From a bacterium (GTDB lineage Bacteria; Pseudomonadota; Gammaproteobacteria; Pseudomonadales; Moraxellaceae): a DNA stretch of 64,000 nt. The notes under the pieces were generated by a model that saw only the letters and a program-made list of their open reading frames with translations, made no database searches and had not been told where the DNA came from. Each line of letters opens with the position of its first letter. Positions within the stretch are counted from its first letter, which is position 1. This document shows positions 1-64,000 of this stretch, in pieces. Made by a program: the position numbers and the translations under genes. Where the stretch lies: contig JAQSDB010000002.1 of assembly GCA_029945725.1 (NCBI GenBank), positions 558,001 through 622,000 on the forward strand, given 5' to 3'.

Positions 1-1
1 G

Positions 2-157
2 CAACAGGCCAATATATTGCGCGAGAGGCGCTTTGGCAGGGCAGTACCGGTAGAAATGAGGGAAAAGGCCAGACAATTGCGCTTTTTGCAGTATCGGGGT
101 TTTAGTGGCGCTCAAGCCGGCAAGGCCTTGCGCTGCGATCCCCCCGAAGATTATTGA
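2..157 (+). CDS. recX: RecX regulatory protein, C-terminal fragment (5' end outside window)
   Basis: Frame 2 reads QQANILRERRFGRAVPVEMREKARQLRFLQYRGFSGAQAGKALRCDPPEDY*; matches RecX C-terminal pattern (RFG...K..RFLQ.RGFS) and lies upstream of alaS as is common. Confidence 0.75.
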   Translation, partial: QQANILRERRFGRAVPVEMREKARQLRFLQYRGFSGAQAGKALRCDPPEDY

Positions 158-169
158 CTCCTGGGAACT

Positions 170-192
170 GGGCCGCTCATGCGGCCCTTTTT
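170..192 (+). terminator. Rho-independent terminator after recX
   Basis: GGGCCGC-TCAT-GCGGCCC followed by TTTTTC. Confidence 0.75.
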
Positions 193-310
193 CTTCCCGC
201 CGAAATCCTTCGTTTTGCCCTACGAATCAGGCGGTTATGCCGCTATAATCCGCGGTCTTTTCAAGCTGCCCACCTCTTTTTGAACCGGGCAGCCACGCCC
301 GGAGCCCTGC

Positions 311-2938
311 ATGAAAAGCGCCGCCATCCGCGAAGCCTTTCTCCGTTTTTTCGAAGAAAAGGGCCACACCCGTGTGGCCTCCAGTTCGCTGATTCCAGTC
401 AATGATCCCACCCTGTTGTTTACCAATGCGGGGATGAATCAGTTCAAGGATTGTTTTCTTGGGCTCGACAAGCGCAGCTATACGCGCGCTACCTCTTCAC
501 AAAAATGCGTACGCGCCGGTGGAAAGCATAACGACCTTGAAAACGTGGGTTATACCGCGCGTCACCACACTTTTTTTGAAATGCTGGGTAATTTCAGCTT
601 TGGTGATTACTTCAAGCAGGATGCGATTCATTACGCGTGGGAGTTTCTGACTTCGCCGGGCTGGCTGAACATTCCCCGGGAAAAACTTTGGGTCACGGTT
701 TACGCCACTGACGATGAAGCGTATGCGCTTTGGCTGAATGACGTGGGGGTACCGGCAGAACGTATTATCCGTATCGGCGATAACAAGGGTGCGGCCTATG
801 CATCTGATAATTTCTGGGCTATGGGTGATACCGGTCCTTGCGGACCCTGTACGGAAATTTTCTACGATCACGGTGCCGGGATTGCAGGTGGTCCGCCGGG
901 CTCGCCGGATGAAGACGGTGATCGTTACATTGAAATCTGGAACAATGTTTTCATGCAGTTCAACCGTACCTCTGACGGTGTGCTGCATCCATTGCCGGCA
1001 CCGTCCGTAGATACCGGTATGGGGCTGGAGCGTATTTCAGCGGTGATGCAGCATGTGCATGCCAACTATGACATTGACCTGTTTCAGTGTTTGTTGAATG
1101 GAGCGGCGGCGGCGATTGGTTGCCAGAATGAAAATCAGGCTTCCTTGAAAGTTGTCGCTGACCATATTCGTTCCTGCTCCTTTCTGATTGCTGACGGGGT
1201 TGTGCCATCGAATGAAGGTCGTGGTTATGTGCTGCGTCGCATCATTCGCCGCGCCTGCCGTCACGGCAACAAGCTGGGCGCCAATGGTCCGTTTTTCTAC
1301 AGGATTGTGGCGGCTCTTGCGGCGGAAATGGGTGAAGCCTACCCGGAGTTGAAGGCACAGCAGGCGCAGATTGAGCGCACGCTGAAAAACGAGGAAGAAC
1401 AGTTTGCCAAGACTCTGGATCAGGGGCTGAAAATTCTCGAACAGGATTTGGCCGATCTCAAGGGTAATGAGATTCCTGGTGAAACGGCTTTCCTGCTTTA
1501 CGACACCTATGGCTTTCCGCTTGATCTCACGGCAGATATTGCGCGTGAGCGCGGCCTTGCGGTTGATGATGCTGGCTTTGAAAAATGCATGGCAGCACAG
1601 CGTGAACGCTCACGCGCCTCCTCCAGTTTTGATCTCGACTACAACACGCTGATCAAGGTTGAGGGTAATACTCGTTTCCAGGGCTACGAGGGAACGACGG
1701 GACAGGGGCGTGTTATTGCCTTGTTCAAGGGGGCCGACAGCGTTGAGGTATTGAGCGAAGGCGAGCAGGGCCTTGTCGTTCTGGATGCTTCGCCTTTTTA
1801 CGCCGAAAGCGGCGGTCAGGCCGGTGATGCCGGCTATCTTGATACGGGTAGTAACCGTTTTGAAGTGCGCGATACCACCAAAGCCGGGGGGGCTCATTTG
1901 CATCACGGACTGGTGACGGTAGGTGTTGTGAAAGTGGGCGACAGTGTGTCAGCTCAAGTAGATGCTGCGCTGCGCGCCAACACGGCACGCAATCATTCTG
2001 CAACACACCTTCTGCACGCAGCCTTGCGTCAGGTGCTGGGCACACATGTACAGCAAAAGGGCTCGCTGGTGTCGGCTGACTATCTGCGTTTTGATTTTTC
2101 GCAGCCGGAAGCTATCAAGGCTGAGCAGCTGGATGCCATTGAGGCGCTGGTGAACGCCGAAGTGCTGGGTAATAACCCGGTACATACCGAGCTGGCCGAT
2201 ATTGAGACGGCATGTGCCAAGGGAGCGATGGCACTCTTTGGTGAAAAATATGGTGATACTGTACGTGTACTCAGCATGGGAACCCCGGGGTTTTCGATAG
2301 AGCTTTGTGGCGGCACGCATGTGTCTCGTACGGGCGATATTGGCCTGTTCAAAATTACCAGTGAAAGTGGTGTGGCGGCTGGTGTTCGTCGTATTGAGGC
2401 GAAAACCGGCAAGGGCGCTTTGGCTTTTGTGAAAGCCGAAGAAAAGACACTGGATGAAGTGGCGTCAGTTGTGCGCGCGCCGGTTGGTCAGGCTGCGGAG
2501 AAAGTCCGGCAGCTTTCTGAACGTAACCGTGAGCTTGAGAAAGAGCTTGAGCGTTTGAAAATGAAGCTTGCCGCTTCAGCGGGCGATGATTTGTTGAATA
2601 GCGCAATCAGCTTGGGTGGAGCAAAGTTGCTCGCCGCACGTCTTGATGGCGCTGATCCAAAAAGCCTGCGCGATACCATGGATCAGCTTCGTAACAAGCT
2701 GGGCTCCTGTGTGGTGGTGCTGTCGGCTGTAGTGGATGGCAAGGTCAGTCTGGTGGTTGGCGTGAGTGCTGATCTGACAGCAAAAGTGAAGGCCGGTGAG
2801 CTGGTGAATTTTGTGGCACTGCAGGTGGGGGGCAAAGGTGGTGGTCGCCCTGATATGGCCCAGGCGGGCGGTACTGATGCTTCAAAATTGTCCGAGGCTC
2901 TGGCTTCGGTGCAAGGTTTTGTCGGCGAAAGAATCTGA
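311..2938 (+). CDS. alaS: Alanine--tRNA ligase
   Basis: 875 aa; [44 protein letters not shown]-terminal [14 protein letters not shown]. Confidence 0.98.
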
Positions 2939-2979
2939 AATTAAATCGCGCTCTTAGGCGCAAGGGATGCAGGCAGAAA

Positions 2980-4206
2980 ATGGCATTAATTGTTCAGAAA
3001 TACGGCGGTACGTCTGTAGGTACGCCTGAGCGTATTGAGGCAGTGGCGGAACGCGTCAAGCGCTGGAAAGACAAGGGTCACGATCTTGTAGTGGTGCTCT
3101 CGGCCATGAGTGGCGAAACCAATCGTCTGATTGCACTGGCCAAAGCCATTTCGCCGGAGCCGGACCCGCGTGAGCTGGATGTCATGGTTTCCACGGGTGA
3201 GCAGGTCACGATTGCGTTGCTTGCCATGGCGTTGAAGAAAATTGGTGTTGATGCCAGATCCTATACCGGAGCGCAGGTCGCTATTCATACGGACAGCTCG
3301 CACACCAAGGCGCGTATTGAGTCGATTGACGATGCCAGGATGCGTGCTGATTTGGCCGCTGGACGTGTCGTTATTGTGGCTGGCTTTCAGGGTGTGGATC
3401 CTGGCGGCAATATTACGACGCTGGGGCGTGGTGGTTCTGATACTACCGGTGTGGCGCTGGCGGCGGCATTGAAGGCTGATGAGTGCCAGATTTACACGGA
3501 TGTTGATGGTGTTTATACCACCGACCCGCGGGTGGTGCCGCAGGCGCGCCGTCTGGAACGCATCACGTTTGAAGAAATGCTGGAGATGGCATCGCTAGGC
3601 TCCAAGGTCCTGCAAATACGTTCGGTAGAGTTTGCAGGCAAATACAATGTTCCTTTACGTGTGCTTTCAAGCTTCAAAGATGAAGGTGATGGCACCCTGA
3701 TTACTGTTGATGAGGAAACCATGGAACAGCCCGTTATTTCTGGTATCGCCTTCGCTCGTGACGAGGCCAAGATCACTGTGCGTGGTGTCCCGGACACCCC
3801 CGGTATTGCCTACCGTATCCTTGGACCTATCGGTAATGCCAATATCGAAGTCGATATGATCGTGCAGAACGTGGCCGCTGATAACACCACTGATTTCACC
3901 TTTACGGTGGCACGTGGCGAACTCAAGAAAGCGCTGACCGCACTTGAGCCTGTATGTAAGGAAATCGGTGCTCGTGAAGTGGTGGGTGACGAGAAGATAT
4001 GCAAGGTGTCGATGGTGGGGGTGGGGATGCGCTCACATGCCGGTGTCGCCAGTCAGATGTTTGGCACCCTGGCAAAAGAGGGCATCAATATCCAGATGAT
4101 CTCCACTTCCGAGATCAAGATTTCTGTGGTGATCGATGAGAAGTATCTTGAGTTGGCCGTGCGCTCCCTGCATACGGAGTTTGGGCTGGATCAGCCTCCT
4201 GCTTGA
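2980..4206 (+). CDS. lysC: Aspartate kinase
   Basis: 408 aa; [22 protein letters not shown], tandem ACT domains at C-terminus; follows alaS. Confidence 0.97.
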
Positions 4207-4375
4207 TGAGGCGGCGGTCAGTGCCTCTTGAAATTTGGTACGATTGCCCCATGTTTATGGCAGACGTAAGCTGTTTTTGATTTATGTGGCCGCGTGGTCA
4301 ATACTGGCCGTGGGGATTTTGATGGTTGCTGGAGCTGCTATGAGTCCAGCCCAATAGTTTTTCAAGGAGATTGCG

Positions 4376-4573
4376 ATGCTGATTTTGACTCGCCGAGTGG
4401 GTGAAACCCTTATGGTGGGGGATGAGGTCACCGTGACGGTGCTCGGTGTAAAGGGTAATCAGGTTCGTATTGGTGTGAACGCGCCCAAAGAGGTCGCTGT
4501 GCATCGTGAAGAAATCTATCAACGTATTCAGCGCGAAAAGCAGGGCGATGCTCAGGAAGAGCTTGAGGACTGA
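4376..4573 (+). CDS. csrA: Carbon storage regulator CsrA
   Basis: 65 aa; [51 protein letters not shown]. Confidence 0.98.
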
Positions 4574-4631
4574 GCTTCTTTATCAATTTGCTGGGGGCAA
4601 CGACGACGAGTGCTTGTTCATCGCCCAAAAG

Positions 4632-4669
4632 AAAACCCAGACGTTTCTCCCTGAAAGCGTCTGGGTTTT
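4632..4669 (+). terminator. Rho-independent terminator after csrA
   Basis: AAAACCCAGACG...CGTCTGGGTTTT perfect 12-bp stem. Confidence 0.8.
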
Positions 4670-4925
4670 GCATTTTGTCAGTTCCTTCTGACCCATCCTG
4701 GCGGCTTTGATCAATCCTTGATCGCATCCTTGCGCCTTGTGATTAGTATCGTTATCGGCCGGTTTTACGTCTGCGGGTGATCACCCGAGTTCGTGTAGGA
4801 AATTGACCATGGGGTGCTTCGTGCCCTTATGTGCGCTGATGATGCTAAATCACTGCTTTTCTGAATTTTTTTGTGGGTTTCGCCTTTTCAAGCTGGGCCC
4901 GCATGCGTATCATTGCCCGCTCTGT

Positions 4926-5016
4926 GGAGAGGTGACCGAGTGGCCGAAGGTGCTCCCCTGCTAAGGGAGTAGGGGTCATAAGCCCCTCGAGGGTTCGAAT
5001 CCCTCCTTCTCCGCCA
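4926..5016 (+). tRNA. tRNA-Ser (anticodon GCT)
   Basis: 91-nt class II tRNA: GGAGAGG acceptor, anticodon loop CTGCTAA, long variable arm, GGTTCGAATCC T-arm, encoded CCA end. Confidence 0.95.
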
Positions 5017-5732
5017 TTATAATGAGACGGCTGTTTTCTCAACCAAATCAATAGGTTGGGGGGGTGGCTGTTTTTATTTCTACCACACGTTTTTACCATG
5101 CGCAGGTGTTTGATAACTACGCCGGCCGATAACAATAGATAGATCTCCTAAAAAAGCCCGAGGCTACTCAGTGATGAGAGGTCTTGGGCTTTTTCATTTA
5201 TGTCGCCAAACCAATATGTTTCTGGGTTTCTGGCTCGCGCAACTCTTGGCCTTTCCCCCTTGCTTATGACTCCGAGTGTCCTGTGCCCGATAGGGTATCG
5301 CATGGCATTAGGCAGGCTCAGTCGTACAGGCTATGACGTGCTGGTGGCGCGCGGCGCCATTTTCGATGATTGATACCCCTGCCACGAACTGGTTCAGCTC
5401 CCTCTTGTTTGATTCTGACTCTGTGGCCAATTTGACCCCTTGCCACGCCATGCTATTGGTTTCGATGCACAGCGCAGGTGAGTGGAGAGGCTTGATCCAG
5501 GTCAATGACGCTTGTAGTTGTATTGGCTGATGATGATCAAAGACCTCTCAGTGCCAGACGATGAGAGTTGCTGTCTTGTTGGTTTGCGTCCTGCCAGTGA
5601 CGGTGGCGTGCCACTTGTGGCCGCCCATCTAAAAATCACCTGACTTTAGTTCTATCTACTAGGGTGATGTGGTGGACCTTTTTGTTTTTCAAAGAAAATG
5701 GCGATTAATTTAAAGTCGAAAGGAGAATGCCA

Positions 5733-5912
5733 ATGAGCAAGTCTATGCGCCCCATCATGAGTTTTTTCAGAGAGGAAGAAGGCGTTACTGCAATTGAGTA
5801 CGGTCTGATTGCGGCCCTGATCGCGGTGGTGATTGTGGCGGCAGTAAAGAGCGTTGGTGCTGATGTAAATTCGGCATTCGAGTTGGTTCACACAAAGCTG
5901 ACGGGCGCCTGA
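5733..5912 (+). CDS. flp: Flp/Fap-type pilin, first copy
   Basis: MSKSMRPIMSFFREEEGVTAIEYGLIAALIAVVIVAAVKSVG..; Flp G^xTAIEYGLIA prepilin motif; AGGAGA ribosome-binding site upstream. Confidence 0.93.
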   Translation: MSKSMRPIMSFFREEEGVTAIEYGLIAALIAVVIVAAVKSVGADVNSAFELVHTKLTGA

Positions 5913-6098
5913 GGAGCTATGACTCATAAGGTGTTTTTACTTTTTTTGGTTTTTTTCCCTGCTTTTCTTATGTTTTTTTAATTAATAAAGAAAATGGCAA
6001 TCTTTATTGACGCCAATCAATTTTATCCTTTTGAGACTTTGATAGCCTGAAAAAGAAGTCGTTTAACACAAATTTTTCCAACAGTAAGGAGATTCTCG

Positions 6099-6278
6099 AT
6101 GAACAAGCTGATGAATTCCGTCATGAAGTTTTTCCGTGAGGAAGATGGCGTTACTGCAATTGAATATGGCCTGATTGCAGCGCTGATTGCTGTAGTGATT
6201 GTGGCTGCAGTTAAAAGTGTGGGGGGGGATCTTAATACGACGTTTACCACCATTCATACCAAGCTGTCGGGCGCCTGA
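6099..6278 (+). CDS. flp: Flp/Fap-type pilin, second copy (59 aa, below the ORF-track cutoff)
   Basis: Own translation: MNKLMNSVMKFFREEDGVTAIEYGLIAALIAVVIVAAVKSVGGDLNTTFTTIHTKLSGA*; near-identical core to first pilin; AAGGAG upstream. Confidence 0.93.
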   Translation: MNKLMNSVMKFFREEDGVTAIEYGLIAALIAVVIVAAVKSVGGDLNTTFTTIHTKLSGA

Positions 6279-6344
6279 GAAGTGGTGTATTGCCGGTGGG
6301 CGTTGCCCGCCGGCTGCTTTTCTTCCGTGACACATCTTTATGTC

Positions 6345-6896
6345 ATGAGTGCAATCTTCATGAATTTCAGCGCAGACATGGCGGCAGGGATACTTATGGC
6401 TTCGTTGCTGATGGTAGCTGCATGGAGTGATGTCCGGTCTTTTCGTATTCCCAATGCCGTTTCTCTGGGGGGCGCCCTGATCGGTATCATCATAAGTGGG
6501 TTTCAGCACGGAGTTCATGGTGTGTTACTGGCGGCCGCAGGTTGGGCAGTCGGGTTGACTGCCCTTATGCCGCTTTATTTTCTGAGGGCCATGGGGGCTG
6601 GAGATGTAAAGCTGCTTGCCATGACGGGGGCTTTTCTCGGGTTTCCTTCGGTATTGGGCGCTATTGCTTCCACTCTTATCGCTGGCGGTGTCTTTGCGTT
6701 ATCAGTATCAGCGCTACGGGGGAAGTTATCCGAAACAGTCGATAATGTATCCGTTTTTGCTTTTCGCACCATGATGCCAGGGAAGGGGAATACATTGGCG
6801 CAAGTTGTCAGTGAGACTCCCGTCAGCGGACATCTTCCGTATGCGGTTCCCATTCTGGCAGGCACCATGACGTGGTGGGTGTTGCAACTGGTTTAG
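6345..6896 (+). CDS. cpaA: Flp prepilin peptidase CpaA/TadV (A24 family)
   Basis: AAWSDVRSFRIPNAVSLGG and GAGDVKLLAMTGAFLG (GxGD protease motif); polytopic; the start codon could also be 6282 or 6360. Confidence 0.9.
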   Translation: MSAIFMNFSADMAAGILMASLLMVAAWSDVRSFRIPNAVSLGGALIGIIISGFQHGVHGVLLAAAGWAVGLTALMPLYFLRAMGAGDVKLLAMTGAFLGFPSVLGAIASTLIAGGVFALSVSALRGKLSETVDNVSVFAFRTMMPGKGNTLAQVVSETPVSGHLPYAVPILAGTMTWWVLQLV

Positions 6897-6950
6897 TAAA
6901 ATTCTTAAGAAGCGGTTTCTGGTTTCCTACTGTCTCTGCAAGGGGTAGCG

Positions 6951-7835
6951 ATGAAAAACAATCGAGCCTTGTTCATGCTGGCGTTGTCATTGCTCATTGG
7001 CGTTATCGCCGTGGTAATGATGGCTCGCTGGATGAACGAGAAGGCGGCACTCTCCACTACCGGCGTTGTTGTCGCCGCACGCGATATTCCATTGGGAACG
7101 AGGCTTGCGCCAGAGCAATTGAAGGTTGTTGCGTGGCCATCCGGTTCCAAGCCGAGCGGAACGTTTAACGATATTCAAAAGGTTAACACTCGGGTGCTCA
7201 ACGCCAGCGTGCAGGTCGGTGAGCCTGTTCTGGAGAGCAGACTTGCCCCGATTGGCAGCAAGGGCGGGCTTTCTGCATTGATTCCAGAAGGCAAGCGTGC
7301 TGTTTCTGTCAAGGTGAAGGAGGAGTCTGGTGTTGCGGGTTTTGCGCTTCCGGGTAATTACGTTGATGTGCTGGTGAGCGCCCAGGATGAAAACGGCAGG
7401 CCGATTTCAAGGATTGTGCTGCAGCGTATTCTGGTACTGGCCATTGCGCAGGAAGCTAACCGTGATGAGACCAAACCAAAGCTGGTCAATGCGGTCACTT
7501 TAGAGGTGACGCCAGCAGAGGCAGAGCAGCTTGATCTTGCGCGCAGCATTGGGCAGTTGTCCCTGGCACTGCGTAATCAGGTTGATATGGCTGACGCGGC
7601 TACTGGCGGCGCACATCTTTCTGATCTTGTCCGCGGCAGCTCTCATCTAGAGCCACAACCCGCCCCTGCCGCCACTGATGTTGCCACTGTGCCGGCTCCA
7701 GAGATTGTTGTGGTAAAGCCGGTGCCGCGTCACAAATCGCGTGCCGTCATTGTCAAGAGCCCCGTGAAGACGGAAAAATCCGAGCAGCCGCCAGCACGCC
7801 CTTCCTATGTGGAAGGCGTGCAGGTGGGCGAATAA
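6951..7835 (+). CDS. cpaB: Flp pilus assembly protein CpaB/RcpC (SAF domain)
   Basis: TTGVVVAARDIPLGTRLAPEQLKVVAWPSG; N-terminal TM; position in Tad operon. Confidence 0.93.
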   Translation: MKNNRALFMLALSLLIGVIAVVMMARWMNEKAALSTTGVVVAARDIPLGTRLAPEQLKVVAWPSGSKPSGTFNDIQKVNTRVLNASVQVGEPVLESRLAPIGSKGGLSALIPEGKRAVSVKVKEESGVAGFALPGNYVDVLVSAQDENGRPISRIVLQRILVLAIAQEANRDETKPKLVNAVTLEVTPAEAEQLDLARSIGQLSLALRNQVDMADAATGGAHLSDLVRGSSHLEPQPAPAATDVATVPAPEIVVVKPVPRHKSRAVIVKSPVKTEKSEQPPARPSYVEGVQVGE

Positions 7836-7838
7836 TCC

Positions 7839-9473
7839 GTGGAGAGCACTGTGAGCAACATGACCTTGCTGAAGAGAAACAAACGGCCTCTGCTGCGTCA
7901 CGCGCTGGCACTGGCCGTGCTGGGCTCCTCCCTACTGGCGCCATCACTTGCGGCTGCGGCCGATTGCGTGGCGAAGAACGGCAGTGCAGTGAGCTGCGCG
8001 GCAGACACCCAATCGCTTGGCGAACTTAATCTTGCGGTTGGGCAGTCCTTGCCGCTCGATTTTTCGGCCTTGGGTGGCATTAGCCGGGTCTTTCCCGGTA
8101 ATCGTACGGTGATTGATGTCTTCCAGGATCCCAAGAGTGGTGACATCTATTTGCGTGGCAAGAAGGTTGGTACAAGTGACCTTCTGGTGTGGGCCAGCAA
8201 CCACAAGAAGTATCGTGCACAGGTCACCGTGGGCATGGATACCGGTGCGTTGGGTAGCCAGTTCGCCAGCCTTATGCCGGATGAAAAAGACATTCATGTC
8301 AGTACCATGGCGGATTCTCTCGTACTGAGTGGCTCCGTTTCCGATGCCACACGACTGAAACAGGTAGTGGCACTGGCCGAAGCCTATGTACGCGGTACCA
8401 CTCAGGAACTGGTGACCGACAGTCGTGTCTTTCAGGCGCCGGAAAATGAGCCCGGCAAAGCTGTTAGCGCACGTAGTGGTAATGACAGTACTGGCGCACG
8501 CCCGGTCAGTCTGACGCAGTCAGGCCTTGGGGCCAATCGAGTAATCAATCTGCTCACTGTGCGCGGTTCGCAGCAAGTGATGCTGGAAGTGAAGATTGCC
8601 GAAGTATCAAAATCATTCCTGGATCGCTTGGGTGTTGATCTCAAAGGCTCAACCTCATCAGGGGGCTGGACCTATGGCATTTTGAGTGGGCTCCTGTCAG
8701 GCACCGGCACTGCCAATAACACGTTGCTTTCAGCCGTGAAGGTGCTTGGTTCCAAGGAGATCTCAGTTGATGCGCAGAAAAAAGACGAGCTCGTAAAGAT
8801 ACTGGCAGAACCGAATATTGTGGCCATCAGTGGTCAGGAAGGCAGCTTTCTTTCTGGTGGCAAGGTATTCATTCCGACAGGACGTGACCGCGATGGCACC
8901 ATCACGCTGGAAGAAAAGGAATACGGTGTTGGTTTGAAGTTTCTCCCGACCGTACTGGGTGACAGCATCATCGACTTGCATGTGAGTCCTGAGGTATCGG
9001 AGCTCAGCAAGGATGGCTCGGCTTTCACAGCCGGTGGCATTACAACCGTGTTCCCGTCGATCACGACACGCCGTGCTTCCACCACTGTTCAGTTGCGGGA
9101 TGGCGAATCATTTGCGATTGCCGGACTGCTCAAAAACAACGTGACCGAAGTCATCAAGCGCTTCCCGTTGCTGGGTGATTTACCGCTGGTGGGGGCGCTG
9201 TTCCGTTCCAGTGAGTTCCAGTCCGAGAAGACCGAGTTGTTGTTCGTGATTACCCCGCATCTGGTGAGGGCAGCTGCCGCACCGGTTCCGCTGCCAACCG
9301 ATAACTTCAAGGCACCGAGTCAGACGAACTTCATGCTGAACGGACGCCTGGAAGGTTTCCATAGCGGAAAAGATAAAGAAAAGAGCGGCGATAGCCAGCA
9401 GAACAATGCGCCGGCAGCGACGACCACCCCACCGGGCAAAGGCGGCGCTGCAGCGCCAGCGGGCAAGAACTGA
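7839..9473 (+). CDS. cpaC: Secretin CpaC/RcpA
   Basis: 544 aa; signal peptide, secretin domain (VPLLGDLPLVGALFRSSEFQSEKTELLFVITPHLV); the start could be the GTG at 7839/7851 or ATG 7860. Confidence 0.93.
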   Translation: MESTVSNMTLLKRNKRPLLRHALALAVLGSSLLAPSLAAAADCVAKNGSAVSCAADTQSLGELNLAVGQSLPLDFSALGGISRVFPGNRTVIDVFQDPKSGDIYLRGKKVGTSDLLVWASNHKKYRAQVTVGMDTGALGSQFASLMPDEKDIHVSTMADSLVLSGSVSDATRLKQVVALAEAYVRGTTQELVTDSRVFQAPENEPGKAVSARSGNDSTGARPVSLTQSGLGANRVINLLTVRGSQQVMLEVKIAEVSKSFLDRLGVDLKGSTSSGGWTYGILSGLLSGTGTANNTLLSAVKVLGSKEISVDAQKKDELVKILAEPNIVAISGQEGSFLSGGKVFIPTGRDRDGTITLEEKEYGVGLKFLPTVLGDSIIDLHVSPEVSELSKDGSAFTAGGITTVFPSITTRRASTTVQLRDGESFAIAGLLKNNVTEVIKRFPLLGDLPLVGALFRSSEFQSEKTELLFVITPHLVRAAAAPVPLPTDNFKAPSQTNFMLNGRLEGFHSGKDKEKSGDSQQNNAPAATTTPPGKGGAAAPAGKN

Positions 9474-9487
9474 GCAGGAGTTCCACC

Positions 9488-9742
9488 ATGAAACGCATTT
9501 TCTTGACGTGTCTTGCTGCAAGCCTGCTTGCAGCCTGCAGTACTACGCCCTATCTGGATCGTCATTTCGGTGAGGCGTCGCGGCAGGCCATGAGTCGCCA
9601 GATAATCAGCTCTGAAGCCAAGAACGGCCCGCAAAAAATGGATGGTCAGGCCGCTAACTCGGTGATTGACCGGTACCATAAATCGTACGCCGTGCCTCCA
9701 GAGCCGGTGAATGTCTTCAATATCGGCGTTGGCGCGCACTGA
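9488..9742 (+). CDS. Small Tad-associated lipoprotein (84 aa)
   Basis: MKRIFLTCLAASLLAACSTTPYLDRHFGEASRQAMSRQII.. with LAAC lipobox; between cpaC and cpaE where CpaD-like small lipoproteins often sit. Confidence 0.8.
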   Translation: MKRIFLTCLAASLLAACSTTPYLDRHFGEASRQAMSRQIISSEAKNGPQKMDGQAANSVIDRYHKSYAVPPEPVNVFNIGVGAH

Positions 9743-9769
9743 TAACCCGTTGTTACCGGAGCAGAGTAC

Positions 9770-10924
9770 GTGAAGATCCTGTTGATATCGGATGACAAGC
9801 GCGCCCGTGACCGCATAACAGCGGCTCTTGGTGAGCAGGCCGTTGAGCATGAGATTACGGTTGTCGATACACGCACATTGCAGAAGCCTGATGAACTCGC
9901 TGCCGTGCCGGCGGACTTGATGGTGATAGAGGGGCTGGGCAGGGAAGCGGCTCCATGGGCTGCGCTGGAGCGGATTGTTGCCAGATGCCCGCAACTGCCT
10001 ATTGTTGTGGCTACCTCGCAACAAAGCGCCGAGCTTTTGCAGCTGGCCATGCGTAGTGGTGTTCGCGAAGTCGTCAATATCGACGAAGCCAGTTTGCGTG
10101 ATGTCATGCAGCGCATGCTGGCACGAATTGCTGCAGCAAATGGTCATGCCGCTGGCAAGATTATTGCCTTTATCCCGGCCAAATTCTCGTGTGGCGCCAC
10201 TTTTCTGGCTACATCACTGGGATACTCGCTTAGCAAGCGGTCCGGAAAGCGGGTGCTCCTTATTGATCTCAACATGGAGGGTGGTGATGCCGCCCTGTTT
10301 GTCAGTGACAAGGAACCAGAGACTACGTTGGCCGATGTATGCCGGCAGATACAGCGTCTTGATGCCTCTTTTCTTGCGGCTTGCACAGTGACGCCTTACC
10401 CGGGTTTTTCCGTGCTGGCGGCGCCTGGCGATCCGGAGTCGGCTCTACTGGTCAAGCCGGAGCATCTATCAGCTATTTTGCACGTGGCGGTTAACAATTA
10501 TGATTATGTGATACTGGACGTTGACCGTGTTATGGGGGGCGTGAGCATTCATGCTCTTGATGCCGCCAACATAATCTTTGTCGTAATCCAGGCAGTTCTG
10601 CCCTATCTGCGTGATGCCCGCCGATTACTGAAAATATTTTCAGGCCTTGGATATTCTCAGGAAAAAAACCGCTTTGTGGTTAACCGTCATGACAAGGTAG
10701 CGGATATTTCTGTAGAAGATATCGAGAAGTCGCTTGAAGTAAAGATAAGTCACGTTATCCCGAACAGCTACCGCAATGTTATTAGCTCGGTCAATCAGGG
10801 AGTGCCGCTGGCGGTATTGGTGCCAAATGATCCAGTCGTGCATGGCATTGAGGCAATTGCCGATACATTCTGTAATAAGCCAGCAGAGTCACGTAGCTGG
10901 ATTAATCGAATGTTTAATAAATAA
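9770..10924 (+). CDS. cpaE: Pilus assembly protein CpaE/TadZ (receiver-like plus ParA/MinD-like ATPase)
   Basis: 384 aa; N-terminal receiver-like region, [19 protein letters not shown] and [10 protein letters not shown]; degenerate Walker [12 protein letters not shown]. Confidence 0.9.
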
Positions 10925-10959
10925 ATTTATTCAGGGTCGAACCACAGGACACAATAAAA

Positions 10960-12303
10960 ATGTCACTTCGCGACCAGTTTCTCCCGGACGGAAGCGTGCA
11001 GGTAGCCGCTCCTTCTATAAACAGCGGACATCCTGAATACCAGGCTCTCAAGCTGCGCATTCATCAGGAGTTGCTGAAGCGTGCAGATCTTTCTGCCATG
11101 GAGGCCATGTCGGGTGATCGCCTGCGTGAGGAGATTCGCAATATTGTGCAGCGTTTGCTGGTGGATGAGCGCGTGGTCATTAATGATCAGGAACGCCAGC
11201 AGCTAGTGCGTGATATCCAGAATGAGGTACTGGGCCTCGGTCCGCTTGAGCCGCTTCTGGCCGATTCCACCATTTCGGATATTCTCGTAAACACGGCAGG
11301 CCAGGTCTATGTCGAGCGTCGCGGCAAGCTGGAGCTGACTGATACCCGTTTTACGGATAATGCCCATTTGCTCAAGATTATCGACAAGATCGTCTCGCGT
11401 ATTGGTCGTCGCGTGGATGAATCCAGTCCGATGGTGGATGCGCGCCTGCCGGACGGTTCGCGTGTCAATGCCATTATCCCGCCGCTCGCCATTGATGGCC
11501 CTTTGCTGTCCATTCGCCGCTTTTCAGTGAAACCTTTGACGATGCAGGACTTACTGCAATACAAGTCACTGACCGAAGGAATGGCGCAGGTACTGCAGGG
11601 TCTGGTTGCTGCCAAGGTAAATATCCTGATTTCCGGTGGCACCGGCTCTGGCAAGACTACGTTGCTGAATGTGATGTCATGTTCCATTCCTTCCAGTGAG
11701 CGGATCATTACTATTGAGGATGCGGCCGAGCTACAGCTGCAGCAGACCCATGTGGTGCGACTGGAGACGAGGCCGCCGAATATTGAAGGTCGTGGCGAAG
11801 TTACGCAGCGGGCACTGGTGAGAAACTCTCTGCGCATGCGTCCGGACCGCATTATTGTCGGTGAAGTGCGTGGTGGCGAGGCTCTGGACATGCTGCAGGC
11901 CATGAATACCGGGCATGAAGGCTCCATGACGACTATTCATGCCAATACTCCACGCGATGCACTGACGCGACTCGAAAACATGGTGGGAATGGCGGGTTTA
12001 AACTTGCCGCCCAAAGTCATGCGTCAGCAGATCAGTTCGGCAATCACTGTGGTTATCCAGATTTCGCGTCAGTCTGACGGCAAGCGTCGCGTGGTCAGCA
12101 TTCAGGAGCTCACCGGGCTGGAGGCGGATATCATGACCATGCAGGAAATATTCATTTACGAGCAGACCGGTGTTGACGAAAGCGGAGTCGTGCAGGGATT
12201 TTTTCACGCTACCGGTATCCGGCCAAAATTCATGCAGCGCCTGCAGACGCGTGGCATCAAGCTGGACGAGGATGTTTTCAATCCAGCCAACCGGTTTTCC
12301 TGA
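10960..12303 (+). CDS. cpaF: Tad secretion ATPase CpaF/TadA
   Basis: 447 aa; [16 protein letters not shown] Walker [37 protein letters not shown]. Confidence 0.97.
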
Positions 12304-12312
12304 GGGACGGGC

Positions 12313-13290
12313 ATGATAACCAGCTATTACGTTTTTATTATTCTGGGATTCCTCGCTGTTGTGATGCTTTCGGAGGGCGTCCTCCTCGCGTGGAACAGCT
12401 ATCGCGGACCGAAGGCTCGCAGCATTGCCAAGCGCTTGCGGGTACTGTCCGCTGGTGCACCGATGGAGCAAGAGCACAAGAGCATCATCAAGACTCGTTT
12501 GCTTAGCACAAGTCCCGTGCTGGAATCGGTACTGCTTTCCATTCCACGCATTCATGTGCTGGATCGCTTGCTGGTGCAAGCCGGTATAGACATGACGGTT
12601 GCATCCTTTCTGCTGGCGTCTATCGGGTTTTATGGAGTTGGTGTCGCGGCACTGGTGCTGGCGGGGGTGCCAACGGCGCTGGCGGCAGCAAGTGCCGCGC
12701 CCCTCGTTTTTTTGCCACTGGTTTATGCCATGAACCAGCGCACGAGGCGTATTAAAAAGATTGAAGAGCAGTTGCCTGACGCGCTTGATCTCATCGGCCG
12801 CGCCTTGCGTGCGGGTCATGCTTTCCAAGGGGCATTTCATATGGTTGCTGATGAAGCGCCTGCGCCGGTCTGCGAAGAGTTCAAGACGGCATTCGATGAA
12901 ATAAATTTCGGTGTATCCGTGCAAGAGGCGCTGATGAACATGGCGACGCGAGTGCCCAGTACAGACCTGCGCTATTTTGTCATTGCGGTGATGATCCAGC
13001 GGGATACCGGCGGTAACCTCGCTGAGCTGCTCGACAACATCAGTCGCTTGATGCGCGACCGCATGAAGCTCCTTGGTACGGTTCGCGTGCTTGCTGCAGA
13101 AGGAAAACTCTCGGCCTGGATTTTGTCTCTTCTGCCCTTTGCGCTTGCGCTCGCAATGACCATCATCAATCCCGGATTCCTTAATATCCTTTTTACGGAT
13201 CCGCTAGGACAGCGCCTGCTTCTTGGTGCCGGTGTACTTATGCTAACCGGGATTATCTGGTTGTGGCGACTTACCAAGATACGTGTATGA
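12313..13290 (+). CDS. tadB: Tad inner membrane protein TadB (T2SSF domain)
   Basis: 325 aa; IEEQLPDALDLIGRALRAGHAFQGAFHMVADEAPAPV..; TM segments; follows cpaF. Confidence 0.95.
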   Translation: MITSYYVFIILGFLAVVMLSEGVLLAWNSYRGPKARSIAKRLRVLSAGAPMEQEHKSIIKTRLLSTSPVLESVLLSIPRIHVLDRLLVQAGIDMTVASFLLASIGFYGVGVAALVLAGVPTALAAASAAPLVFLPLVYAMNQRTRRIKKIEEQLPDALDLIGRALRAGHAFQGAFHMVADEAPAPVCEEFKTAFDEINFGVSVQEALMNMATRVPSTDLRYFVIAVMIQRDTGGNLAELLDNISRLMRDRMKLLGTVRVLAAEGKLSAWILSLLPFALALAMTIINPGFLNILFTDPLGQRLLLGAGVLMLTGIIWLWRLTKIRV

Positions 13291-13299
13291 GGCAATGAT

Positions 13300-14241
13300 A
13301 TGACACTTGTTCAGTTTCTTTTTCTTGCCCTGCTTTTTCTCGTAGCCAGTGGTCTTGCCTATGCCATTATCCTGCTGATGATGCGCAGTCCGCTGGAAAA
13401 GCGTCTTGCCAGCCTTGCCTCTGAAGCAGAGCGTTCTGAGACAAAGTCGGAGCCGGAGTGGCATCAGCGAGTTGTGGAAATAGCGGGTCCGATCGGCCGG
13501 CTTGCTTTGCCAAAGGAAGGCTGGGAACGATCATCACTGCGTGTTCATTTCATGAATGCGGGTTTTCGTGGTGCATCAGCTCCGGCTATTTATTTTGCGA
13601 CAAAAACCGTTTTGACCTTTGCGATGCCGGCGATTTTTATTACTCATCTCGGTATCTGGCAATCAGAAGTCAATTCGCTGTCAATACTGGCCGGGATTGT
13701 CGGCTTGGCCGCATTTGGCTATTACCTGCCTACGGTTATTCTTTCGTATCTTGTCAAGCATCGTGAGCGGGAGCTTTTCGAAAATTTCCCGGATGCCCTT
13801 GATCTCATGACCGTCTGTGTTGAGGCGGGCCTTTCACTCGACGCCGTGATTGCTAAAGCCAGCCAGGAAATTCGTCTCAACAGTAATGCGCTGGCCGATG
13901 AGCTGCATCTGGTTACACTGGAGTTGCATGCCGGAGCCTCGCGAGAGCAGGCCTTTCGGAACCTTGCCCTGCGTACCGGTCTTGAGGAAATAGACTCGCT
14001 GGTGGCCATGCTTATTCAGGCCGATCGATTTGGTACCAGCGTTGCAGACTCCTTGCGCGTACATGCAGACTCCCTGCGCAGTCGCCGTCGTTTGCGTGCG
14101 GAAGAAAGTGCCGCAAAAATTCCAACGAAGATGCTCTTTCCGTTGATCTTCTTCATTTTTCCTTCACTACTCGTGGTATTGCTTGGCCCCGCCATTATCA
14201 GCATCCACGCCGTTCTGCTTCCAACATTGTCGGGTCAGTAG
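13300..14241 (+). CDS. tadC: Tad inner membrane protein TadC (T2SSF domain)
   Basis: 313 aa; FPDALDLMTVCVEAGLSLDAVIAKASQEI; ends with hydrophobic segment. Confidence 0.95.
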   Translation: MTLVQFLFLALLFLVASGLAYAIILLMMRSPLEKRLASLASEAERSETKSEPEWHQRVVEIAGPIGRLALPKEGWERSSLRVHFMNAGFRGASAPAIYFATKTVLTFAMPAIFITHLGIWQSEVNSLSILAGIVGLAAFGYYLPTVILSYLVKHRERELFENFPDALDLMTVCVEAGLSLDAVIAKASQEIRLNSNALADELHLVTLELHAGASREQAFRNLALRTGLEEIDSLVAMLIQADRFGTSVADSLRVHADSLRSRRRLRAEESAAKIPTKMLFPLIFFIFPSLLVVLLGPAIISIHAVLLPTLSGQ

Positions 14242-14332
14242 CATGGAATATTGACCTGAGGCAAAGCGTTAGCTGTCACTCACTGCGAAACTGAAAAAAC
14301 TATATTGAAATAACCACCGGAGGAAATACAAC

Positions 14333-14587
14333 ATGTCCAATCATATCATCGACCAAGAACGTCAGGGGCTGTGGATTGCGGCTACTTTTGTGATCGCGCT
14401 GCTGGCGCTGGTGTTGTCGTTCGTTAATTTGGATCGCAACCATGCGCTGGCAGTTGGTACACAGATTGAAGTTCTGGGGTTGCACGACCACATTACTTCA
14501 GTAGAGCGCAAGGTGAACGGTAGTGCTGCAACGGCAACACCTGCCCAGGCCCCCGCAGCTGCTCCGGCTGTTGAGCCAGCCAAGTAA
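14333..14587 (+). CDS. Small single-TM protein of unknown function in Tad locus (84 aa)
   Basis: MSNHIIDQERQGLWIAATFVIALLALVLSFVNLDRNHALAVGTQIEVLGLHDHITSVERKV then Ala/Pro-rich tail; CCGGAGG ribosome-binding site upstream. Confidence 0.8.
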   Translation: MSNHIIDQERQGLWIAATFVIALLALVLSFVNLDRNHALAVGTQIEVLGLHDHITSVERKVNGSAATATPAQAPAAAPAVEPAK

Positions 14588-14642
14588 GTGATTACGGCGG
14601 GCCTGTATCCGGCCCGCCGCCATTCACACTCTTGCACACGCC

Positions 14643-15122
14643 ATGATCAAGTTCTCGTCGCAACGCAGTCATCACGGCAACGCCATACTTGAGTTTGCCT
14701 TGGTGGCGATGTTGTTTATCACGATTCTGCTGACCATTGCAGAGTTGAGTCTTATGTTCTGGGTCACGCTTAGCATGCAGCATGCTGTACGTGAGGGTGC
14801 GCGTTTTTCGATCACAGGTCTTACCACGGGAGCGCCACCCACTGACCCCACCCGGTACAACGCCGTAATTGCCCGAATCCGGGATCAGTCGATGGGGCTG
14901 TACGACGCGGTTTCTCCGGTGATTGTGGTGCAGACAGTCGATAATTCGGGTGTCCTGAATGTCGTTGGTGGCAAGTCCTTTGGTGATCCCGGCCAGATCG
15001 TTGTTATCCGTCTTGATTGCCAATGGCCGCTGATCACGCCTTTTCTCAAACCCTTCTTCGCGAATGGCCGTTATGATTTTTCCGTCAGTGCGACGATGCG
15101 CAATGAAAATTTCACACCATGA
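14643..15122 (+). CDS. tadE: TadE-like pseudopilin
   Basis: 159 aa; SQRSHHGNAILEFALVAMLFITILLTIAELSLMFWVTLSMQHAVREGARF. Confidence 0.9.
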   Translation: MIKFSSQRSHHGNAILEFALVAMLFITILLTIAELSLMFWVTLSMQHAVREGARFSITGLTTGAPPTDPTRYNAVIARIRDQSMGLYDAVSPVIVVQTVDNSGVLNVVGGKSFGDPGQIVVIRLDCQWPLITPFLKPFFANGRYDFSVSATMRNENFTP

Positions 15123-15655
15123 AAATTCATGCTCGTGAACGGGGCGTAAGCCTGATTGAGTTTGCACTGGTGCTGCCCATTATGTTGCTGCTGATGCTGG
15201 CTGTCTTCGATTACGGGCGTGCCATCCAGGCGAACAACATCATCATTAACATGAGCCGGGAGGGCGGCAATCTTGTCGCCCGAACATCGGCCACACCACA
15301 GTTTGTCATGGCGGCACTGGCCAGCACGTCTTCACCCTTGGTCATGAGTACTTACGGTGGCATTGTCATTACCCGGCTCACGGCCAATGCGGACGATTCC
15401 AGTCAGGCCTCCGTGGTGGCGCAGTCGCGATGGATCGGGGGGCGGGCTGTTGTCAGCCATATCTGGAATGGTTGCGGTACCTGGATCAGCGGTGAGTGCA
15501 AAGTACCCACCACGCCACCAGTAGTTACCTTGCCGGTGCTGATGCTGAAGCAGGGTGATGAAGTTTATGCGGTTGAAGTGTTCTATCGTTACGACCCGGT
15601 TTTCAGTTTTGCCATGCCAACAGAAGCCAATCTGTATTCGCTGACCCTGCTTTGA
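15119..15655 (+). CDS. tadF: TadE/TadF-like pseudopilin
   Basis: 178 aa; ERGVSLIEFALVLPIMLLLMLAVFDYGRAIQANNIIINMSREGGNLVAR; overlaps the upstream gene by 4 nt (ATGA). Confidence 0.88.
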   Translation: MKIHARERGVSLIEFALVLPIMLLLMLAVFDYGRAIQANNIIINMSREGGNLVARTSATPQFVMAALASTSSPLVMSTYGGIVITRLTANADDSSQASVVAQSRWIGGRAVVSHIWNGCGTWISGECKVPTTPPVVTLPVLMLKQGDEVYAVEVFYRYDPVFSFAMPTEANLYSLTLL

Positions 15656-15659
15656 GGAA

Positions 15660-17033
15660 GTGATGATGAGTAGCAGATTCATGACACCAGTGCGCGGCAG
15701 TGTACTGCTGATGTTTGCTCTTTCTCTGGTCATGCTGATCGGATTTGCGGGGCTGGTCGTTGATGCCGGCATCGGATACGGAGTGAAGGCGAAGCTCAAC
15801 TCTGCTGTTGATGCTGCGAGCATCGCTGCTGCCCGGGCAGTGGCGACAGGTGCAACGGATGATTTGCGCACTCAGGCCGCCATCAAGGAAGGCACACGGT
15901 TTTATTACGCCAATTTCCCGGCAAACTATCTGGGGGCCACCATACAGCCACCCACGGTGACTGCAGAGAAGGTTGGTGGTAAATGGTTTGTAACGGTTGC
16001 AGGTACCGCCTCTACCCCAACTTATCTGATGCGCGTTTTCGGTGTAAGGCAGCTTGATGTCCGTGCCTTGGGTCAGGCTGTGCGCCGTGATCTGGACATG
16101 ATGCTGGTGCTCGATACTTCGGGCTCATTGCAGTCGGTATTTCCCCAAGTAAAATCGTCGGCGGTGAACTTCGTCAACAAGTTCAATAATGATGCCGACC
16201 GGCTCGGGTTGGTGGTGTTTGCCGATGGTGCCACGCTGCCAGTGCCCATCAACAAGACCGCAGCGCGCGGCTTCAACAAGACCACGATAGTCAGCCAGAT
16301 CAATGCACAGAGCTCAAGCGGCTGGACGTCGACAGGCGAGGCAATGCGGCTCGCGCTCAATGACCTGAATGCGGTTCCTGCGATCTTGCAGTCGAGTTTG
16401 CGCGTCATTGTGCTTTTCAGTGACGGTGCTCCCAATACGCCTGCCGCCATCTGGCCACGTCACAATAGCTCCGGCACGCAGACTGGCACGGTGAGCGCAT
16501 CATTTCCGTCGACAACGGGTAGTGGCAATCCCCTGCTCTGTACCAACAGCTCACCATGCACCTTGTACCGCTATAACTCCCGCAGTACGGCATTGAGTGG
16601 TAGCTACAGTGATATCAATCGTCTGCCGGTAACGGCAGGTGCGACGTTTGACAACAAGCCCCTTTCCAGCTTCAACAACAAGCGCACCTTTTCGCCTGCC
16701 TTGGCAGCGGCAAACTCTGCCAACCTCTGCAACGTGAACAAGGCTGCACGTAATATGCTGGAAAACATTGCCAATGATGCCCGCGGACAGAAAGTCGTGG
16801 TGTTCACTCTCGGCCTGGGCGCCCAACTCAATGGCTTTGAGAGCGTGACCAGTTGCAGTTATACCCAGGCCGAGTGGGGTTCCAATATTCTCAAACGGGT
16901 GGCCAATGCATCCGGGGTTGATACTTACAACGCAGATCAGCCGACAGGTACCTATGTCTATGCCGCGAATGCTTCTGATCTTGATACGGCATTCAACAAG
17001 ATTGCCAGCGAGATCATCCGCCTTTCCCAGTGA
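15660..17033 (+). CDS. tadG: TadG-like protein with von Willebrand factor A domain
   Basis: 457 aa; N-terminal RGSVLLMFALSLVMLIGFAGLVVDAGIGYGVKAKLNSAVDAASIAAA and VWA MIDAS DMMLVLDTSGSLQS. Confidence 0.93.
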   Translation: MMMSSRFMTPVRGSVLLMFALSLVMLIGFAGLVVDAGIGYGVKAKLNSAVDAASIAAARAVATGATDDLRTQAAIKEGTRFYYANFPANYLGATIQPPTVTAEKVGGKWFVTVAGTASTPTYLMRVFGVRQLDVRALGQAVRRDLDMMLVLDTSGSLQSVFPQVKSSAVNFVNKFNNDADRLGLVVFADGATLPVPINKTAARGFNKTTIVSQINAQSSSGWTSTGEAMRLALNDLNAVPAILQSSLRVIVLFSDGAPNTPAAIWPRHNSSGTQTGTVSASFPSTTGSGNPLLCTNSSPCTLYRYNSRSTALSGSYSDINRLPVTAGATFDNKPLSSFNNKRTFSPALAAANSANLCNVNKAARNMLENIANDARGQKVVVFTLGLGAQLNGFESVTSCSYTQAEWGSNILKRVANASGVDTYNADQPTGTYVYAANASDLDTAFNKIASEIIRLSQ

Positions 17034-17053
17034 GAATGAGTGCTGCAGGAATG

Positions 17054-17080
17054 AAAAAGCCGGTGATGCCGGGCTTTTTT
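17054..17080 (+). terminator. Terminator at end of Tad locus
   Basis: AAAAAGCCGG-TGAT-GCCGGGCTTTTTT. Confidence 0.75.
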
Positions 17081-17297
17081 ACCTTTAAGTCGGCCGGTTT
17101 TCTTGACTGCTGGCTGGCTGGTTGGATGGAGGCTTGGGGCGGGTGCCGGGAGGCAGATTTGGTCGGACTTGCTCGTTTTTTCGCCATTTTACCGGGCCAC
17201 TTGCAGTATCAGTGGCAATGCTCCTGGAAATAAGGAAAAGCGGCGTTAAAACTCGTTGACAGCGGGGGTGGCGCTCACGATAATTCGCCGCCTCATC

Positions 17298-17374
17298 GCG
17301 CTGGTAGCTCAGTTGGATAGAGTATCTGGCTACGAACCAGAGGGTCGGGGGTTCGAATCCCTCCCAGCGCACCA
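17298..17374 (+). tRNA. tRNA-Arg (anticodon ACG)
   Basis: 77 nt; GCGCTGG...CCAGCGC acceptor, anticodon loop CTACGAA, GGTTCGAATCC T-arm, encoded CCA. Confidence 0.96.
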
Positions 17375-17382
17375 AATAAAGC

Positions 17383-17420
17383 AAAAAGCCGGTCAACCAG
17401 TCATGGTTGACCGGCTTTTT
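17383..17420 (+). terminator. Terminator after tRNA-Arg
   Basis: AAAAAGCCGGTCAACCA-GTCA-TGGTTGACCGGCTTTTT: perfect 17-bp stem. Confidence 0.9.
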
Positions 17421-17635
17421 GCTATCTGCAATTCCAGAAAAACCGTTGCCGTGCCGCGTCTCGTTTATAGCCCCGTTGTTCCCGGATTTGAGTCCCTTCT
17501 CGGGCTTTTTGTTGCCAGGGTGCAGGGATATCTGCTTTACGGGGGGCGATTTCAAACAAGTCACTGGCTTCGCTGGTAATCAGGTATCTTTCATTCATTG
17601 CATTTAATTCAATAAACCCTTGGAAGGCGTTCGGC

Positions 17636-18814
17636 ATGCTTGGCTTCCTGAGCAGATACGTTCCGTCCTGGCGCATGAGCCGCTGCACTGGCTTGATTAA
17701 TGATTACAGACCGGTAATCAGCATAGTCGCCTATTTTTTTGTTTTATGTTTCTGCTTTCGATACGGCCAGGAAATAATGCGGGGCGGTGATGCCTGGAAG
17801 ACGGGGGACTGGCTCATAAATTATGAAGGTGGCCCCGTCCGCCGGGGGCTGGTTGGCCAGGTCCTTTACGAGTTTTCGCGCCTGGGGACAAACCTGCTCT
17901 GGTCGGCATTTGTTTTACAAGTGGCCATATATCTTTTGGTTGCACACCTCACTTTAAAGCTGTTCTTCTCCGTCGATCGTGAAGCTTCCTGGTTATTGTT
18001 GATATTTTCCCCTGCATTTATTTTCTTGTTCCCGTTTTATGATGTTCAGGGTGGGTTCAGAAAAGAAATAATACTGTTTTTATCCTTTTGCGTACTGGCT
18101 TGTGGCTTGCTGGATGGAAAGCTCCGTCACGGGCACGTCATAGCGTCGCTTTTGATATATGGCGTTGCCGTCTTTTCGCATGAACTGGCGGCATTCGCCA
18201 TTTTCTTTATGGTTTTCCTGCTGCTGCAGGCAAAAACAAATACGGCCAATCACGCCATGATCAATGCTTATGCCGTCGGTTATATTTTGCTGGCTGTGGG
18301 CGGGGTGGGGTTTGCACTGGCCAATCCCGGCAATGGTGTGGTGAAAAGCGAAGTTTGCAACTCGCTACTAATGGCAGGACTGAAAGACAGTATTTGCAGT
18401 GGCGCCATTGAGTGGCTTCAGTTTGACTCTGGCTACGGTATGCGGGAAGTAAGAAGTTATCTGTCCGGATATTTAGTTGTGTATCCATTATTGTTTTTTC
18501 TGGCATGTTTTCCCGTCTTTCTGACCGGCTGGTACAGGAAGAGGGTTATTTTCCTGATGCTCGGGTTTTTCTCGTTATTGCCTTTATTTGTTGTGGCGGT
18601 GGATTGGGGCAGGTGGATCCATGTTTATGTTTTCATGGTATCCATCACGCTATTGCTTGAGTCCAGCAACGCGACAGTAATGATTGGCAAATTTCCTGTG
18701 CTTGGCCTTTTGGCCTATATGGGCCTCTGGAGTATTCCTCATTGCTGCACCGCAAGGCCGGGGCTGGGCATGATTGATGTGGCATATCTTGCGTTAAGAA
18801 AGCTGGTATTTTGA
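17636..18814 (+). CDS. Polytopic membrane protein of unknown function
   Basis: 392 aa, many hydrophobic segments; GDWLINYEGGPVRRGLVGQVL motif resembling integral membrane proteins linked to polysaccharide/glycosyl transfer; AT-richer than neighbours. Confidence 0.75.
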   Translation: MLGFLSRYVPSWRMSRCTGLINDYRPVISIVAYFFVLCFCFRYGQEIMRGGDAWKTGDWLINYEGGPVRRGLVGQVLYEFSRLGTNLLWSAFVLQVAIYLLVAHLTLKLFFSVDREASWLLLIFSPAFIFLFPFYDVQGGFRKEIILFLSFCVLACGLLDGKLRHGHVIASLLIYGVAVFSHELAAFAIFFMVFLLLQAKTNTANHAMINAYAVGYILLAVGGVGFALANPGNGVVKSEVCNSLLMAGLKDSICSGAIEWLQFDSGYGMREVRSYLSGYLVVYPLLFFLACFPVFLTGWYRKRVIFLMLGFFSLLPLFVVAVDWGRWIHVYVFMVSITLLLESSNATVMIGKFPVLGLLAYMGLWSIPHCCTARPGLGMIDVAYLALRKLVF

Positions 18815-18965
18815 TGACCATCACCCACCTAAATCCTGCAAGCTTGCCGTTGTTGCATTGAGGCAGGGAGAGGCAAGCGAATAACCCGGTTTCAGCGGCT
18901 GGACAGCCTTGTGCAAGGCGCTCCCGGTTAAGAGGCTGGTACGAGTAACGATCGAAGGAGCGGGC

Positions 18966-20396
18966 ATGACGAATAACAAGGCCGGTTCGGCGTACCGCGG
19001 TGGTTTGCCGCTGATTCACAATCGCCCGTTCGATGAAATCGCGGTCGGTGACAGCGCCTGCATGGAGCGGATGCTGACCCAGCAGGATATCCAGCTGTTC
19101 GCGGTGTTGTCCGGTGACAATAATCCGCAGCATCTGGATGCCGGGTTCGCGGCATCGACGCGCTTCCACGGCATCATCGCGCAAGGCATGTGGGGCGGTG
19201 CGCTGATCTCGGCTGTACTGGGCACCCGCCTGCCAGGTCCGGGCACGATCTACAAAGGCCAGACCCTGCGTTTCCTGGGGCCGATACGGCTTGGCGATAC
19301 CCTGACCGTCCGCGTCACCGTGATGTCGCGCGAGGTGGATCTCAAGCTGGTTCGCCTGGCCTGTGCCTGCATCAACCAGCACGGCGACACCGTGATCGAG
19401 GGGGAGGCTGAAGTGATTGCCCCGGCCGGGAAGATCGAGCTTGCCAGCACGACCCTGCCCGAGATCAGGCTCAGCGGAGGTGGCGGGCTGCAGCATGTGC
19501 TGGATCTTGTCCGCCCCCTGGATGCAATCCGCATGGCAGTGGTGCATCCCTGTGATGCGCTTAGCCTGACGGCGGCGCTGGAGGCGCGGACAGCGGGACT
19601 GATCGAGCCCGTGCTGGTCGCCCCGCGCGCCAGACTGGAAGCACTGGCGCTGGAGGAGGGGCTGGATCTGTCCGGTCTCGCCATTGAAGATGTGCCGCAC
19701 AGCCATGCGGCGGCAGCGCGTGCTGTCGAGCTGGTGCTGCGCGGCGAGGTCGAGGCGCTGATGAAGGGCAGCCTGCACACCGACGAGCTGATGGGTGCGG
19801 TCGTGGCGTCCGGCACGGGCCTGCGCACCAAGCGTCGCATCAGTCACTGCTATCTGATGCAAACGCCCGCCTACCCGCGCCCCTTCATTCTCACTGATGC
19901 CGCCATCAACATCGCGCCTTCGCTGGATGACAAGGCGGACATCGTGCGCAATGCCATTGACCTGGCGCATGCCATCGGCGTGGAACAGCCGCGTGTGGCC
20001 ATCCTTGCGGCAGTGGAAACCGTCAGCCCGCGCATGCCGGCAACGCTGGACGCGGCAGCCCTGTGCAAGATGGCGGATCGCGGCCAGATTACGGGCGCCT
20101 TGCTCGACGGACCTCTGGCGTTCGATAACGCCATCTCGGCGGCGGCGGCGCACATCAAGGGGATTGTCTCCGAGGTGGCGGGGCGTGCCGATATCCTGGT
20201 GGTACCCGATCTCGAAAGCGGCAACATGCTGGCCAAACAGCTTGAGTATCTGAGCGGAGCGGCGAGCGCGGGCATTGTGCTGGGGGCCCGTGTGCCCATC
20301 GTGCTGACCAGTCGCGCCGATACGCGGGAGACGCGTATTGCTTCTTGTGCGGTCGCGCTGTTGCTGGTGCAGCACTACAAGGTCCTGCCGCCATGA
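18966..20396 (+). CDS. Bifunctional MaoC-like enoyl-CoA hydratase / phosphate acyltransferase
   Basis: N-terminal hot-dog/MaoC segment (FAVLSGDNNPQHLD..FHGIIAQGMWGGALIS) fused to phosphate acetyl/butyryltransferase (EALMKGSLHTDELM..ILTDAAINIAPSLDDKADIVRNAIDLA). Confidence 0.9.
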   Translation: MTNNKAGSAYRGGLPLIHNRPFDEIAVGDSACMERMLTQQDIQLFAVLSGDNNPQHLDAGFAASTRFHGIIAQGMWGGALISAVLGTRLPGPGTIYKGQTLRFLGPIRLGDTLTVRVTVMSREVDLKLVRLACACINQHGDTVIEGEAEVIAPAGKIELASTTLPEIRLSGGGGLQHVLDLVRPLDAIRMAVVHPCDALSLTAALEARTAGLIEPVLVAPRARLEALALEEGLDLSGLAIEDVPHSHAAAARAVELVLRGEVEALMKGSLHTDELMGAVVASGTGLRTKRRISHCYLMQTPAYPRPFILTDAAINIAPSLDDKADIVRNAIDLAHAIGVEQPRVAILAAVETVSPRMPATLDAAALCKMADRGQITGALLDGPLAFDNAISAAAAHIKGIVSEVAGRADILVVPDLESGNMLAKQLEYLSGAASAGIVLGARVPIVLTSRADTRETRIASCAVALLLVQHYKVLPP

Positions 20397-21646
20397 GTGA
20401 TCTTATTCTGGTGCTTAACTGCGGCTCATCCAGTATCAAGTTCGCACTCTTTGATGTCAGTGCCACATCGTTGTCACGCAAGCCCCACTGGAGCGGCAAG
20501 GTGGACGGCATTACCGGTTCCCGGCCGGTCATGGGCGAGACCGGTCTGGCGCCCGTGGCGGTAGAGCTGGATGCCGTGCAGCCCTACCATGCGGCGCTTG
20601 AGCATATTCGAGGGCGTGTCAGGGCCCGTCTGGGCAGCCATCGTATTGTCGCCATTGCGCACCGCGTGGTGCATGGAGGCACCCGGTATTTCGAACCGGT
20701 GCGGGTGGATGCCCGTGTGCTGGCGGACCTCAAAACGTATATTCCCCTGGCACCGCTGCATCAGCCGTTTGCGCTGGAAGCCATCGAGATGCTGCTTGCG
20801 GATCGCCCCGACTTGCCGCATGTGGCGCTCTTTGACACCGCCTTTCACCACACGCTGCCCGACGTTGAAAAAATGCTGCCCTTGCCCTACGCGGTCTGGG
20901 AGCGCGGCCTGCGCCGTTACGGCTTTCATGGCCTGTCTTACGAGTTCATGTCGATTGTGCTGGCCGAGCGCTATGGTGATGCCGCGCGCGGGCGCACGAT
21001 CGTGGCGCATCTGGGCAGCGGAGCCAGCCTGTGCGCCATGCGGGATCTGCGCAGCGTGGCGACCACCATGGGCTTCTCGGCCCTGGACGGCCTGATGATG
21101 GGCACGCGCTGCGGCGCGCTTGATCCGGGCGCAGTGCTGTACCTGATGGAAATCGAGAAGCTCACGCTGGAGCAGGTGGGCCATGTCCTCTACTACGAGT
21201 CGGGGCTGCTGGGGGTCTCGGGCGTTTCAGCGGATCCGCGCGTCCTGCTGGCGGAGGAGGACGGCAATCCCCGCATTCAGGCGGCACTGGATCTTTATGT
21301 GCGCCGCATCGTGCGCGAGATCGGCGCGCAGACCGCCGTGCTGGGTGGCCTGGACATGCTCGTTTTCACGGCGGGCATCGGCGAGCACAACGCCGAGATT
21401 CGTCGCCGCATCTGTCGGGACCTGGCTTACCTTGGCGTCGAGCTCGACGCGGACGCCAATGCCTGCGACGCCTCTCTGGTTTCCGCCAGTGCCAGTCGTG
21501 TGCAGGTCGCCGTGGAAATCACCAACGAGGAATGGATGGCAGCCTGGCATACGGCAGCCATGATCGGCCTGGATGAGCGCGAGGTGAGCCTGATCCCCGA
21601 AGGCCAGGACTATCCTGTCCCGCTCGCGCTTCCGGTGACGACATGA
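20393..21646 (+). CDS. ackA: Acetate kinase
   Basis: LILVLNCGSSSIKFALFD, HRVVHGG, FDTAFHHTLP, YGFHGLSYEF; ATGA overlap with the upstream transacylase gene. Confidence 0.95.
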   Translation: MSDLILVLNCGSSSIKFALFDVSATSLSRKPHWSGKVDGITGSRPVMGETGLAPVAVELDAVQPYHAALEHIRGRVRARLGSHRIVAIAHRVVHGGTRYFEPVRVDARVLADLKTYIPLAPLHQPFALEAIEMLLADRPDLPHVALFDTAFHHTLPDVEKMLPLPYAVWERGLRRYGFHGLSYEFMSIVLAERYGDAARGRTIVAHLGSGASLCAMRDLRSVATTMGFSALDGLMMGTRCGALDPGAVLYLMEIEKLTLEQVGHVLYYESGLLGVSGVSADPRVLLAEEDGNPRIQAALDLYVRRIVREIGAQTAVLGGLDMLVFTAGIGEHNAEIRRRICRDLAYLGVELDADANACDASLVSASASRVQVAVEITNEEWMAAWHTAAMIGLDEREVSLIPEGQDYPVPLALPVTT

Positions 21647-21965
21647 CGGAGCCGGCGGCAGGTTTTCTTGATCGTGTGTGGTTCGGCTGCAATTTCCCGA
21701 TCTCGCCGTGATCGGTGGCGTGTTTTTTTTATCTCGCGGGCACGCTTTCGTAAAACACGGGCAACCATGGCATGAGGCGGCGACCGGTTTTCCCCGGGCA
21801 CAGTCCCGTGTCCGCCGCGCGGGATTGTGCCGGGTCTCTTAACTGCCGGTGTGTACCAGGGCACGGCGGCCGGGCAGCAGTTGTTGCTGTCGGCTGTCAT
21901 TGCCGGCTCCGCGGCTGCGCCGGTATGCTTGCCGCCTCGCCAGGCACAGACGGAACCAGACACTC

Positions 21966-22634
21966 ATGCAGCAAGCCGTGGCAACTTATCAGGGGCGCAA
22001 GACCGCCCGACAGGGCAGCGAACAGCGCCGGCTGGCCATTCTTCAGGCGGCACTGCGGGTGCTGGTGCGCGATGGAGTACGCGGCCTGCGGCATCGTGCA
22101 GTCGCCAAAGAGGCAGACGTGCCGCTTTCCGCGACTACGTACTACTTCAAGGATATTCACGATCTGCTGGCCGATGCCTTTGCCTTGTTTACCAACGAGA
22201 CCGTGCAGACCTTCGTGGACCCTTTCTGGTCCCGTGCCAATGAGTGGGTGCGCAGTCATCCCGAAGACACCCGGCACAATCCCGTGCGGATGGCCGAGCT
22301 GACGGATCATATGGCGGCCATGGGCGCGACTTACATTCTGGCGCGGGTGCGCGAGCATCGCGAACAGCTCGTGCTGGAGCATGCCTTCTGGTATGCCGCG
22401 CTCACGGATCCGCGCATGCATGCCATGGCCCTGCAGCATGGCCGGCGGATTCTCGTCAACTTCATCCAGATTCTGGAGTATGTCGGTGCCAGAGAGGTGG
22501 AGCTGGGGGCCAGATCCATTCTGGTCACCGTGCGCCGTCTGGAATACGAGGGCATGCTGGGCGCAGAGGATTTCACGGAAGAAAAAATACGTGATGCCCT
22601 GCGTCACCAGATTCGAGCGGTACTGGCGGCATGA
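21966..22634 (+). CDS. TetR family transcriptional regulator
   Basis: N-terminal [55 protein letters not shown]. Confidence 0.9.
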
Positions 22635-23329
22635 CAGGCATGGCACTTGAGCGGGTCAGGCTCGATGCACAGTGGAAGCAGGCCCTGGCGCCTGAATTCA
22701 TTGCGCCGTATATGCGCGAGTTGCGTGCCTTTCTGGCGGCCGAGAAAAAATCAGGCAAGGATGTTTATCCGCCCGGGCCGGAAATATTCAATGCCCTCAA
22801 CACCACGCCGCTGGCGAAGGTAAAAGTCGTGATCCTCGGACAGGATCCCTACCACGGCGCCGGGCAGGCTCACGGTCTCTGCTTCTCGGTGCGTCGGGGC
22901 GTCATGCTGCCGCCTTCCCTGCAGAATATTTACAAGGAAATCGAGGCCGATCTCGGCATTCCACGGCCGCAGCATGGTGAGCTGACGCACTGGGCCGAGC
23001 AGGGCGTGCTGCTGCTCAACAGCGTGCTGACGGTGCAGGCGGGCGAAGCGGCTTCGCACCAGAAGCGTGGCTGGGAAACATTTACGGATGCCGTCATCCG
23101 CGTGCTCAACGATGAATGCGAGAATCTTGTTTTTCTGCTGTGGGGAGGTTATGCCCAGCGCAAAGGCAGTTTCATTGATGCGAAAAAACATCTGGTACTG
23201 AAGTCGGTGCATCCGTCACCGCTGTCAGCCAATCGTGGCGGCTGGTTCGGCTGTCATCATTTTTCCAAAACCAATCAGTATCTGAAGGCGCATGGAAAGG
23301 TGCCGATTGACTGGTCTTTGCCTGTTTGA
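22631..23329 (+). CDS. ung: Uracil-DNA glycosylase
   Basis: [56 protein letters not shown]. Confidence 0.97.
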
Positions 23330-23336
23330 GGTTGTG

Positions 23337-24446
23337 ATGTCCGAATCCCCTGTTGTGCTGCTGGAAGAACGTGCCACGGCGGATGGCCGTGTCCTGGCCA
23401 TTGCCACGCTGAACAGCGAGCGCTCGCTGAATTCGCTCAGTCTCGACATGATCACTGTCCTGCTGCCGGCCCTGCAGCGCTGGGCGGAAGATGATCGTGT
23501 GGTGGCGGTTTTCCTGCAGGGCGCCGGCGACAAGGCATTCTGTGCCGGCGGCGATGTCCGTCGCATCTGTCTGGCCGTGCGTGAAAACGGCATTGATGAT
23601 CCCTATGCGCAGGAATTTTTCACGCAGGAATACAAACTGGATTACCTGATCCATGTTTTCCCCAAGCCCGTCATCGTGTGGGGGCAGGGCATCGTCATGG
23701 GCGGCGGTATCGGTTTGATGAGCGGGGCGTCGCATCGCATTGTCACCGAGACCTCGCGCCTGGCCATGCCGGAAATCACCATAGGCCTGTATCCGGATGT
23801 GGGCGGCAGCTATTTCCTCGCGCGCGTCAAAAACCGTCTGGGTCTTTTTATCGGCATGACGGGCGTGCACCTGAACGCGGCTGATGCGCTGCATATCGGT
23901 CTTGCCGATCATGCTGTTGCCAGTGCGCGCCGCGAGGCGGTGCTCGGGAGTCTGTGTGCCGAACCGTGGGCGACGGAGGCGCAGGCTTGTTCACGGCAGG
24001 TCAGCGCCGTGCTGGCGCGCGAGCAGCAGCCGGAACTCAAACTCTCCGAGATTGCAGCACGTGAAGCGCTGTTGAATGCGCGTGCCGGCAGTGATGATCT
24101 CGCCGTGCTTTATGCCGCGCTGACCGCGCCGGCGCCTGACGATGCCTGGCTGGACCGTACGGCTGCATCGCTGGCCAAAGGCTCGCCAACCTCGGCCGTG
24201 CTGATACACCGGCAGTGGCAGCGAGGCAGCCATATGACTCTGGCCGACGTGTTCCGCGAGGAACTGACGCTGTCGGTACAATGTGCGCGTCATCCCGATT
24301 TTATCGAAGGCGTGCGTGCCTTGCTGGTGGACAAGGACAATGCGCCGCACTGGCAGCCGGCCGTTCTGGCGGAGGTCAGCGAGTCGTGGATTGCCGGGCA
24401 TTATGCCGAGCCCTGGTCGGGGGCGCACCCGCTGGCCGCTTTGTAA
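23337..24446 (+). CDS. Enoyl-CoA hydratase/isomerase family protein (3-hydroxyisobutyryl-CoA hydrolase-like)
   Basis: GAGDKAFCAGGDVRRI, GQGIVMGGGIGLMSGASHRIVTETSRLAMPEITIGLYPDVGGSYFL. Confidence 0.9.
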   Translation: MSESPVVLLEERATADGRVLAIATLNSERSLNSLSLDMITVLLPALQRWAEDDRVVAVFLQGAGDKAFCAGGDVRRICLAVRENGIDDPYAQEFFTQEYKLDYLIHVFPKPVIVWGQGIVMGGGIGLMSGASHRIVTETSRLAMPEITIGLYPDVGGSYFLARVKNRLGLFIGMTGVHLNAADALHIGLADHAVASARREAVLGSLCAEPWATEAQACSRQVSAVLAREQQPELKLSEIAAREALLNARAGSDDLAVLYAALTAPAPDDAWLDRTAASLAKGSPTSAVLIHRQWQRGSHMTLADVFREELTLSVQCARHPDFIEGVRALLVDKDNAPHWQPAVLAEVSESWIAGHYAEPWSGAHPLAAL

Positions 24447-24456
24447 AAGGCACATG

Positions 24457-24504
24457 AAAAGCCCGTAAAAAAAGCCCGCTTGCGGGCTTTTTTTACGGGC
24501 TTTT
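24457..24504. terminator. Bidirectional terminator between convergent genes (48-bp near-perfect palindrome)
   Basis: AAAAGCCCGTAAAAAAAGCCCGC-TT-GCGGGCTTTTTTTACGGGCTTTT, 23-bp perfect stem with nested shorter hairpin. Confidence 0.9.
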
Positions 24505-24517
24505 CAGAAGGGCCGCG

Positions 24518-25534
24518 TCACTCTTCCTTGTCGGCGGCCAGCTCGTAAGGCAGTACGAGAACGCCCAAACGGGAGCCGGATGCTTCCAGGCTGAGCGTGC
24601 CCGCATGCACCGCCAGGTTTTTGACCACGGCGAGCAACTCGGTTTTTCCGGCGCTGCCGCGTGCAGCAATCACTACTTCTCCGACGGATTTTTCTTCCGC
24701 CACAATCTTGCTGCCAATGGCAGGAAGCTCGGTGTCAGGGGCTTCAAGCCGGTAAAGCCGCTGCTTGAGCTTGCCGCGGAAATACAAACGTGCCACCACT
24801 TCCTGGCCGGTATAACAGCCCTTGTTGTAGCTCACGCCTTCCAGCGCCGGGTAGTTGAGCTCCTGTGGCTGAAAAAGATCACGGCTGCCGGCAAAGACGG
24901 TGGCCAGACCGTCACGGATGTCGGCGGCCCACCAGAGGTTTTCGCTGGCCAGGGTAGTGTTCTGCTGCAGTGCCGGCCACTCTGCGGCGAGTGTTTCCGC
25001 CGGCAGTCCCAGCAGATAGCGCGGTTCGGCGCCGGTGCGCGAGACCCATTTGCCATCGGCAGCTTTAATGACCCGACCTTGTGCCGGTACATCGCCGACG
25101 AGGCTTTTGACGCGCTCTTCTGCGCCAGCGCCGCTGATGCCGGCCAGCGCCATGCCGGCATGGTCGAGTCTGGTTCTGGAAAAGACCGCATATTTTTTCA
25201 GATGGGCGAGCGCGTCTTCAATCTGGTTTTCCGGAAGGACCAGCAGGATGTTTTCCCCGTCCGGTATGGCGATGAAACTGAACAGCACACGGCCTTTCAG
25301 TGAACAGACGGCGCCCGGCAGGACACGGCCTTTTTCGACTTCACGGAAATCGGTGGTGGTCTGGCCCTGCAGGAACTTTACCGATTCGGGGCCGGTGAGA
25401 CCGAGTACGGCCAGTGCCGGCAGCGGAATCAGAACGGTGGCAGCGCGGGTGTCCGCCGGATTGGCAGAGTCCGGTTGTGCAGGGAGGGCCTCTGCAAGGT
25501 CCGGTGTCAGTAATGAAGTCCAGGGGTTGATCAT
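24518..25534 (-). CDS. ygfZ: YgfZ/GcvT-like folate-binding protein
   Basis: VKFLQGQTTTDF, LNYPALEGVSYNKGCYTGQEVVARLYFRGKLKQRLYRL (conserved K-GCYTGQE motif). Confidence 0.93.
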   Translation of the reverse strand: MINPWTSLLTPDLAEALPAQPDSANPADTRAATVLIPLPALAVLGLTGPESVKFLQGQTTTDFREVEKGRVLPGAVCSLKGRVLFSFIAIPDGENILLVLPENQIEDALAHLKKYAVFSRTRLDHAGMALAGISGAGAEERVKSLVGDVPAQGRVIKAADGKWVSRTGAEPRYLLGLPAETLAAEWPALQQNTTLASENLWWAADIRDGLATVFAGSRDLFQPQELNYPALEGVSYNKGCYTGQEVVARLYFRGKLKQRLYRLEAPDTELPAIGSKIVAEEKSVGEVVIAARGSAGKTELLAVVKNLAVHAGTLSLEASGSRLGVLVLPYELAADKEE

Positions 25535-25656
25535 GATGAGCCGCAATGACAAAAGGATTAAGGATGACAGGGTAAGCCTTATGGAGGCCGCAGCCGGAAA
25601 AAACAAGCGTATAATCGCCGCCGACCCGATGATCCGCCACGTTTTCCGGAGCTGCC

Positions 25657-25911
25657 ATGACCGATCTCACTGCTGAAGAACGCCGCCTGCAGTGGCATTG
25701 CCGTCGTGGTCTCAAGGAGCTGGACATGATCCTTGGCCCGTTCATGGACGAACACTATCGGCAGCTGGAGCCCCTCGACAAGGCCTTGTTCATGCGTCTT
25801 GTCGATAACGAGGACGTGGACCTGTTCAACTGGTTCATGCGCCAGGGCACGCCGGCTGATCCCGAGCTGGAGCGCATGATTGAGCTCATCCTTGCACGTC
25901 TGGCGCGTTGA
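25657..25911 (+). CDS. sdhE: FAD assembly factor SdhE
   Basis: 84 aa; RRLQWHCRRGLKELDMILGPFMDEHYRQL (RRG.KELD motif). Confidence 0.93.
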   Translation: MTDLTAEERRLQWHCRRGLKELDMILGPFMDEHYRQLEPLDKALFMRLVDNEDVDLFNWFMRQGTPADPELERMIELILARLAR

Positions 25912-26329
25912 TCTTCGCCTGCAGGCTTCGCGCATTCTTTTGACTCTGATTCTGGTCCTGCATCTGGCGGCCCTGGCGGCGCTTGTGCAAACGGGCTTCC
26001 CCTGGTACGGGTGCTTGCCAGTCGTTTGTTTGCTGTTGCTGTCCTGCCTGCTTTCCCTGCGCCCGGAAAAAAATGCCGGCACTGTTACGCTGCACGAGCA
26101 GGCCGGTGACTGGTGGCTGGAAACGCCGCAGCAGCAGGTAAAGGCTTCCTTGCAGCACAGCCAGGTCTGGCGCTATCTGGTGGTCATGGATTTTCTCTGC
26201 CGCCATGAGAGCAGGTGCTGGCGCCAGCGCGTGGTGGTGTTTCCGGATTCGGTACCGGCAGATGACTTCCGGCGCCTGCGCGTGAGGTTGCGTTACGGGC
26301 CGCGCGTACAGGACGCTCACCTTTCCTGA
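25880..26329 (+). CDS. YgfX-like membrane protein
   Basis: 149 aa, two hydrophobic segments near N-terminus, overlaps 3' end of sdhE; position and architecture match YgfX/CptA. Confidence 0.65.
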   Translation: MSSSLHVWRVDLRLQASRILLTLILVLHLAALAALVQTGFPWYGCLPVVCLLLLSCLLSLRPEKNAGTVTLHEQAGDWWLETPQQQVKASLQHSQVWRYLVVMDFLCRHESRCWRQRVVVFPDSVPADDFRRLRVRLRYGPRVQDAHLS

Positions 26330-26357
26330 TCTTCGCTTTTATAAACAAACCGTGCAT

Positions 26358-26387
26358 AAAAAAGGCCTGATGATTCAGGCCTTTTTT
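26358..26387. terminator. Bidirectional terminator
   Basis: AAAAAAGGCCTGA-TGAT-TCAGGCCTTTTTT between convergent ygfX-like and HerA-like genes. Confidence 0.88.
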
Positions 26388-26397
26388 TCGCCACCGC

Positions 26398-27873
26398 TCA
26401 GCGCATGGATTTTTGCAGTGAGCCGAGCAGGCCGCGCAGCAATTGCCGGCCGATATTGCGGCCCACCTCCGAGCTGGCGGCCCGTACGGCACTTTTGGCC
26501 GCCGTTTCCCAGACGGAGTCGGGCTCACGTGTCGTGGTTCGCGCGACCTTGGCCTCGGCTTTGGCCTGGATTTCTGCGTCCGCTTCTGCCGCTTTCTCCT
26601 TGCTGCGCGCCGTTAGTTTTTCATAGGCCGATTCGCGATCCAGTACCGCGTCATAACGACTCTTGAACGGCGAGCGCTGCATGATGGTGTTGCGCTCTTC
26701 CACCGTAATGGCGCCAAGCCGGGAGCGTGGCGGAATGACTTTGGCGCGCTCGACGGGGCTGGGAACGCCGCCTTCGCCCAGCGTGGAAATCAGCGCTTCG
26801 CCAACGGCAAGCTCGGTAATGGCGGTGGCGACATCAAGGCCGGGTTTGGCACGGAAGGTTTCCGCCGCCGCTTTCACGGCTTTCTGGTCGCGCGGCGTGA
26901 AGGCACGCAAGGCGTGCTGCACACGATTGCCCAGCTGGCCGAGTACGGTGTCCGGAATATCGAGCGGATTCTGCGTGACGAAATAAACACCGACTCCCTT
27001 GGAGCGGATCAGGCGTACCACCTGCTCTATCTTTTCCAGCAGTGCCTTCGGCGCGTCATTGAAGAGCAGGTGGGCTTCGTCAAAAAAGAAAACCATTTTC
27101 GGCAGATCGGAATCGCCTTGTTCCGGCAGGTTTTCATACAGCTCGGAGAGCAGCCACAGCAGGAAGGTGGAATAGAGTTTAGGCTGCTGGAAGAGTTTGT
27201 CGGCGGCCAGCACATTGACGTGGCCGCGACCTTCCAGCGTGGTTTGCATGAAGTCTTCCAGCTTGAGCGCGGGCTCGCCAAAAAACCGGTCGGCGCCTTG
27301 CTGTTCCAGCGTCAGCAGCTCGCGTTGCAGGATGCCGAGGGTCTGCTTGCTGACATTGCCGTAGTCGCGGCCAAAGGCGCCGGTGTTATCAACCGCAAAT
27401 GACACCAGCGCACGCAGGTCCTTCAGGTCCAGCAAGAGCAGGCCGTTGTCGTCAGCGTATTTGAAGAGCAGGGCGAGGACGCCTTCCTGGGTGTCGTTCA
27501 GGTTCATCAGGCGTGCCAGCAGCAGCGGTCCCATTTCCGAAATGGTGGCGCGTACGGCGTGGCCCTGCTCACCGAACACATCCCAGAACACCACGGGATA
27601 GGCGCGGTTGCCGTAATCGGTGACGCCGAGTCTGGCGGCACGCTCGGCGAATTTCGGGTTCTCTACCCCTTTCTGTGAAATGCCGGCGAGATCGCCCTTG
27701 ATGTCGGCCATGAAAACCGGCACCCCCAGATCAGAAAAGCCTTCGGCGAGGATCTGCAGGGTGACGGTTTTACCGGTACCGGTGGCACCGGCCACGAGGC
27801 CGTGACGATTGGCGTAACGGCCTTCCAGAAAGCAGGGCACATCGCCCTTGCCGATGAGAATCTGATTGCTCAT
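26398..27873 (-). CDS. HerA-like helicase/ATPase (DUF853, YjgR-like)
   Basis: [56 protein letters not shown]. Confidence 0.93.
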
Positions 27874-28032
27874 GGGTGAGTCCCTGTCCTTGCCCTGGTG
27901 TTTAGAAAGAGGCCGTGATGAGTGGAGTGTGATGCAAGATTTCGTCGTGAAAAAACAGGCACCCTGATTTACCGCGCCCCATGCCGCCTGTCAATTTCCG
28001 GATGGTCAAATGACCGGCAGCAAAGGGGGGAA

Positions 28033-29643
28033 TTATTCCTGGCTTGAGGGCGGCGTGAGTATGCTGTCATGCACTTCTTCGGCAAGCTCCGGGTAATCCA
28101 GTGTGTAGTGCAGGCCGCGGGATTCCTTGCGCAGCAGGGCGCACTTGATGATGAGCTCTGCCACCAGCACGAGATTGCGCAGTTCGATGAGATTGGTGGA
28201 GATGATGTAGTTGCTGTAGTACTCCTGGATTTCCCGCTGCAGCAGTTCCACGCGATGCAGGGCGCGCGCCAGGCGCTTGTCGGTGCGCACAATGCCGACA
28301 TAATCCCACATGAAACGGCGCAGCTCTTCCCAGCTGTGCAGGATCATCACGTCTTCATCCGGGTTGCGCACCTGTGAGGCATCCCAGGGTTTGCACACCG
28401 GCGGCTCGGGTTGTTGTGCGAGTTTTTCCTGGATGTCCTTCGCGGCCGACATGGCATAGACAAAACATTCCAGCAGCGAATTGCTGGCCATGCGGTTGGC
28501 GCCGTGCAGACCGGTGAACGATGTTTCGCCGATGGCGTAGAGATTGGGAATGTCGGTGCGGCTGTGATGATCGACCATGACGCCGCCGCAGGTGAAATGT
28601 GCAGCAGGCACCACCGGAATAGGTTCTTTGGTGATATCGATGCCGAACTCCAGGCACTTCCGGTAAATGTTCGGGAAGTGGCTGGTGATGAACTCTGCCG
28701 GCTTGTGCGAGATGTCGAGATAGACACAACGAATACCAAGGCGCTTCATTTCATAGTCGATGGCACGGGCGACGATGTCGCGCGGTGCGAGTTCGGCGCG
28801 CTCGTCAAAGCGCGGCATGAAGCGTTCGCCACTGGGCAGGCGCAGATAGGCGCCTTCGCCGCGCATGGCCTCGGTAATCAGGAAATTTTTCGCTTGCGGA
28901 TGGTAAAGGCAGGTGGGGTGGAACTGGTTGAATTCCATGTTCGCCACACGGCAGCCGGCACGCCAGGCCATGGCCACGCCATCGCCCGTCGCGATGTCGG
29001 GATTGGTGGTGTAGAGGTAGGCCTTGCTGGCGCCGCCCGTGGCAACGGCGACGAACTTGGCGCGGAAGACTTCCACTTCGCCGCTGGCGGTATTGAGCAC
29101 ATAGGCACCGAGCACGCGGTTCTCGCCGGGCAGTCCCGTCTTCTCCGCGGTGATGAGGTCGACCGCTACCCGGTTTTCCATCAGCTCCACGTTTTTGCAT
29201 TCCTTGACGCGCTGGACCAGCGTGGTGGAAATGGCGCGGCCGGTGGCATCGGCGGCGTGAATGATGCGGCGATGCGAGTGGCCGCCTTCACGGGTCAGGT
29301 GCGGTTGCTCATCGGCATCCAGCGTGAAGCTCACGCCCTGTTCGATGAGCCAGCGTATGGCCTCGGGGCCGTTTTCCACGGTGAACTTCACGGCATCTTC
29401 ATGGCAGAGTCCGGCCCCCGCGATGAGGGTGTCGGCGATGTGTGCATCCGTGGAGTCGGTTTCATCCATGACCGCCGCAACGCCGCCTTGCGCGTAATAG
29501 GTGCTGGCGTCACTGAGGGTGGCCTTGGACAGCACGGCAACGCGCAGGGACGGATCGAGCTTGAGGGCCAGCGTGAGGCCGGCGGCGCCGCTGCCGATGA
29601 TGAGCACATCATGCAGATGCTCGGTATGCAGGGGATTGGTCAT
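28033..29643 (-). CDS. nadB: L-aspartate oxidase
   Basis: [73 protein letters not shown]. Confidence 0.96.
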
Positions 29644-29901
29644 GAAAAAGCCTGTAATGGCGCGAGTGGAACAAGCCGTGGCGGCCTGCCCGACAAGGGC
29701 AACAGCAGTGGAAAGCGAGCCGCCAGTATAAGCCGGCTGGCCGGTCACGGGAACGTTACAAACCATCCCCAGATGCGCCCCGGACTTACAAATTCCTACT
29801 GTTCAGCGTTGCAGCCCCCCGCTACTTTTCTGCTTTCAAAAACCGGGATGCTTTTTTGCCCGGCATTTTTCCAGGCTTCGTCATGTCAGGAGACAAACAC
29901 C

Positions 29902-31338
29902 ATGATGTCAGCGTCACGTCCCATTGTGTTCAGGTTTATTGCGGTGCTCGGTTTTTTGCTGGCAGCCCCCGTGCGTGCAGAGCTGCCGGACTTTTCTCCG
30001 CTGGCCGAAGATGCCGGCCGTGCCGTGGTCAATATCAGCGCCTCGGCCAAGAGCAGCAAGCGCGCCGGGCAGCAGGATGTGCCGGAGATTTTCCGCAAGT
30101 TTTTTGGTGAAGACTTCAATTTTGCACCGGCGCCGCAGGAGCGGCAGTCGTTCGGCTCAGGCTTCATTATTTCGAAAGACGGGTATGTGCTGACCAATAA
30201 TCATGTGGTGCAGGGGGCCGACAAGGTCACGGTACGCCTGTCAGACCGTCGTGAAGTCGACGCTGAAGTGATTGGCAGCGATGAACGTTCCGACGTCGCC
30301 CTGCTCAAGATCGATGGCCATGATCTGCCGGTGCTGAAAATCGGTGATCCGGACAAACTGAAAGTCGGTGAATGGGTGCTGGCGATCGGTTCGCCCTTCG
30401 GTTTCGAGTACTCCGTCACCGCCGGCATCGTCAGTGCCAAGGCACGTACCCTGCCCAATGGCGAGTACGTGCCCTTCATCCAGACGGATGTGGCCATCAA
30501 TCCGGGCAACTCCGGCGGCCCCCTGCTCAACATGAAGGGCGAGGTGATCGGCATCAATTCGCAGATCTACAGTCGTTCGGGGGGCTTCATGGGGCTGTCT
30601 TTCGCCATTCCCATTGATGTGGCCATGGAGACGGTGGACCAGCTCAAGAGCAGCGGTCATGTCTCCCGCGGTTATCTCGGTGTGGTGATCCAGGATATCA
30701 GCCGTGATCTGGCCGATGCCTATGGCCTGTCACGTCCGGCAGGCGCGCTGGTGTCCAGGGTCATGCCGGGCACTCCGGCCGAGAAGGCCGGGCTGAAGGA
30801 GGGCGATGTCATTACCCAGTTCAATGGCCATGACATCAACCTGTCGGCCGAGCTCCCGCAGATGGTGGGGCGCGTCAAGGTCGGCAACAGTTATCCGCTG
30901 ACGGTCGTTCGCGACGGCCGTGCCCGTACCCTGAATTTTGAAGTGGCGGCCCTGCCGGACGACGAGGCCCCGGCCACCGCCACTGGCAAGGGCAAGACGG
31001 CCAGGCCGGACCTCAGCCGGCTTGGTATCAGCTCGATTCGCGATCTCACTGCCGAAGAGAAGGCGGCGCTCAAGATCGAGGCTGGCGTGGTGATCCTGCA
31101 GCTCGGCGAAGGTGCGGCCGCCGATGCCGGCTTGCGTGCCGGCGATGTCATCGTCAGCCTGCAGGGCAAGGCGGTCAGTACGGCCCGGGAGTTCATCGAG
31201 ACCGCCAAAAGCCTGCCGGCTGGCAAGGCCTTGCCGCTTGCCGTGAACCGCCGGGGGCAGCCGATCATTCTGGTGCTGCGTCTGGATGCCGTGCCGGACG
31301 AGCCGGCAAAGCCGGCCAGCCCGCCGAAAAAGAAGTAG
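29902..31338 (+). CDS. mucD: Periplasmic serine protease MucD/DegP-like
   Basis: Signal peptide; SGFIISKDGYVLTNNHVV, SDVALLKID, DVAINPGNSGGPLLN, two PDZ domains; the track start at 28411 is artefactual. Confidence 0.95.
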   Translation: MMSASRPIVFRFIAVLGFLLAAPVRAELPDFSPLAEDAGRAVVNISASAKSSKRAGQQDVPEIFRKFFGEDFNFAPAPQERQSFGSGFIISKDGYVLTNNHVVQGADKVTVRLSDRREVDAEVIGSDERSDVALLKIDGHDLPVLKIGDPDKLKVGEWVLAIGSPFGFEYSVTAGIVSAKARTLPNGEYVPFIQTDVAINPGNSGGPLLNMKGEVIGINSQIYSRSGGFMGLSFAIPIDVAMETVDQLKSSGHVSRGYLGVVIQDISRDLADAYGLSRPAGALVSRVMPGTPAEKAGLKEGDVITQFNGHDINLSAELPQMVGRVKVGNSYPLTVVRDGRARTLNFEVAALPDDEAPATATGKGKTARPDLSRLGISSIRDLTAEEKAALKIEAGVVILQLGEGAAADAGLRAGDVIVSLQGKAVSTAREFIETAKSLPAGKALPLAVNRRGQPIILVLRLDAVPDEPAKPASPPKKK

Positions 31339-31348
31339 CAGAAAAGCA

Positions 31349-31371
31349 GACGGGGGCAGCTCGCCCCCGTC
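31349..31371 (+). terminator. Terminator-like hairpin after mucD
   Basis: GACGGGGGC-AGCTC-GCCCCCGTC, weak T tract. Confidence 0.5.
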
Positions 31372-31455
31372 CTCTTCCCCGTCCTGTTCAGGTAGAATCC
31401 GCGCCTTCATCACCGCCCTTGTTCCCTCCTTCTGCGCTTTATTCCTGGTAGCCCC

Positions 31456-33258
31456 GTGACTGACATCAAGCATATTCGCAATTTCTCCATCATCGCCCAT
31501 ATCGATCATGGCAAGTCCACGCTGGCCGACCGCTTTATCCAGATTTGCGGCGGGCTGGAAGCGCGCGAGATGCAGGCCCAGGTGCTGGATTCCATGGACC
31601 TCGAACGTGAGCGCGGCATCACCATCAAGGCGCATTCGGTCACGCTCTATCACACCTCGACCAAGGACGGTCAGCGTTACCAGCTGAACTTTATTGATAC
31701 GCCCGGCCACGTCGACTTTTCCTACGAGGTCTCGCGCTCGCTCGCAGCCTGTGAAGGAGCGCTGCTGGTGGTCGATGCGGCGCAAGGCGTTGAGGCGCAA
31801 TCCGTTGCCAACTGCTACACCGCGCTGGAGCAGGGCCTCGAAGTGATGCCGGTGCTGAACAAGATCGATTTGCCGCAGGCGAACCCGGAAGCCGTGTGCC
31901 AGGAAATCGAGGAAGTGATCGGCGTGGAAGCGACTGATGCCTGCCAGGTGTCGGCCAAGACCGGTTTTGGCGTGCCCGAACTGCTGGATGCACTGATCGA
32001 ACGCATTCCCGGCCCGGTCGGTGAGCGCGAAGCGCCGCTGCAGGCGCTGATCATCGACTCCTGGTTTGATAATTATCTGGGCGTGGTATCGCTGGTGCGC
32101 ATCAAGAACGGTCGCGTCAAAAAAGGCGACAAGATTCTGGTGAAGAGCACGGGGCAGGCACATCTGGTCACCAGCGTCGGTGTCTTCAATCCCAAGCATC
32201 AGGAAACCGGTCTGCTGGAAGCCGGCGAAGTGGGTTTTGTGATCGCCGGCATCAAGGATATTTTTGGCGCTCCCGTGGGCGACACACTGACGCTGTCGGC
32301 CACGCCCAATGTCGACATGCTGCCCGGTTTCAAAAAATCAAAACCGCAGGTCTATGCCGGCCTGTTTCCGATTTCCTCGGAAGACTACGAGCCTTTCCGC
32401 GAGGCGTTGTCCAAGCTCAAGCTCAATGACTCCTCGCTGTTTTATGAGCCGGAATCCTCGGATGCGCTGGGCTTCGGTTTCCGTTGCGGCTTTCTCGGCA
32501 TGCTGCACATGGAAATCGTGCAGGAGCGTCTGGAGCGTGAATACAATCTGGACCTGCTGACTACGGCACCGACCGTGATTTACGAGATCGTCACGCGTAC
32601 CGGTGAGACCCGGTATGTGGACAATCCCTCCCGCCTGCCGGATATCGGCTCGGTGGAAGAGTTCCGCGAGCCGATTGCCGAGTGCCATATCCTGGTGCCG
32701 CCGGAGTATCTGGGCGATGTCATCAAGCTGGCGCAGGACCGGCGTGGCGTGCAGAAAAACATGCTCTTTCACGGCAAGCAGGTGGCGGTGACCTATGACA
32801 TTCCCATGGGGGAGGTGGTGCTGGACTTCTTTGACCGCCTGAAGTCGGTGTCACGCGGTTATGCCTCGCTGGATTATGCTTTCAGTCGTTTTGAGGCCGC
32901 CAAGCTGGTGCGGGTGGACATCCTGATCAATGGCGAGCGCGTCGATGCGCTCGCCATGATCTGTCATGTCGACAACGCGCGTTATCGTGGCAATGCCATT
33001 ACGGAAAAAATGAAGGAACTGATTCCGCGCCAGATGTTTGACGTGGCCATACAGGCCGCCATCGGCAGTCAGGTGATTGCCCGCCAGACGGTGAAGGCCA
33101 TGCGCAAGGACGTGTTGGCCAAGTGTTATGGCGGTGACGTCAGTCGTAAACGCAAGCTGCTCGACAAGCAGAAAGAAGGCAAGAAGCGCATGAAAACAGT
33201 AGGCCGCGTGGAAATTCCGCAGGAAGCCTTCCTGGCCGTACTCAAGGTCGACAAGTAA
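31456..33258 (+). CDS. lepA: Elongation factor 4 (LepA)
   Basis: 600 aa; [52 protein letters not shown]. Confidence 0.98.
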
Positions 33259-33285
33259 TTACGGGCACAGGCTCGCGAGGATTTT

Positions 33286-34125
33286 ATGGATCTGGATTTT
33301 GCATTGATACTGACCGTGGCCGTGGCGATTGCCGGTGCCATCTGGGGCGCTGACATCCTCCTGCTCAAGTCCGGCCGCCAGCGCCGTGCGGATGCGGCCG
33401 TAAAGAAACTGCAGCAGGAAAGCCACGATCCCCTGGCGTCCGAGGTGGTTGAAAATGTCACGGCACAGGAGATGCGCGAGTCGGTGCTGGTCGAGTATGC
33501 GCACTCCTTTTTTCCTGTGCTCTTTGTGGTGTGGGTGCTGCGCTCGTTCATGTTTGAACCGTTTACCATTCCTTCCGGTTCCATGCTCCCGACCCTGCAG
33601 GTCGGCGACTACATTCTGGTGAACAAGTTTGCCTATGGCCTGCGCCTGCCGGTGCTGGGGCTCGAGCTGGTTCCGGTAGGAAAGCCGCAGCATGGAGATG
33701 TGATGGTATTCAAATATCCGGAAGACCCGCGGGTGAACTTCATCAAGCGGGTGGTGGGTACTCCTGGAGATCATGTGCGTATTCGCGACGGCAAGGTGTT
33801 TGTGAATGACGTAGCGCTTTCGCAGCAGCAGGAGGCTTTTCCTGAAGCGGAGTCATGGGAGCTTTATTTCCGGGAAAAGACAGCCGCTACGGATCATCTC
33901 ATTCGTCATGAGGAGGGGCGTGAAAATGCCAGTCCGCAAGGCGAGTGGGTGGTACCGGCGGCCAGTTATTTCATGATGGGCGACAATCGCGACAACAGCC
34001 GGGACAGCCGTTACTGGGGTTTTGTCCCCGACCGCCTGATTGTCGGCAAGGCCTCGTATGTCTGGATGCACAAGGAGCCGGGCCTGCATTTGCCGAGTTT
34101 TGGGCGTGATGGTAAGGTGCATTGA
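33286..34125 (+). CDS. lepB: Signal peptidase I
   Basis: RSFMFEPFTIPSGSMLPTLQVGDYILVNKFAYGLRLP; FMMGDNRDNSRDSRYWGFVP. Confidence 0.97.
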   Translation: MDLDFALILTVAVAIAGAIWGADILLLKSGRQRRADAAVKKLQQESHDPLASEVVENVTAQEMRESVLVEYAHSFFPVLFVVWVLRSFMFEPFTIPSGSMLPTLQVGDYILVNKFAYGLRLPVLGLELVPVGKPQHGDVMVFKYPEDPRVNFIKRVVGTPGDHVRIRDGKVFVNDVALSQQQEAFPEAESWELYFREKTAATDHLIRHEEGRENASPQGEWVVPAASYFMMGDNRDNSRDSRYWGFVPDRLIVGKASYVWMHKEPGLHLPSFGRDGKVH

Positions 34126-34172
34126 GCCCGTATTTGTGCGGGCATAACAAGAACAATCAAGAGGTAATGGTC

Positions 34173-34547
34173 ATGCAGCGTCGACAGCAGCTCGGCATGT
34201 CTTATATGGGCGTTCTGCTTTTTGTGACGATTTTTGGCGGTATTATCAAGGTTGCCGCCGTGGTCGGTGGCCCCTATTACGACAACTATTCCATCAACAA
34301 GATTATCGACTCCCTGTTTCGGGATGGTCGTGCCGACAGCATTGAAGATTTCAAGCGCGGTCTTTCCGATCGTTTTACGATTAACAATATTCGTGACAAA
34401 ACTCCCGAAGACTTCAAGTACACCTTCGCTGATAAAAAGCTGACGGTTGAAGTCGACTATGAAGTGCGCAAGCCCTTTATAGGCAATCTGGACGTTGTCA
34501 TGCATTTCAAGCAGATACATGGCAGTGAGCTCAAAAACGACTACTAA
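34173..34547 (+). CDS. DUF4845 domain protein
   Basis: RRQQLGMSYMGVLLFVTIFGGIIKVAAVVGGPYYDNYSINKII; between lepB and rnc. Confidence 0.85.
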   Translation: MQRRQQLGMSYMGVLLFVTIFGGIIKVAAVVGGPYYDNYSINKIIDSLFRDGRADSIEDFKRGLSDRFTINNIRDKTPEDFKYTFADKKLTVEVDYEVRKPFIGNLDVVMHFKQIHGSELKNDY

Positions 34548-35238
34548 TGACAAGACCTGGCGCCTGCTGGAGGCGCTGGGTTACCAGTTTCGTGACCCTG
34601 TTTGGCTGGACCTCGCCCTGACTCATCGCAGCGTCAGTGGTGCCCGCAATAATGAGCGCCTTGAATTTCTGGGTGACTCCATTCTCAACTTCGTGGTGGC
34701 TGATTTTCTCTATCAGCACTTTCCTGCAGAAAACGAGGGAAGGCTGTCGCGTTTGCGTGCGCGGCTGGTCAAGCAGGAAACCCTGGCAGACGTCGCTCGT
34801 GACCTTCAGCTGGGGGATTATCTGAAGCTGGGTGCCGGCGAGCTCAAGAGTGGCGGCTTTCGCCGGGAATCCATTCTGGCAGATACTGTGGAAGCCGTTC
34901 TCGGTGCCATCTATCGTGATTGCCAGGACATGCATCTGTGCTCCGGGCTGGTTCAGGCCTGGTTTGGCGAGCGCCTCTCCGGCGTCGGGCGGGAGACGGT
35001 ACTCAAGGACTCCAAGAGCCGTTTACAGGAGTTCTTGCAGGGACGCCGCCTTGGGCTGCCGGTTTACACCGTTGTCAGCATTCAGGGTGAGGCACACAAT
35101 CAGTTTTTTCATGTGAGTTGCGAAGTGCCAGGTCTGGCCGAGACGACGCAGGGGCGTGGTGTCAGCCGCCGTTATGCGGAACAGGAAGCAGCGGCGCAGG
35201 CTCTTTTGCAATTGGGTATCCGGGACAGTGATGACTAA
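34519..35238 (+). CDS. rnc: Ribonuclease III
   Basis: [33 protein letters not shown]-terminal dsRBD. Confidence 0.97.
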
Positions 35239-36172
35239 CGACAATCTGATTAACCAGTTCTTTGGAAAAACGGCCGATTCTCCGGCCGATTTTCGTTGTG
35301 GCTATGTGGCCATTGTGGGGCGACCCAATGTCGGCAAGTCGACATTGCTCAATCATATTCTCGGGCAGAAGCTCAGCATTACTTCCCGCAAACCGCAGAC
35401 CACGCGTCACCGCATTCTCGGTATTGTGACCAGGAACAGTACCCAAACCATTTATGTCGATACCCCGGGCATTCACGGGGAAGAGCGCAAGGCGATTAAT
35501 CGCTACATGAACCGCGCGGCGACGGCGGCACTGCGCGATGTGGATCTGGTGCTGTTTGTGGTTGACGGCATGAAGTGGACGCCGGACGACGAGCTGGTGA
35601 TGCAGAAGATAAAGGCGGTTTCCGTCCCGGTCCTGCTGGTCATCAACAAGGTGGACGAGATTGCAGACAAGGAAGTATTGCTGCCGCGTATCGAGGAGCT
35701 GACCAAGCGGTATGGTTTTGCCGAGGTCGTGCCGGTGTCGGCGCTGGGTGGCCATAATGTCAGCCAGTTGCAGGAGATTGTGGCGAAGCGCCTGCCGGTA
35801 TCGCCGCCGTTTTTTCGTGAAGACCAGATTACCGATCGCTCGCCACGCTTTCTGGCCGCAGAGATTGTGCGTGAAAAGGTCATGCGCCAGCTGGGTGACG
35901 AGGTGCCTTATGAGCTCACGGTGGAAATCGAGGAGTTCAAGCAGGAAGGCAAGCTCAAGCGCATCAGCGCCCTGATTCTGGTCGAGCGTGATGGCCAGAA
36001 GGCCATTGTGATTGGCGATGGCGGTCAGCGTCTCAAGCGCATTGGCACCGATGCCCGCCTGTCCATGGAAAAGTTTTTCGGTGGCAAGGTGATGCTGTCA
36101 CTGTGGGTGAAAGTGAAGGGCGGCTGGTCGGATGACGAACGCGCCCTCAAGAGCCTGGGTTACGACGACTGA
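35231..36172 (+). CDS. era: GTPase Era
   Basis: [43 protein letters not shown]-terminal KH domain. Confidence 0.98.
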
Positions 36173-36190
36173 GTCCCAGAGGGCGCCTGA

Positions 36191-36874
36191 ATGTCCGCCA
36201 TGCTGCATGCTTTTTTCCTGCATACGCGGCCCTATCGTGAAACCAGCCTTCTGGTCGATGTATTTACCGCCGAATCAGGCCGGATGTCTGCGGTCATGCG
36301 AGGCGGGCGCCGGGTAAAAGGTGGTGGTGCGCAGCTGTTTCAGCCGCTGGTGATCGAGATCGCGGGCGTGACTGAACTTAAAACCATACGCCGGGCCGAG
36401 ATGGCGGGTATGGCGCTGATGCTGAAGGGGACCGCGCTGTTCAGTGCGTTCTATCTCAATGAAATCCTGATCCGCCTGCTGCCTCGGGAGGAGCCACAGC
36501 AGGCCTTGTTTGTGGCCTATGCGGATGCGCTGGGGCAGCTGGCGGAAAATGCCGATCCGGCCGCACTCTTGCGCACGTTTGAGTGCGGTTTGCTGGATAG
36601 TCTCGGCTATGGCATCGATTTCATGCATGACAGTGATAGTGGCGAGACTGTTTCGGCGTCTTGCGGCTATGACTTTCATCCGGAGCGCGGCTTCACCCGT
36701 TCGCGTGGTCTGCATGCCGTCAGTGGTGCGGTGTTGCAGCTGCTGGCGGCGGGGAATTTTGCCGAACCTGCTGCCGCTTTGGCAGCAAAACGAATTAACC
36801 GTCTGGCGCTGGCCCGATTGCTGGGTAACAAGCCATTGAAAAGCCGCGAGCTTTTTCTCGCGCTGCGGGAGTGA
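36191..36874 (+). CDS. recO: DNA repair protein RecO
   Basis: [35 protein letters not shown]; position after era. Confidence 0.94.
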
Positions 36875-36876
36875 AG

Positions 36877-37638
36877 ATGATGAGTCCGATTCTGCTGGGT
36901 GTGAATATTGATCATGTCGCGACGTTGCGCCAGGCGCGTGGTACGCGCTATCCCGATCCGGTACAGGCAGCCATTGTGGCCGAAGAGGCCGGCGCCGATG
37001 GCATTACCCTGCATCTGCGCGAAGACCGCCGGCATATCCAGGAGCGGGATGTACGACTGATTGCCGGTGTCCTGCAGACAAGGATGAACTTCGAGTGTGC
37101 CGTGACAGAAGAAATGCTGTGCTTTGCCGAGGAAATCCGGCCAGCCCATGTTTGTCTGGTGCCGGAAAAGCGCGAGGAGCTGACGACCGAGGGCGGGCTG
37201 GATGTGCTGGGGCAGTTTGAAAAGGTGCAGGCTGCCTGCCAGCGCCTGGGACGGCTTGGCATCGATGTTTCGCTGTTTATTGATCCTGATGAACGGCAAA
37301 TTGATGCATCGGCGAGGGCCGGCGCCCCGACCATAGAAATACATACCGGAGCCTATGCCGAGGCACATTCCGCGCAGACGCAAGATCAGGAGTTCCTGCG
37401 TATAAAGGCGGCTGTGGATTATGCGGCAGGACGCCTGGTGGTGAATGCAGGTCATGGCCTGCATTACCACAATGTGCAGCGTATCGCTGCCCTGACGGCG
37501 ATTCATGAGTTGAATATTGGCCATGCCATCATGGCTCGCGCCATTTTTTCAGGTCTGGCGACGGCAGTGTGTGACATGAAGTCCATCATGCAGCAGTCAC
37601 GGCAGGAAGCTCTTCTGGCGGGGTTAACGTTACGCTGA
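36877..37638 (+). CDS. pdxJ: Pyridoxine 5'-phosphate synthase
   Basis: [55 protein letters not shown]. Confidence 0.98.
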
Positions 37639-37650
37639 TGCTTTGCAAAT

Positions 37651-37680
37651 AAAAAACGCCGGCAACAGCCGGCGTTTTTT
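37651..37680. terminator. Bidirectional terminator after pdxJ
   Basis: AAAAAACGCCGGC-AACA-GCCGGCGTTTTTT. Confidence 0.9.
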
Positions 37681-37708
37681 ATTCTTGTCTTTATTCCGTT
37701 TTTTTACT

Positions 37709-38542
37709 TCAGGGGCGAAATCTTTTCATCAGGGGGCTGCCGCTTGCCCAGCCCAGCAGACCCGGTGTAAAGCGTTTGGCTCCATACATCAGCCAGGCCT
37801 CGGGACTTACCGGAGTCACGGCGCGATTGTGCTCGATGGCTCCGATGATGGCATCTGCCACCAGTTCAGGCCCGTAATTGCGCCGGCGATAAAGCGCGGC
37901 AATTTTTTCCTGAGCGTCGCCGGTAGCGCCGTGCATGCGTCCGGTGGATACAATGTTGGTGTTGATGATGCCGGGGCAGATCGCACTGACGCCAATGCCG
38001 TGTCCGGACATTTCTGCGCGCAGTGATTCGCTCAGACCCATCACGGCATGCTTGCTCGCCGAGTAAGCCGTCATGTCGGGAGCCGCATAATAACCGGCAG
38101 CAGAGGCCAGGTTCACGATATGGCCACGACCCTGCAAAACCATGGCAGGCGCAAACAGTTTGCAGCCGTGCACGACACCCATGAGATTGATGCCGATAAC
38201 CCACTGCCAGTCAGAAATCGGGGTGCTCAGGAAATCCCCCCCCAGTCCGACGCCGGCATTATTCACCAGAATATCCAGCGCGGTGTGTGTCTTGTGAACT
38301 TTTTCTGACAGTGCCTGCATATCGTCCCAGTCGGAAACATCTACCGTATGGGACTCGACAAAAGCACCCCGTTCCCGTGCCAGCACGGCAGTCTGTGCCA
38401 CGGCATCGGTATTGAGATCACAGAGAATCAGTCTGGTTTCGTACCCGGCCAGCTGAAGTGCGGTAGCACGGCCGATGCCACTGCCGGCGCCTGTAATCAG
38501 AATGGTCTTGCCGGTAAAGAATTTTTTACGTGACCTGCTCAT
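37709..38542 (-). CDS. Short-chain dehydrogenase/reductase
   Basis: KTILITGAGSGIGRATALQLAGYETRLILCDLN; NNAGVG; YSASKHAVMGLSESLR. Confidence 0.93.
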   Translation of the reverse strand: MSRSRKKFFTGKTILITGAGSGIGRATALQLAGYETRLILCDLNTDAVAQTAVLARERGAFVESHTVDVSDWDDMQALSEKVHKTHTALDILVNNAGVGLGGDFLSTPISDWQWVIGINLMGVVHGCKLFAPAMVLQGRGHIVNLASAAGYYAAPDMTAYSASKHAVMGLSESLRAEMSGHGIGVSAICPGIINTNIVSTGRMHGATGDAQEKIAALYRRRNYGPELVADAIIGAIEHNRAVTPVSPEAWLMYGAKRFTPGLLGWASGSPLMKRFRP

Positions 38543-38591
38543 GGTGGATATCCGTCCGGTTGATTTTTTTATCGTTGTTTTTGTACGGTGT

Positions 38592-39305
38592 TCAGGGCTG
38601 TAACTCAATGCTGCCCGATACATTGACGACCAGGCGGGTTTCTCCGCCAGCCAGATCCTGCGCTGGTGCAGATTCGGCATCGGCTGCTTTCATGGCGCGC
38701 ATTACCGGCATGTAAGGAACGGGGCCGCCGGCAGAGCCCAGACTCATTTGCACGAGCTTGTAGCTTTTGGCGGCCCAGGCACTGCGAATGGCTTCAGCCC
38801 GTGTCTTGAACGCAGCAATGGCTTCGGCGGTCAGCTCATTTTCAGTTTTATTGCGCGTGTCTGCTGAAACCACAAAGCTGATGCCATTCATTTGCAGTTT
38901 TTCCTGCAGCCGGCTGATGAGCTCGCCTGCGGCCTTGAAGTCCCGGGATTCGAGGCGAATCTCGGCGTGCCCACGCCAGCTTTCCAGTTTGCTCGACGAG
39001 GTCAGCGTACTACTGCCATAAACCGGCCACGTATTCTGGTTGCCCGACGTGGCTTTCACGGCTGGATAGGCTGCCGCTTTTTTCATGGCATCGTTGATGG
39101 TCTGTGTAATCTGTTGTGCCAGCCTGCCGGCATCTTTGTCGTTGAGTTCAACACTGAGGGTGGCGTTCATCTGGTCATTGGCAATGCTCCGCGCTACTTC
39201 CGTGGAGAAGTCCACGCGCTGATATGTCAGCGGCGTCTCTGCGCTGGCGAAGGCAGGCAGTGCAAGAAAGAGTAGCGCTGAGGGGATCAGCCAGAAATGT
39301 GACAT
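38592..39305 (-). CDS. SIMPL (DUF541) domain periplasmic protein
   Basis: Signal peptide, TYQRVDFSTEVARSIANDQMNATLSVELNDKDAGRLAQQI..; helical/beta SIMPL-like pattern. Confidence 0.75.
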   Translation of the reverse strand: MSHFWLIPSALLFLALPAFASAETPLTYQRVDFSTEVARSIANDQMNATLSVELNDKDAGRLAQQITQTINDAMKKAAAYPAVKATSGNQNTWPVYGSSTLTSSSKLESWRGHAEIRLESRDFKAAGELISRLQEKLQMNGISFVVSADTRNKTENELTAEAIAAFKTRAEAIRSAWAAKSYKLVQMSLGSAGGPVPYMPVMRAMKAADAESAPAQDLAGGETRLVVNVSGSIELQP

Positions 39306-39406
39306 GGTGAGTTCTCCTTTTGAGTGCAGGCAGTCTGTTGTGTGGATCACGAAAATTGCGGCAATAATGCCTGGGTGTAGTCCGGACAGGCTGGAGTAGC
39401 TGACAA

Positions 39407-40807
39407 TCAGTGTGCCGCCATGCCGGATGAGCGCCGTAAGCGGCTTTTACGCGTGCCTGGTTTTTTTGATGGTTGTTTAAGGTATCTGGCGATAAAAGCA
39501 AAGGCACAGAGCAGGGTCAGCAGCGCTGCATTCGCGGGAATATGAAGATTGAAGTCAACGCTTGAATGGATCAGGAGGCTGATCAAGCCCATCATGGCGG
39601 CAAAGCCCATGCCTCGCAGTAGTGCGTTACTTCTCGTACGTTGAGCCTGTACGGCCGTCAATAACGTGCAGGCTGCAATGGCGGCAAACAGGCTGCCGCC
39701 AATGACGCCGTACTCGCCAAGAATTTGCAGGTAGTCATTGTGGGCGAAATTGAAAAAACCGACGACGTCATGTGACCGGTAACGGGGAAACATGCTGATG
39801 AAGCTGCCGGCGCCGCTCCCGGTCAGCCAGTGCTCCTGAAACCAGACCCAGGCATCGGCATTGATGTTGAGACGAACTTCGTTGTTCATCTGCGTTTGCT
39901 GAATGCGCGCAGCCAGTTTGTCGAGGCCAAACCAGGCGCTGATAATAAAGACATCAATCAGGATCATGCTGCCAAACAGCATCACCATGGATTGTGATGT
40001 TTGACGGTACAAGAGATAGCCAATGCCGGCAGTAATGCCCATGCTGGCAAAGAAAGCAGAATTGCCCATGCGTGAGTGTGACATCACCAGCGCAATCACC
40101 AGCGCCACCAGAAAAAGTCTCAGTCGGGTTTTTTCACCCAGCAGGGCGCGTAACAGCTCACGACTGCGTTCGCGCCAGGTAGTATCGCCACGGCTTTCCT
40201 TGAAGCTGGCAATCAGCAGTCCTACGCCCACCGCAAGACACATTTCGATATAGCCGGCAAAGTGGTTGCGGTTCACAAAGGTGCCAGCGGCATCGCCCTG
40301 ATACTGGCCGGGTGGTCGAATTCGAAGAATGTCAAAGTCACTGCCACCCAGTACGGTCAAAACGGCGTAGCTGGCCTCGAAGAGGCCGCTGGCGAGAATC
40401 ACCATGGCCAGCAAGCGCAACCGCTCCCGGGTATCAACCAGTTGCAGGCTGATGGTGAACAGCAGGGCATAACCAAGACTTTTTTGCAGCTTGAACAGGG
40501 TGGCATTGGGGTCAAGGCTGGCAGAGTGCCAGTCAGGAGACAGAAGGGGCAGTAGCTGCAAGAAGCTCCACAGCGGGATGGCAAAAAACAGGGCAATGGC
40601 CGGCCAGGATTTTTTCAGGGCCATGCTGGGCTGCAGACGCTGCCGGGCCAGCAGCCAGCACAGGCCGGCAGCGATGAGACCGGTGAGCACTTGCAGGATG
40701 GCACTCGACCAGATGCGATTACTTCCCAGCGGGATAGGTGCCCAGAAGACAAGGGCACACAGCCCGAGGAAGAGTCGGTGATCAGGCTGGCGAGTGAGTG
40801 TGTTCAT
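39407..40807 (-). CDS. O-antigen ligase/polymerase-like polytopic membrane protein (Wzy_C-type)
   Basis: 466 aa, multi-TM; GTFVNRNHFAGYIEM and FNFAHNDYLQILGEYGVIGG typical of O-antigen ligase-like proteins. Confidence 0.88.
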   Translation of the reverse strand: MNTLTRQPDHRLFLGLCALVFWAPIPLGSNRIWSSAILQVLTGLIAAGLCWLLARQRLQPSMALKKSWPAIALFFAIPLWSFLQLLPLLSPDWHSASLDPNATLFKLQKSLGYALLFTISLQLVDTRERLRLLAMVILASGLFEASYAVLTVLGGSDFDILRIRPPGQYQGDAAGTFVNRNHFAGYIEMCLAVGVGLLIASFKESRGDTTWRERSRELLRALLGEKTRLRLFLVALVIALVMSHSRMGNSAFFASMGITAGIGYLLYRQTSQSMVMLFGSMILIDVFIISAWFGLDKLAARIQQTQMNNEVRLNINADAWVWFQEHWLTGSGAGSFISMFPRYRSHDVVGFFNFAHNDYLQILGEYGVIGGSLFAAIAACTLLTAVQAQRTRSNALLRGMGFAAMMGLISLLIHSSVDFNLHIPANAALLTLLCAFAFIARYLKQPSKKPGTRKSRLRRSSGMAAH

Positions 40808-40839
40808 CTGCGAGAGTCGATGGACGAGAGATCAGAAAC

Positions 40840-40870
40840 GCGAAGGGCCAGACATTATCTGGCCCTTCGC
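40840..40870 (-). terminator. Terminator hairpin downstream of the helical-repeat gene
   Basis: GCGAAGGGCCAGA-CATTA-TCTGGCCCTTCGC 13-bp perfect stem; weak T tract on minus strand. Confidence 0.55.
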
Positions 40871-40887
40871 ACTAGGTTCTCTGGAGA

Positions 40888-41736
40888 TCAGGAACAGCTG
40901 GCAACCTTGCGATCACAACCACCACCACCGTTACCACCAGCTCCTGGCGGAGTCAGTGGCATCAGGATAATTGTGCCTTGACGTGCGACGGGGCCCTTGG
41001 ATCGGGTTACGCCAGCAATTTCTATACCGGCAGCCGCACTGGCATCAGCAATCAGCTGGGAGGAAATCCCCTTGTCGGCGGCTACGGCAGCAATCGACTC
41101 CGCCTGACGCGGAGCCACCTTGAAGGCGGCCGTCAGTACATCGAGGGCGGAGGCTTTGGCATCCAGAGCAATCTTTACATACTCGACAGCTTTGTCCGGC
41201 TGATCTGCAATCACGGCTTCCATGATGGCCTTGGTTTGCTGGGGCGCGGCCCGCAGCGCCTGTGTCAGGATGGTGGCTGACTGGCGAGGAGAGGTACGCA
41301 TGGCCTGGGGTACGAACTTGGCGCCATCCACACCCTCTGCAAGGGCGCGCTGCACAATCGGCACAGTGTAATAGCTGGGCGATTTGACAATCGCGGTCGG
41401 CACAATGATGCCTGCCTTGTCCGGTGCACCTTGCAGGGCAGCAGCAACGACTTGTGCCGGATTCAGGTTGTACTGGCGACCCAGTGCGGCGGAGACGATA
41501 TTGGCGGCCTGGTCAGGATTCAACTGGATGGCAGCAGTGATGGCGGCATAAGCCTGATCGGGAGCACGCTCAATGATTTGCTTAAGGGCGGCTTCCGCCG
41601 AGATATTGCTGGCGAGGGCATTGGTGAAAATGGCCTGCATGGGCTGGGCAGACTTCAAATCAGATTCGATACTGGCGTGTGCCATCCCCAGCGGCAACAC
41701 AAGGCCCAAGGCCATTCCTGTCAGTGTGCGGCGCAT
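40888..41736 (-). CDS. Secreted alpha-helical repeat protein of unknown function
   Basis: Signal peptide MRRTLTGMALGLVLPLGMAHA; repeated AP(D/R/Q)QA..I..A motifs; Gly-rich C-terminus GGNGGGGCDRKVASCS. Confidence 0.8.
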   Translation of the reverse strand: MRRTLTGMALGLVLPLGMAHASIESDLKSAQPMQAIFTNALASNISAEAALKQIIERAPDQAYAAITAAIQLNPDQAANIVSAALGRQYNLNPAQVVAAALQGAPDKAGIIVPTAIVKSPSYYTVPIVQRALAEGVDGAKFVPQAMRTSPRQSATILTQALRAAPQQTKAIMEAVIADQPDKAVEYVKIALDAKASALDVLTAAFKVAPRQAESIAAVAADKGISSQLIADASAAAGIEIAGVTRSKGPVARQGTIILMPLTPPGAGGNGGGGCDRKVASCS

Positions 41737-42140
41737 ATTAACTCCATGGATTCCAATTGGGCGGCTGGCATCAGCCATTGACTCTTGATTATAGGCTTCC
41801 TGCGCCCCAGTTCAATGTTACCGGTTCACCTTTAATCATGCCCTTTGCGGCCTTGTCCGGCATGCTGTCATGCCGGTGTCACGCCAGCATGCTGGCCTGC
41901 TGCAAGCGTTGCTGATCCGGGGCCTTGCCAGTCTTCCGGATAGTGGAACCCGATTTTGTGACAGGCTTCACTCTTAATCTTGAAGGCATCGCTGCGGGCC
42001 GGAGTCTTGTCGTCAGATTGCGCCCTTGTCAGCTGGGGCTCGGTGGAGCCTGCAGGTGCACGACATGATGCGGATGTCGGTCAGTTTCAGCCCATGCCGG
42101 TGTTTCTGTTCTCCGGCGCCGGCCATGAATAAAGTCCGGC

Positions 42141-42488
42141 TCATGCCTGCAGGGATTCCTGCCAGCGTTCGGGATCAAAGCCGCACAGCAATGCTGTGCC
42201 ATTTTCCACTACGGGGCGTTTGATCAGGGAAGGCTGCTCCTGCATGAGCAACAAGGCATTTTCCCTGTTGATGCCGCTCTGTGCGGCTTCCGGCAGTTTG
42301 CGCCAGGTGGTGCCACGGCGATTGAGCAGGGTTTCCCAGCCCACGGTTTTTTCCCAGCGTTGCAGCATTTCCGCACTGATGCCGGACCTCTTGTAATCAT
42401 GAAACTCATAGGGGATGCCTGCCGCCTGTAGCCAGGCAAAGGCTTTTTTCATGGTGTCGCAGTTTTTGATGCCATAAATGGTGAGCAT
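42141..42488 (-). CDS. yffB: ArsC/Spx-family protein (YffB-like)
   Basis: MLTIYGIKNCDTMKKAFAWLQAAGIPYEFHDYKRSGIS; next to dap genes. Confidence 0.88.
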   Translation of the reverse strand: MLTIYGIKNCDTMKKAFAWLQAAGIPYEFHDYKRSGISAEMLQRWEKTVGWETLLNRRGTTWRKLPEAAQSGINRENALLLMQEQPSLIKRPVVENGTALLCGFDPERWQESLQA

Positions 42489-42526
42489 TGTTTTTCCTTC
42501 CAGCCACGCCATTTCCATAAAAAAGG

Positions 42527-42560
42527 GCAGCCTGCTGTGCTAAAGCTGCGGCTACCCTTT
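42527..42560 (-). terminator. Terminator-like imperfect hairpin after dapD
   Basis: AAGGGCAGCC...GGCTACCCTT with flanking A/T on minus strand. Confidence 0.5.
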
Positions 42561-42585
42561 CTTGCTTATTTCAACCGGTTTCTGA

Positions 42586-43407
42586 TCAGTCTGCGCGCAG
42601 CAGTTCGTTGATGCCTACCTTGCTGCGGGTTTTGGCGTCGACTTTTTTCACAATGACGGCGCAGTAAAGGCTGTACTTGCCGTCGGCAGAAGGCAGACTG
42701 CCGGAGACAACCACGGAGCCGGCGGGTACGCGGCCATAGCTGAAGGTGCCGGTTTCGCGATCATAGATTTTGGTGCTTTGTCCGATATACACACCCATGG
42801 AAATGACGGCGCCTTCCTCGACGATGACGCCTTCCACAATTTCAGAGCGTGCGCCGATAAAGCAGTTGTCTTCGATAATGGTGGGATTGGCTTGCAGGGG
42901 TTCCAGTACGCCACCAATGCCGACACCGCCGGAAAGATGCACGTTCTTGCCGATCTGTGCGCAGGATCCAACCGTTGCCCAGGTATCGACCATGGTGCCT
43001 TCATCCACATAGGCGCCAATGTTTACGTAGGACGGCATCAGCACCACATTGCGTGCAATGAAGGAGCCTTTGCGTGCTACAGCCGGCGGCACAACCCGTA
43101 CGCCAGCGGTGGCAAACTGTTCCGGCGTCCAGTCGGCAAACTTTGTTTTTACCTTGTCGTAGTACTGGATGGCACCGCCACCGGCTTGTGGTTCGTTGTC
43201 GTTAAGACGGAACGACAGCAGAACGGCCTTTTTCAGCCACTGATGCACGACCCATTCGCCATTGATTTTTTCAGCAACACGGGCATGCCCGGCATCAAGT
43301 GCAGCCAGTGCTTCGGTGACCGCCTGACGTACATCAGACGGTGCATTTGACGGAGAGAAGTCAGCACGATGCTCGAATGCATCTTCGATCAGTTTTTGCA
43401 GGCTCAT
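42586..43407 (-). CDS. dapD: Tetrahydrodipicolinate N-succinyltransferase
   Basis: [54 protein letters not shown]. Confidence 0.98.
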
Positions 43408-43434
43408 CCAGAAAACTCCTTTTTAAAACAGTAT

Positions 43435-44625
43435 TTAAAGGGAAGAAACGAAATGACGAATACGGCTTGCTGCCTCGCAGCAATCGGTTTCCGACGCCAC
43501 CAGGGCCATGCGGATGAAACTGGCGCCGGGATTGCTGCCGCGGCCGGGGCGGCCAAGATAACTGCCGGGTAATACGGTGACGTGGGTCTTGCCGTAAAGA
43601 CGACGGGCAAAATCATCATCGGCAATCGGTGTGCGTGCCCAGAAGTAGAAGCCGGCATCGGGCATGGATAAGGGCAGTACCCCGTCAAGAATGGACTTGA
43701 CGGCGGCAAACTTGGCTCGGTACTGACGGCGGTTTTCTGCCACATGCGCTTCATCGCTCCAGGCCGCTACTGAAGCCAGCTGATGCTGCACCGGCATGGC
43801 GGCACCATGGTAGGTACGGTAGCGCAGATAGGGCGTCAACAGTTGCGCATCGCCGGCGACAAAACCGGAGCGCATGCCGGGCAGATTCGAGCGTTTTGAC
43901 AGTGAATGAAATACCACACAACGGGCGTAATCATGCCGGCCGATAGCCGCACAGGCCTGCAGCAGCCCGACGGGAGGCACGGCTTCATCGAAATAGATTT
44001 CCGAGTAGCACTCGTCCGAGGCAATCACGAAATCAAAGCGGTCTGCCAGTGCAATCAGCTTTTCCAGTGTCGCTGCGCTGGTGACAGCGCCAGTGGGATT
44101 GCCGGGGCTGCAGACAAACAACAGCTGTGTACGTGCCCAGACATCATCGGGCACGGCATCATAGTCAGGAATGAAACCACTCTCCTGCGTACAGGGCAGG
44201 TAATAGGGCTCGGCCCCGGCCAGAAACGCGGCTCCTTCATAGATCTGGTAGAAGGGATTGGGCATCACCACCAGCGGTTTCTGGCTGCGATCCACGACAG
44301 CCTGGGTGAATGAAAACAGGGCTTCACGCGTTCCTGTAACCGGCAGTATCTGTGTTTCGGGATCAATGCCTTGCAGGGAAAAGCGCCGTCCCAGCCAGCC
44401 AGCAATGGTCTGGCGCAGTTCAGGAATGCCTTTGCTGCCGGGATATACCGCCAGCTTGTCCAGATTCTCCACCAGCGTCTTTTTTACAAATTCCGGTGAT
44501 GCATGCGTGGGTTCGCCAATCGACAGGGCAATCGGCTTGAGGTCGGCGGGAGGTTTTATCCCTTTGAAAAGCTGGGCAAGCTTTTCAAAGGGATAGGCAT
44601 GCAGGCGGTTGAGTTCAGGATTCAT
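43435..44625 (-). CDS. dapC: Succinyldiaminopimelate transaminase
   Basis: PLN fold-type I aminotransferase: LSIGEPTHASPEFV, FHSLSKRSNLPGMRSGFVAGD; between dapD and glnD. Confidence 0.95.
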   Translation of the reverse strand: MNPELNRLHAYPFEKLAQLFKGIKPPADLKPIALSIGEPTHASPEFVKKTLVENLDKLAVYPGSKGIPELRQTIAGWLGRRFSLQGIDPETQILPVTGTREALFSFTQAVVDRSQKPLVVMPNPFYQIYEGAAFLAGAEPYYLPCTQESGFIPDYDAVPDDVWARTQLLFVCSPGNPTGAVTSAATLEKLIALADRFDFVIASDECYSEIYFDEAVPPVGLLQACAAIGRHDYARCVVFHSLSKRSNLPGMRSGFVAGDAQLLTPYLRYRTYHGAAMPVQHQLASVAAWSDEAHVAENRRQYRAKFAAVKSILDGVLPLSMPDAGFYFWARTPIADDDFARRLYGKTHVTVLPGSYLGRPGRGSNPGASFIRMALVASETDCCEAASRIRHFVSSL

Positions 44626-44648
44626 AAGTAGGCATTCGGTTCGCGGCT

Positions 44649-47324
44649 TCAGGCGGCCTGATCCAGCTGCTCGCGCAGGCTGTTGGCCAGTTGTTCACAG
44701 ACCGCAGGATCGGAAATGGGGTGATGTTGTTTGTCGGTAATAAAGAAGACGTCTTCAGCACGCTCGCCCAGCGTGGCAATGCGGGCATTATGCAGCTCCA
44801 CGCCCGCTTCCATGAACAGGCGTCCAACGCGGGCCAGAAGGCCGGGGCGATCCAGGGTGATCACTTCGACAATCGTGCGTTGATTGGCGATGTCATTACT
44901 GATGGTGACCTGGGTTTTTACATCAAAATGCTTGAGCTGGCGCGGCATGCGGCGCTGCACGATTTCCGGAAAACGATCCGGATGTGACAGCGTGCGAATC
45001 AGGGTGTCACGGATATGGTCAAGGCGCTGGTCGTCGTTCAGTGGTTCCCCGTTTTCATCGAGCACAATATAGGTGTCGAGTGAGAAACGGCTGGAGGCGG
45101 TGATAATGCGTGCATCCATCACGGTGAGATGCAGTTGATCCAGAGCGGCTACCGAGGCTGCAAAAAGATTGGGCAAATCCTGCGTATACACGAATATCTG
45201 GGTGGCACCCTCAAACTGCTCACTGTTGTTTTGCCGGACCAGAACCAGCGGACCATTGCTGCCCTGGTGTTGCAGGATGGCTTTGGTGTGCCAGGCGATA
45301 TCCTGAGGAGTTTCGCGCAGGAAATAGTCATCGCCGAGCTTGTCCCAGACACTGTTGGCATCACCATCATTCACATTGTCGCTTTCCAGGATATCCATGG
45401 CAGCGGCACGGGTTTCGGCAATCCACTCCTGCTTGTCGATGGGGTTGCCGAGGCCTCGCCGCAGGGCGCGTTTGGTTTGTGTATAAAGCTGCCGCAATAG
45501 CGATGCACGCCAGGAGTTCCACAGATTCGGATTGGTGGCGCAGATATCAGCCACCGTCAGTGCATAGAGGTAGTCCAGATGGACAATGTCGCCAACTTTT
45601 TGCGCAAACTCATTGATGACATCAGGATCGGATACGTCTTTTTTCTGGGCCGTCATCGACATCATGAGGTGGCTTTCGGTCAGCCAGGCAACAAGGTTGG
45701 CATCCCATTTCCCAAAGCCGTGATGCAGACAGAATTCGCGGGCATCGATAGCGCCCAGGGTTGAATGATCACCGCCACGGCCCTTGGCAATATCGTGAAA
45801 CAGTCCGGCCAGATAGAGCAGCTCGATCTTGGGAAGGCGTTGTGCAACCTTGGCAACAACAGGAAATTTTTCCTGCACTTCAGCATAGCGGAAGCGACGC
45901 ATGTTTTTCAGCACCAGCAGCGTATGCGCATCCACGGTGTAAATGTGGAAGAGGTCGTATTGCATCTGCCCGATGATATTGCCGAAGGCGGGTATATAGC
46001 GCCCCAGAATGCCGTAACGTTTCATGCGTCGCAGCGATGAGAACAGGGCGTGCTGACAGCGCAACAGCTCGACAAAAAGCGAGGTGTTGCGAATGTCGTT
46101 GCGGAATTTTTCGTCAATCAGGTCGGCGCTTTCCATGACCAGGCGTGCGGTGCTGGCACGGACCCCGAGAATGCCGGCATCGTTGCCCAGCAGAACGAAA
46201 ATCTCGATCAGCCCGGAAGGCGTGCGTTTGAAGACTTCATTGTGGGTGACTTCAATATAGCCATCACGCAGCTGGAAGCGTGAGTTGATGGGGGTGATAA
46301 CGGCGGTTTCGTGTGCCCGCAATATGGCTTCGTCGAAATACTGCAGCAGCATTTCGTTGAGCATGGAGATGTTCATGGCGGCGCGATAATACGCCTTCAT
46401 CAGCTGTTCAACGGCGCGATTCCCGTTTTGGTCGGTATAGCCGAAAAGCAGGGCGACCTGGCGCTGGTAATCAAAAAGCAGCCGGTTTTCGCTGCGACCG
46501 GCAATCATGTGCAAGGCGAAACGGATGCGCCACAGCAGGGCAAGGCCCTCACTGAGCTGGCGGTATTCGGCCTCGGTGATAAAGCCGTGGCCAACCAGGT
46601 CTTCCACGGTGGCGGCGCCGAAGTGCCGTTTTGCCACCCAGCCTACGGTTTGTATGTCACGCAGGCCGCCGGGGGCATTCTTGATGTCAGGCTCGAGATT
46701 GTATTCGGTGTTGTTGTGCTTGTTGTGCCGCTCGATCTGCTCGTCCCACTTCGCCTTGAAAAACGCCTTGCCGGGCCAGAGGTGCTCGGGGCCGGTGCTG
46801 GCCTGCATTTCTATGCGCAGCTTTTCGTCACCGATAATGGTGCGCGATTCCATCAGGTTGGTGGCAATGGTGATGTCATCACGGGCAGCATCAATGCACT
46901 CGGCCAGCGAGCGTACGCTGGCGCCAACTTCCAGACCGAGATCCCAGAGCAGGGTGATGAAGCCGGACACCGCCTGGCTTTCGTGGTCGCCGAGCGTTTC
47001 CTGGCTATGCAGCACCATGACATCAATGTCTGAGCCCGGGTGCAGTTCACCGCGACCATAGCCGCCAACAGCGAGCAGGGCTACATCACTGAACTGATCC
47101 AGCTTGAGGCCGCACCAGGCATGGGCTAGCAGTTGATCAATCACCCAGGCGCGCATCCGTACCAGCTTGCGAATGTCTTCGCCCGCCTTGAAGCGTTCGA
47201 ACAAGAGTTCGCGGGTCTTTTTCAGGATCTCGCGATAGCCCGCATCGGGCAGTTTCACATCGCCGTTCAGGATGCGGGTATCAAGCAGTTCGGTATCAAA
47301 AGCGAAATCCAGTACGACACTCAT
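44649..47324 (-). CDS. glnD: Bifunctional uridylyltransferase/uridylyl-removing enzyme
   Basis: VGGYGRGELHPGSDIDVMVL nucleotidyltransferase, HD domain LFHDIAKGRGGDHS, C-terminal ACT domains. Confidence 0.97.
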   Translation of the reverse strand: MSVVLDFAFDTELLDTRILNGDVKLPDAGYREILKKTRELLFERFKAGEDIRKLVRMRAWVIDQLLAHAWCGLKLDQFSDVALLAVGGYGRGELHPGSDIDVMVLHSQETLGDHESQAVSGFITLLWDLGLEVGASVRSLAECIDAARDDITIATNLMESRTIIGDEKLRIEMQASTGPEHLWPGKAFFKAKWDEQIERHNKHNNTEYNLEPDIKNAPGGLRDIQTVGWVAKRHFGAATVEDLVGHGFITEAEYRQLSEGLALLWRIRFALHMIAGRSENRLLFDYQRQVALLFGYTDQNGNRAVEQLMKAYYRAAMNISMLNEMLLQYFDEAILRAHETAVITPINSRFQLRDGYIEVTHNEVFKRTPSGLIEIFVLLGNDAGILGVRASTARLVMESADLIDEKFRNDIRNTSLFVELLRCQHALFSSLRRMKRYGILGRYIPAFGNIIGQMQYDLFHIYTVDAHTLLVLKNMRRFRYAEVQEKFPVVAKVAQRLPKIELLYLAGLFHDIAKGRGGDHSTLGAIDAREFCLHHGFGKWDANLVAWLTESHLMMSMTAQKKDVSDPDVINEFAQKVGDIVHLDYLYALTVADICATNPNLWNSWRASLLRQLYTQTKRALRRGLGNPIDKQEWIAETRAAAMDILESDNVNDGDANSVWDKLGDDYFLRETPQDIAWHTKAILQHQGSNGPLVLVRQNNSEQFEGATQIFVYTQDLPNLFAASVAALDQLHLTVMDARIITASSRFSLDTYIVLDENGEPLNDDQRLDHIRDTLIRTLSHPDRFPEIVQRRMPRQLKHFDVKTQVTISNDIANQRTIVEVITLDRPGLLARVGRLFMEAGVELHNARIATLGERAEDVFFITDKQHHPISDPAVCEQLANSLREQLDQAA

Positions 47325-47392
47325 GTTGGCTCGCTCGGGTAAAGGCAGGTGGGCGCTTGTGTATGCAAGGTGAGGGCCAGTCACTGAAAAGG

Positions 47393-48196
47393 TTAGGCGT
47401 TGAGGAAGCTGAGATCCTCTTCGGTCCGGGCGGTCAGTACTTCCACGCCTGTTGGCGTTACCAGTATGGTGTGTTCCCACTGCGCCGAGAGCTTGTGATC
47501 CTTGGTTACTGCCGTCCAGCCATCCGGCAGAACCTTGGTGTGGTAGCTGCCTGCGTTGATCATGGGCTCTATGGTGAAAATCATGCCGGCCTTGAGTTCC
47601 ATGCCCGTACCGGCCTGACCGTAATGCAGGACCTGTGGCTCTTCATGAAATACACGGCCGATACCATGGCCGCAAAAATCACGGACGACGGAATAGCGGT
47701 TGGCCTCGGCGTGCTTCTGGATCACGGCACCGATATCGCCAAGGTGGGCGCCCGGCCTGACGGCGGCAATGCCCCTGTACATGCACTCTTGGGTCACACG
47801 GATCAGGCGCTCGGTCAGGATCGAGGGTTTGCCGGCGACATACATCTTGCTGGTGTCGCCGTGATAGCCGTTCTTGATAACGGTGACATCAATATTGAGG
47901 GCGTCGCCGTCTTTCAGGATCTTGGTGTCACTGGGGATGCCATGGCAGATGACATGGTTGACCGAGGTGCAGATGGATTTCGGAAATGGCGGACGGCCCC
48001 CGCCCCCGCCATAACCCAGCGGGGCGGGGATGGCGCCTTGTACATCGACAATATAGTCATGACACAGCCGGTCAAGCTCACCGGTTGAGACGCCGGGTTT
48101 AACGTAGGGGCCGATATAGTCCAGTACTTCGCCTGCCAGTTTGCCGGCAATGCGCATGCCTTCTATGTCTTCCGCAGTCTTGATCAGCTGAGTCAT
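47393..48196 (-). CDS. map: Methionine aminopeptidase, type I
   Basis: GMRIAGKLAGEVLDYI, NDALNID type metal site, CGHGIGRVFHEEPQVLHYG; divergent from rpsB. Confidence 0.97.
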   Translation of the reverse strand: MTQLIKTAEDIEGMRIAGKLAGEVLDYIGPYVKPGVSTGELDRLCHDYIVDVQGAIPAPLGYGGGGGRPPFPKSICTSVNHVICHGIPSDTKILKDGDALNIDVTVIKNGYHGDTSKMYVAGKPSILTERLIRVTQECMYRGIAAVRPGAHLGDIGAVIQKHAEANRYSVVRDFCGHGIGRVFHEEPQVLHYGQAGTGMELKAGMIFTIEPMINAGSYHTKVLPDGWTAVTKDHKLSAQWEHTILVTPTGVEVLTARTEEDLSFLNA

Positions 48197-48269
48197 GGGT
48201 ACCACAAGGTTGTCAGGTCAAACCGGCCGGCATGGGCCGGGCAGTTGAGGGGAAAGGGGGCCTATGGTA

Positions 48270-48442
48270 TAAAGCGCCGCGCTTTTCGGCAAACCCTCAT
48301 TGTTCAGGGGGTGTCGCGGGGCGATTTCCCTAAATCGCACATATACCGTCACGGTTGTCAGGGTGCTTCCTCAGGCTTTAATGCATGAAGAGGTTGGCAG
48401 TCGGGGTGTATGGAGGCCTAACCCTAACCGGAGTTATAAGAC
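48270..48442 (+). promoter_or_regulatory. rpsB 5' leader, probable S2 autoregulatory element
   Basis: About 170-nt structured-looking leader with GGGGTGTATGGAGGCCTAACCCTAACCGGAG just before rpsB; rpsB leaders are autoregulatory in gammaproteobacteria. Confidence 0.45.
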
Positions 48443-49189
48443 ATGGCACAAGTATCCATGCGCGAGCTGTTGCAGGCTGGCGCGCATTTCGGTCACCAGA
48501 CCCGCTTCTGGAACCCCAAGATGGCAAAGTACATCTTCGGGGCGCGCAACAAGATTCATATCATCAACCTCGAGCACACCGTTCCGGCCCTGAACGACGC
48601 CCTGACTTACGTCAACAAGCTGTCGTCGAACAAGAACAAGGTGCTGTTCGTGGGTACCAAGCGTGCTGCAGCCCCCATCATTCGCGAACAGGCTGCTCGT
48701 TGCGGCATGCCTTTCGTGGATCATCGCTGGCTGGGTGGCATGCTCACCAACTGGAAGACCATTCGCCAGTCGATCAAGCGCCTCAAGGATCTGGAAGCCC
48801 AGGTTCAGGACGGTACTTTCGCCAAGCTGACCAAGCGCGAAGCGCTGGAACGCACCCGCGAAATGGAAAAGCTGGAAAAGTCCCTGGGTGGTATCAAGGA
48901 CATGGGCGGCTTGCCCGATGCGATTTTTGTGGTTGATGTTGACCATGAAAAGATTGCCATTACCGAAGCCAACAAGCTTGGCATCCCGGTCATCGGTATC
49001 GTTGATACCAACTCCAGCCCTGCTGGCGTTGACTACGTGATTCCGGCCAACGATGACGCCATTCGTGCACTGCAGCTCTATGTGGGCGCCGTTGCCAATG
49101 CCGTGATCGAAGGTCGCGAGTTTGCTGCTGCCACTGGCGGTCGCGATGCTGACGGCTTTGTGGAAGTGGAAGGCGCTGCTGCCGAGTAA
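48443..49189 (+). CDS. rpsB: 30S ribosomal protein S2
   Basis: [44 protein letters not shown]. Confidence 0.99.
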
Positions 49190-49212
49190 TTCCGGCGCAG
49201 GACCATTCCTTT

Positions 49213-49239
49213 AAAAAGGGGGCTTCCGCCCCCTTTTTT
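49213..49239 (+). terminator. Terminator/attenuator between rpsB and tsf
   Basis: AAAAAGGGGGC-TTCC-GCCCCCTTTTTT. Confidence 0.85.
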
Positions 49240-49297
49240 CCCTGAATTTTTTACGGCTACGGGCGTTAAGGCCCGAGCCTGCAAGAGGATTGATCAA

Positions 49298-50179
49298 ATG
49301 GCAGAAGTTACTGCAAGCCTCGTGAAAGAGCTGCGTGATCGTACCGGCCTTGGCATGATGGAATGCAAGAAGGCGCTGGTCGAGAGCAACGGCGATGTTG
49401 AAGCCGCCATCGACAACATGCGCAAATCCGGTCAGGCCAAGGCTGCCAAAAAGGCCGGCAATATTGCCGCCGATGGTGCCATCATCATCGCTACCGATGG
49501 CAAGGCTTCCATCCTGCTGGAAGTGAACAGCCAGACTGATTTCGTGGCACGCGATGCCAACTTCACTGCTTTTGCCAACAAGGTTGCCGAGGTGGCGCTG
49601 GCTGCCCGTGAAACGGATGTGGCCAGGATCGGCGCACTCAACTACGACGGCCGGACGGTTGAAGAGGCCCGTGTTGCGCTCGTGCAGAAGATTGGTGAGA
49701 ACATCCAGGTGCGTCGCGCCGAGCTGGTTGAAGGCCCGCTGCTGGCTTCTTATACCCACGGCCTGAAGATCGGTGTGGTGGTGGCAATGGAAGGCGGTCA
49801 TGAAGAGCTGGCTCGTGATGTCGCCATGCACATTGCCGCGTCAAAGCCTGAGGCCGTTGCTCCGGAAGATGTGCCGGCTGCCGTGGTTGCCAAGGAGCGT
49901 GAAATCGCTGAAGCCAAGGCCGCCGAATCCGGCAAGCCAGCCAATATCGTCGAGAAGATGGTGGAAGGCGCGGTGAAGAAGTTCCTCGCCGAAGTGTCCC
50001 TGCTCGAGCAGGCCTTCGTGAAGGATACCGAAACCAAGGTGGGCGCCTTGCTGTCCAAGCATGCCGCCAAGGTAACGCGTTTTGTTCGCCTTGAAGTCGG
50101 CGAAGGCATCGAGAAGAAGGAAGTCGACTTCGCCGCTGAAGTGGCTGAAGCCGCTGCCGCTGCCGCTGCTGCCAAGTAA
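49298..50179 (+). CDS. tsf: Elongation factor Ts
   Basis: [39 protein letters not shown]. Confidence 0.99.
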
Positions 50180-50196
50180 AGTACTGACAGTTAACG

Positions 50197-50225
50197 AAAA
50201 GGCCCCTTTCAGGGGCCTTTTTTTT
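50197..50225 (+). terminator. Terminator after tsf
   Basis: AAAAGGCCCCT-TTC-AGGGGCCTTTTTTTT. Confidence 0.88.
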
Positions 50226-50313
50226 GGGAAAGTGGAGGCATCTTACGGTAAGATTCCGCCACTTTCTGCAGCCCCTTTTCGGTGCTGCTCCTTCAAGGAA
50301 GCCCGAGGACGCC

Positions 50314-51045
50314 ATGGCCGATCGCAATCCTGCGCATAAACGTATTCTGCTCAAACTCTCTGGTGAAGCGCTGGCCGGCGAGGTCGAGTTTGGTATCGAC
50401 CCCAAAGTGCTGTCCCGCATTGCCCTGGAAATCGGCCAGCTGGTGGGCATCGGTGTGCAGGTGGGTCTGGTGGTTGGCGGCGGCAATATCTTCCGCGGCG
50501 CCGCCCTGCAGGCCGCAGGTCTTGATCGTGTGGCCGGTGATCACATGGGAATGCTGGCGACGGTCATGAACGGTCTGGCCATGCGCGATGCGCTGGAGCG
50601 CAACAACATCAAGACGCGCCTGATGTCGGCCATTCCCATGAGCGGTGTGGTGGATCATTACGACCGGCGTGCTGCCATTCGCCACCTGCAAAGCGGCGAC
50701 GTGCTGATTTTTGTCGCCGGCACCGGTAATCCTTTTTTTACGACCGATACGGCTGCCTGCCTGCGCGGCATTGAAATCAATGCCGATCTCGTGATCAAGG
50801 CGACCAAGGTTGATGGTGTCTACAATGCGGATCCGTTCAAGGATCCGACGGCCGTCAAATACGACTACCTCACCTTTGATGAAGTGCTGGACAAGAAGCT
50901 GGGAGTCATGGATCTCACGGCAATTTGCCTGTGCCGTGATCACAATATGCCGCTCACCGTTTTCAACATGAACAAGACCGGCGCGCTCCTGAACCTCATG
51001 GTCGGAGAAAGTGAAGGCACCATTATTGGCACGGCCCCCCGCTGA
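50314..51045 (+). CDS. pyrH: UMP kinase
   Basis: [58 protein letters not shown]. Confidence 0.98.
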
Positions 51046-51076
51046 GAAATTGTGCGGGACTGACAGGAGAGGACTC

Positions 51077-51631
51077 ATGCTCAACGATCTCAAGAATGAC
51101 GCCGAAATCCGCATGAAGAAGAGCCTTGATTCGCTCGAGAATGCTTTTTCCAAGGTGCGCACGGGGCGTGCCCATCCATCCATGCTGAAAGATGTCATGG
51201 TGCCGTATTACGGCACCGACACGCCCTTGATGCAGGTTGCCAACGTCAATGTGGAAGACTCGCGTACGCTGCTGGTGCAGCCCTATGAGCGCAACATGAT
51301 TGGCGCCATCGACAAGGCGATACGCCAGTCCGATCTTGGCCTCAATCCCATGAGCGGCGATGTGATTCGCGTGCCGTTGCCGGCGCTTACTGAAGAAACC
51401 CGGCGCAATATGCAGAAGATGGCGCGCGGCGAGGCTGAAAATGCCCGTGTGGCTATTCGCAATATTCGTCGTGATGTGCTCGCCGACATCAAGGAGCTGC
51501 TCAAGGAGAAGGAGATCTCCGAGGATGAAGAGCACAAGGCCAGTGATGATGTGCAGAAGCTCACCGACAAATATGTCGGTGAGGCAGATCGCATGCTGGC
51601 ATCCAAGGAACACGAGCTGATGCAGGTTTGA
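51077..51631 (+). CDS. frr: Ribosome recycling factor
   Basis: [37 protein letters not shown]. Confidence 0.98.
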
Positions 51632-51667
51632 TCTGCATCGGTCACGGTTTCTAAAGGTCTCCAGACA

Positions 51668-52447
51668 ATGTCGCCATCCACGCCTCCCAGTTCCGCCCCG
51701 GATATCGAGTCGCTTTCCGGCAGCTTGCCCCGGCATGTAGCCATCATCATGGATGGTAATAACCGCTGGGCGAAGCTGCGTGGCCAGCCCGGCCCGGAAG
51801 GGCATCGCGCGGGTGAGCAGGCGGTGCATCGTATTGTCGAGCATGCGGCGCGCAGCGGTATCGAGGTGCTCACGGTTTTTGCCTTTTCCAGCGAGAACTG
51901 GCGGCGACCGGAAAATGAAGTGGCGGCGCTGATGGGCCTGTTTCTGGAGGCGCTCACGAAAAAAGTGAACGAGTTGCATCAGAATGGCATTCGTCTGCGT
52001 TTTATTGGTGATCTTTCCCGTTTTAGCGTTGCGCTTCAGGCGGGAATGCAGGCGGCGGTGGACAAGACGCAGGGCAATGTGCGCATGACACTGGTCATTG
52101 CCGTCAATTACGGTGGGCAGTGGGACATGGCGCACGCCGCGCAGCGCCTGGCCAGTGAAGTCCTGGCGGGTCGTCTGGCGGTGAAGGAAATCACTCCGGA
52201 GCGCATGGGGCACTTTGTACAAATGGCGGATTTGCCGCCGGTTGATCTGCTGATTCGTACCGGTGGGGAAATGCGCATCAGTAATTTCCTGCTCTGGCAG
52301 ACGGCGTACGCTGAATTCTATTTTACCGAGGCCCTGTGGCCGGATTTCGATGGCGCCGAGCTGGATCGTGCGCTCGCCGATTACGCCGGCCGTCAGCGCC
52401 GGTTTGGCCGGACTTCCGAACAGGTTGAGGCAGCTCCCCATGCTTAA
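51668..52447 (+). CDS. uppS: Undecaprenyl diphosphate synthase
   Basis: PRHVAIIMDGNNRWAKLRGQPGPEGHRAG; RTGGEMRISNFLLWQTAYAEFYF. Confidence 0.98.
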   Translation: MSPSTPPSSAPDIESLSGSLPRHVAIIMDGNNRWAKLRGQPGPEGHRAGEQAVHRIVEHAARSGIEVLTVFAFSSENWRRPENEVAALMGLFLEALTKKVNELHQNGIRLRFIGDLSRFSVALQAGMQAAVDKTQGNVRMTLVIAVNYGGQWDMAHAAQRLASEVLAGRLAVKEITPERMGHFVQMADLPPVDLLIRTGGEMRISNFLLWQTAYAEFYFTEALWPDFDGAELDRALADYAGRQRRFGRTSEQVEAAPHA

Positions 52448-53255
52448 GCAGCGCATTATTACCGCACTGATCCTTCTTCCCATCGTTCTCTGGTGTGTGT
52501 TTTTCGCCCCCAGTATCTGGGCTTTCCGCATTTTTGCGGCGGCCATTGTGGCGGTGGCGGCCTGGGAATGGACGGCCATGATGGGCTGGCGCGCCCTGGC
52601 CCCGCGTGCGGCCTATGCGCTGGCGGTGCTGGCAGTGCTGGCGGCGCTGGCCTTTTTGCCGGTGCCGGGCCCTGTGCATCAACTGATTTATGCCGTTGCT
52701 GTACTGTTCTGGCTGTTCGCCCACCGGCTGGTACGTGCCTATCCCGAAAATACCGGGCGCTGGTCTGCGCCGGCCGTGCTCCTGCCTCTGGGTTTCGTGT
52801 TGCTGGTGCCGGCCTGGCTGGGCCTGACCAGCCTGCATGCGCACTCTGCCTGGTGGCTGATGTACTTGCTGATTCTGGTTTGGGGGGCTGATACCGGTGC
52901 CTATTTTGCGGGCCGTGCCTTTGGCAAAAACAAACTGGCTCCCAGTGTCAGTCCGGGTAAAACCCTGGAAGGTTTTTTTGGCGGCCTTTTGCTGACCATG
53001 GGCATTGCTGTCGCGGTGGCTTTTTATCGTGATCTGGCCGGCCAGCGTTTTTTTGCTTTCATGGGCCTGTCCCTGCTGACGGTGCTGGCCTCGGTACTGG
53101 GCGACCTGTTCGAAAGCATGGTCAAGCGCCATGCCGGCATCAAGGATTCCGGTACCATTTTCCCGGGACATGGTGGCGCGCTGGATCGCATCGACAGCCT
53201 GACGGCGGCGGCGCCGGTTTTTGCTCTGGGCTGGCTGCTGGCTGGCGGCTTCTGA
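52440..53255 (+). CDS. cdsA: Phosphatidate cytidylyltransferase
   Basis: [23 protein letters not shown]-terminal [37 protein letters not shown]. Confidence 0.97.
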
Positions 53256-53256
53256 C

Positions 53257-54450
53257 ATGCCACGTCAGCGCATCACCATACTGGGTGCTACTGGCTCTAT
53301 CGGGCAAAGCACGCTTGATGTGATTGCGCGTCATTCTGATCGTTACGAGATTTTTGCGCTGACCGCACATCAGCGTGTCGACGCTCTGGCGGCACTTTGC
53401 CGGCAACACCATCCGCGTTATGCCGTCGTATCCTCTTCTGATCATGCCCTGAAACTGCAGGCACTGCTGTCTGCCGACCGGCTTGCCACCGAGGTTCTCT
53501 GTGGCGAGGAGGCGCTGGTCGCTGTTGCTTCCGATGCCGGTGTTGATACCGTGATGGCGGCCATTGTCGGGGCTGCCGGCTTGCTGCCGACACTGGCTGC
53601 CGTCAATGCCGGCAAGCGTGTCCTGCTGGCCAACAAGGAGGCGCTGGTCATGTCCGGTGCGCTCTTCATGCAGGCGGTCAACAACAGTGGTGCGACCTTG
53701 CTGCCCATCGACTCCGAACACAATGCGATTTTCCAGTGCCTGCCGGGTAATTTCCGTTGCGGTAGTACTACCGTCAATGTCGAGCGCATTTTGCTGACTG
53801 CATCGGGTGGCCCGTTTCGCAACTGGACCCATGAGGCCATGCAGGCGGCGACTCCCGAGCAGGCCGTGAAGCATCCCAAATGGTCGATGGGCCGCAAGAT
53901 ATCCGTGGATTCGGCCTCGCTGATGAACAAGGGGCTGGAGCTGATCGAAGCCTGCTGGCTGTTCGGCATGACGCCCGAGCGTGTGCAGGTGGTGGTGCAT
54001 CCGGAAAGCATTATTCATTCGCTGGTGCAGTACGTGGATGGCTCGACCATGGCCCAGCTCGGCAATCCGGACATGCGCACGCCGATAGCGCTCGGTCTTG
54101 CCTGGCCGGAACGTATTCCTGCCGGTGTGCCGCCGCTTGATCTTTTTACCACCGGCGGACTGCATTTCGAGGCGCCCGACGAGGTTCGCTTCCCCTGCCT
54201 GCGGCTGGCTCGCGAGGCCATGCAGGCCGGCGGTTGTGTCCCCGCCATGCTGAATGCGGCCAATGAAGTCGCCGTGGCGGCCTTTCTCGACGGGAAGTTG
54301 AGATTCACCGACATACCGGTGCTGATTGAACGCACACTTACAGAATTGCCAATGATGGCGGCGCTGGAGCTGTCCACAATTCTTGCCGCAGATCGTAGCG
54401 CGCGCGAGCAGGCCATTCGGCTGTTGCCGGCGTTGGGGCGAGGGTGTTGA
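53257..54450 (+). CDS. dxr: 1-deoxy-D-xylulose 5-phosphate reductoisomerase
   Basis: [45 protein letters not shown]. Confidence 0.98.
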
Positions 54451-55808
54451 TGAACGTTATTTACATGGTGCTGGCGGCCATCATTGTTCTGGGCCCCCTG
54501 ATCGCCATTCACGAGTTTGGCCATTTCTGGGTTGCCCGCCGTGTCGGCGTCAAGGTCATGACTTTTTCTATCGGTTTTGGTCCTGCCTTTCTGAAGTGGA
54601 AGGACAGGCAGGGGACGCAGTACCAGATTGCGGCGATTCCCCTGGGCGGCTTTGTGCGCATGGCCGATGAGCGTGAAGGCGAGGTGGCTCCCGAAGATTT
54701 GCCCAGAGCCTTTAATCGCCAGCCGGTGTGGGCACGCATGGCCATTGTTGCCGCCGGCCCCCTGATCAATCTTGTTTTTGCGGTTTTTCTTTACTGGATC
54801 ATTTTTCTCCAGGGCACGGAAACCCTGCGCCCGATTATTGGCCGTGTGTTGCCGGGAACCCCGGCGGCCATGGCCGGCATCAAGAGCGGTGATGAAGTGC
54901 TGGCGATTGATGGCAAAACGGTCGGGGATTGGGAGGCCATCAATTACGCCCTGATTGACCGCATGGGGGAGTCCGGGGAGTTGCGCTTGCGTCTGCGGCA
55001 TCAGGCCGGTGAGCCGGCCCGTAATGTGGCATTACCGCTGCACCGGTTTTTGAGTGGCAAGGAGGTCGATCCCTTTCGCGAGGTGGGTTTCATGCCTTGG
55101 CAGCCGCCACTGCAACCGGTTCTGGGCGAGGTGGTAGCCGGTGGCGCCGGAGATCGTCAGGGCCTGAAGGCGGGTGACAGGATACTGGCGGTTGATGGCA
55201 AGCCGATCACGAGCTGGCAGGATTTTGTCGAAGTGGTACGCGTGCAGCCGGAGCAGGCGCTGGTGGCAACCATTCAGCGTGATGCCAGGATACTGACCCT
55301 GAAGCTGACGCCCGTTGCTGAAAAAGATGCCCAGGGCATTATGCGTGGCCGACTGGGCATTGTGCTGAAAGAGCAGAAGCTAGTGTACCCGGCGGCTTAT
55401 CGCCAAAGCATTCACCATGGTCCGGTTGATGCCCTGGCTCTGGCCGCGGCCAAGACCGGAAAGCTGATCATGTTTACGCTGGATTCCATGGGCAAGATGC
55501 TGCAGGGCCTGATCAGCGTGAATAACTTGAGCGGCCCTATCACCATTGCTAAAGTGGCGGGCCAGTCAGCAGCACTGGGCTGGGAAGCCCTGCTGGGGTT
55601 TATGGCCCTGCTCAGTGTCAGTCTTGGTGTGCTCAATCTTTTACCGATTCCCGTGCTGGATGGCGGTCATCTTGTCTATCACGCGATAGAGGGGGTGATC
55701 GGTCGCCCGGTGTCCGAACGCATGCAGATGCTGGGCTTGCGTATCGGTGTTGCCTTGCTGATGAGCCTTATGCTTCTGGCAATATTTAATGACCTTAGCC
55801 GCCTGTGA
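54450..55808 (+). CDS. rseP: RseP site-2 zinc metalloprotease
   Basis: HEFGHFWVARRVGVKVMTFSIGFGP (HExxH), two PDZ domains, LNLLPIPVLDGGHLVYH. Confidence 0.97.
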   Translation: MNVIYMVLAAIIVLGPLIAIHEFGHFWVARRVGVKVMTFSIGFGPAFLKWKDRQGTQYQIAAIPLGGFVRMADEREGEVAPEDLPRAFNRQPVWARMAIVAAGPLINLVFAVFLYWIIFLQGTETLRPIIGRVLPGTPAAMAGIKSGDEVLAIDGKTVGDWEAINYALIDRMGESGELRLRLRHQAGEPARNVALPLHRFLSGKEVDPFREVGFMPWQPPLQPVLGEVVAGGAGDRQGLKAGDRILAVDGKPITSWQDFVEVVRVQPEQALVATIQRDARILTLKLTPVAEKDAQGIMRGRLGIVLKEQKLVYPAAYRQSIHHGPVDALALAAAKTGKLIMFTLDSMGKMLQGLISVNNLSGPITIAKVAGQSAALGWEALLGFMALLSVSLGVLNLLPIPVLDGGHLVYHAIEGVIGRPVSERMQMLGLRIGVALLMSLMLLAIFNDLSRL

Positions 55809-55828
55809 GCGCGGAGTACGTAGTCCCC

Positions 55829-58180
55829 ATGAATTTTTTCCGGCGCATGCCGCGTCTTTTCGCCACCGGTGTGGCGTTAAGCTTTTTTTCGTTTACGGCC
55901 TGGGCCGACGACAACAGCTTTGTCATTCGGGATATTCGCCTTGAGGGACTGGCCCGGCTTTCTGCGGCCAGTGTTTATGGCAGCCTGCCCATCAGTGCCG
56001 GCGACAAGGTTGACGAAGTCAAGATTGCCGATGCCGTGCGCAGCCTGTTCAAAACCGGTAATTTTGAAGACATCCAGATTGGCCGTGATGGTGATGTGCT
56101 GGTGCTGCAACTGACAGAACGGCCCACCATTGTCAGTATTGACCTGAGCGGTAACAAATCCATTGAGAAAGACAATCTTCTCAAGGGGCTGAAGTCAGCC
56201 GGGCTTGCGGAAGGCGAGGTTTTTCAGCGCGCCACACTCGATCATGTAAAAGGCGAGCTTGAGCGTCAGTACATCTCTCAGGGGCGTTATGCGGCAACCA
56301 TCAATGTCGAGGTGAAACCAAAACCCCGCAATCGTGTTGCACTGGATATCAAGATTGTGGAGGGCGACTCCTCCAAAATCCGCCGTATTGGTTTTGTCGG
56401 AAACAAGGTGTTTGATGACGAGGTTCTGCGCAAGGTGTTTGAGCTCAAGTCTTCGCATTTCACTTCTTTTTTTAAAAATGATGACAAGTATTCCCGTGAA
56501 AAATTGTCCGGTGATCTTGAGCGCCTGCGTTCCTGGTATATGGATCGTGGTTATGTGAATTTCACGATCAACTCTACCCAGGTGAAACTGACGCCGGATA
56601 AAAAAGGTGTTTATGTTGATGTCAATCTGGTTGAGGGTGAGCAGTTCAAGGTCGGAGAAATCAAGATTGCCGGTGAATTGCCGGTGCCTGAAGATGTGCT
56701 GAAGCGTCTATTGCTGATCCGCAAGGATGATGTTTTTTCACAGGCCGGCATTACCAATACCAATAAACTGATGACCCGCCGCCTTGGTAATGATGGCTAT
56801 ATTTTCTCTGAAGTAAACGGTATTCCGGATATTCACAACGATACCCGTATTGCCGATGTCACTTTCTTCGTGAATCCAGGCAAGCAGGCCTATGTGCGTC
56901 GCATCAACTTCAAGGGTAATCAGAAGTCGGATGACAGTGTCATGCGGCGGGAGATGCGCCAGTATGAGGGCGCACTGGCATCCAGTGAGAAAATTGACCT
57001 GTCGAAGTTGCGTTTGCAGCGCCTCGGTTTTTTTGAAGAGGTCACGGTAGATACCCCACGCGTGTCCGGTGTTGCCGATCAGGTGGATGTGAATGTCACG
57101 GTGAAAGAGCAGCCTTCCGGCTCTGTCGGCGCCAGCATCGGTTATTCGCAGGGTGCCGGCATGATCTTCAGTGCCAATGTCAGTCAGAGTAATTTTCTCG
57201 GCACCGGTAACCGTTTTTCCATCGGACTGAGCCGTTCTGCGGTCACGGATTCCTACAACCTTTCTTTTACCGATCCCTATTTCACACTGGATGAAGTAAG
57301 TCGCGGTTACAATTTTTACTATCGCAAAACCAAGCTGGACGCCCGTAACGTCAGTACGTACACGACGGATGCCAAGGGCGCCAATATCAGCTTTGGCTAT
57401 CCTATTGATGAAACCGAACGCATCAACTTTGCGCTGGGCATCGACAAGACGGATGTCACCCTGGGTTCCGGTGGCCTAACCTCAACCTTTGTGACTGATT
57501 TTGTGAAAACACACGGCGACAGCTACCAGACCTATACGGGCAGCCTGTCCTGGAGCCGCAACAGCCTGAACCGCGGCATGTTTGCCGACCGTGGTGCGGC
57601 ACAGACCCTGAGCCTCGATTTTGCACTGCCGGGCAGTGATCTTACTTACTACAAACTGAATTATGGTGGCCAGCTTTACATCCCGATCAGCGGGCGCTGG
57701 GTGGGTCGTTTGCATACCAACCTGGGCTATGGTGATGGCTATGGCTCTACCGATATGCTGCCTTTCTACAAAAACTATTTTGCCGGTGGTTTTGGTTCGG
57801 TTCGAGGTTATAACGATAATAAAATGGGGCCGCGCAGCCCCTCCCAGATTTATACCAATCTTGCTTTGACAGATCCGAGCCCGGAAGTGGTGGGCGGCAA
57901 TGTTCTGATAGAGGGTGGGGGCGAGATTATCTTCCCGACACCTTTTGCCGGTGATAACCGCCAGGTACGCACGGTGCTTTTTGTGGATGCGGGGAATGTC
58001 TTCCAGACCAATCTTCCCGGCTACAATCTTGATCTGGCCGGCTTGCGTTATACCACCGGTGTAAGCCTGTCCTGGCTGACGGCCATCGGGCCCCTGAGTT
58101 TTGCCTTGTCACGGCCCCTGAACGAGAAGCCTGGTGATAAAACCCAGACCTTCCAGTTTTCCATTGGCCAGGGCTTCTGA
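55829..58180 (+). CDS. bamA: Outer membrane protein assembly factor BamA
   Basis: Signal peptide, POTRA repeats (FVIRDIRLEGLARLSAASVYGSLPISAGD), C-terminal barrel ending in IGQGF. Confidence 0.98.
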   Translation: MNFFRRMPRLFATGVALSFFSFTAWADDNSFVIRDIRLEGLARLSAASVYGSLPISAGDKVDEVKIADAVRSLFKTGNFEDIQIGRDGDVLVLQLTERPTIVSIDLSGNKSIEKDNLLKGLKSAGLAEGEVFQRATLDHVKGELERQYISQGRYAATINVEVKPKPRNRVALDIKIVEGDSSKIRRIGFVGNKVFDDEVLRKVFELKSSHFTSFFKNDDKYSREKLSGDLERLRSWYMDRGYVNFTINSTQVKLTPDKKGVYVDVNLVEGEQFKVGEIKIAGELPVPEDVLKRLLLIRKDDVFSQAGITNTNKLMTRRLGNDGYIFSEVNGIPDIHNDTRIADVTFFVNPGKQAYVRRINFKGNQKSDDSVMRREMRQYEGALASSEKIDLSKLRLQRLGFFEEVTVDTPRVSGVADQVDVNVTVKEQPSGSVGASIGYSQGAGMIFSANVSQSNFLGTGNRFSIGLSRSAVTDSYNLSFTDPYFTLDEVSRGYNFYYRKTKLDARNVSTYTTDAKGANISFGYPIDETERINFALGIDKTDVTLGSGGLTSTFVTDFVKTHGDSYQTYTGSLSWSRNSLNRGMFADRGAAQTLSLDFALPGSDLTYYKLNYGGQLYIPISGRWVGRLHTNLGYGDGYGSTDMLPFYKNYFAGGFGSVRGYNDNKMGPRSPSQIYTNLALTDPSPEVVGGNVLIEGGGEIIFPTPFAGDNRQVRTVLFVDAGNVFQTNLPGYNLDLAGLRYTTGVSLSWLTAIGPLSFALSRPLNEKPGDKTQTFQFSIGQGF

Positions 58181-58251
58181 TGTATTGCAGTGCGAAAGTG
58201 TTAACGGAATTTCCAATAACGGCCGGACGGCCTTAACCCGAGGATAGATGT

Positions 58252-58758
58252 ATGCGTCATTCGATTATTGTGGCTGGTCTCCTGGCCGGTTTGCTGTCTG
58301 CTCCTGTGTTTGCTGCGGAGCTCAAGATTGCAGTTGCTGACACCCAGGCAGCATTGATGGCCAGTGATGTGGCCAAAAAGGCCGTGGAAAAACTGCAGGG
58401 CGAGTTCAAGGTTCAGCGTGATCGCATGGCCCAGCTGAAGACGGAAGTTGATGCGCTGCAAGCCAAAGCCCAAAAAGATGGTGCTGTCATGACCGACAAG
58501 GACAAGAAGGACATGCAGAAGCAGGCTGAAGGCAAGATTCAGGAGTTCAACAACCTGGCGCAGACGGTGCAAAAGCGTACCCAGGAAGTACAGAACGAGT
58601 TGCTGCAGCGCATGATTCCAAAGATGGAAGCGGTGATTGATGAAATGCAGAAGGCCAACAAGTACGACATCATTATTGAAAAGAAAAACGTGATTTTTGC
58701 TGATCCTGCTGTGGACCTGACCAAGAAAATCACTGAAAAGCTGAACGCGGCCAAGTAA
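58252..58758 (+). CDS. skp: OmpH/Skp family periplasmic chaperone
   Basis: Signal peptide; [30 protein letters not shown]; coiled coil; between bamA and lpxD. Confidence 0.94.
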
Positions 58759-58762
58759 TCCG

Positions 58763-59818
58763 ATGTCCGAAGAAACGGGCTTTACCCTGGCTGAGCTTGC
58801 TGCGCGACTCGATGCCGAGTTGCGCGGTGACGGTGCCTGCCTGATACGGGGTTTGCACACGCTGTCCGGGGCGGGTCCGGATCAGCTCGCATTTCTGGCT
58901 AACCCGCTCTACAGGGCGGAGCTTAAAACCACGCGTGCCGCCGCGGTGCTGTTGCGTGCGGCCGATGCCGGAGACTTCAGCGGTAATGCGCTGGTACTGG
59001 CCAATCCCTATCTGGCCTATGCCCGCCTGGCCCGGTTGTTCGATCGTACCCCGCGTCCTGATGCCGGCATTGATGCCCGTGCGATAGTCAGCCCGACAGC
59101 CTGTATTGATGCGGCGGCGGCTATCGGGCCGGGTGCAGTGATTGGTGATGGTGTTGTTGTCGGTGCCGGCAGTGTTATTGAGGCAGGTGCCGTGGTGCAG
59201 GCCCGAACCACGATTGGCCGGGATTGCCGTATTCGTGCCAATGCCGTGATCTATCACGATTGTGTTATCGGTGATCGCGTCAATATTCATTCGGGCGCGG
59301 TGATTGGGGGTGACGGCTTCGGCTTTGCCAATGACAAGGGGCGCTGGCAAAAAATTGCCCAGATTGGCCGGGTCGTGATTCACAACGATGTTGATATCGG
59401 GGCCAACACGACCGTTGATCGTGGTGCTCTCGACGATACCGTGATCCATGAAGGCGTCATTATCGACAATCAGGTGCAGATTGCCCACAACGTGGTGATA
59501 GGCGCGCATACGGCCATTGCTGCCTGCTGCGGCATTTCCGGGAGCACCAGAATCGGTGCGGGGTGTGTGCTCGCAGGTGGTGTCGGGCTGGTTGGCCATA
59601 TCGAGATTGCCGACAAGGTGCAGATTACCGGCATGACGATGGTGACCAAATCCATTACAAGCCCTGGCAGTTATTCTTCCGGTACGGCCTTTGAGCCCAG
59701 CGAGAGCTGGAAAAAGACGGCCGTGCGTGTCAAGCAACTGGATGACATGGCTCGGCGCCTGCGCCGGCTGGAAAATGAGCTGGTGGCGCTGCGCGATTCC
59801 GGAAAGCCGGATAACTGA
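58763..59818 (+). CDS. lpxD: UDP-3-O-(3-hydroxyacyl)glucosamine N-acyltransferase
   Basis: Hexapeptide repeats; [46 protein letters not shown]. Confidence 0.97.
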
Positions 59819-59945
59819 CTCCGGTTTTCCCTCTAAAATCAAGGCTGCAAGACGGAGCACTAGTCCTTACAATGGGCGCGTTTTCCGGCCGCTGATGAAT
59901 GGCCGGTTCAGAAGTACGGTCATGAATCATGAGGGCTGCAGCACA

Positions 59946-60383
59946 ATGATGGACATTCAGGAAATCCGCCAGTTTCTACCGCATCGCTATCCCATGTTGC
60001 TGGTGGACCGTGTGGTTGATGTCGAGCCAGGCAAGGTCATTGCCGGCTACAAGAATGTCAGCATTAACGAAGACTTCTTCAACGGGCATTTTCCGGAAAA
60101 GCCCATCATGCCGGGCATGCTGATTCTGGAAGCCATGGCACAGATAGCCGGCATTCTGGGGTTTCACACGACGGGAAAACGACCCGCTGACGGTTATATT
60201 TATCTTTTTGTGGGCGCCGACAATGTCCGCTTCAAGCGTCAGGTAGTGCCTGGTGATCGTCTGGACCTGTTCGCAGAAGCGGGTCCTTCCCGGCGTAACA
60301 TCTATAAATTCAAATGCCACGCCAGCGTGAATGGCGAGCTGGCTGCCAGCGCCGACATTCTGGTTGCCGAGCAGGTAGTCTAA
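59946..60383 (+). CDS. fabZ: 3-hydroxyacyl-ACP dehydratase FabZ
   Basis: [54 protein letters not shown]. Confidence 0.98.
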
Positions 60384-60408
60384 TTTTCGGGATTTCCCGG
60401 GGGTCACC

Positions 60409-61179
60409 GTGATTCATCCCACTGCCATTATTGATCCCGCTGCTGTCCTTGCACCTGATGTGGAAGTGGGGGCTTTTACCGTTATCGATGCCGGCGTTGA
60501 AATCGGCGCCGGCACCGTGATTGGCCCGCACGTTGTCATCAGGGGGCAAACAAGCATTGGCGCGCGCAATCGCATCTTTCAGTTTGCTTCTGTCGGCGAA
60601 GAAGGTCAGGACAAGAAATACAAAGGCGAGCCCACGCGCCTGGAAATTGGGGATGACAATGTCATTCGCGAATTCTGCAGCATTCACCGCGGCACTGCGC
60701 AGGATAAAAGCCTGACGCAAATTGGCAGCCGTAACCTGTTCATGACCAATGTTCATATTGCGCACGACTGCGTGATTGGCGATGACAATATCATTGCCTC
60801 AGGCTCGGGTGTGTCCGGTCATGTTCATATGGGGGATCATGTCATCCTGGGCGGCATGACCGGCGTGCACCAGTTCTGTCATATCGGCTCCTATGCCATG
60901 ACCGCTGGCTGCACCTTGCTGGTCAAGGATGTGCCGACCTATGTAATGGTCGGCGGTAATCCGGCCTCTGCGTTCGGCATGAATTTCGAGGGCATGCGCC
61001 GTCGTGGCTGGTCGGCAGAAACCATCAATACCCTGAAGCGTGCCTACCGCATGGTCTACCGCGAAAGCCTGACGCTGGATGCAGCCATTGCCGAAGTGGA
61101 AAAGCTGGTGGTGAAGTGTCCGGAAGTGCAGCTTTTCATTGACTCCCTTAATGCCTCCACTCGTGGCATTGTGCGCTGA
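60409..61179 (+). CDS. lpxA: Acyl-ACP--UDP-N-acetylglucosamine O-acyltransferase
   Basis: MIHPTAIIDPAAVLAPDVEVGAFTVI; hexapeptide repeats. Confidence 0.98.
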   Translation: MIHPTAIIDPAAVLAPDVEVGAFTVIDAGVEIGAGTVIGPHVVIRGQTSIGARNRIFQFASVGEEGQDKKYKGEPTRLEIGDDNVIREFCSIHRGTAQDKSLTQIGSRNLFMTNVHIAHDCVIGDDNIIASGSGVSGHVHMGDHVILGGMTGVHQFCHIGSYAMTAGCTLLVKDVPTYVMVGGNPASAFGMNFEGMRRRGWSAETINTLKRAYRMVYRESLTLDAAIAEVEKLVVKCPEVQLFIDSLNASTRGIVR

Positions 61180-61184
61180 CAGCC

Positions 61185-62369
61185 ATGTCAGTACCTTCCC
61201 CTCGCCAGCACCTTTGCATCGGCATTGTTGCCGGTGAGGTCTCCGGTGATACGCTGGGCGCAGGGCTTGTCCGCGAATTAAAATCCCGTTATCCCTCTGC
61301 CGAATTCATCGGCATCTGCGGTCCACAGATGCAGGCTGAGGGGGCGGTGTCGCTGTTTCCCATGGAGCGCCTGTCGGTCATGGGGCTGGTGGAAGTGCTG
61401 GGGCGTCTGCGTGAACTTTTCGGTATTCGTGATCAACTGGTCGAGAAGTTTATTGCCGCAAAAATTGATGTTTTTGTCGGTATTGATGCGCCCGATTTCA
61501 ATCTTCGCCTTGAAGAGTCACTGAAGCCTGCCGGAATTCCGGTCGTGCATTATGTCAGTCCCTCGGTCTGGGCCTGGCGACAGGGGCGTGTTGAAGGTAT
61601 TCGCCAGTGTGTGGACACGATCCTGTGTCTGCTTCCCTTCGAGAAAAAATTCTACGACGAGCATCAGGTTGATGCTGTATTTGTGGGGCATCCACTGGCA
61701 GACAGCCTGCCACTGGAAAACGACACTGTAGCAGCGCGTGCCGAGCTGGGATTAAAAGCAGAGGCTGAGTACATCGCCCTTTTGCCTGGCAGTCGTGGCG
61801 GTGAAGTGGATCGTATTGCTCCCGTGCTGTTTGCCGCGGCAAAACTGATTCTGAAGAAACACCCGCAGGCGCGTTTCATTATTCCAGCCATCAATGCAGC
61901 CCGGCGTGCTGATATTGAAACGCATCTGGCGGTGTCGGGTCTGGCGGCAGAAATTTTTGATGACCGGCATGGGGCTGGCGTTGGCCGCCTGGTGATGGGT
62001 GCTGCTGATGCCGTTGTGCTTGCCTCGGGCACGGCAACCCTGGAAGCCATGCTGCTGAAAAAGCCCATGGTGGTGGCCTACCGCCTGCAGTGGCTGACCT
62101 ACCTGATTGCCCGCCTCATGGTGAAATCGCTCTATGTCAGTCTGCCCAACCTGCTGGCCGGTGAAGAAATAGTCCCGGAACTGATTCAGGGCGCGGCTAC
62201 CCCCGAGGCCATTGCAGCAGAGACATTGCGCTGGCTTGATGATGAGCCTTACCGCAGGAGCCGGGTACAGCGCTTTACGGCACTGCATGAAAGCCTGCGC
62301 CGGAATGCCGATGTAAAAGCGGCTGATGCCGTCCAGCACTTATTAGAAAAACACGTGGAAGCGGTTTGA
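61185..62369 (+). CDS. lpxB: Lipid-A-disaccharide synthase
   Basis: [53 protein letters not shown]. Confidence 0.98.
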
Positions 62370-62370
62370 T

Positions 62371-63012
62371 ATGGCTCGTGAAAAGCAGCAGGAAAAAGTG
62401 TTTCCGGAGTTGCCTGACTTCACCGGCTTGCTGGTCGCCGGTGTCGATGAAGTCGGACGCGGGCCGCTGGTGGGGGCCGTGGTGACGGCGGCGGTGATTC
62501 TTGATCCTGCCCGTCCCATTACCGGTCTGGCCGATTCCAAGGTGCTGACGGAAAAAAGACGGCTTTATCTGGCGGAAGAAATTCGTGAAAAGGCCCTGTG
62601 CTTTGCCTACGGACGTGCCGAACCGCATGAAATCGACGAGCTGAATATCCTGCGTGCCACGTTGCTGGCCATGCAGCGCGCGGTGGCGGGTCTGTCCGTC
62701 GAGCCACAGCATGTGCTGGTGGACGGCAATCGCGCGCCGCTGTTTGCCTGCCCGGCAACGGCCGTGGTCAAGGGGGATGCGCGCGTGGCCGCCATCAGTG
62801 CCGCCAGTATTCTCGCCAAGGTGCAGCGAGATGGCGAGATGAATGAACTGCATGCCCGCTATCCGCAGTTCGGTTTTGATCGCCACAAGGGGTATCCCAC
62901 GGCGGAACACTTTGCCGTGTTGCAGTCATACGGACCGATTCCGGAGCACCGTCGTTCGTTTGCTCCTGTCCGTGAAGCGCTGGCAGCTCGTCTTGCAGGT
63001 GACCGTTCATGA
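62371..63012 (+). CDS. rnhB: Ribonuclease HII
   Basis: [42 protein letters not shown]. Confidence 0.98.
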
Positions 63013-64000
63013 CCGGTTTTGTGCATCTGCATGTACGCAGCGAGTTTTCGCTGAAAGACAGCATCGTGCGCGTTGACGAGCTGGTGGCAGCAACCCTGGC
63101 TGCAAAAATGCCGGCCGTGGGGATGACGGACCTGATGAACCTGTATGCCCTGGTAAAGTTTTATCAGGGCGCGCAAGGCAAGGGCATCAAGCCCGTGTTC
63201 GGTGCTGATCTGGTCTTGCGTGAAGGCGCACAGCGTTTCGACGTCAGTGTGCTGATCATGAACGAGGCGGGTTATCGCAACCTCATCAATGTGGTGTCGC
63301 GTGCCTATGTCGAAGGGCAGGAACTGGGTGAGTCGACCATCACGCGCGAGTGGCTGGAGCAGGCCAGTGACGGCCTGATTCTCCTGCTGGGCAAGCGCAG
63401 TGATATTGGTGCGGCCCTGCTGGGTGCGGATGCCGAGCAAACCCGGCCGGTACTGGCGCGCTGGATGCAGCATTTTCCCGGTCGCGTTTATCTTGAACTC
63501 ACGCGTACCAGCCGTGATGGCGAAGAAGACTTTCTCCATGCTGCCGTTGCGCTGGCGGGCGAGATGCAATGCCCGGTGGTGGCAAGCAATGACGTACGCT
63601 TTCTCGTGCCTGAGGATTTCGAAGCCCATGAAGTCCGCGTGTGCATTGCGCAGAGCTATGGCCTGGCCGACCCGCGCCGCCCACGCGAGTATTCGCCCGA
63701 GCAGTATCTGAAAACGCCGGAGCAGATGCAGGAGCTTTTTTCGGATATTCCGGAAGCGCTGGAAAACACCGTGGAGATTGCACGGCGCTGCACGCTGGAT
63801 CTGACACTGGGCAAGAATTTTCTGCCGGATTATCCGGTGCCGGAAGGCATGACGCTGGAAGACTATTTTGTGCAGCACTCGCGCGAGTGCCTGGAAGAGC
63901 GTCTGGATACGCTGTTTGATCGCCGTGCGCCGGACTACGCCGAGACGCACAAGGTCTATGCGGATCGTCTGGAATTCGAGCTGAAGATCATCAACCAGAT
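63009..64000 (+). CDS. dnaE: DNA polymerase III alpha subunit, N-terminal part (runs off window)
   Basis: Own translation from ATG 63009: [71 protein letters not shown] domain; ATGA overlap with rnhB. Confidence 0.97.

Follow-up and report, generated by a model that had tools for sequence, protein, structure and literature searches.

The window, i.e., the whole 64-kb stretch of DNA analyzed here, contains only two tRNA genes, tRNA-Ser(GCT) (4926..5016) and tRNA-Arg(ACG) (17298..17374). ARAGORN and Rfam agree on both, with the Rfam spans being slightly shorter (4926-5013 and 17298-17371). They are located on the forward strand, as are the other features described in the following for positions 311-21848 of the window. 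The left flank is formed by alaS (311..2938; Pfam tRNA-synt_2c, E 2.6e-222), the aspartokinase gene lysC (2980..4206), sharing ~90% identity with its counterparts in congeners, and csrA (4376..4573; Pfam CsrA, E 1.2e-25). These genes are followed by tRNA-Ser(GCT), a Tad/Flp pilus locus comprising 14 genes (5733-17033), all of them oriented in one direction, and tRNA-Arg(ACG), giving a tRNA-to-tRNA interval of 12.3 kb. Both the tRNA calls and the Pfam assignments agree with the initial annotation, which had placed a Tad cluster between these two tRNA genes downstream of alaS-lysC-csrA.

The locus opens with two tandem Flp pilin genes (5733..5912 and 6099..6278), both displaying the GVTAIEYGLI motif as read from the sequence and both matched in related Tad loci, the first one by tblastn. 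Next to them, a TadV prepilin peptidase (6282..6896; Pfam Peptidase_A24, E 1.7e-17) is encoded, the start of which is uncertain, with the mechanical ORF beginning at 6282. It is followed by CpaB/RcpC (6951..7835; TIGR03177 with 247 bits, above cut-off, as well as Pfam RcpC and SAF), the CpaC/RcpA secretin (7839..9473; Pfam Secretin, E 1.1e-40), and a small lipoprotein with a LAAC lipobox (9488..9742), which was detected by tblastn and is common to betaproteobacterial Tad loci. The MinD-like ATPase CpaE/TadZ (9770..10924; Pfam AAA_31, E 2.7e-10) and the assembly ATPase CpaF/TadA (10960..12303; Pfam T2SSE, E 3.3e-69), the latter also placed in a tree, precede the inner-membrane platform proteins TadB (12313..13290) and TadC (13300..14241), both matching Pfam T2SSF. 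An ORF in the gap between tadC and tadE encodes an 84-aa one-helix protein (14333..14587). The 3' end consists of a TadE-type pseudopilin (14643..15122; Pfam TadE, E 1.1e-11), a second, TadF-like pseudopilin of the TadE type (15119..15655; Pfam TadE, E 6.9e-14), and TadG with a VWA domain (15660..17033; Pfam Tad and VWA). NCBIfam provided no name for the small proteins tested, including the one Flp tested. No gene was assigned within the ~700 bp before flp1 and the ~220 bp after tadG, the latter containing a terminator-like hairpin (17060..17082) that scored weakly above shuffles.

The reading frames of all genes of the locus are intact, and TadA/CpaF, TadB, TadC, Flp, TadV, RcpA/CpaC, RcpC/CpaB, TadZ/CpaE, and TadE-type proteins are present. 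CpaF was the sole full-length match in the genome, with all remaining matches being of partial length and not exceeding 46% identity; judged by this ATPase, the locus is the only one of its kind in the genome. Based on family membership, it should build one Flp pilus, with two tandem pilins, for surface attachment. The gene content resembles that of the tad locus or widespread colonization island (Tad, Flp, type IVc), in which Flp, TadV, RcpC/CpaB, the secretin, TadZ, TadA, TadB, TadC, TadE-type proteins, and TadG are likewise encoded in one locus. Unlike that system, the locus of the window has no TadD and carries the 84-aa one-helix protein instead; a further difference is the position of the pseudopilin genes and tadG at its 3' end. 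The TPR protein TadD was not found in the locus, where the gap between tadC and tadE holds just the 84-aa protein. In Vogesella, a member of a sister lineage, a TPR TadD-like gene lies directly 3' of tadC, i.e., at the place taken here by the 84-aa protein, which was seen only in the window and in the genomes G002, G004, and G223 among the Tad loci searched. TadD is considered accessory rather than required in the Tad model (PMC6668835). The description of the locus as complete in the initial annotation consequently stands for the components listed above and their reading frames, and is better put as complete except TadD.

In order to evaluate the history of the site, its equivalent was located via LysC in 58 genomes (one per species, some of them incomplete) and the DNA downstream was compared. 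In four congeners (G002, G003, G004, and G008), tRNA-Ser and tRNA-Arg directly follow csrA and are separated by a gap of 132-211 bp only. Beyond the genus, the adjacent pair was also found after csrA in five genomes that represent three further genera of the family (g2, g3, and g4; G011 and G026, G024, and G025 and G036), while outside the family ten more families of the order have members with this arrangement. Escherichia coli K-12 displays the order alaS-csrA-serV-argVYZQ, thereby sharing the alaS-csrA-tRNA-Ser-tRNA-Arg arrangement; unlike the window, it has four tRNA-Arg genes and nothing inserted between the adjacent serV and argV. Considering this breadth of empty sites, the adjacency of the tRNA pair is, on comparative grounds, ancestral, and ~12.2 kb were inserted, as the initial annotation had proposed. 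A Tad locus at this tRNA site was found in no other genome examined. In G009 (L052), the two tRNA genes are inverted as a pair and located ~12 kb from csrA, and in several genera of the family one or both are no longer found beside csrA. A search for the pair in ten genomes, taken together with the loci located via LysC, showed that several members of the family have its two genes separated or at another position, so that the csrA-tRNA site is not intact everywhere.

The inserted segment, missing from the short spacer of the congeners, extends over 5017..17250 with approximate edges. Its right edge is set by the tRNA-Arg promoter (17256..17284; TTGACA-17-GATAAT, 11/12), which is conserved in the empty-site congeners. 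A promoter-like element also precedes tRNA-Ser (4885..4913); it matches the consensus at 9/12 positions, which shuffles reach as well, and a similar stretch precedes tRNA-Ser of the empty-site congeners. As the tRNA-Arg promoter is common to occupied and empty sites, both tRNA genes retain their own promoters and lie, together with these, outside of the inserted DNA. The insertion should thus have cost the recipient little.

The tRNA-Ser/tRNA-Arg neighborhood is an insertion hotspot. Compared with the congeners G004, G001, and G007, in which a TetR-like gene is found ~50-190 bp after tRNA-Arg, the window carries a second insert of 4.5 kb directly 3' of tRNA-Arg (17375..21848). It encodes a membrane protein without Pfam match (17636-18814; 48% GC), a MaoC-phosphotransacetylase fusion (18909-20396), and an acetate kinase (20345-21646), the latter two genes having a GC content of 64.5%. 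This occupied 3' side of tRNA-Arg was absent from the initial annotation. At the same position, G003 has ~6 kb including a TerC gene, and G002 has an island with a tyrosine integrase (L037:14410-15834, minus strand), after which come type I restriction-modification genes and genes for large proteins lacking a Pfam match. In G043, a member of another family, tRNA-Ser and tRNA-Arg are separated by 5.3 kb of unrelated genes (L071:2317-7622), with a duplicated Arg/Ser tRNA array thereafter.

In respect to the route of insertion, the gene content of the interval between tRNA-Ser and tRNA-Arg bears out the former remark that it holds no integrase; a recognized mobile-element gene was likewise not found among its genes. 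Nor could a direct repeat of the tRNA-Ser 3' end be detected near the right edge. Taken together, these absences make homologous recombination in the flanks the most likely route. Recombination would have taken place in the conserved flanks, i.e., csrA and tRNA-Ser to the left and tRNA-Arg to the right, and the incoming DNA would have stemmed from a relative already carrying the island. Many transfer hotspots are known to lack recognized mobile elements and to display recombination at flanking core genes (PMC5635113); the site described here resembles them in its variable cargo, its conserved flanks, and the lack of a recognized mobile element. A donor or an intermediate with a Tad locus at this tRNA site was not found among the genomes examined. 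Our preferred reading, to which we assign a high probability, is the horizontal acquisition of the locus and its insertion into the tRNA-Ser/tRNA-Arg spacer, most likely through recombination in the flanks.

Alternatively, the recombinase of an earlier element may have been lost. The locus would then be a former integrase-mediated island seated at the 3' end of tRNA-Ser, with decayed mobility genes and a decayed right-hand repeat, an unlikely history that bears on nothing but the route and would agree with horizontal acquisition. The location on the 3' side of tRNA-Ser, the usual seat of such islands, the tyrosine integrase and restriction-modification genes 3' of tRNA-Arg in G002, and the stretches without assigned genes at both ends of the locus are consistent with it. 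However, the missing copy of the tRNA-Ser end near the right edge argues against this history, and the ORFs tested before flp1 gave no Pfam match. The sole long word common to both tRNA genes, the 16-bp GGGTTCGAATCCCTCC, is part of the T-arm, thus placing its second copy in the other tRNA. Since similar words of 13-18 bp are found in the tRNA genes of three empty-site congeners, it is no evidence of an attachment site. An integrase attachment repeat was not found beyond this word and was therefore rejected.

A related Tad locus was found in G002 and G004 at a different site, common to both, and sharing 80% DNA identity over 9.8 kb. In the window genome (G000, contig C4), the flanks of this site are only 2.3 kb apart, enclosing a Sel1-repeat-like ORF, and a Tad locus is absent there. 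Each of the two arrangements is accordingly without Tad at the site of the other. The compact Tad loci of G002, G004, and G223, the latter belonging to another family, share the gene order and the 84-aa protein with the locus of the window, while those of G002 and G004 differ from it by their other, shared site and a different tadE/tadG end. G004 carries two Tad loci, and the Tad loci found in other congeners belong to separate lineages and are located elsewhere (L223, L224, L225, L226, and L227). Outside the genus, a comparable TadZ is present in very few of the family's genomes.

From TadV to TadC, the proteins of the window share 41-78% identity with those of G002 and G004, compared with 67-92% between G002 and G004. 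We expressed this divergence as a distance ratio, defined as the window-to-congener distance over the G002-to-G004 distance. Its median was 2.6 for seven Tad proteins versus 1.6 for 12 other proteins (rank test, p ~0.002), a comparison built on few and linked genes, in which the acetate kinase (38-39%), included among the 12, is probably a paralogue. TadE1 and TadG show 49% and 64% identity, respectively, to G223, while no full-length match of either was found in G002 and G004. The Tad proteins of the window are about equally distant from those of the congeners and from those of another family. In the CpaF tree, the sequences of the window, G002, G004, and G223 are nested among betaproteobacterial Tads (SH-aLRT 96), and the window joins G002 and G004 (SH-aLRT 94) before G223. 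Within the same tree, a Vreelandella locus groups closely with G298 (f37), which suggests, by way of a gene known to move between lineages, that Halomonadaceae belong to the order of the window genome. The initial annotation had suggested to compare the Tad phylogeny with that of the species and to inspect the csrA-tRNA-Ser-tRNA-Arg interval across relatives. Both comparisons support its insertion reading: empty sites were found, and the Tad divergence between window and congeners exceeds the core-gene prediction and is hence incongruent. Neither of the opposite outcomes named there, a Tad locus at the same place with congruent phylogeny in all close relatives or relatives in which the two tRNA genes were never adjacent, was borne out.

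These data also bear on the question of whether a Tad locus of the genus ancestor, located as in G002 and G004, later changed its chromosomal position and came to lie at the tRNA site in this lineage. The grouping of the CpaF sequences, the shared gene order including the 84-aa protein, and the vacant G002/G004 site in the window genome point in this direction. On the other hand, relocation would leave the divergence of the Tad proteins beyond the core-gene prediction and the match of TadE1 and TadG to another family unaccounted for; in addition, G001, G003, G005, G006, and G008, some of these genomes being incomplete, yielded no TadZ closely resembling that of G002 and G004. An ancestral copy of the genus may have moved and subsequently evolved fast or recombined, e.g., by exchange of the tadE-tadG end, yet we regard relocation as quite improbable. 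With the Tad proteins of the window being about as far from those of the congeners as from those of the other family, separate acquisition appears more likely than relocation. A loss in the relatives of a Tad locus ancestral at the tRNA site, for which no supporting point was found, can be rejected as extremely unlikely, since the empty arrangement in congeners, other genera, ten families, and E. coli would require many losses.

Under the preferred reading of a separate acquisition, the ancestors of this genome would have gained a compact Tad/Flp (type IVc) locus by horizontal transfer, its lineage being nested among the betaproteobacterial Tads. The landing place of the locus would have been the short intergenic spacer between the ancestrally adjacent tRNA-Ser(GCT) and tRNA-Arg(ACG) genes. 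Base composition is uninformative in this respect, as the Tad locus and the flanking alaS-csrA region have practically the same G+C content (53.7% and 53.8%, respectively). When TadG was searched for across the class (369 genomes, E <= 1e-30), only the window's own copy was returned, and no donor was thus located. Plasmids were considered as carriers and rejected, the Tad ATPases of Burkholderia-type plasmids sharing 60-65% identity and none being close. As a tentative extension, compact Tad loci could act within the genus as repeatedly exchanged cassettes that enter different neutral sites without a recombinase, the tadE-tadG end being swapped separately; we consider this possible, if somewhat doubtful.

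Tad loci are often transferred as a single locus (PMC6668835). The locus described here is a clean and unusually well-resolved case of a familiar kind of event, and no report of Tad at the csrA-tRNA-Ser-tRNA-Arg site was among the results that the literature searches listed. While frequent Tad transfer is already known, clean cases combining empty sites in sister species, a second site in other sisters, and the lack of an integrase help to address the question of how a pilus locus of 12 kb can move although it encodes no mobility functions itself. The second Tad site and the hotspot are of modest interest in addition, and many gammaproteobacteria lend themselves to an inspection of the csrA-tRNA-Ser-tRNA-Arg site for cargo. 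Elsewhere in the window, a match to the t44 RNA was detected at 48318-48422 (Rfam RF00127, 66 bits).
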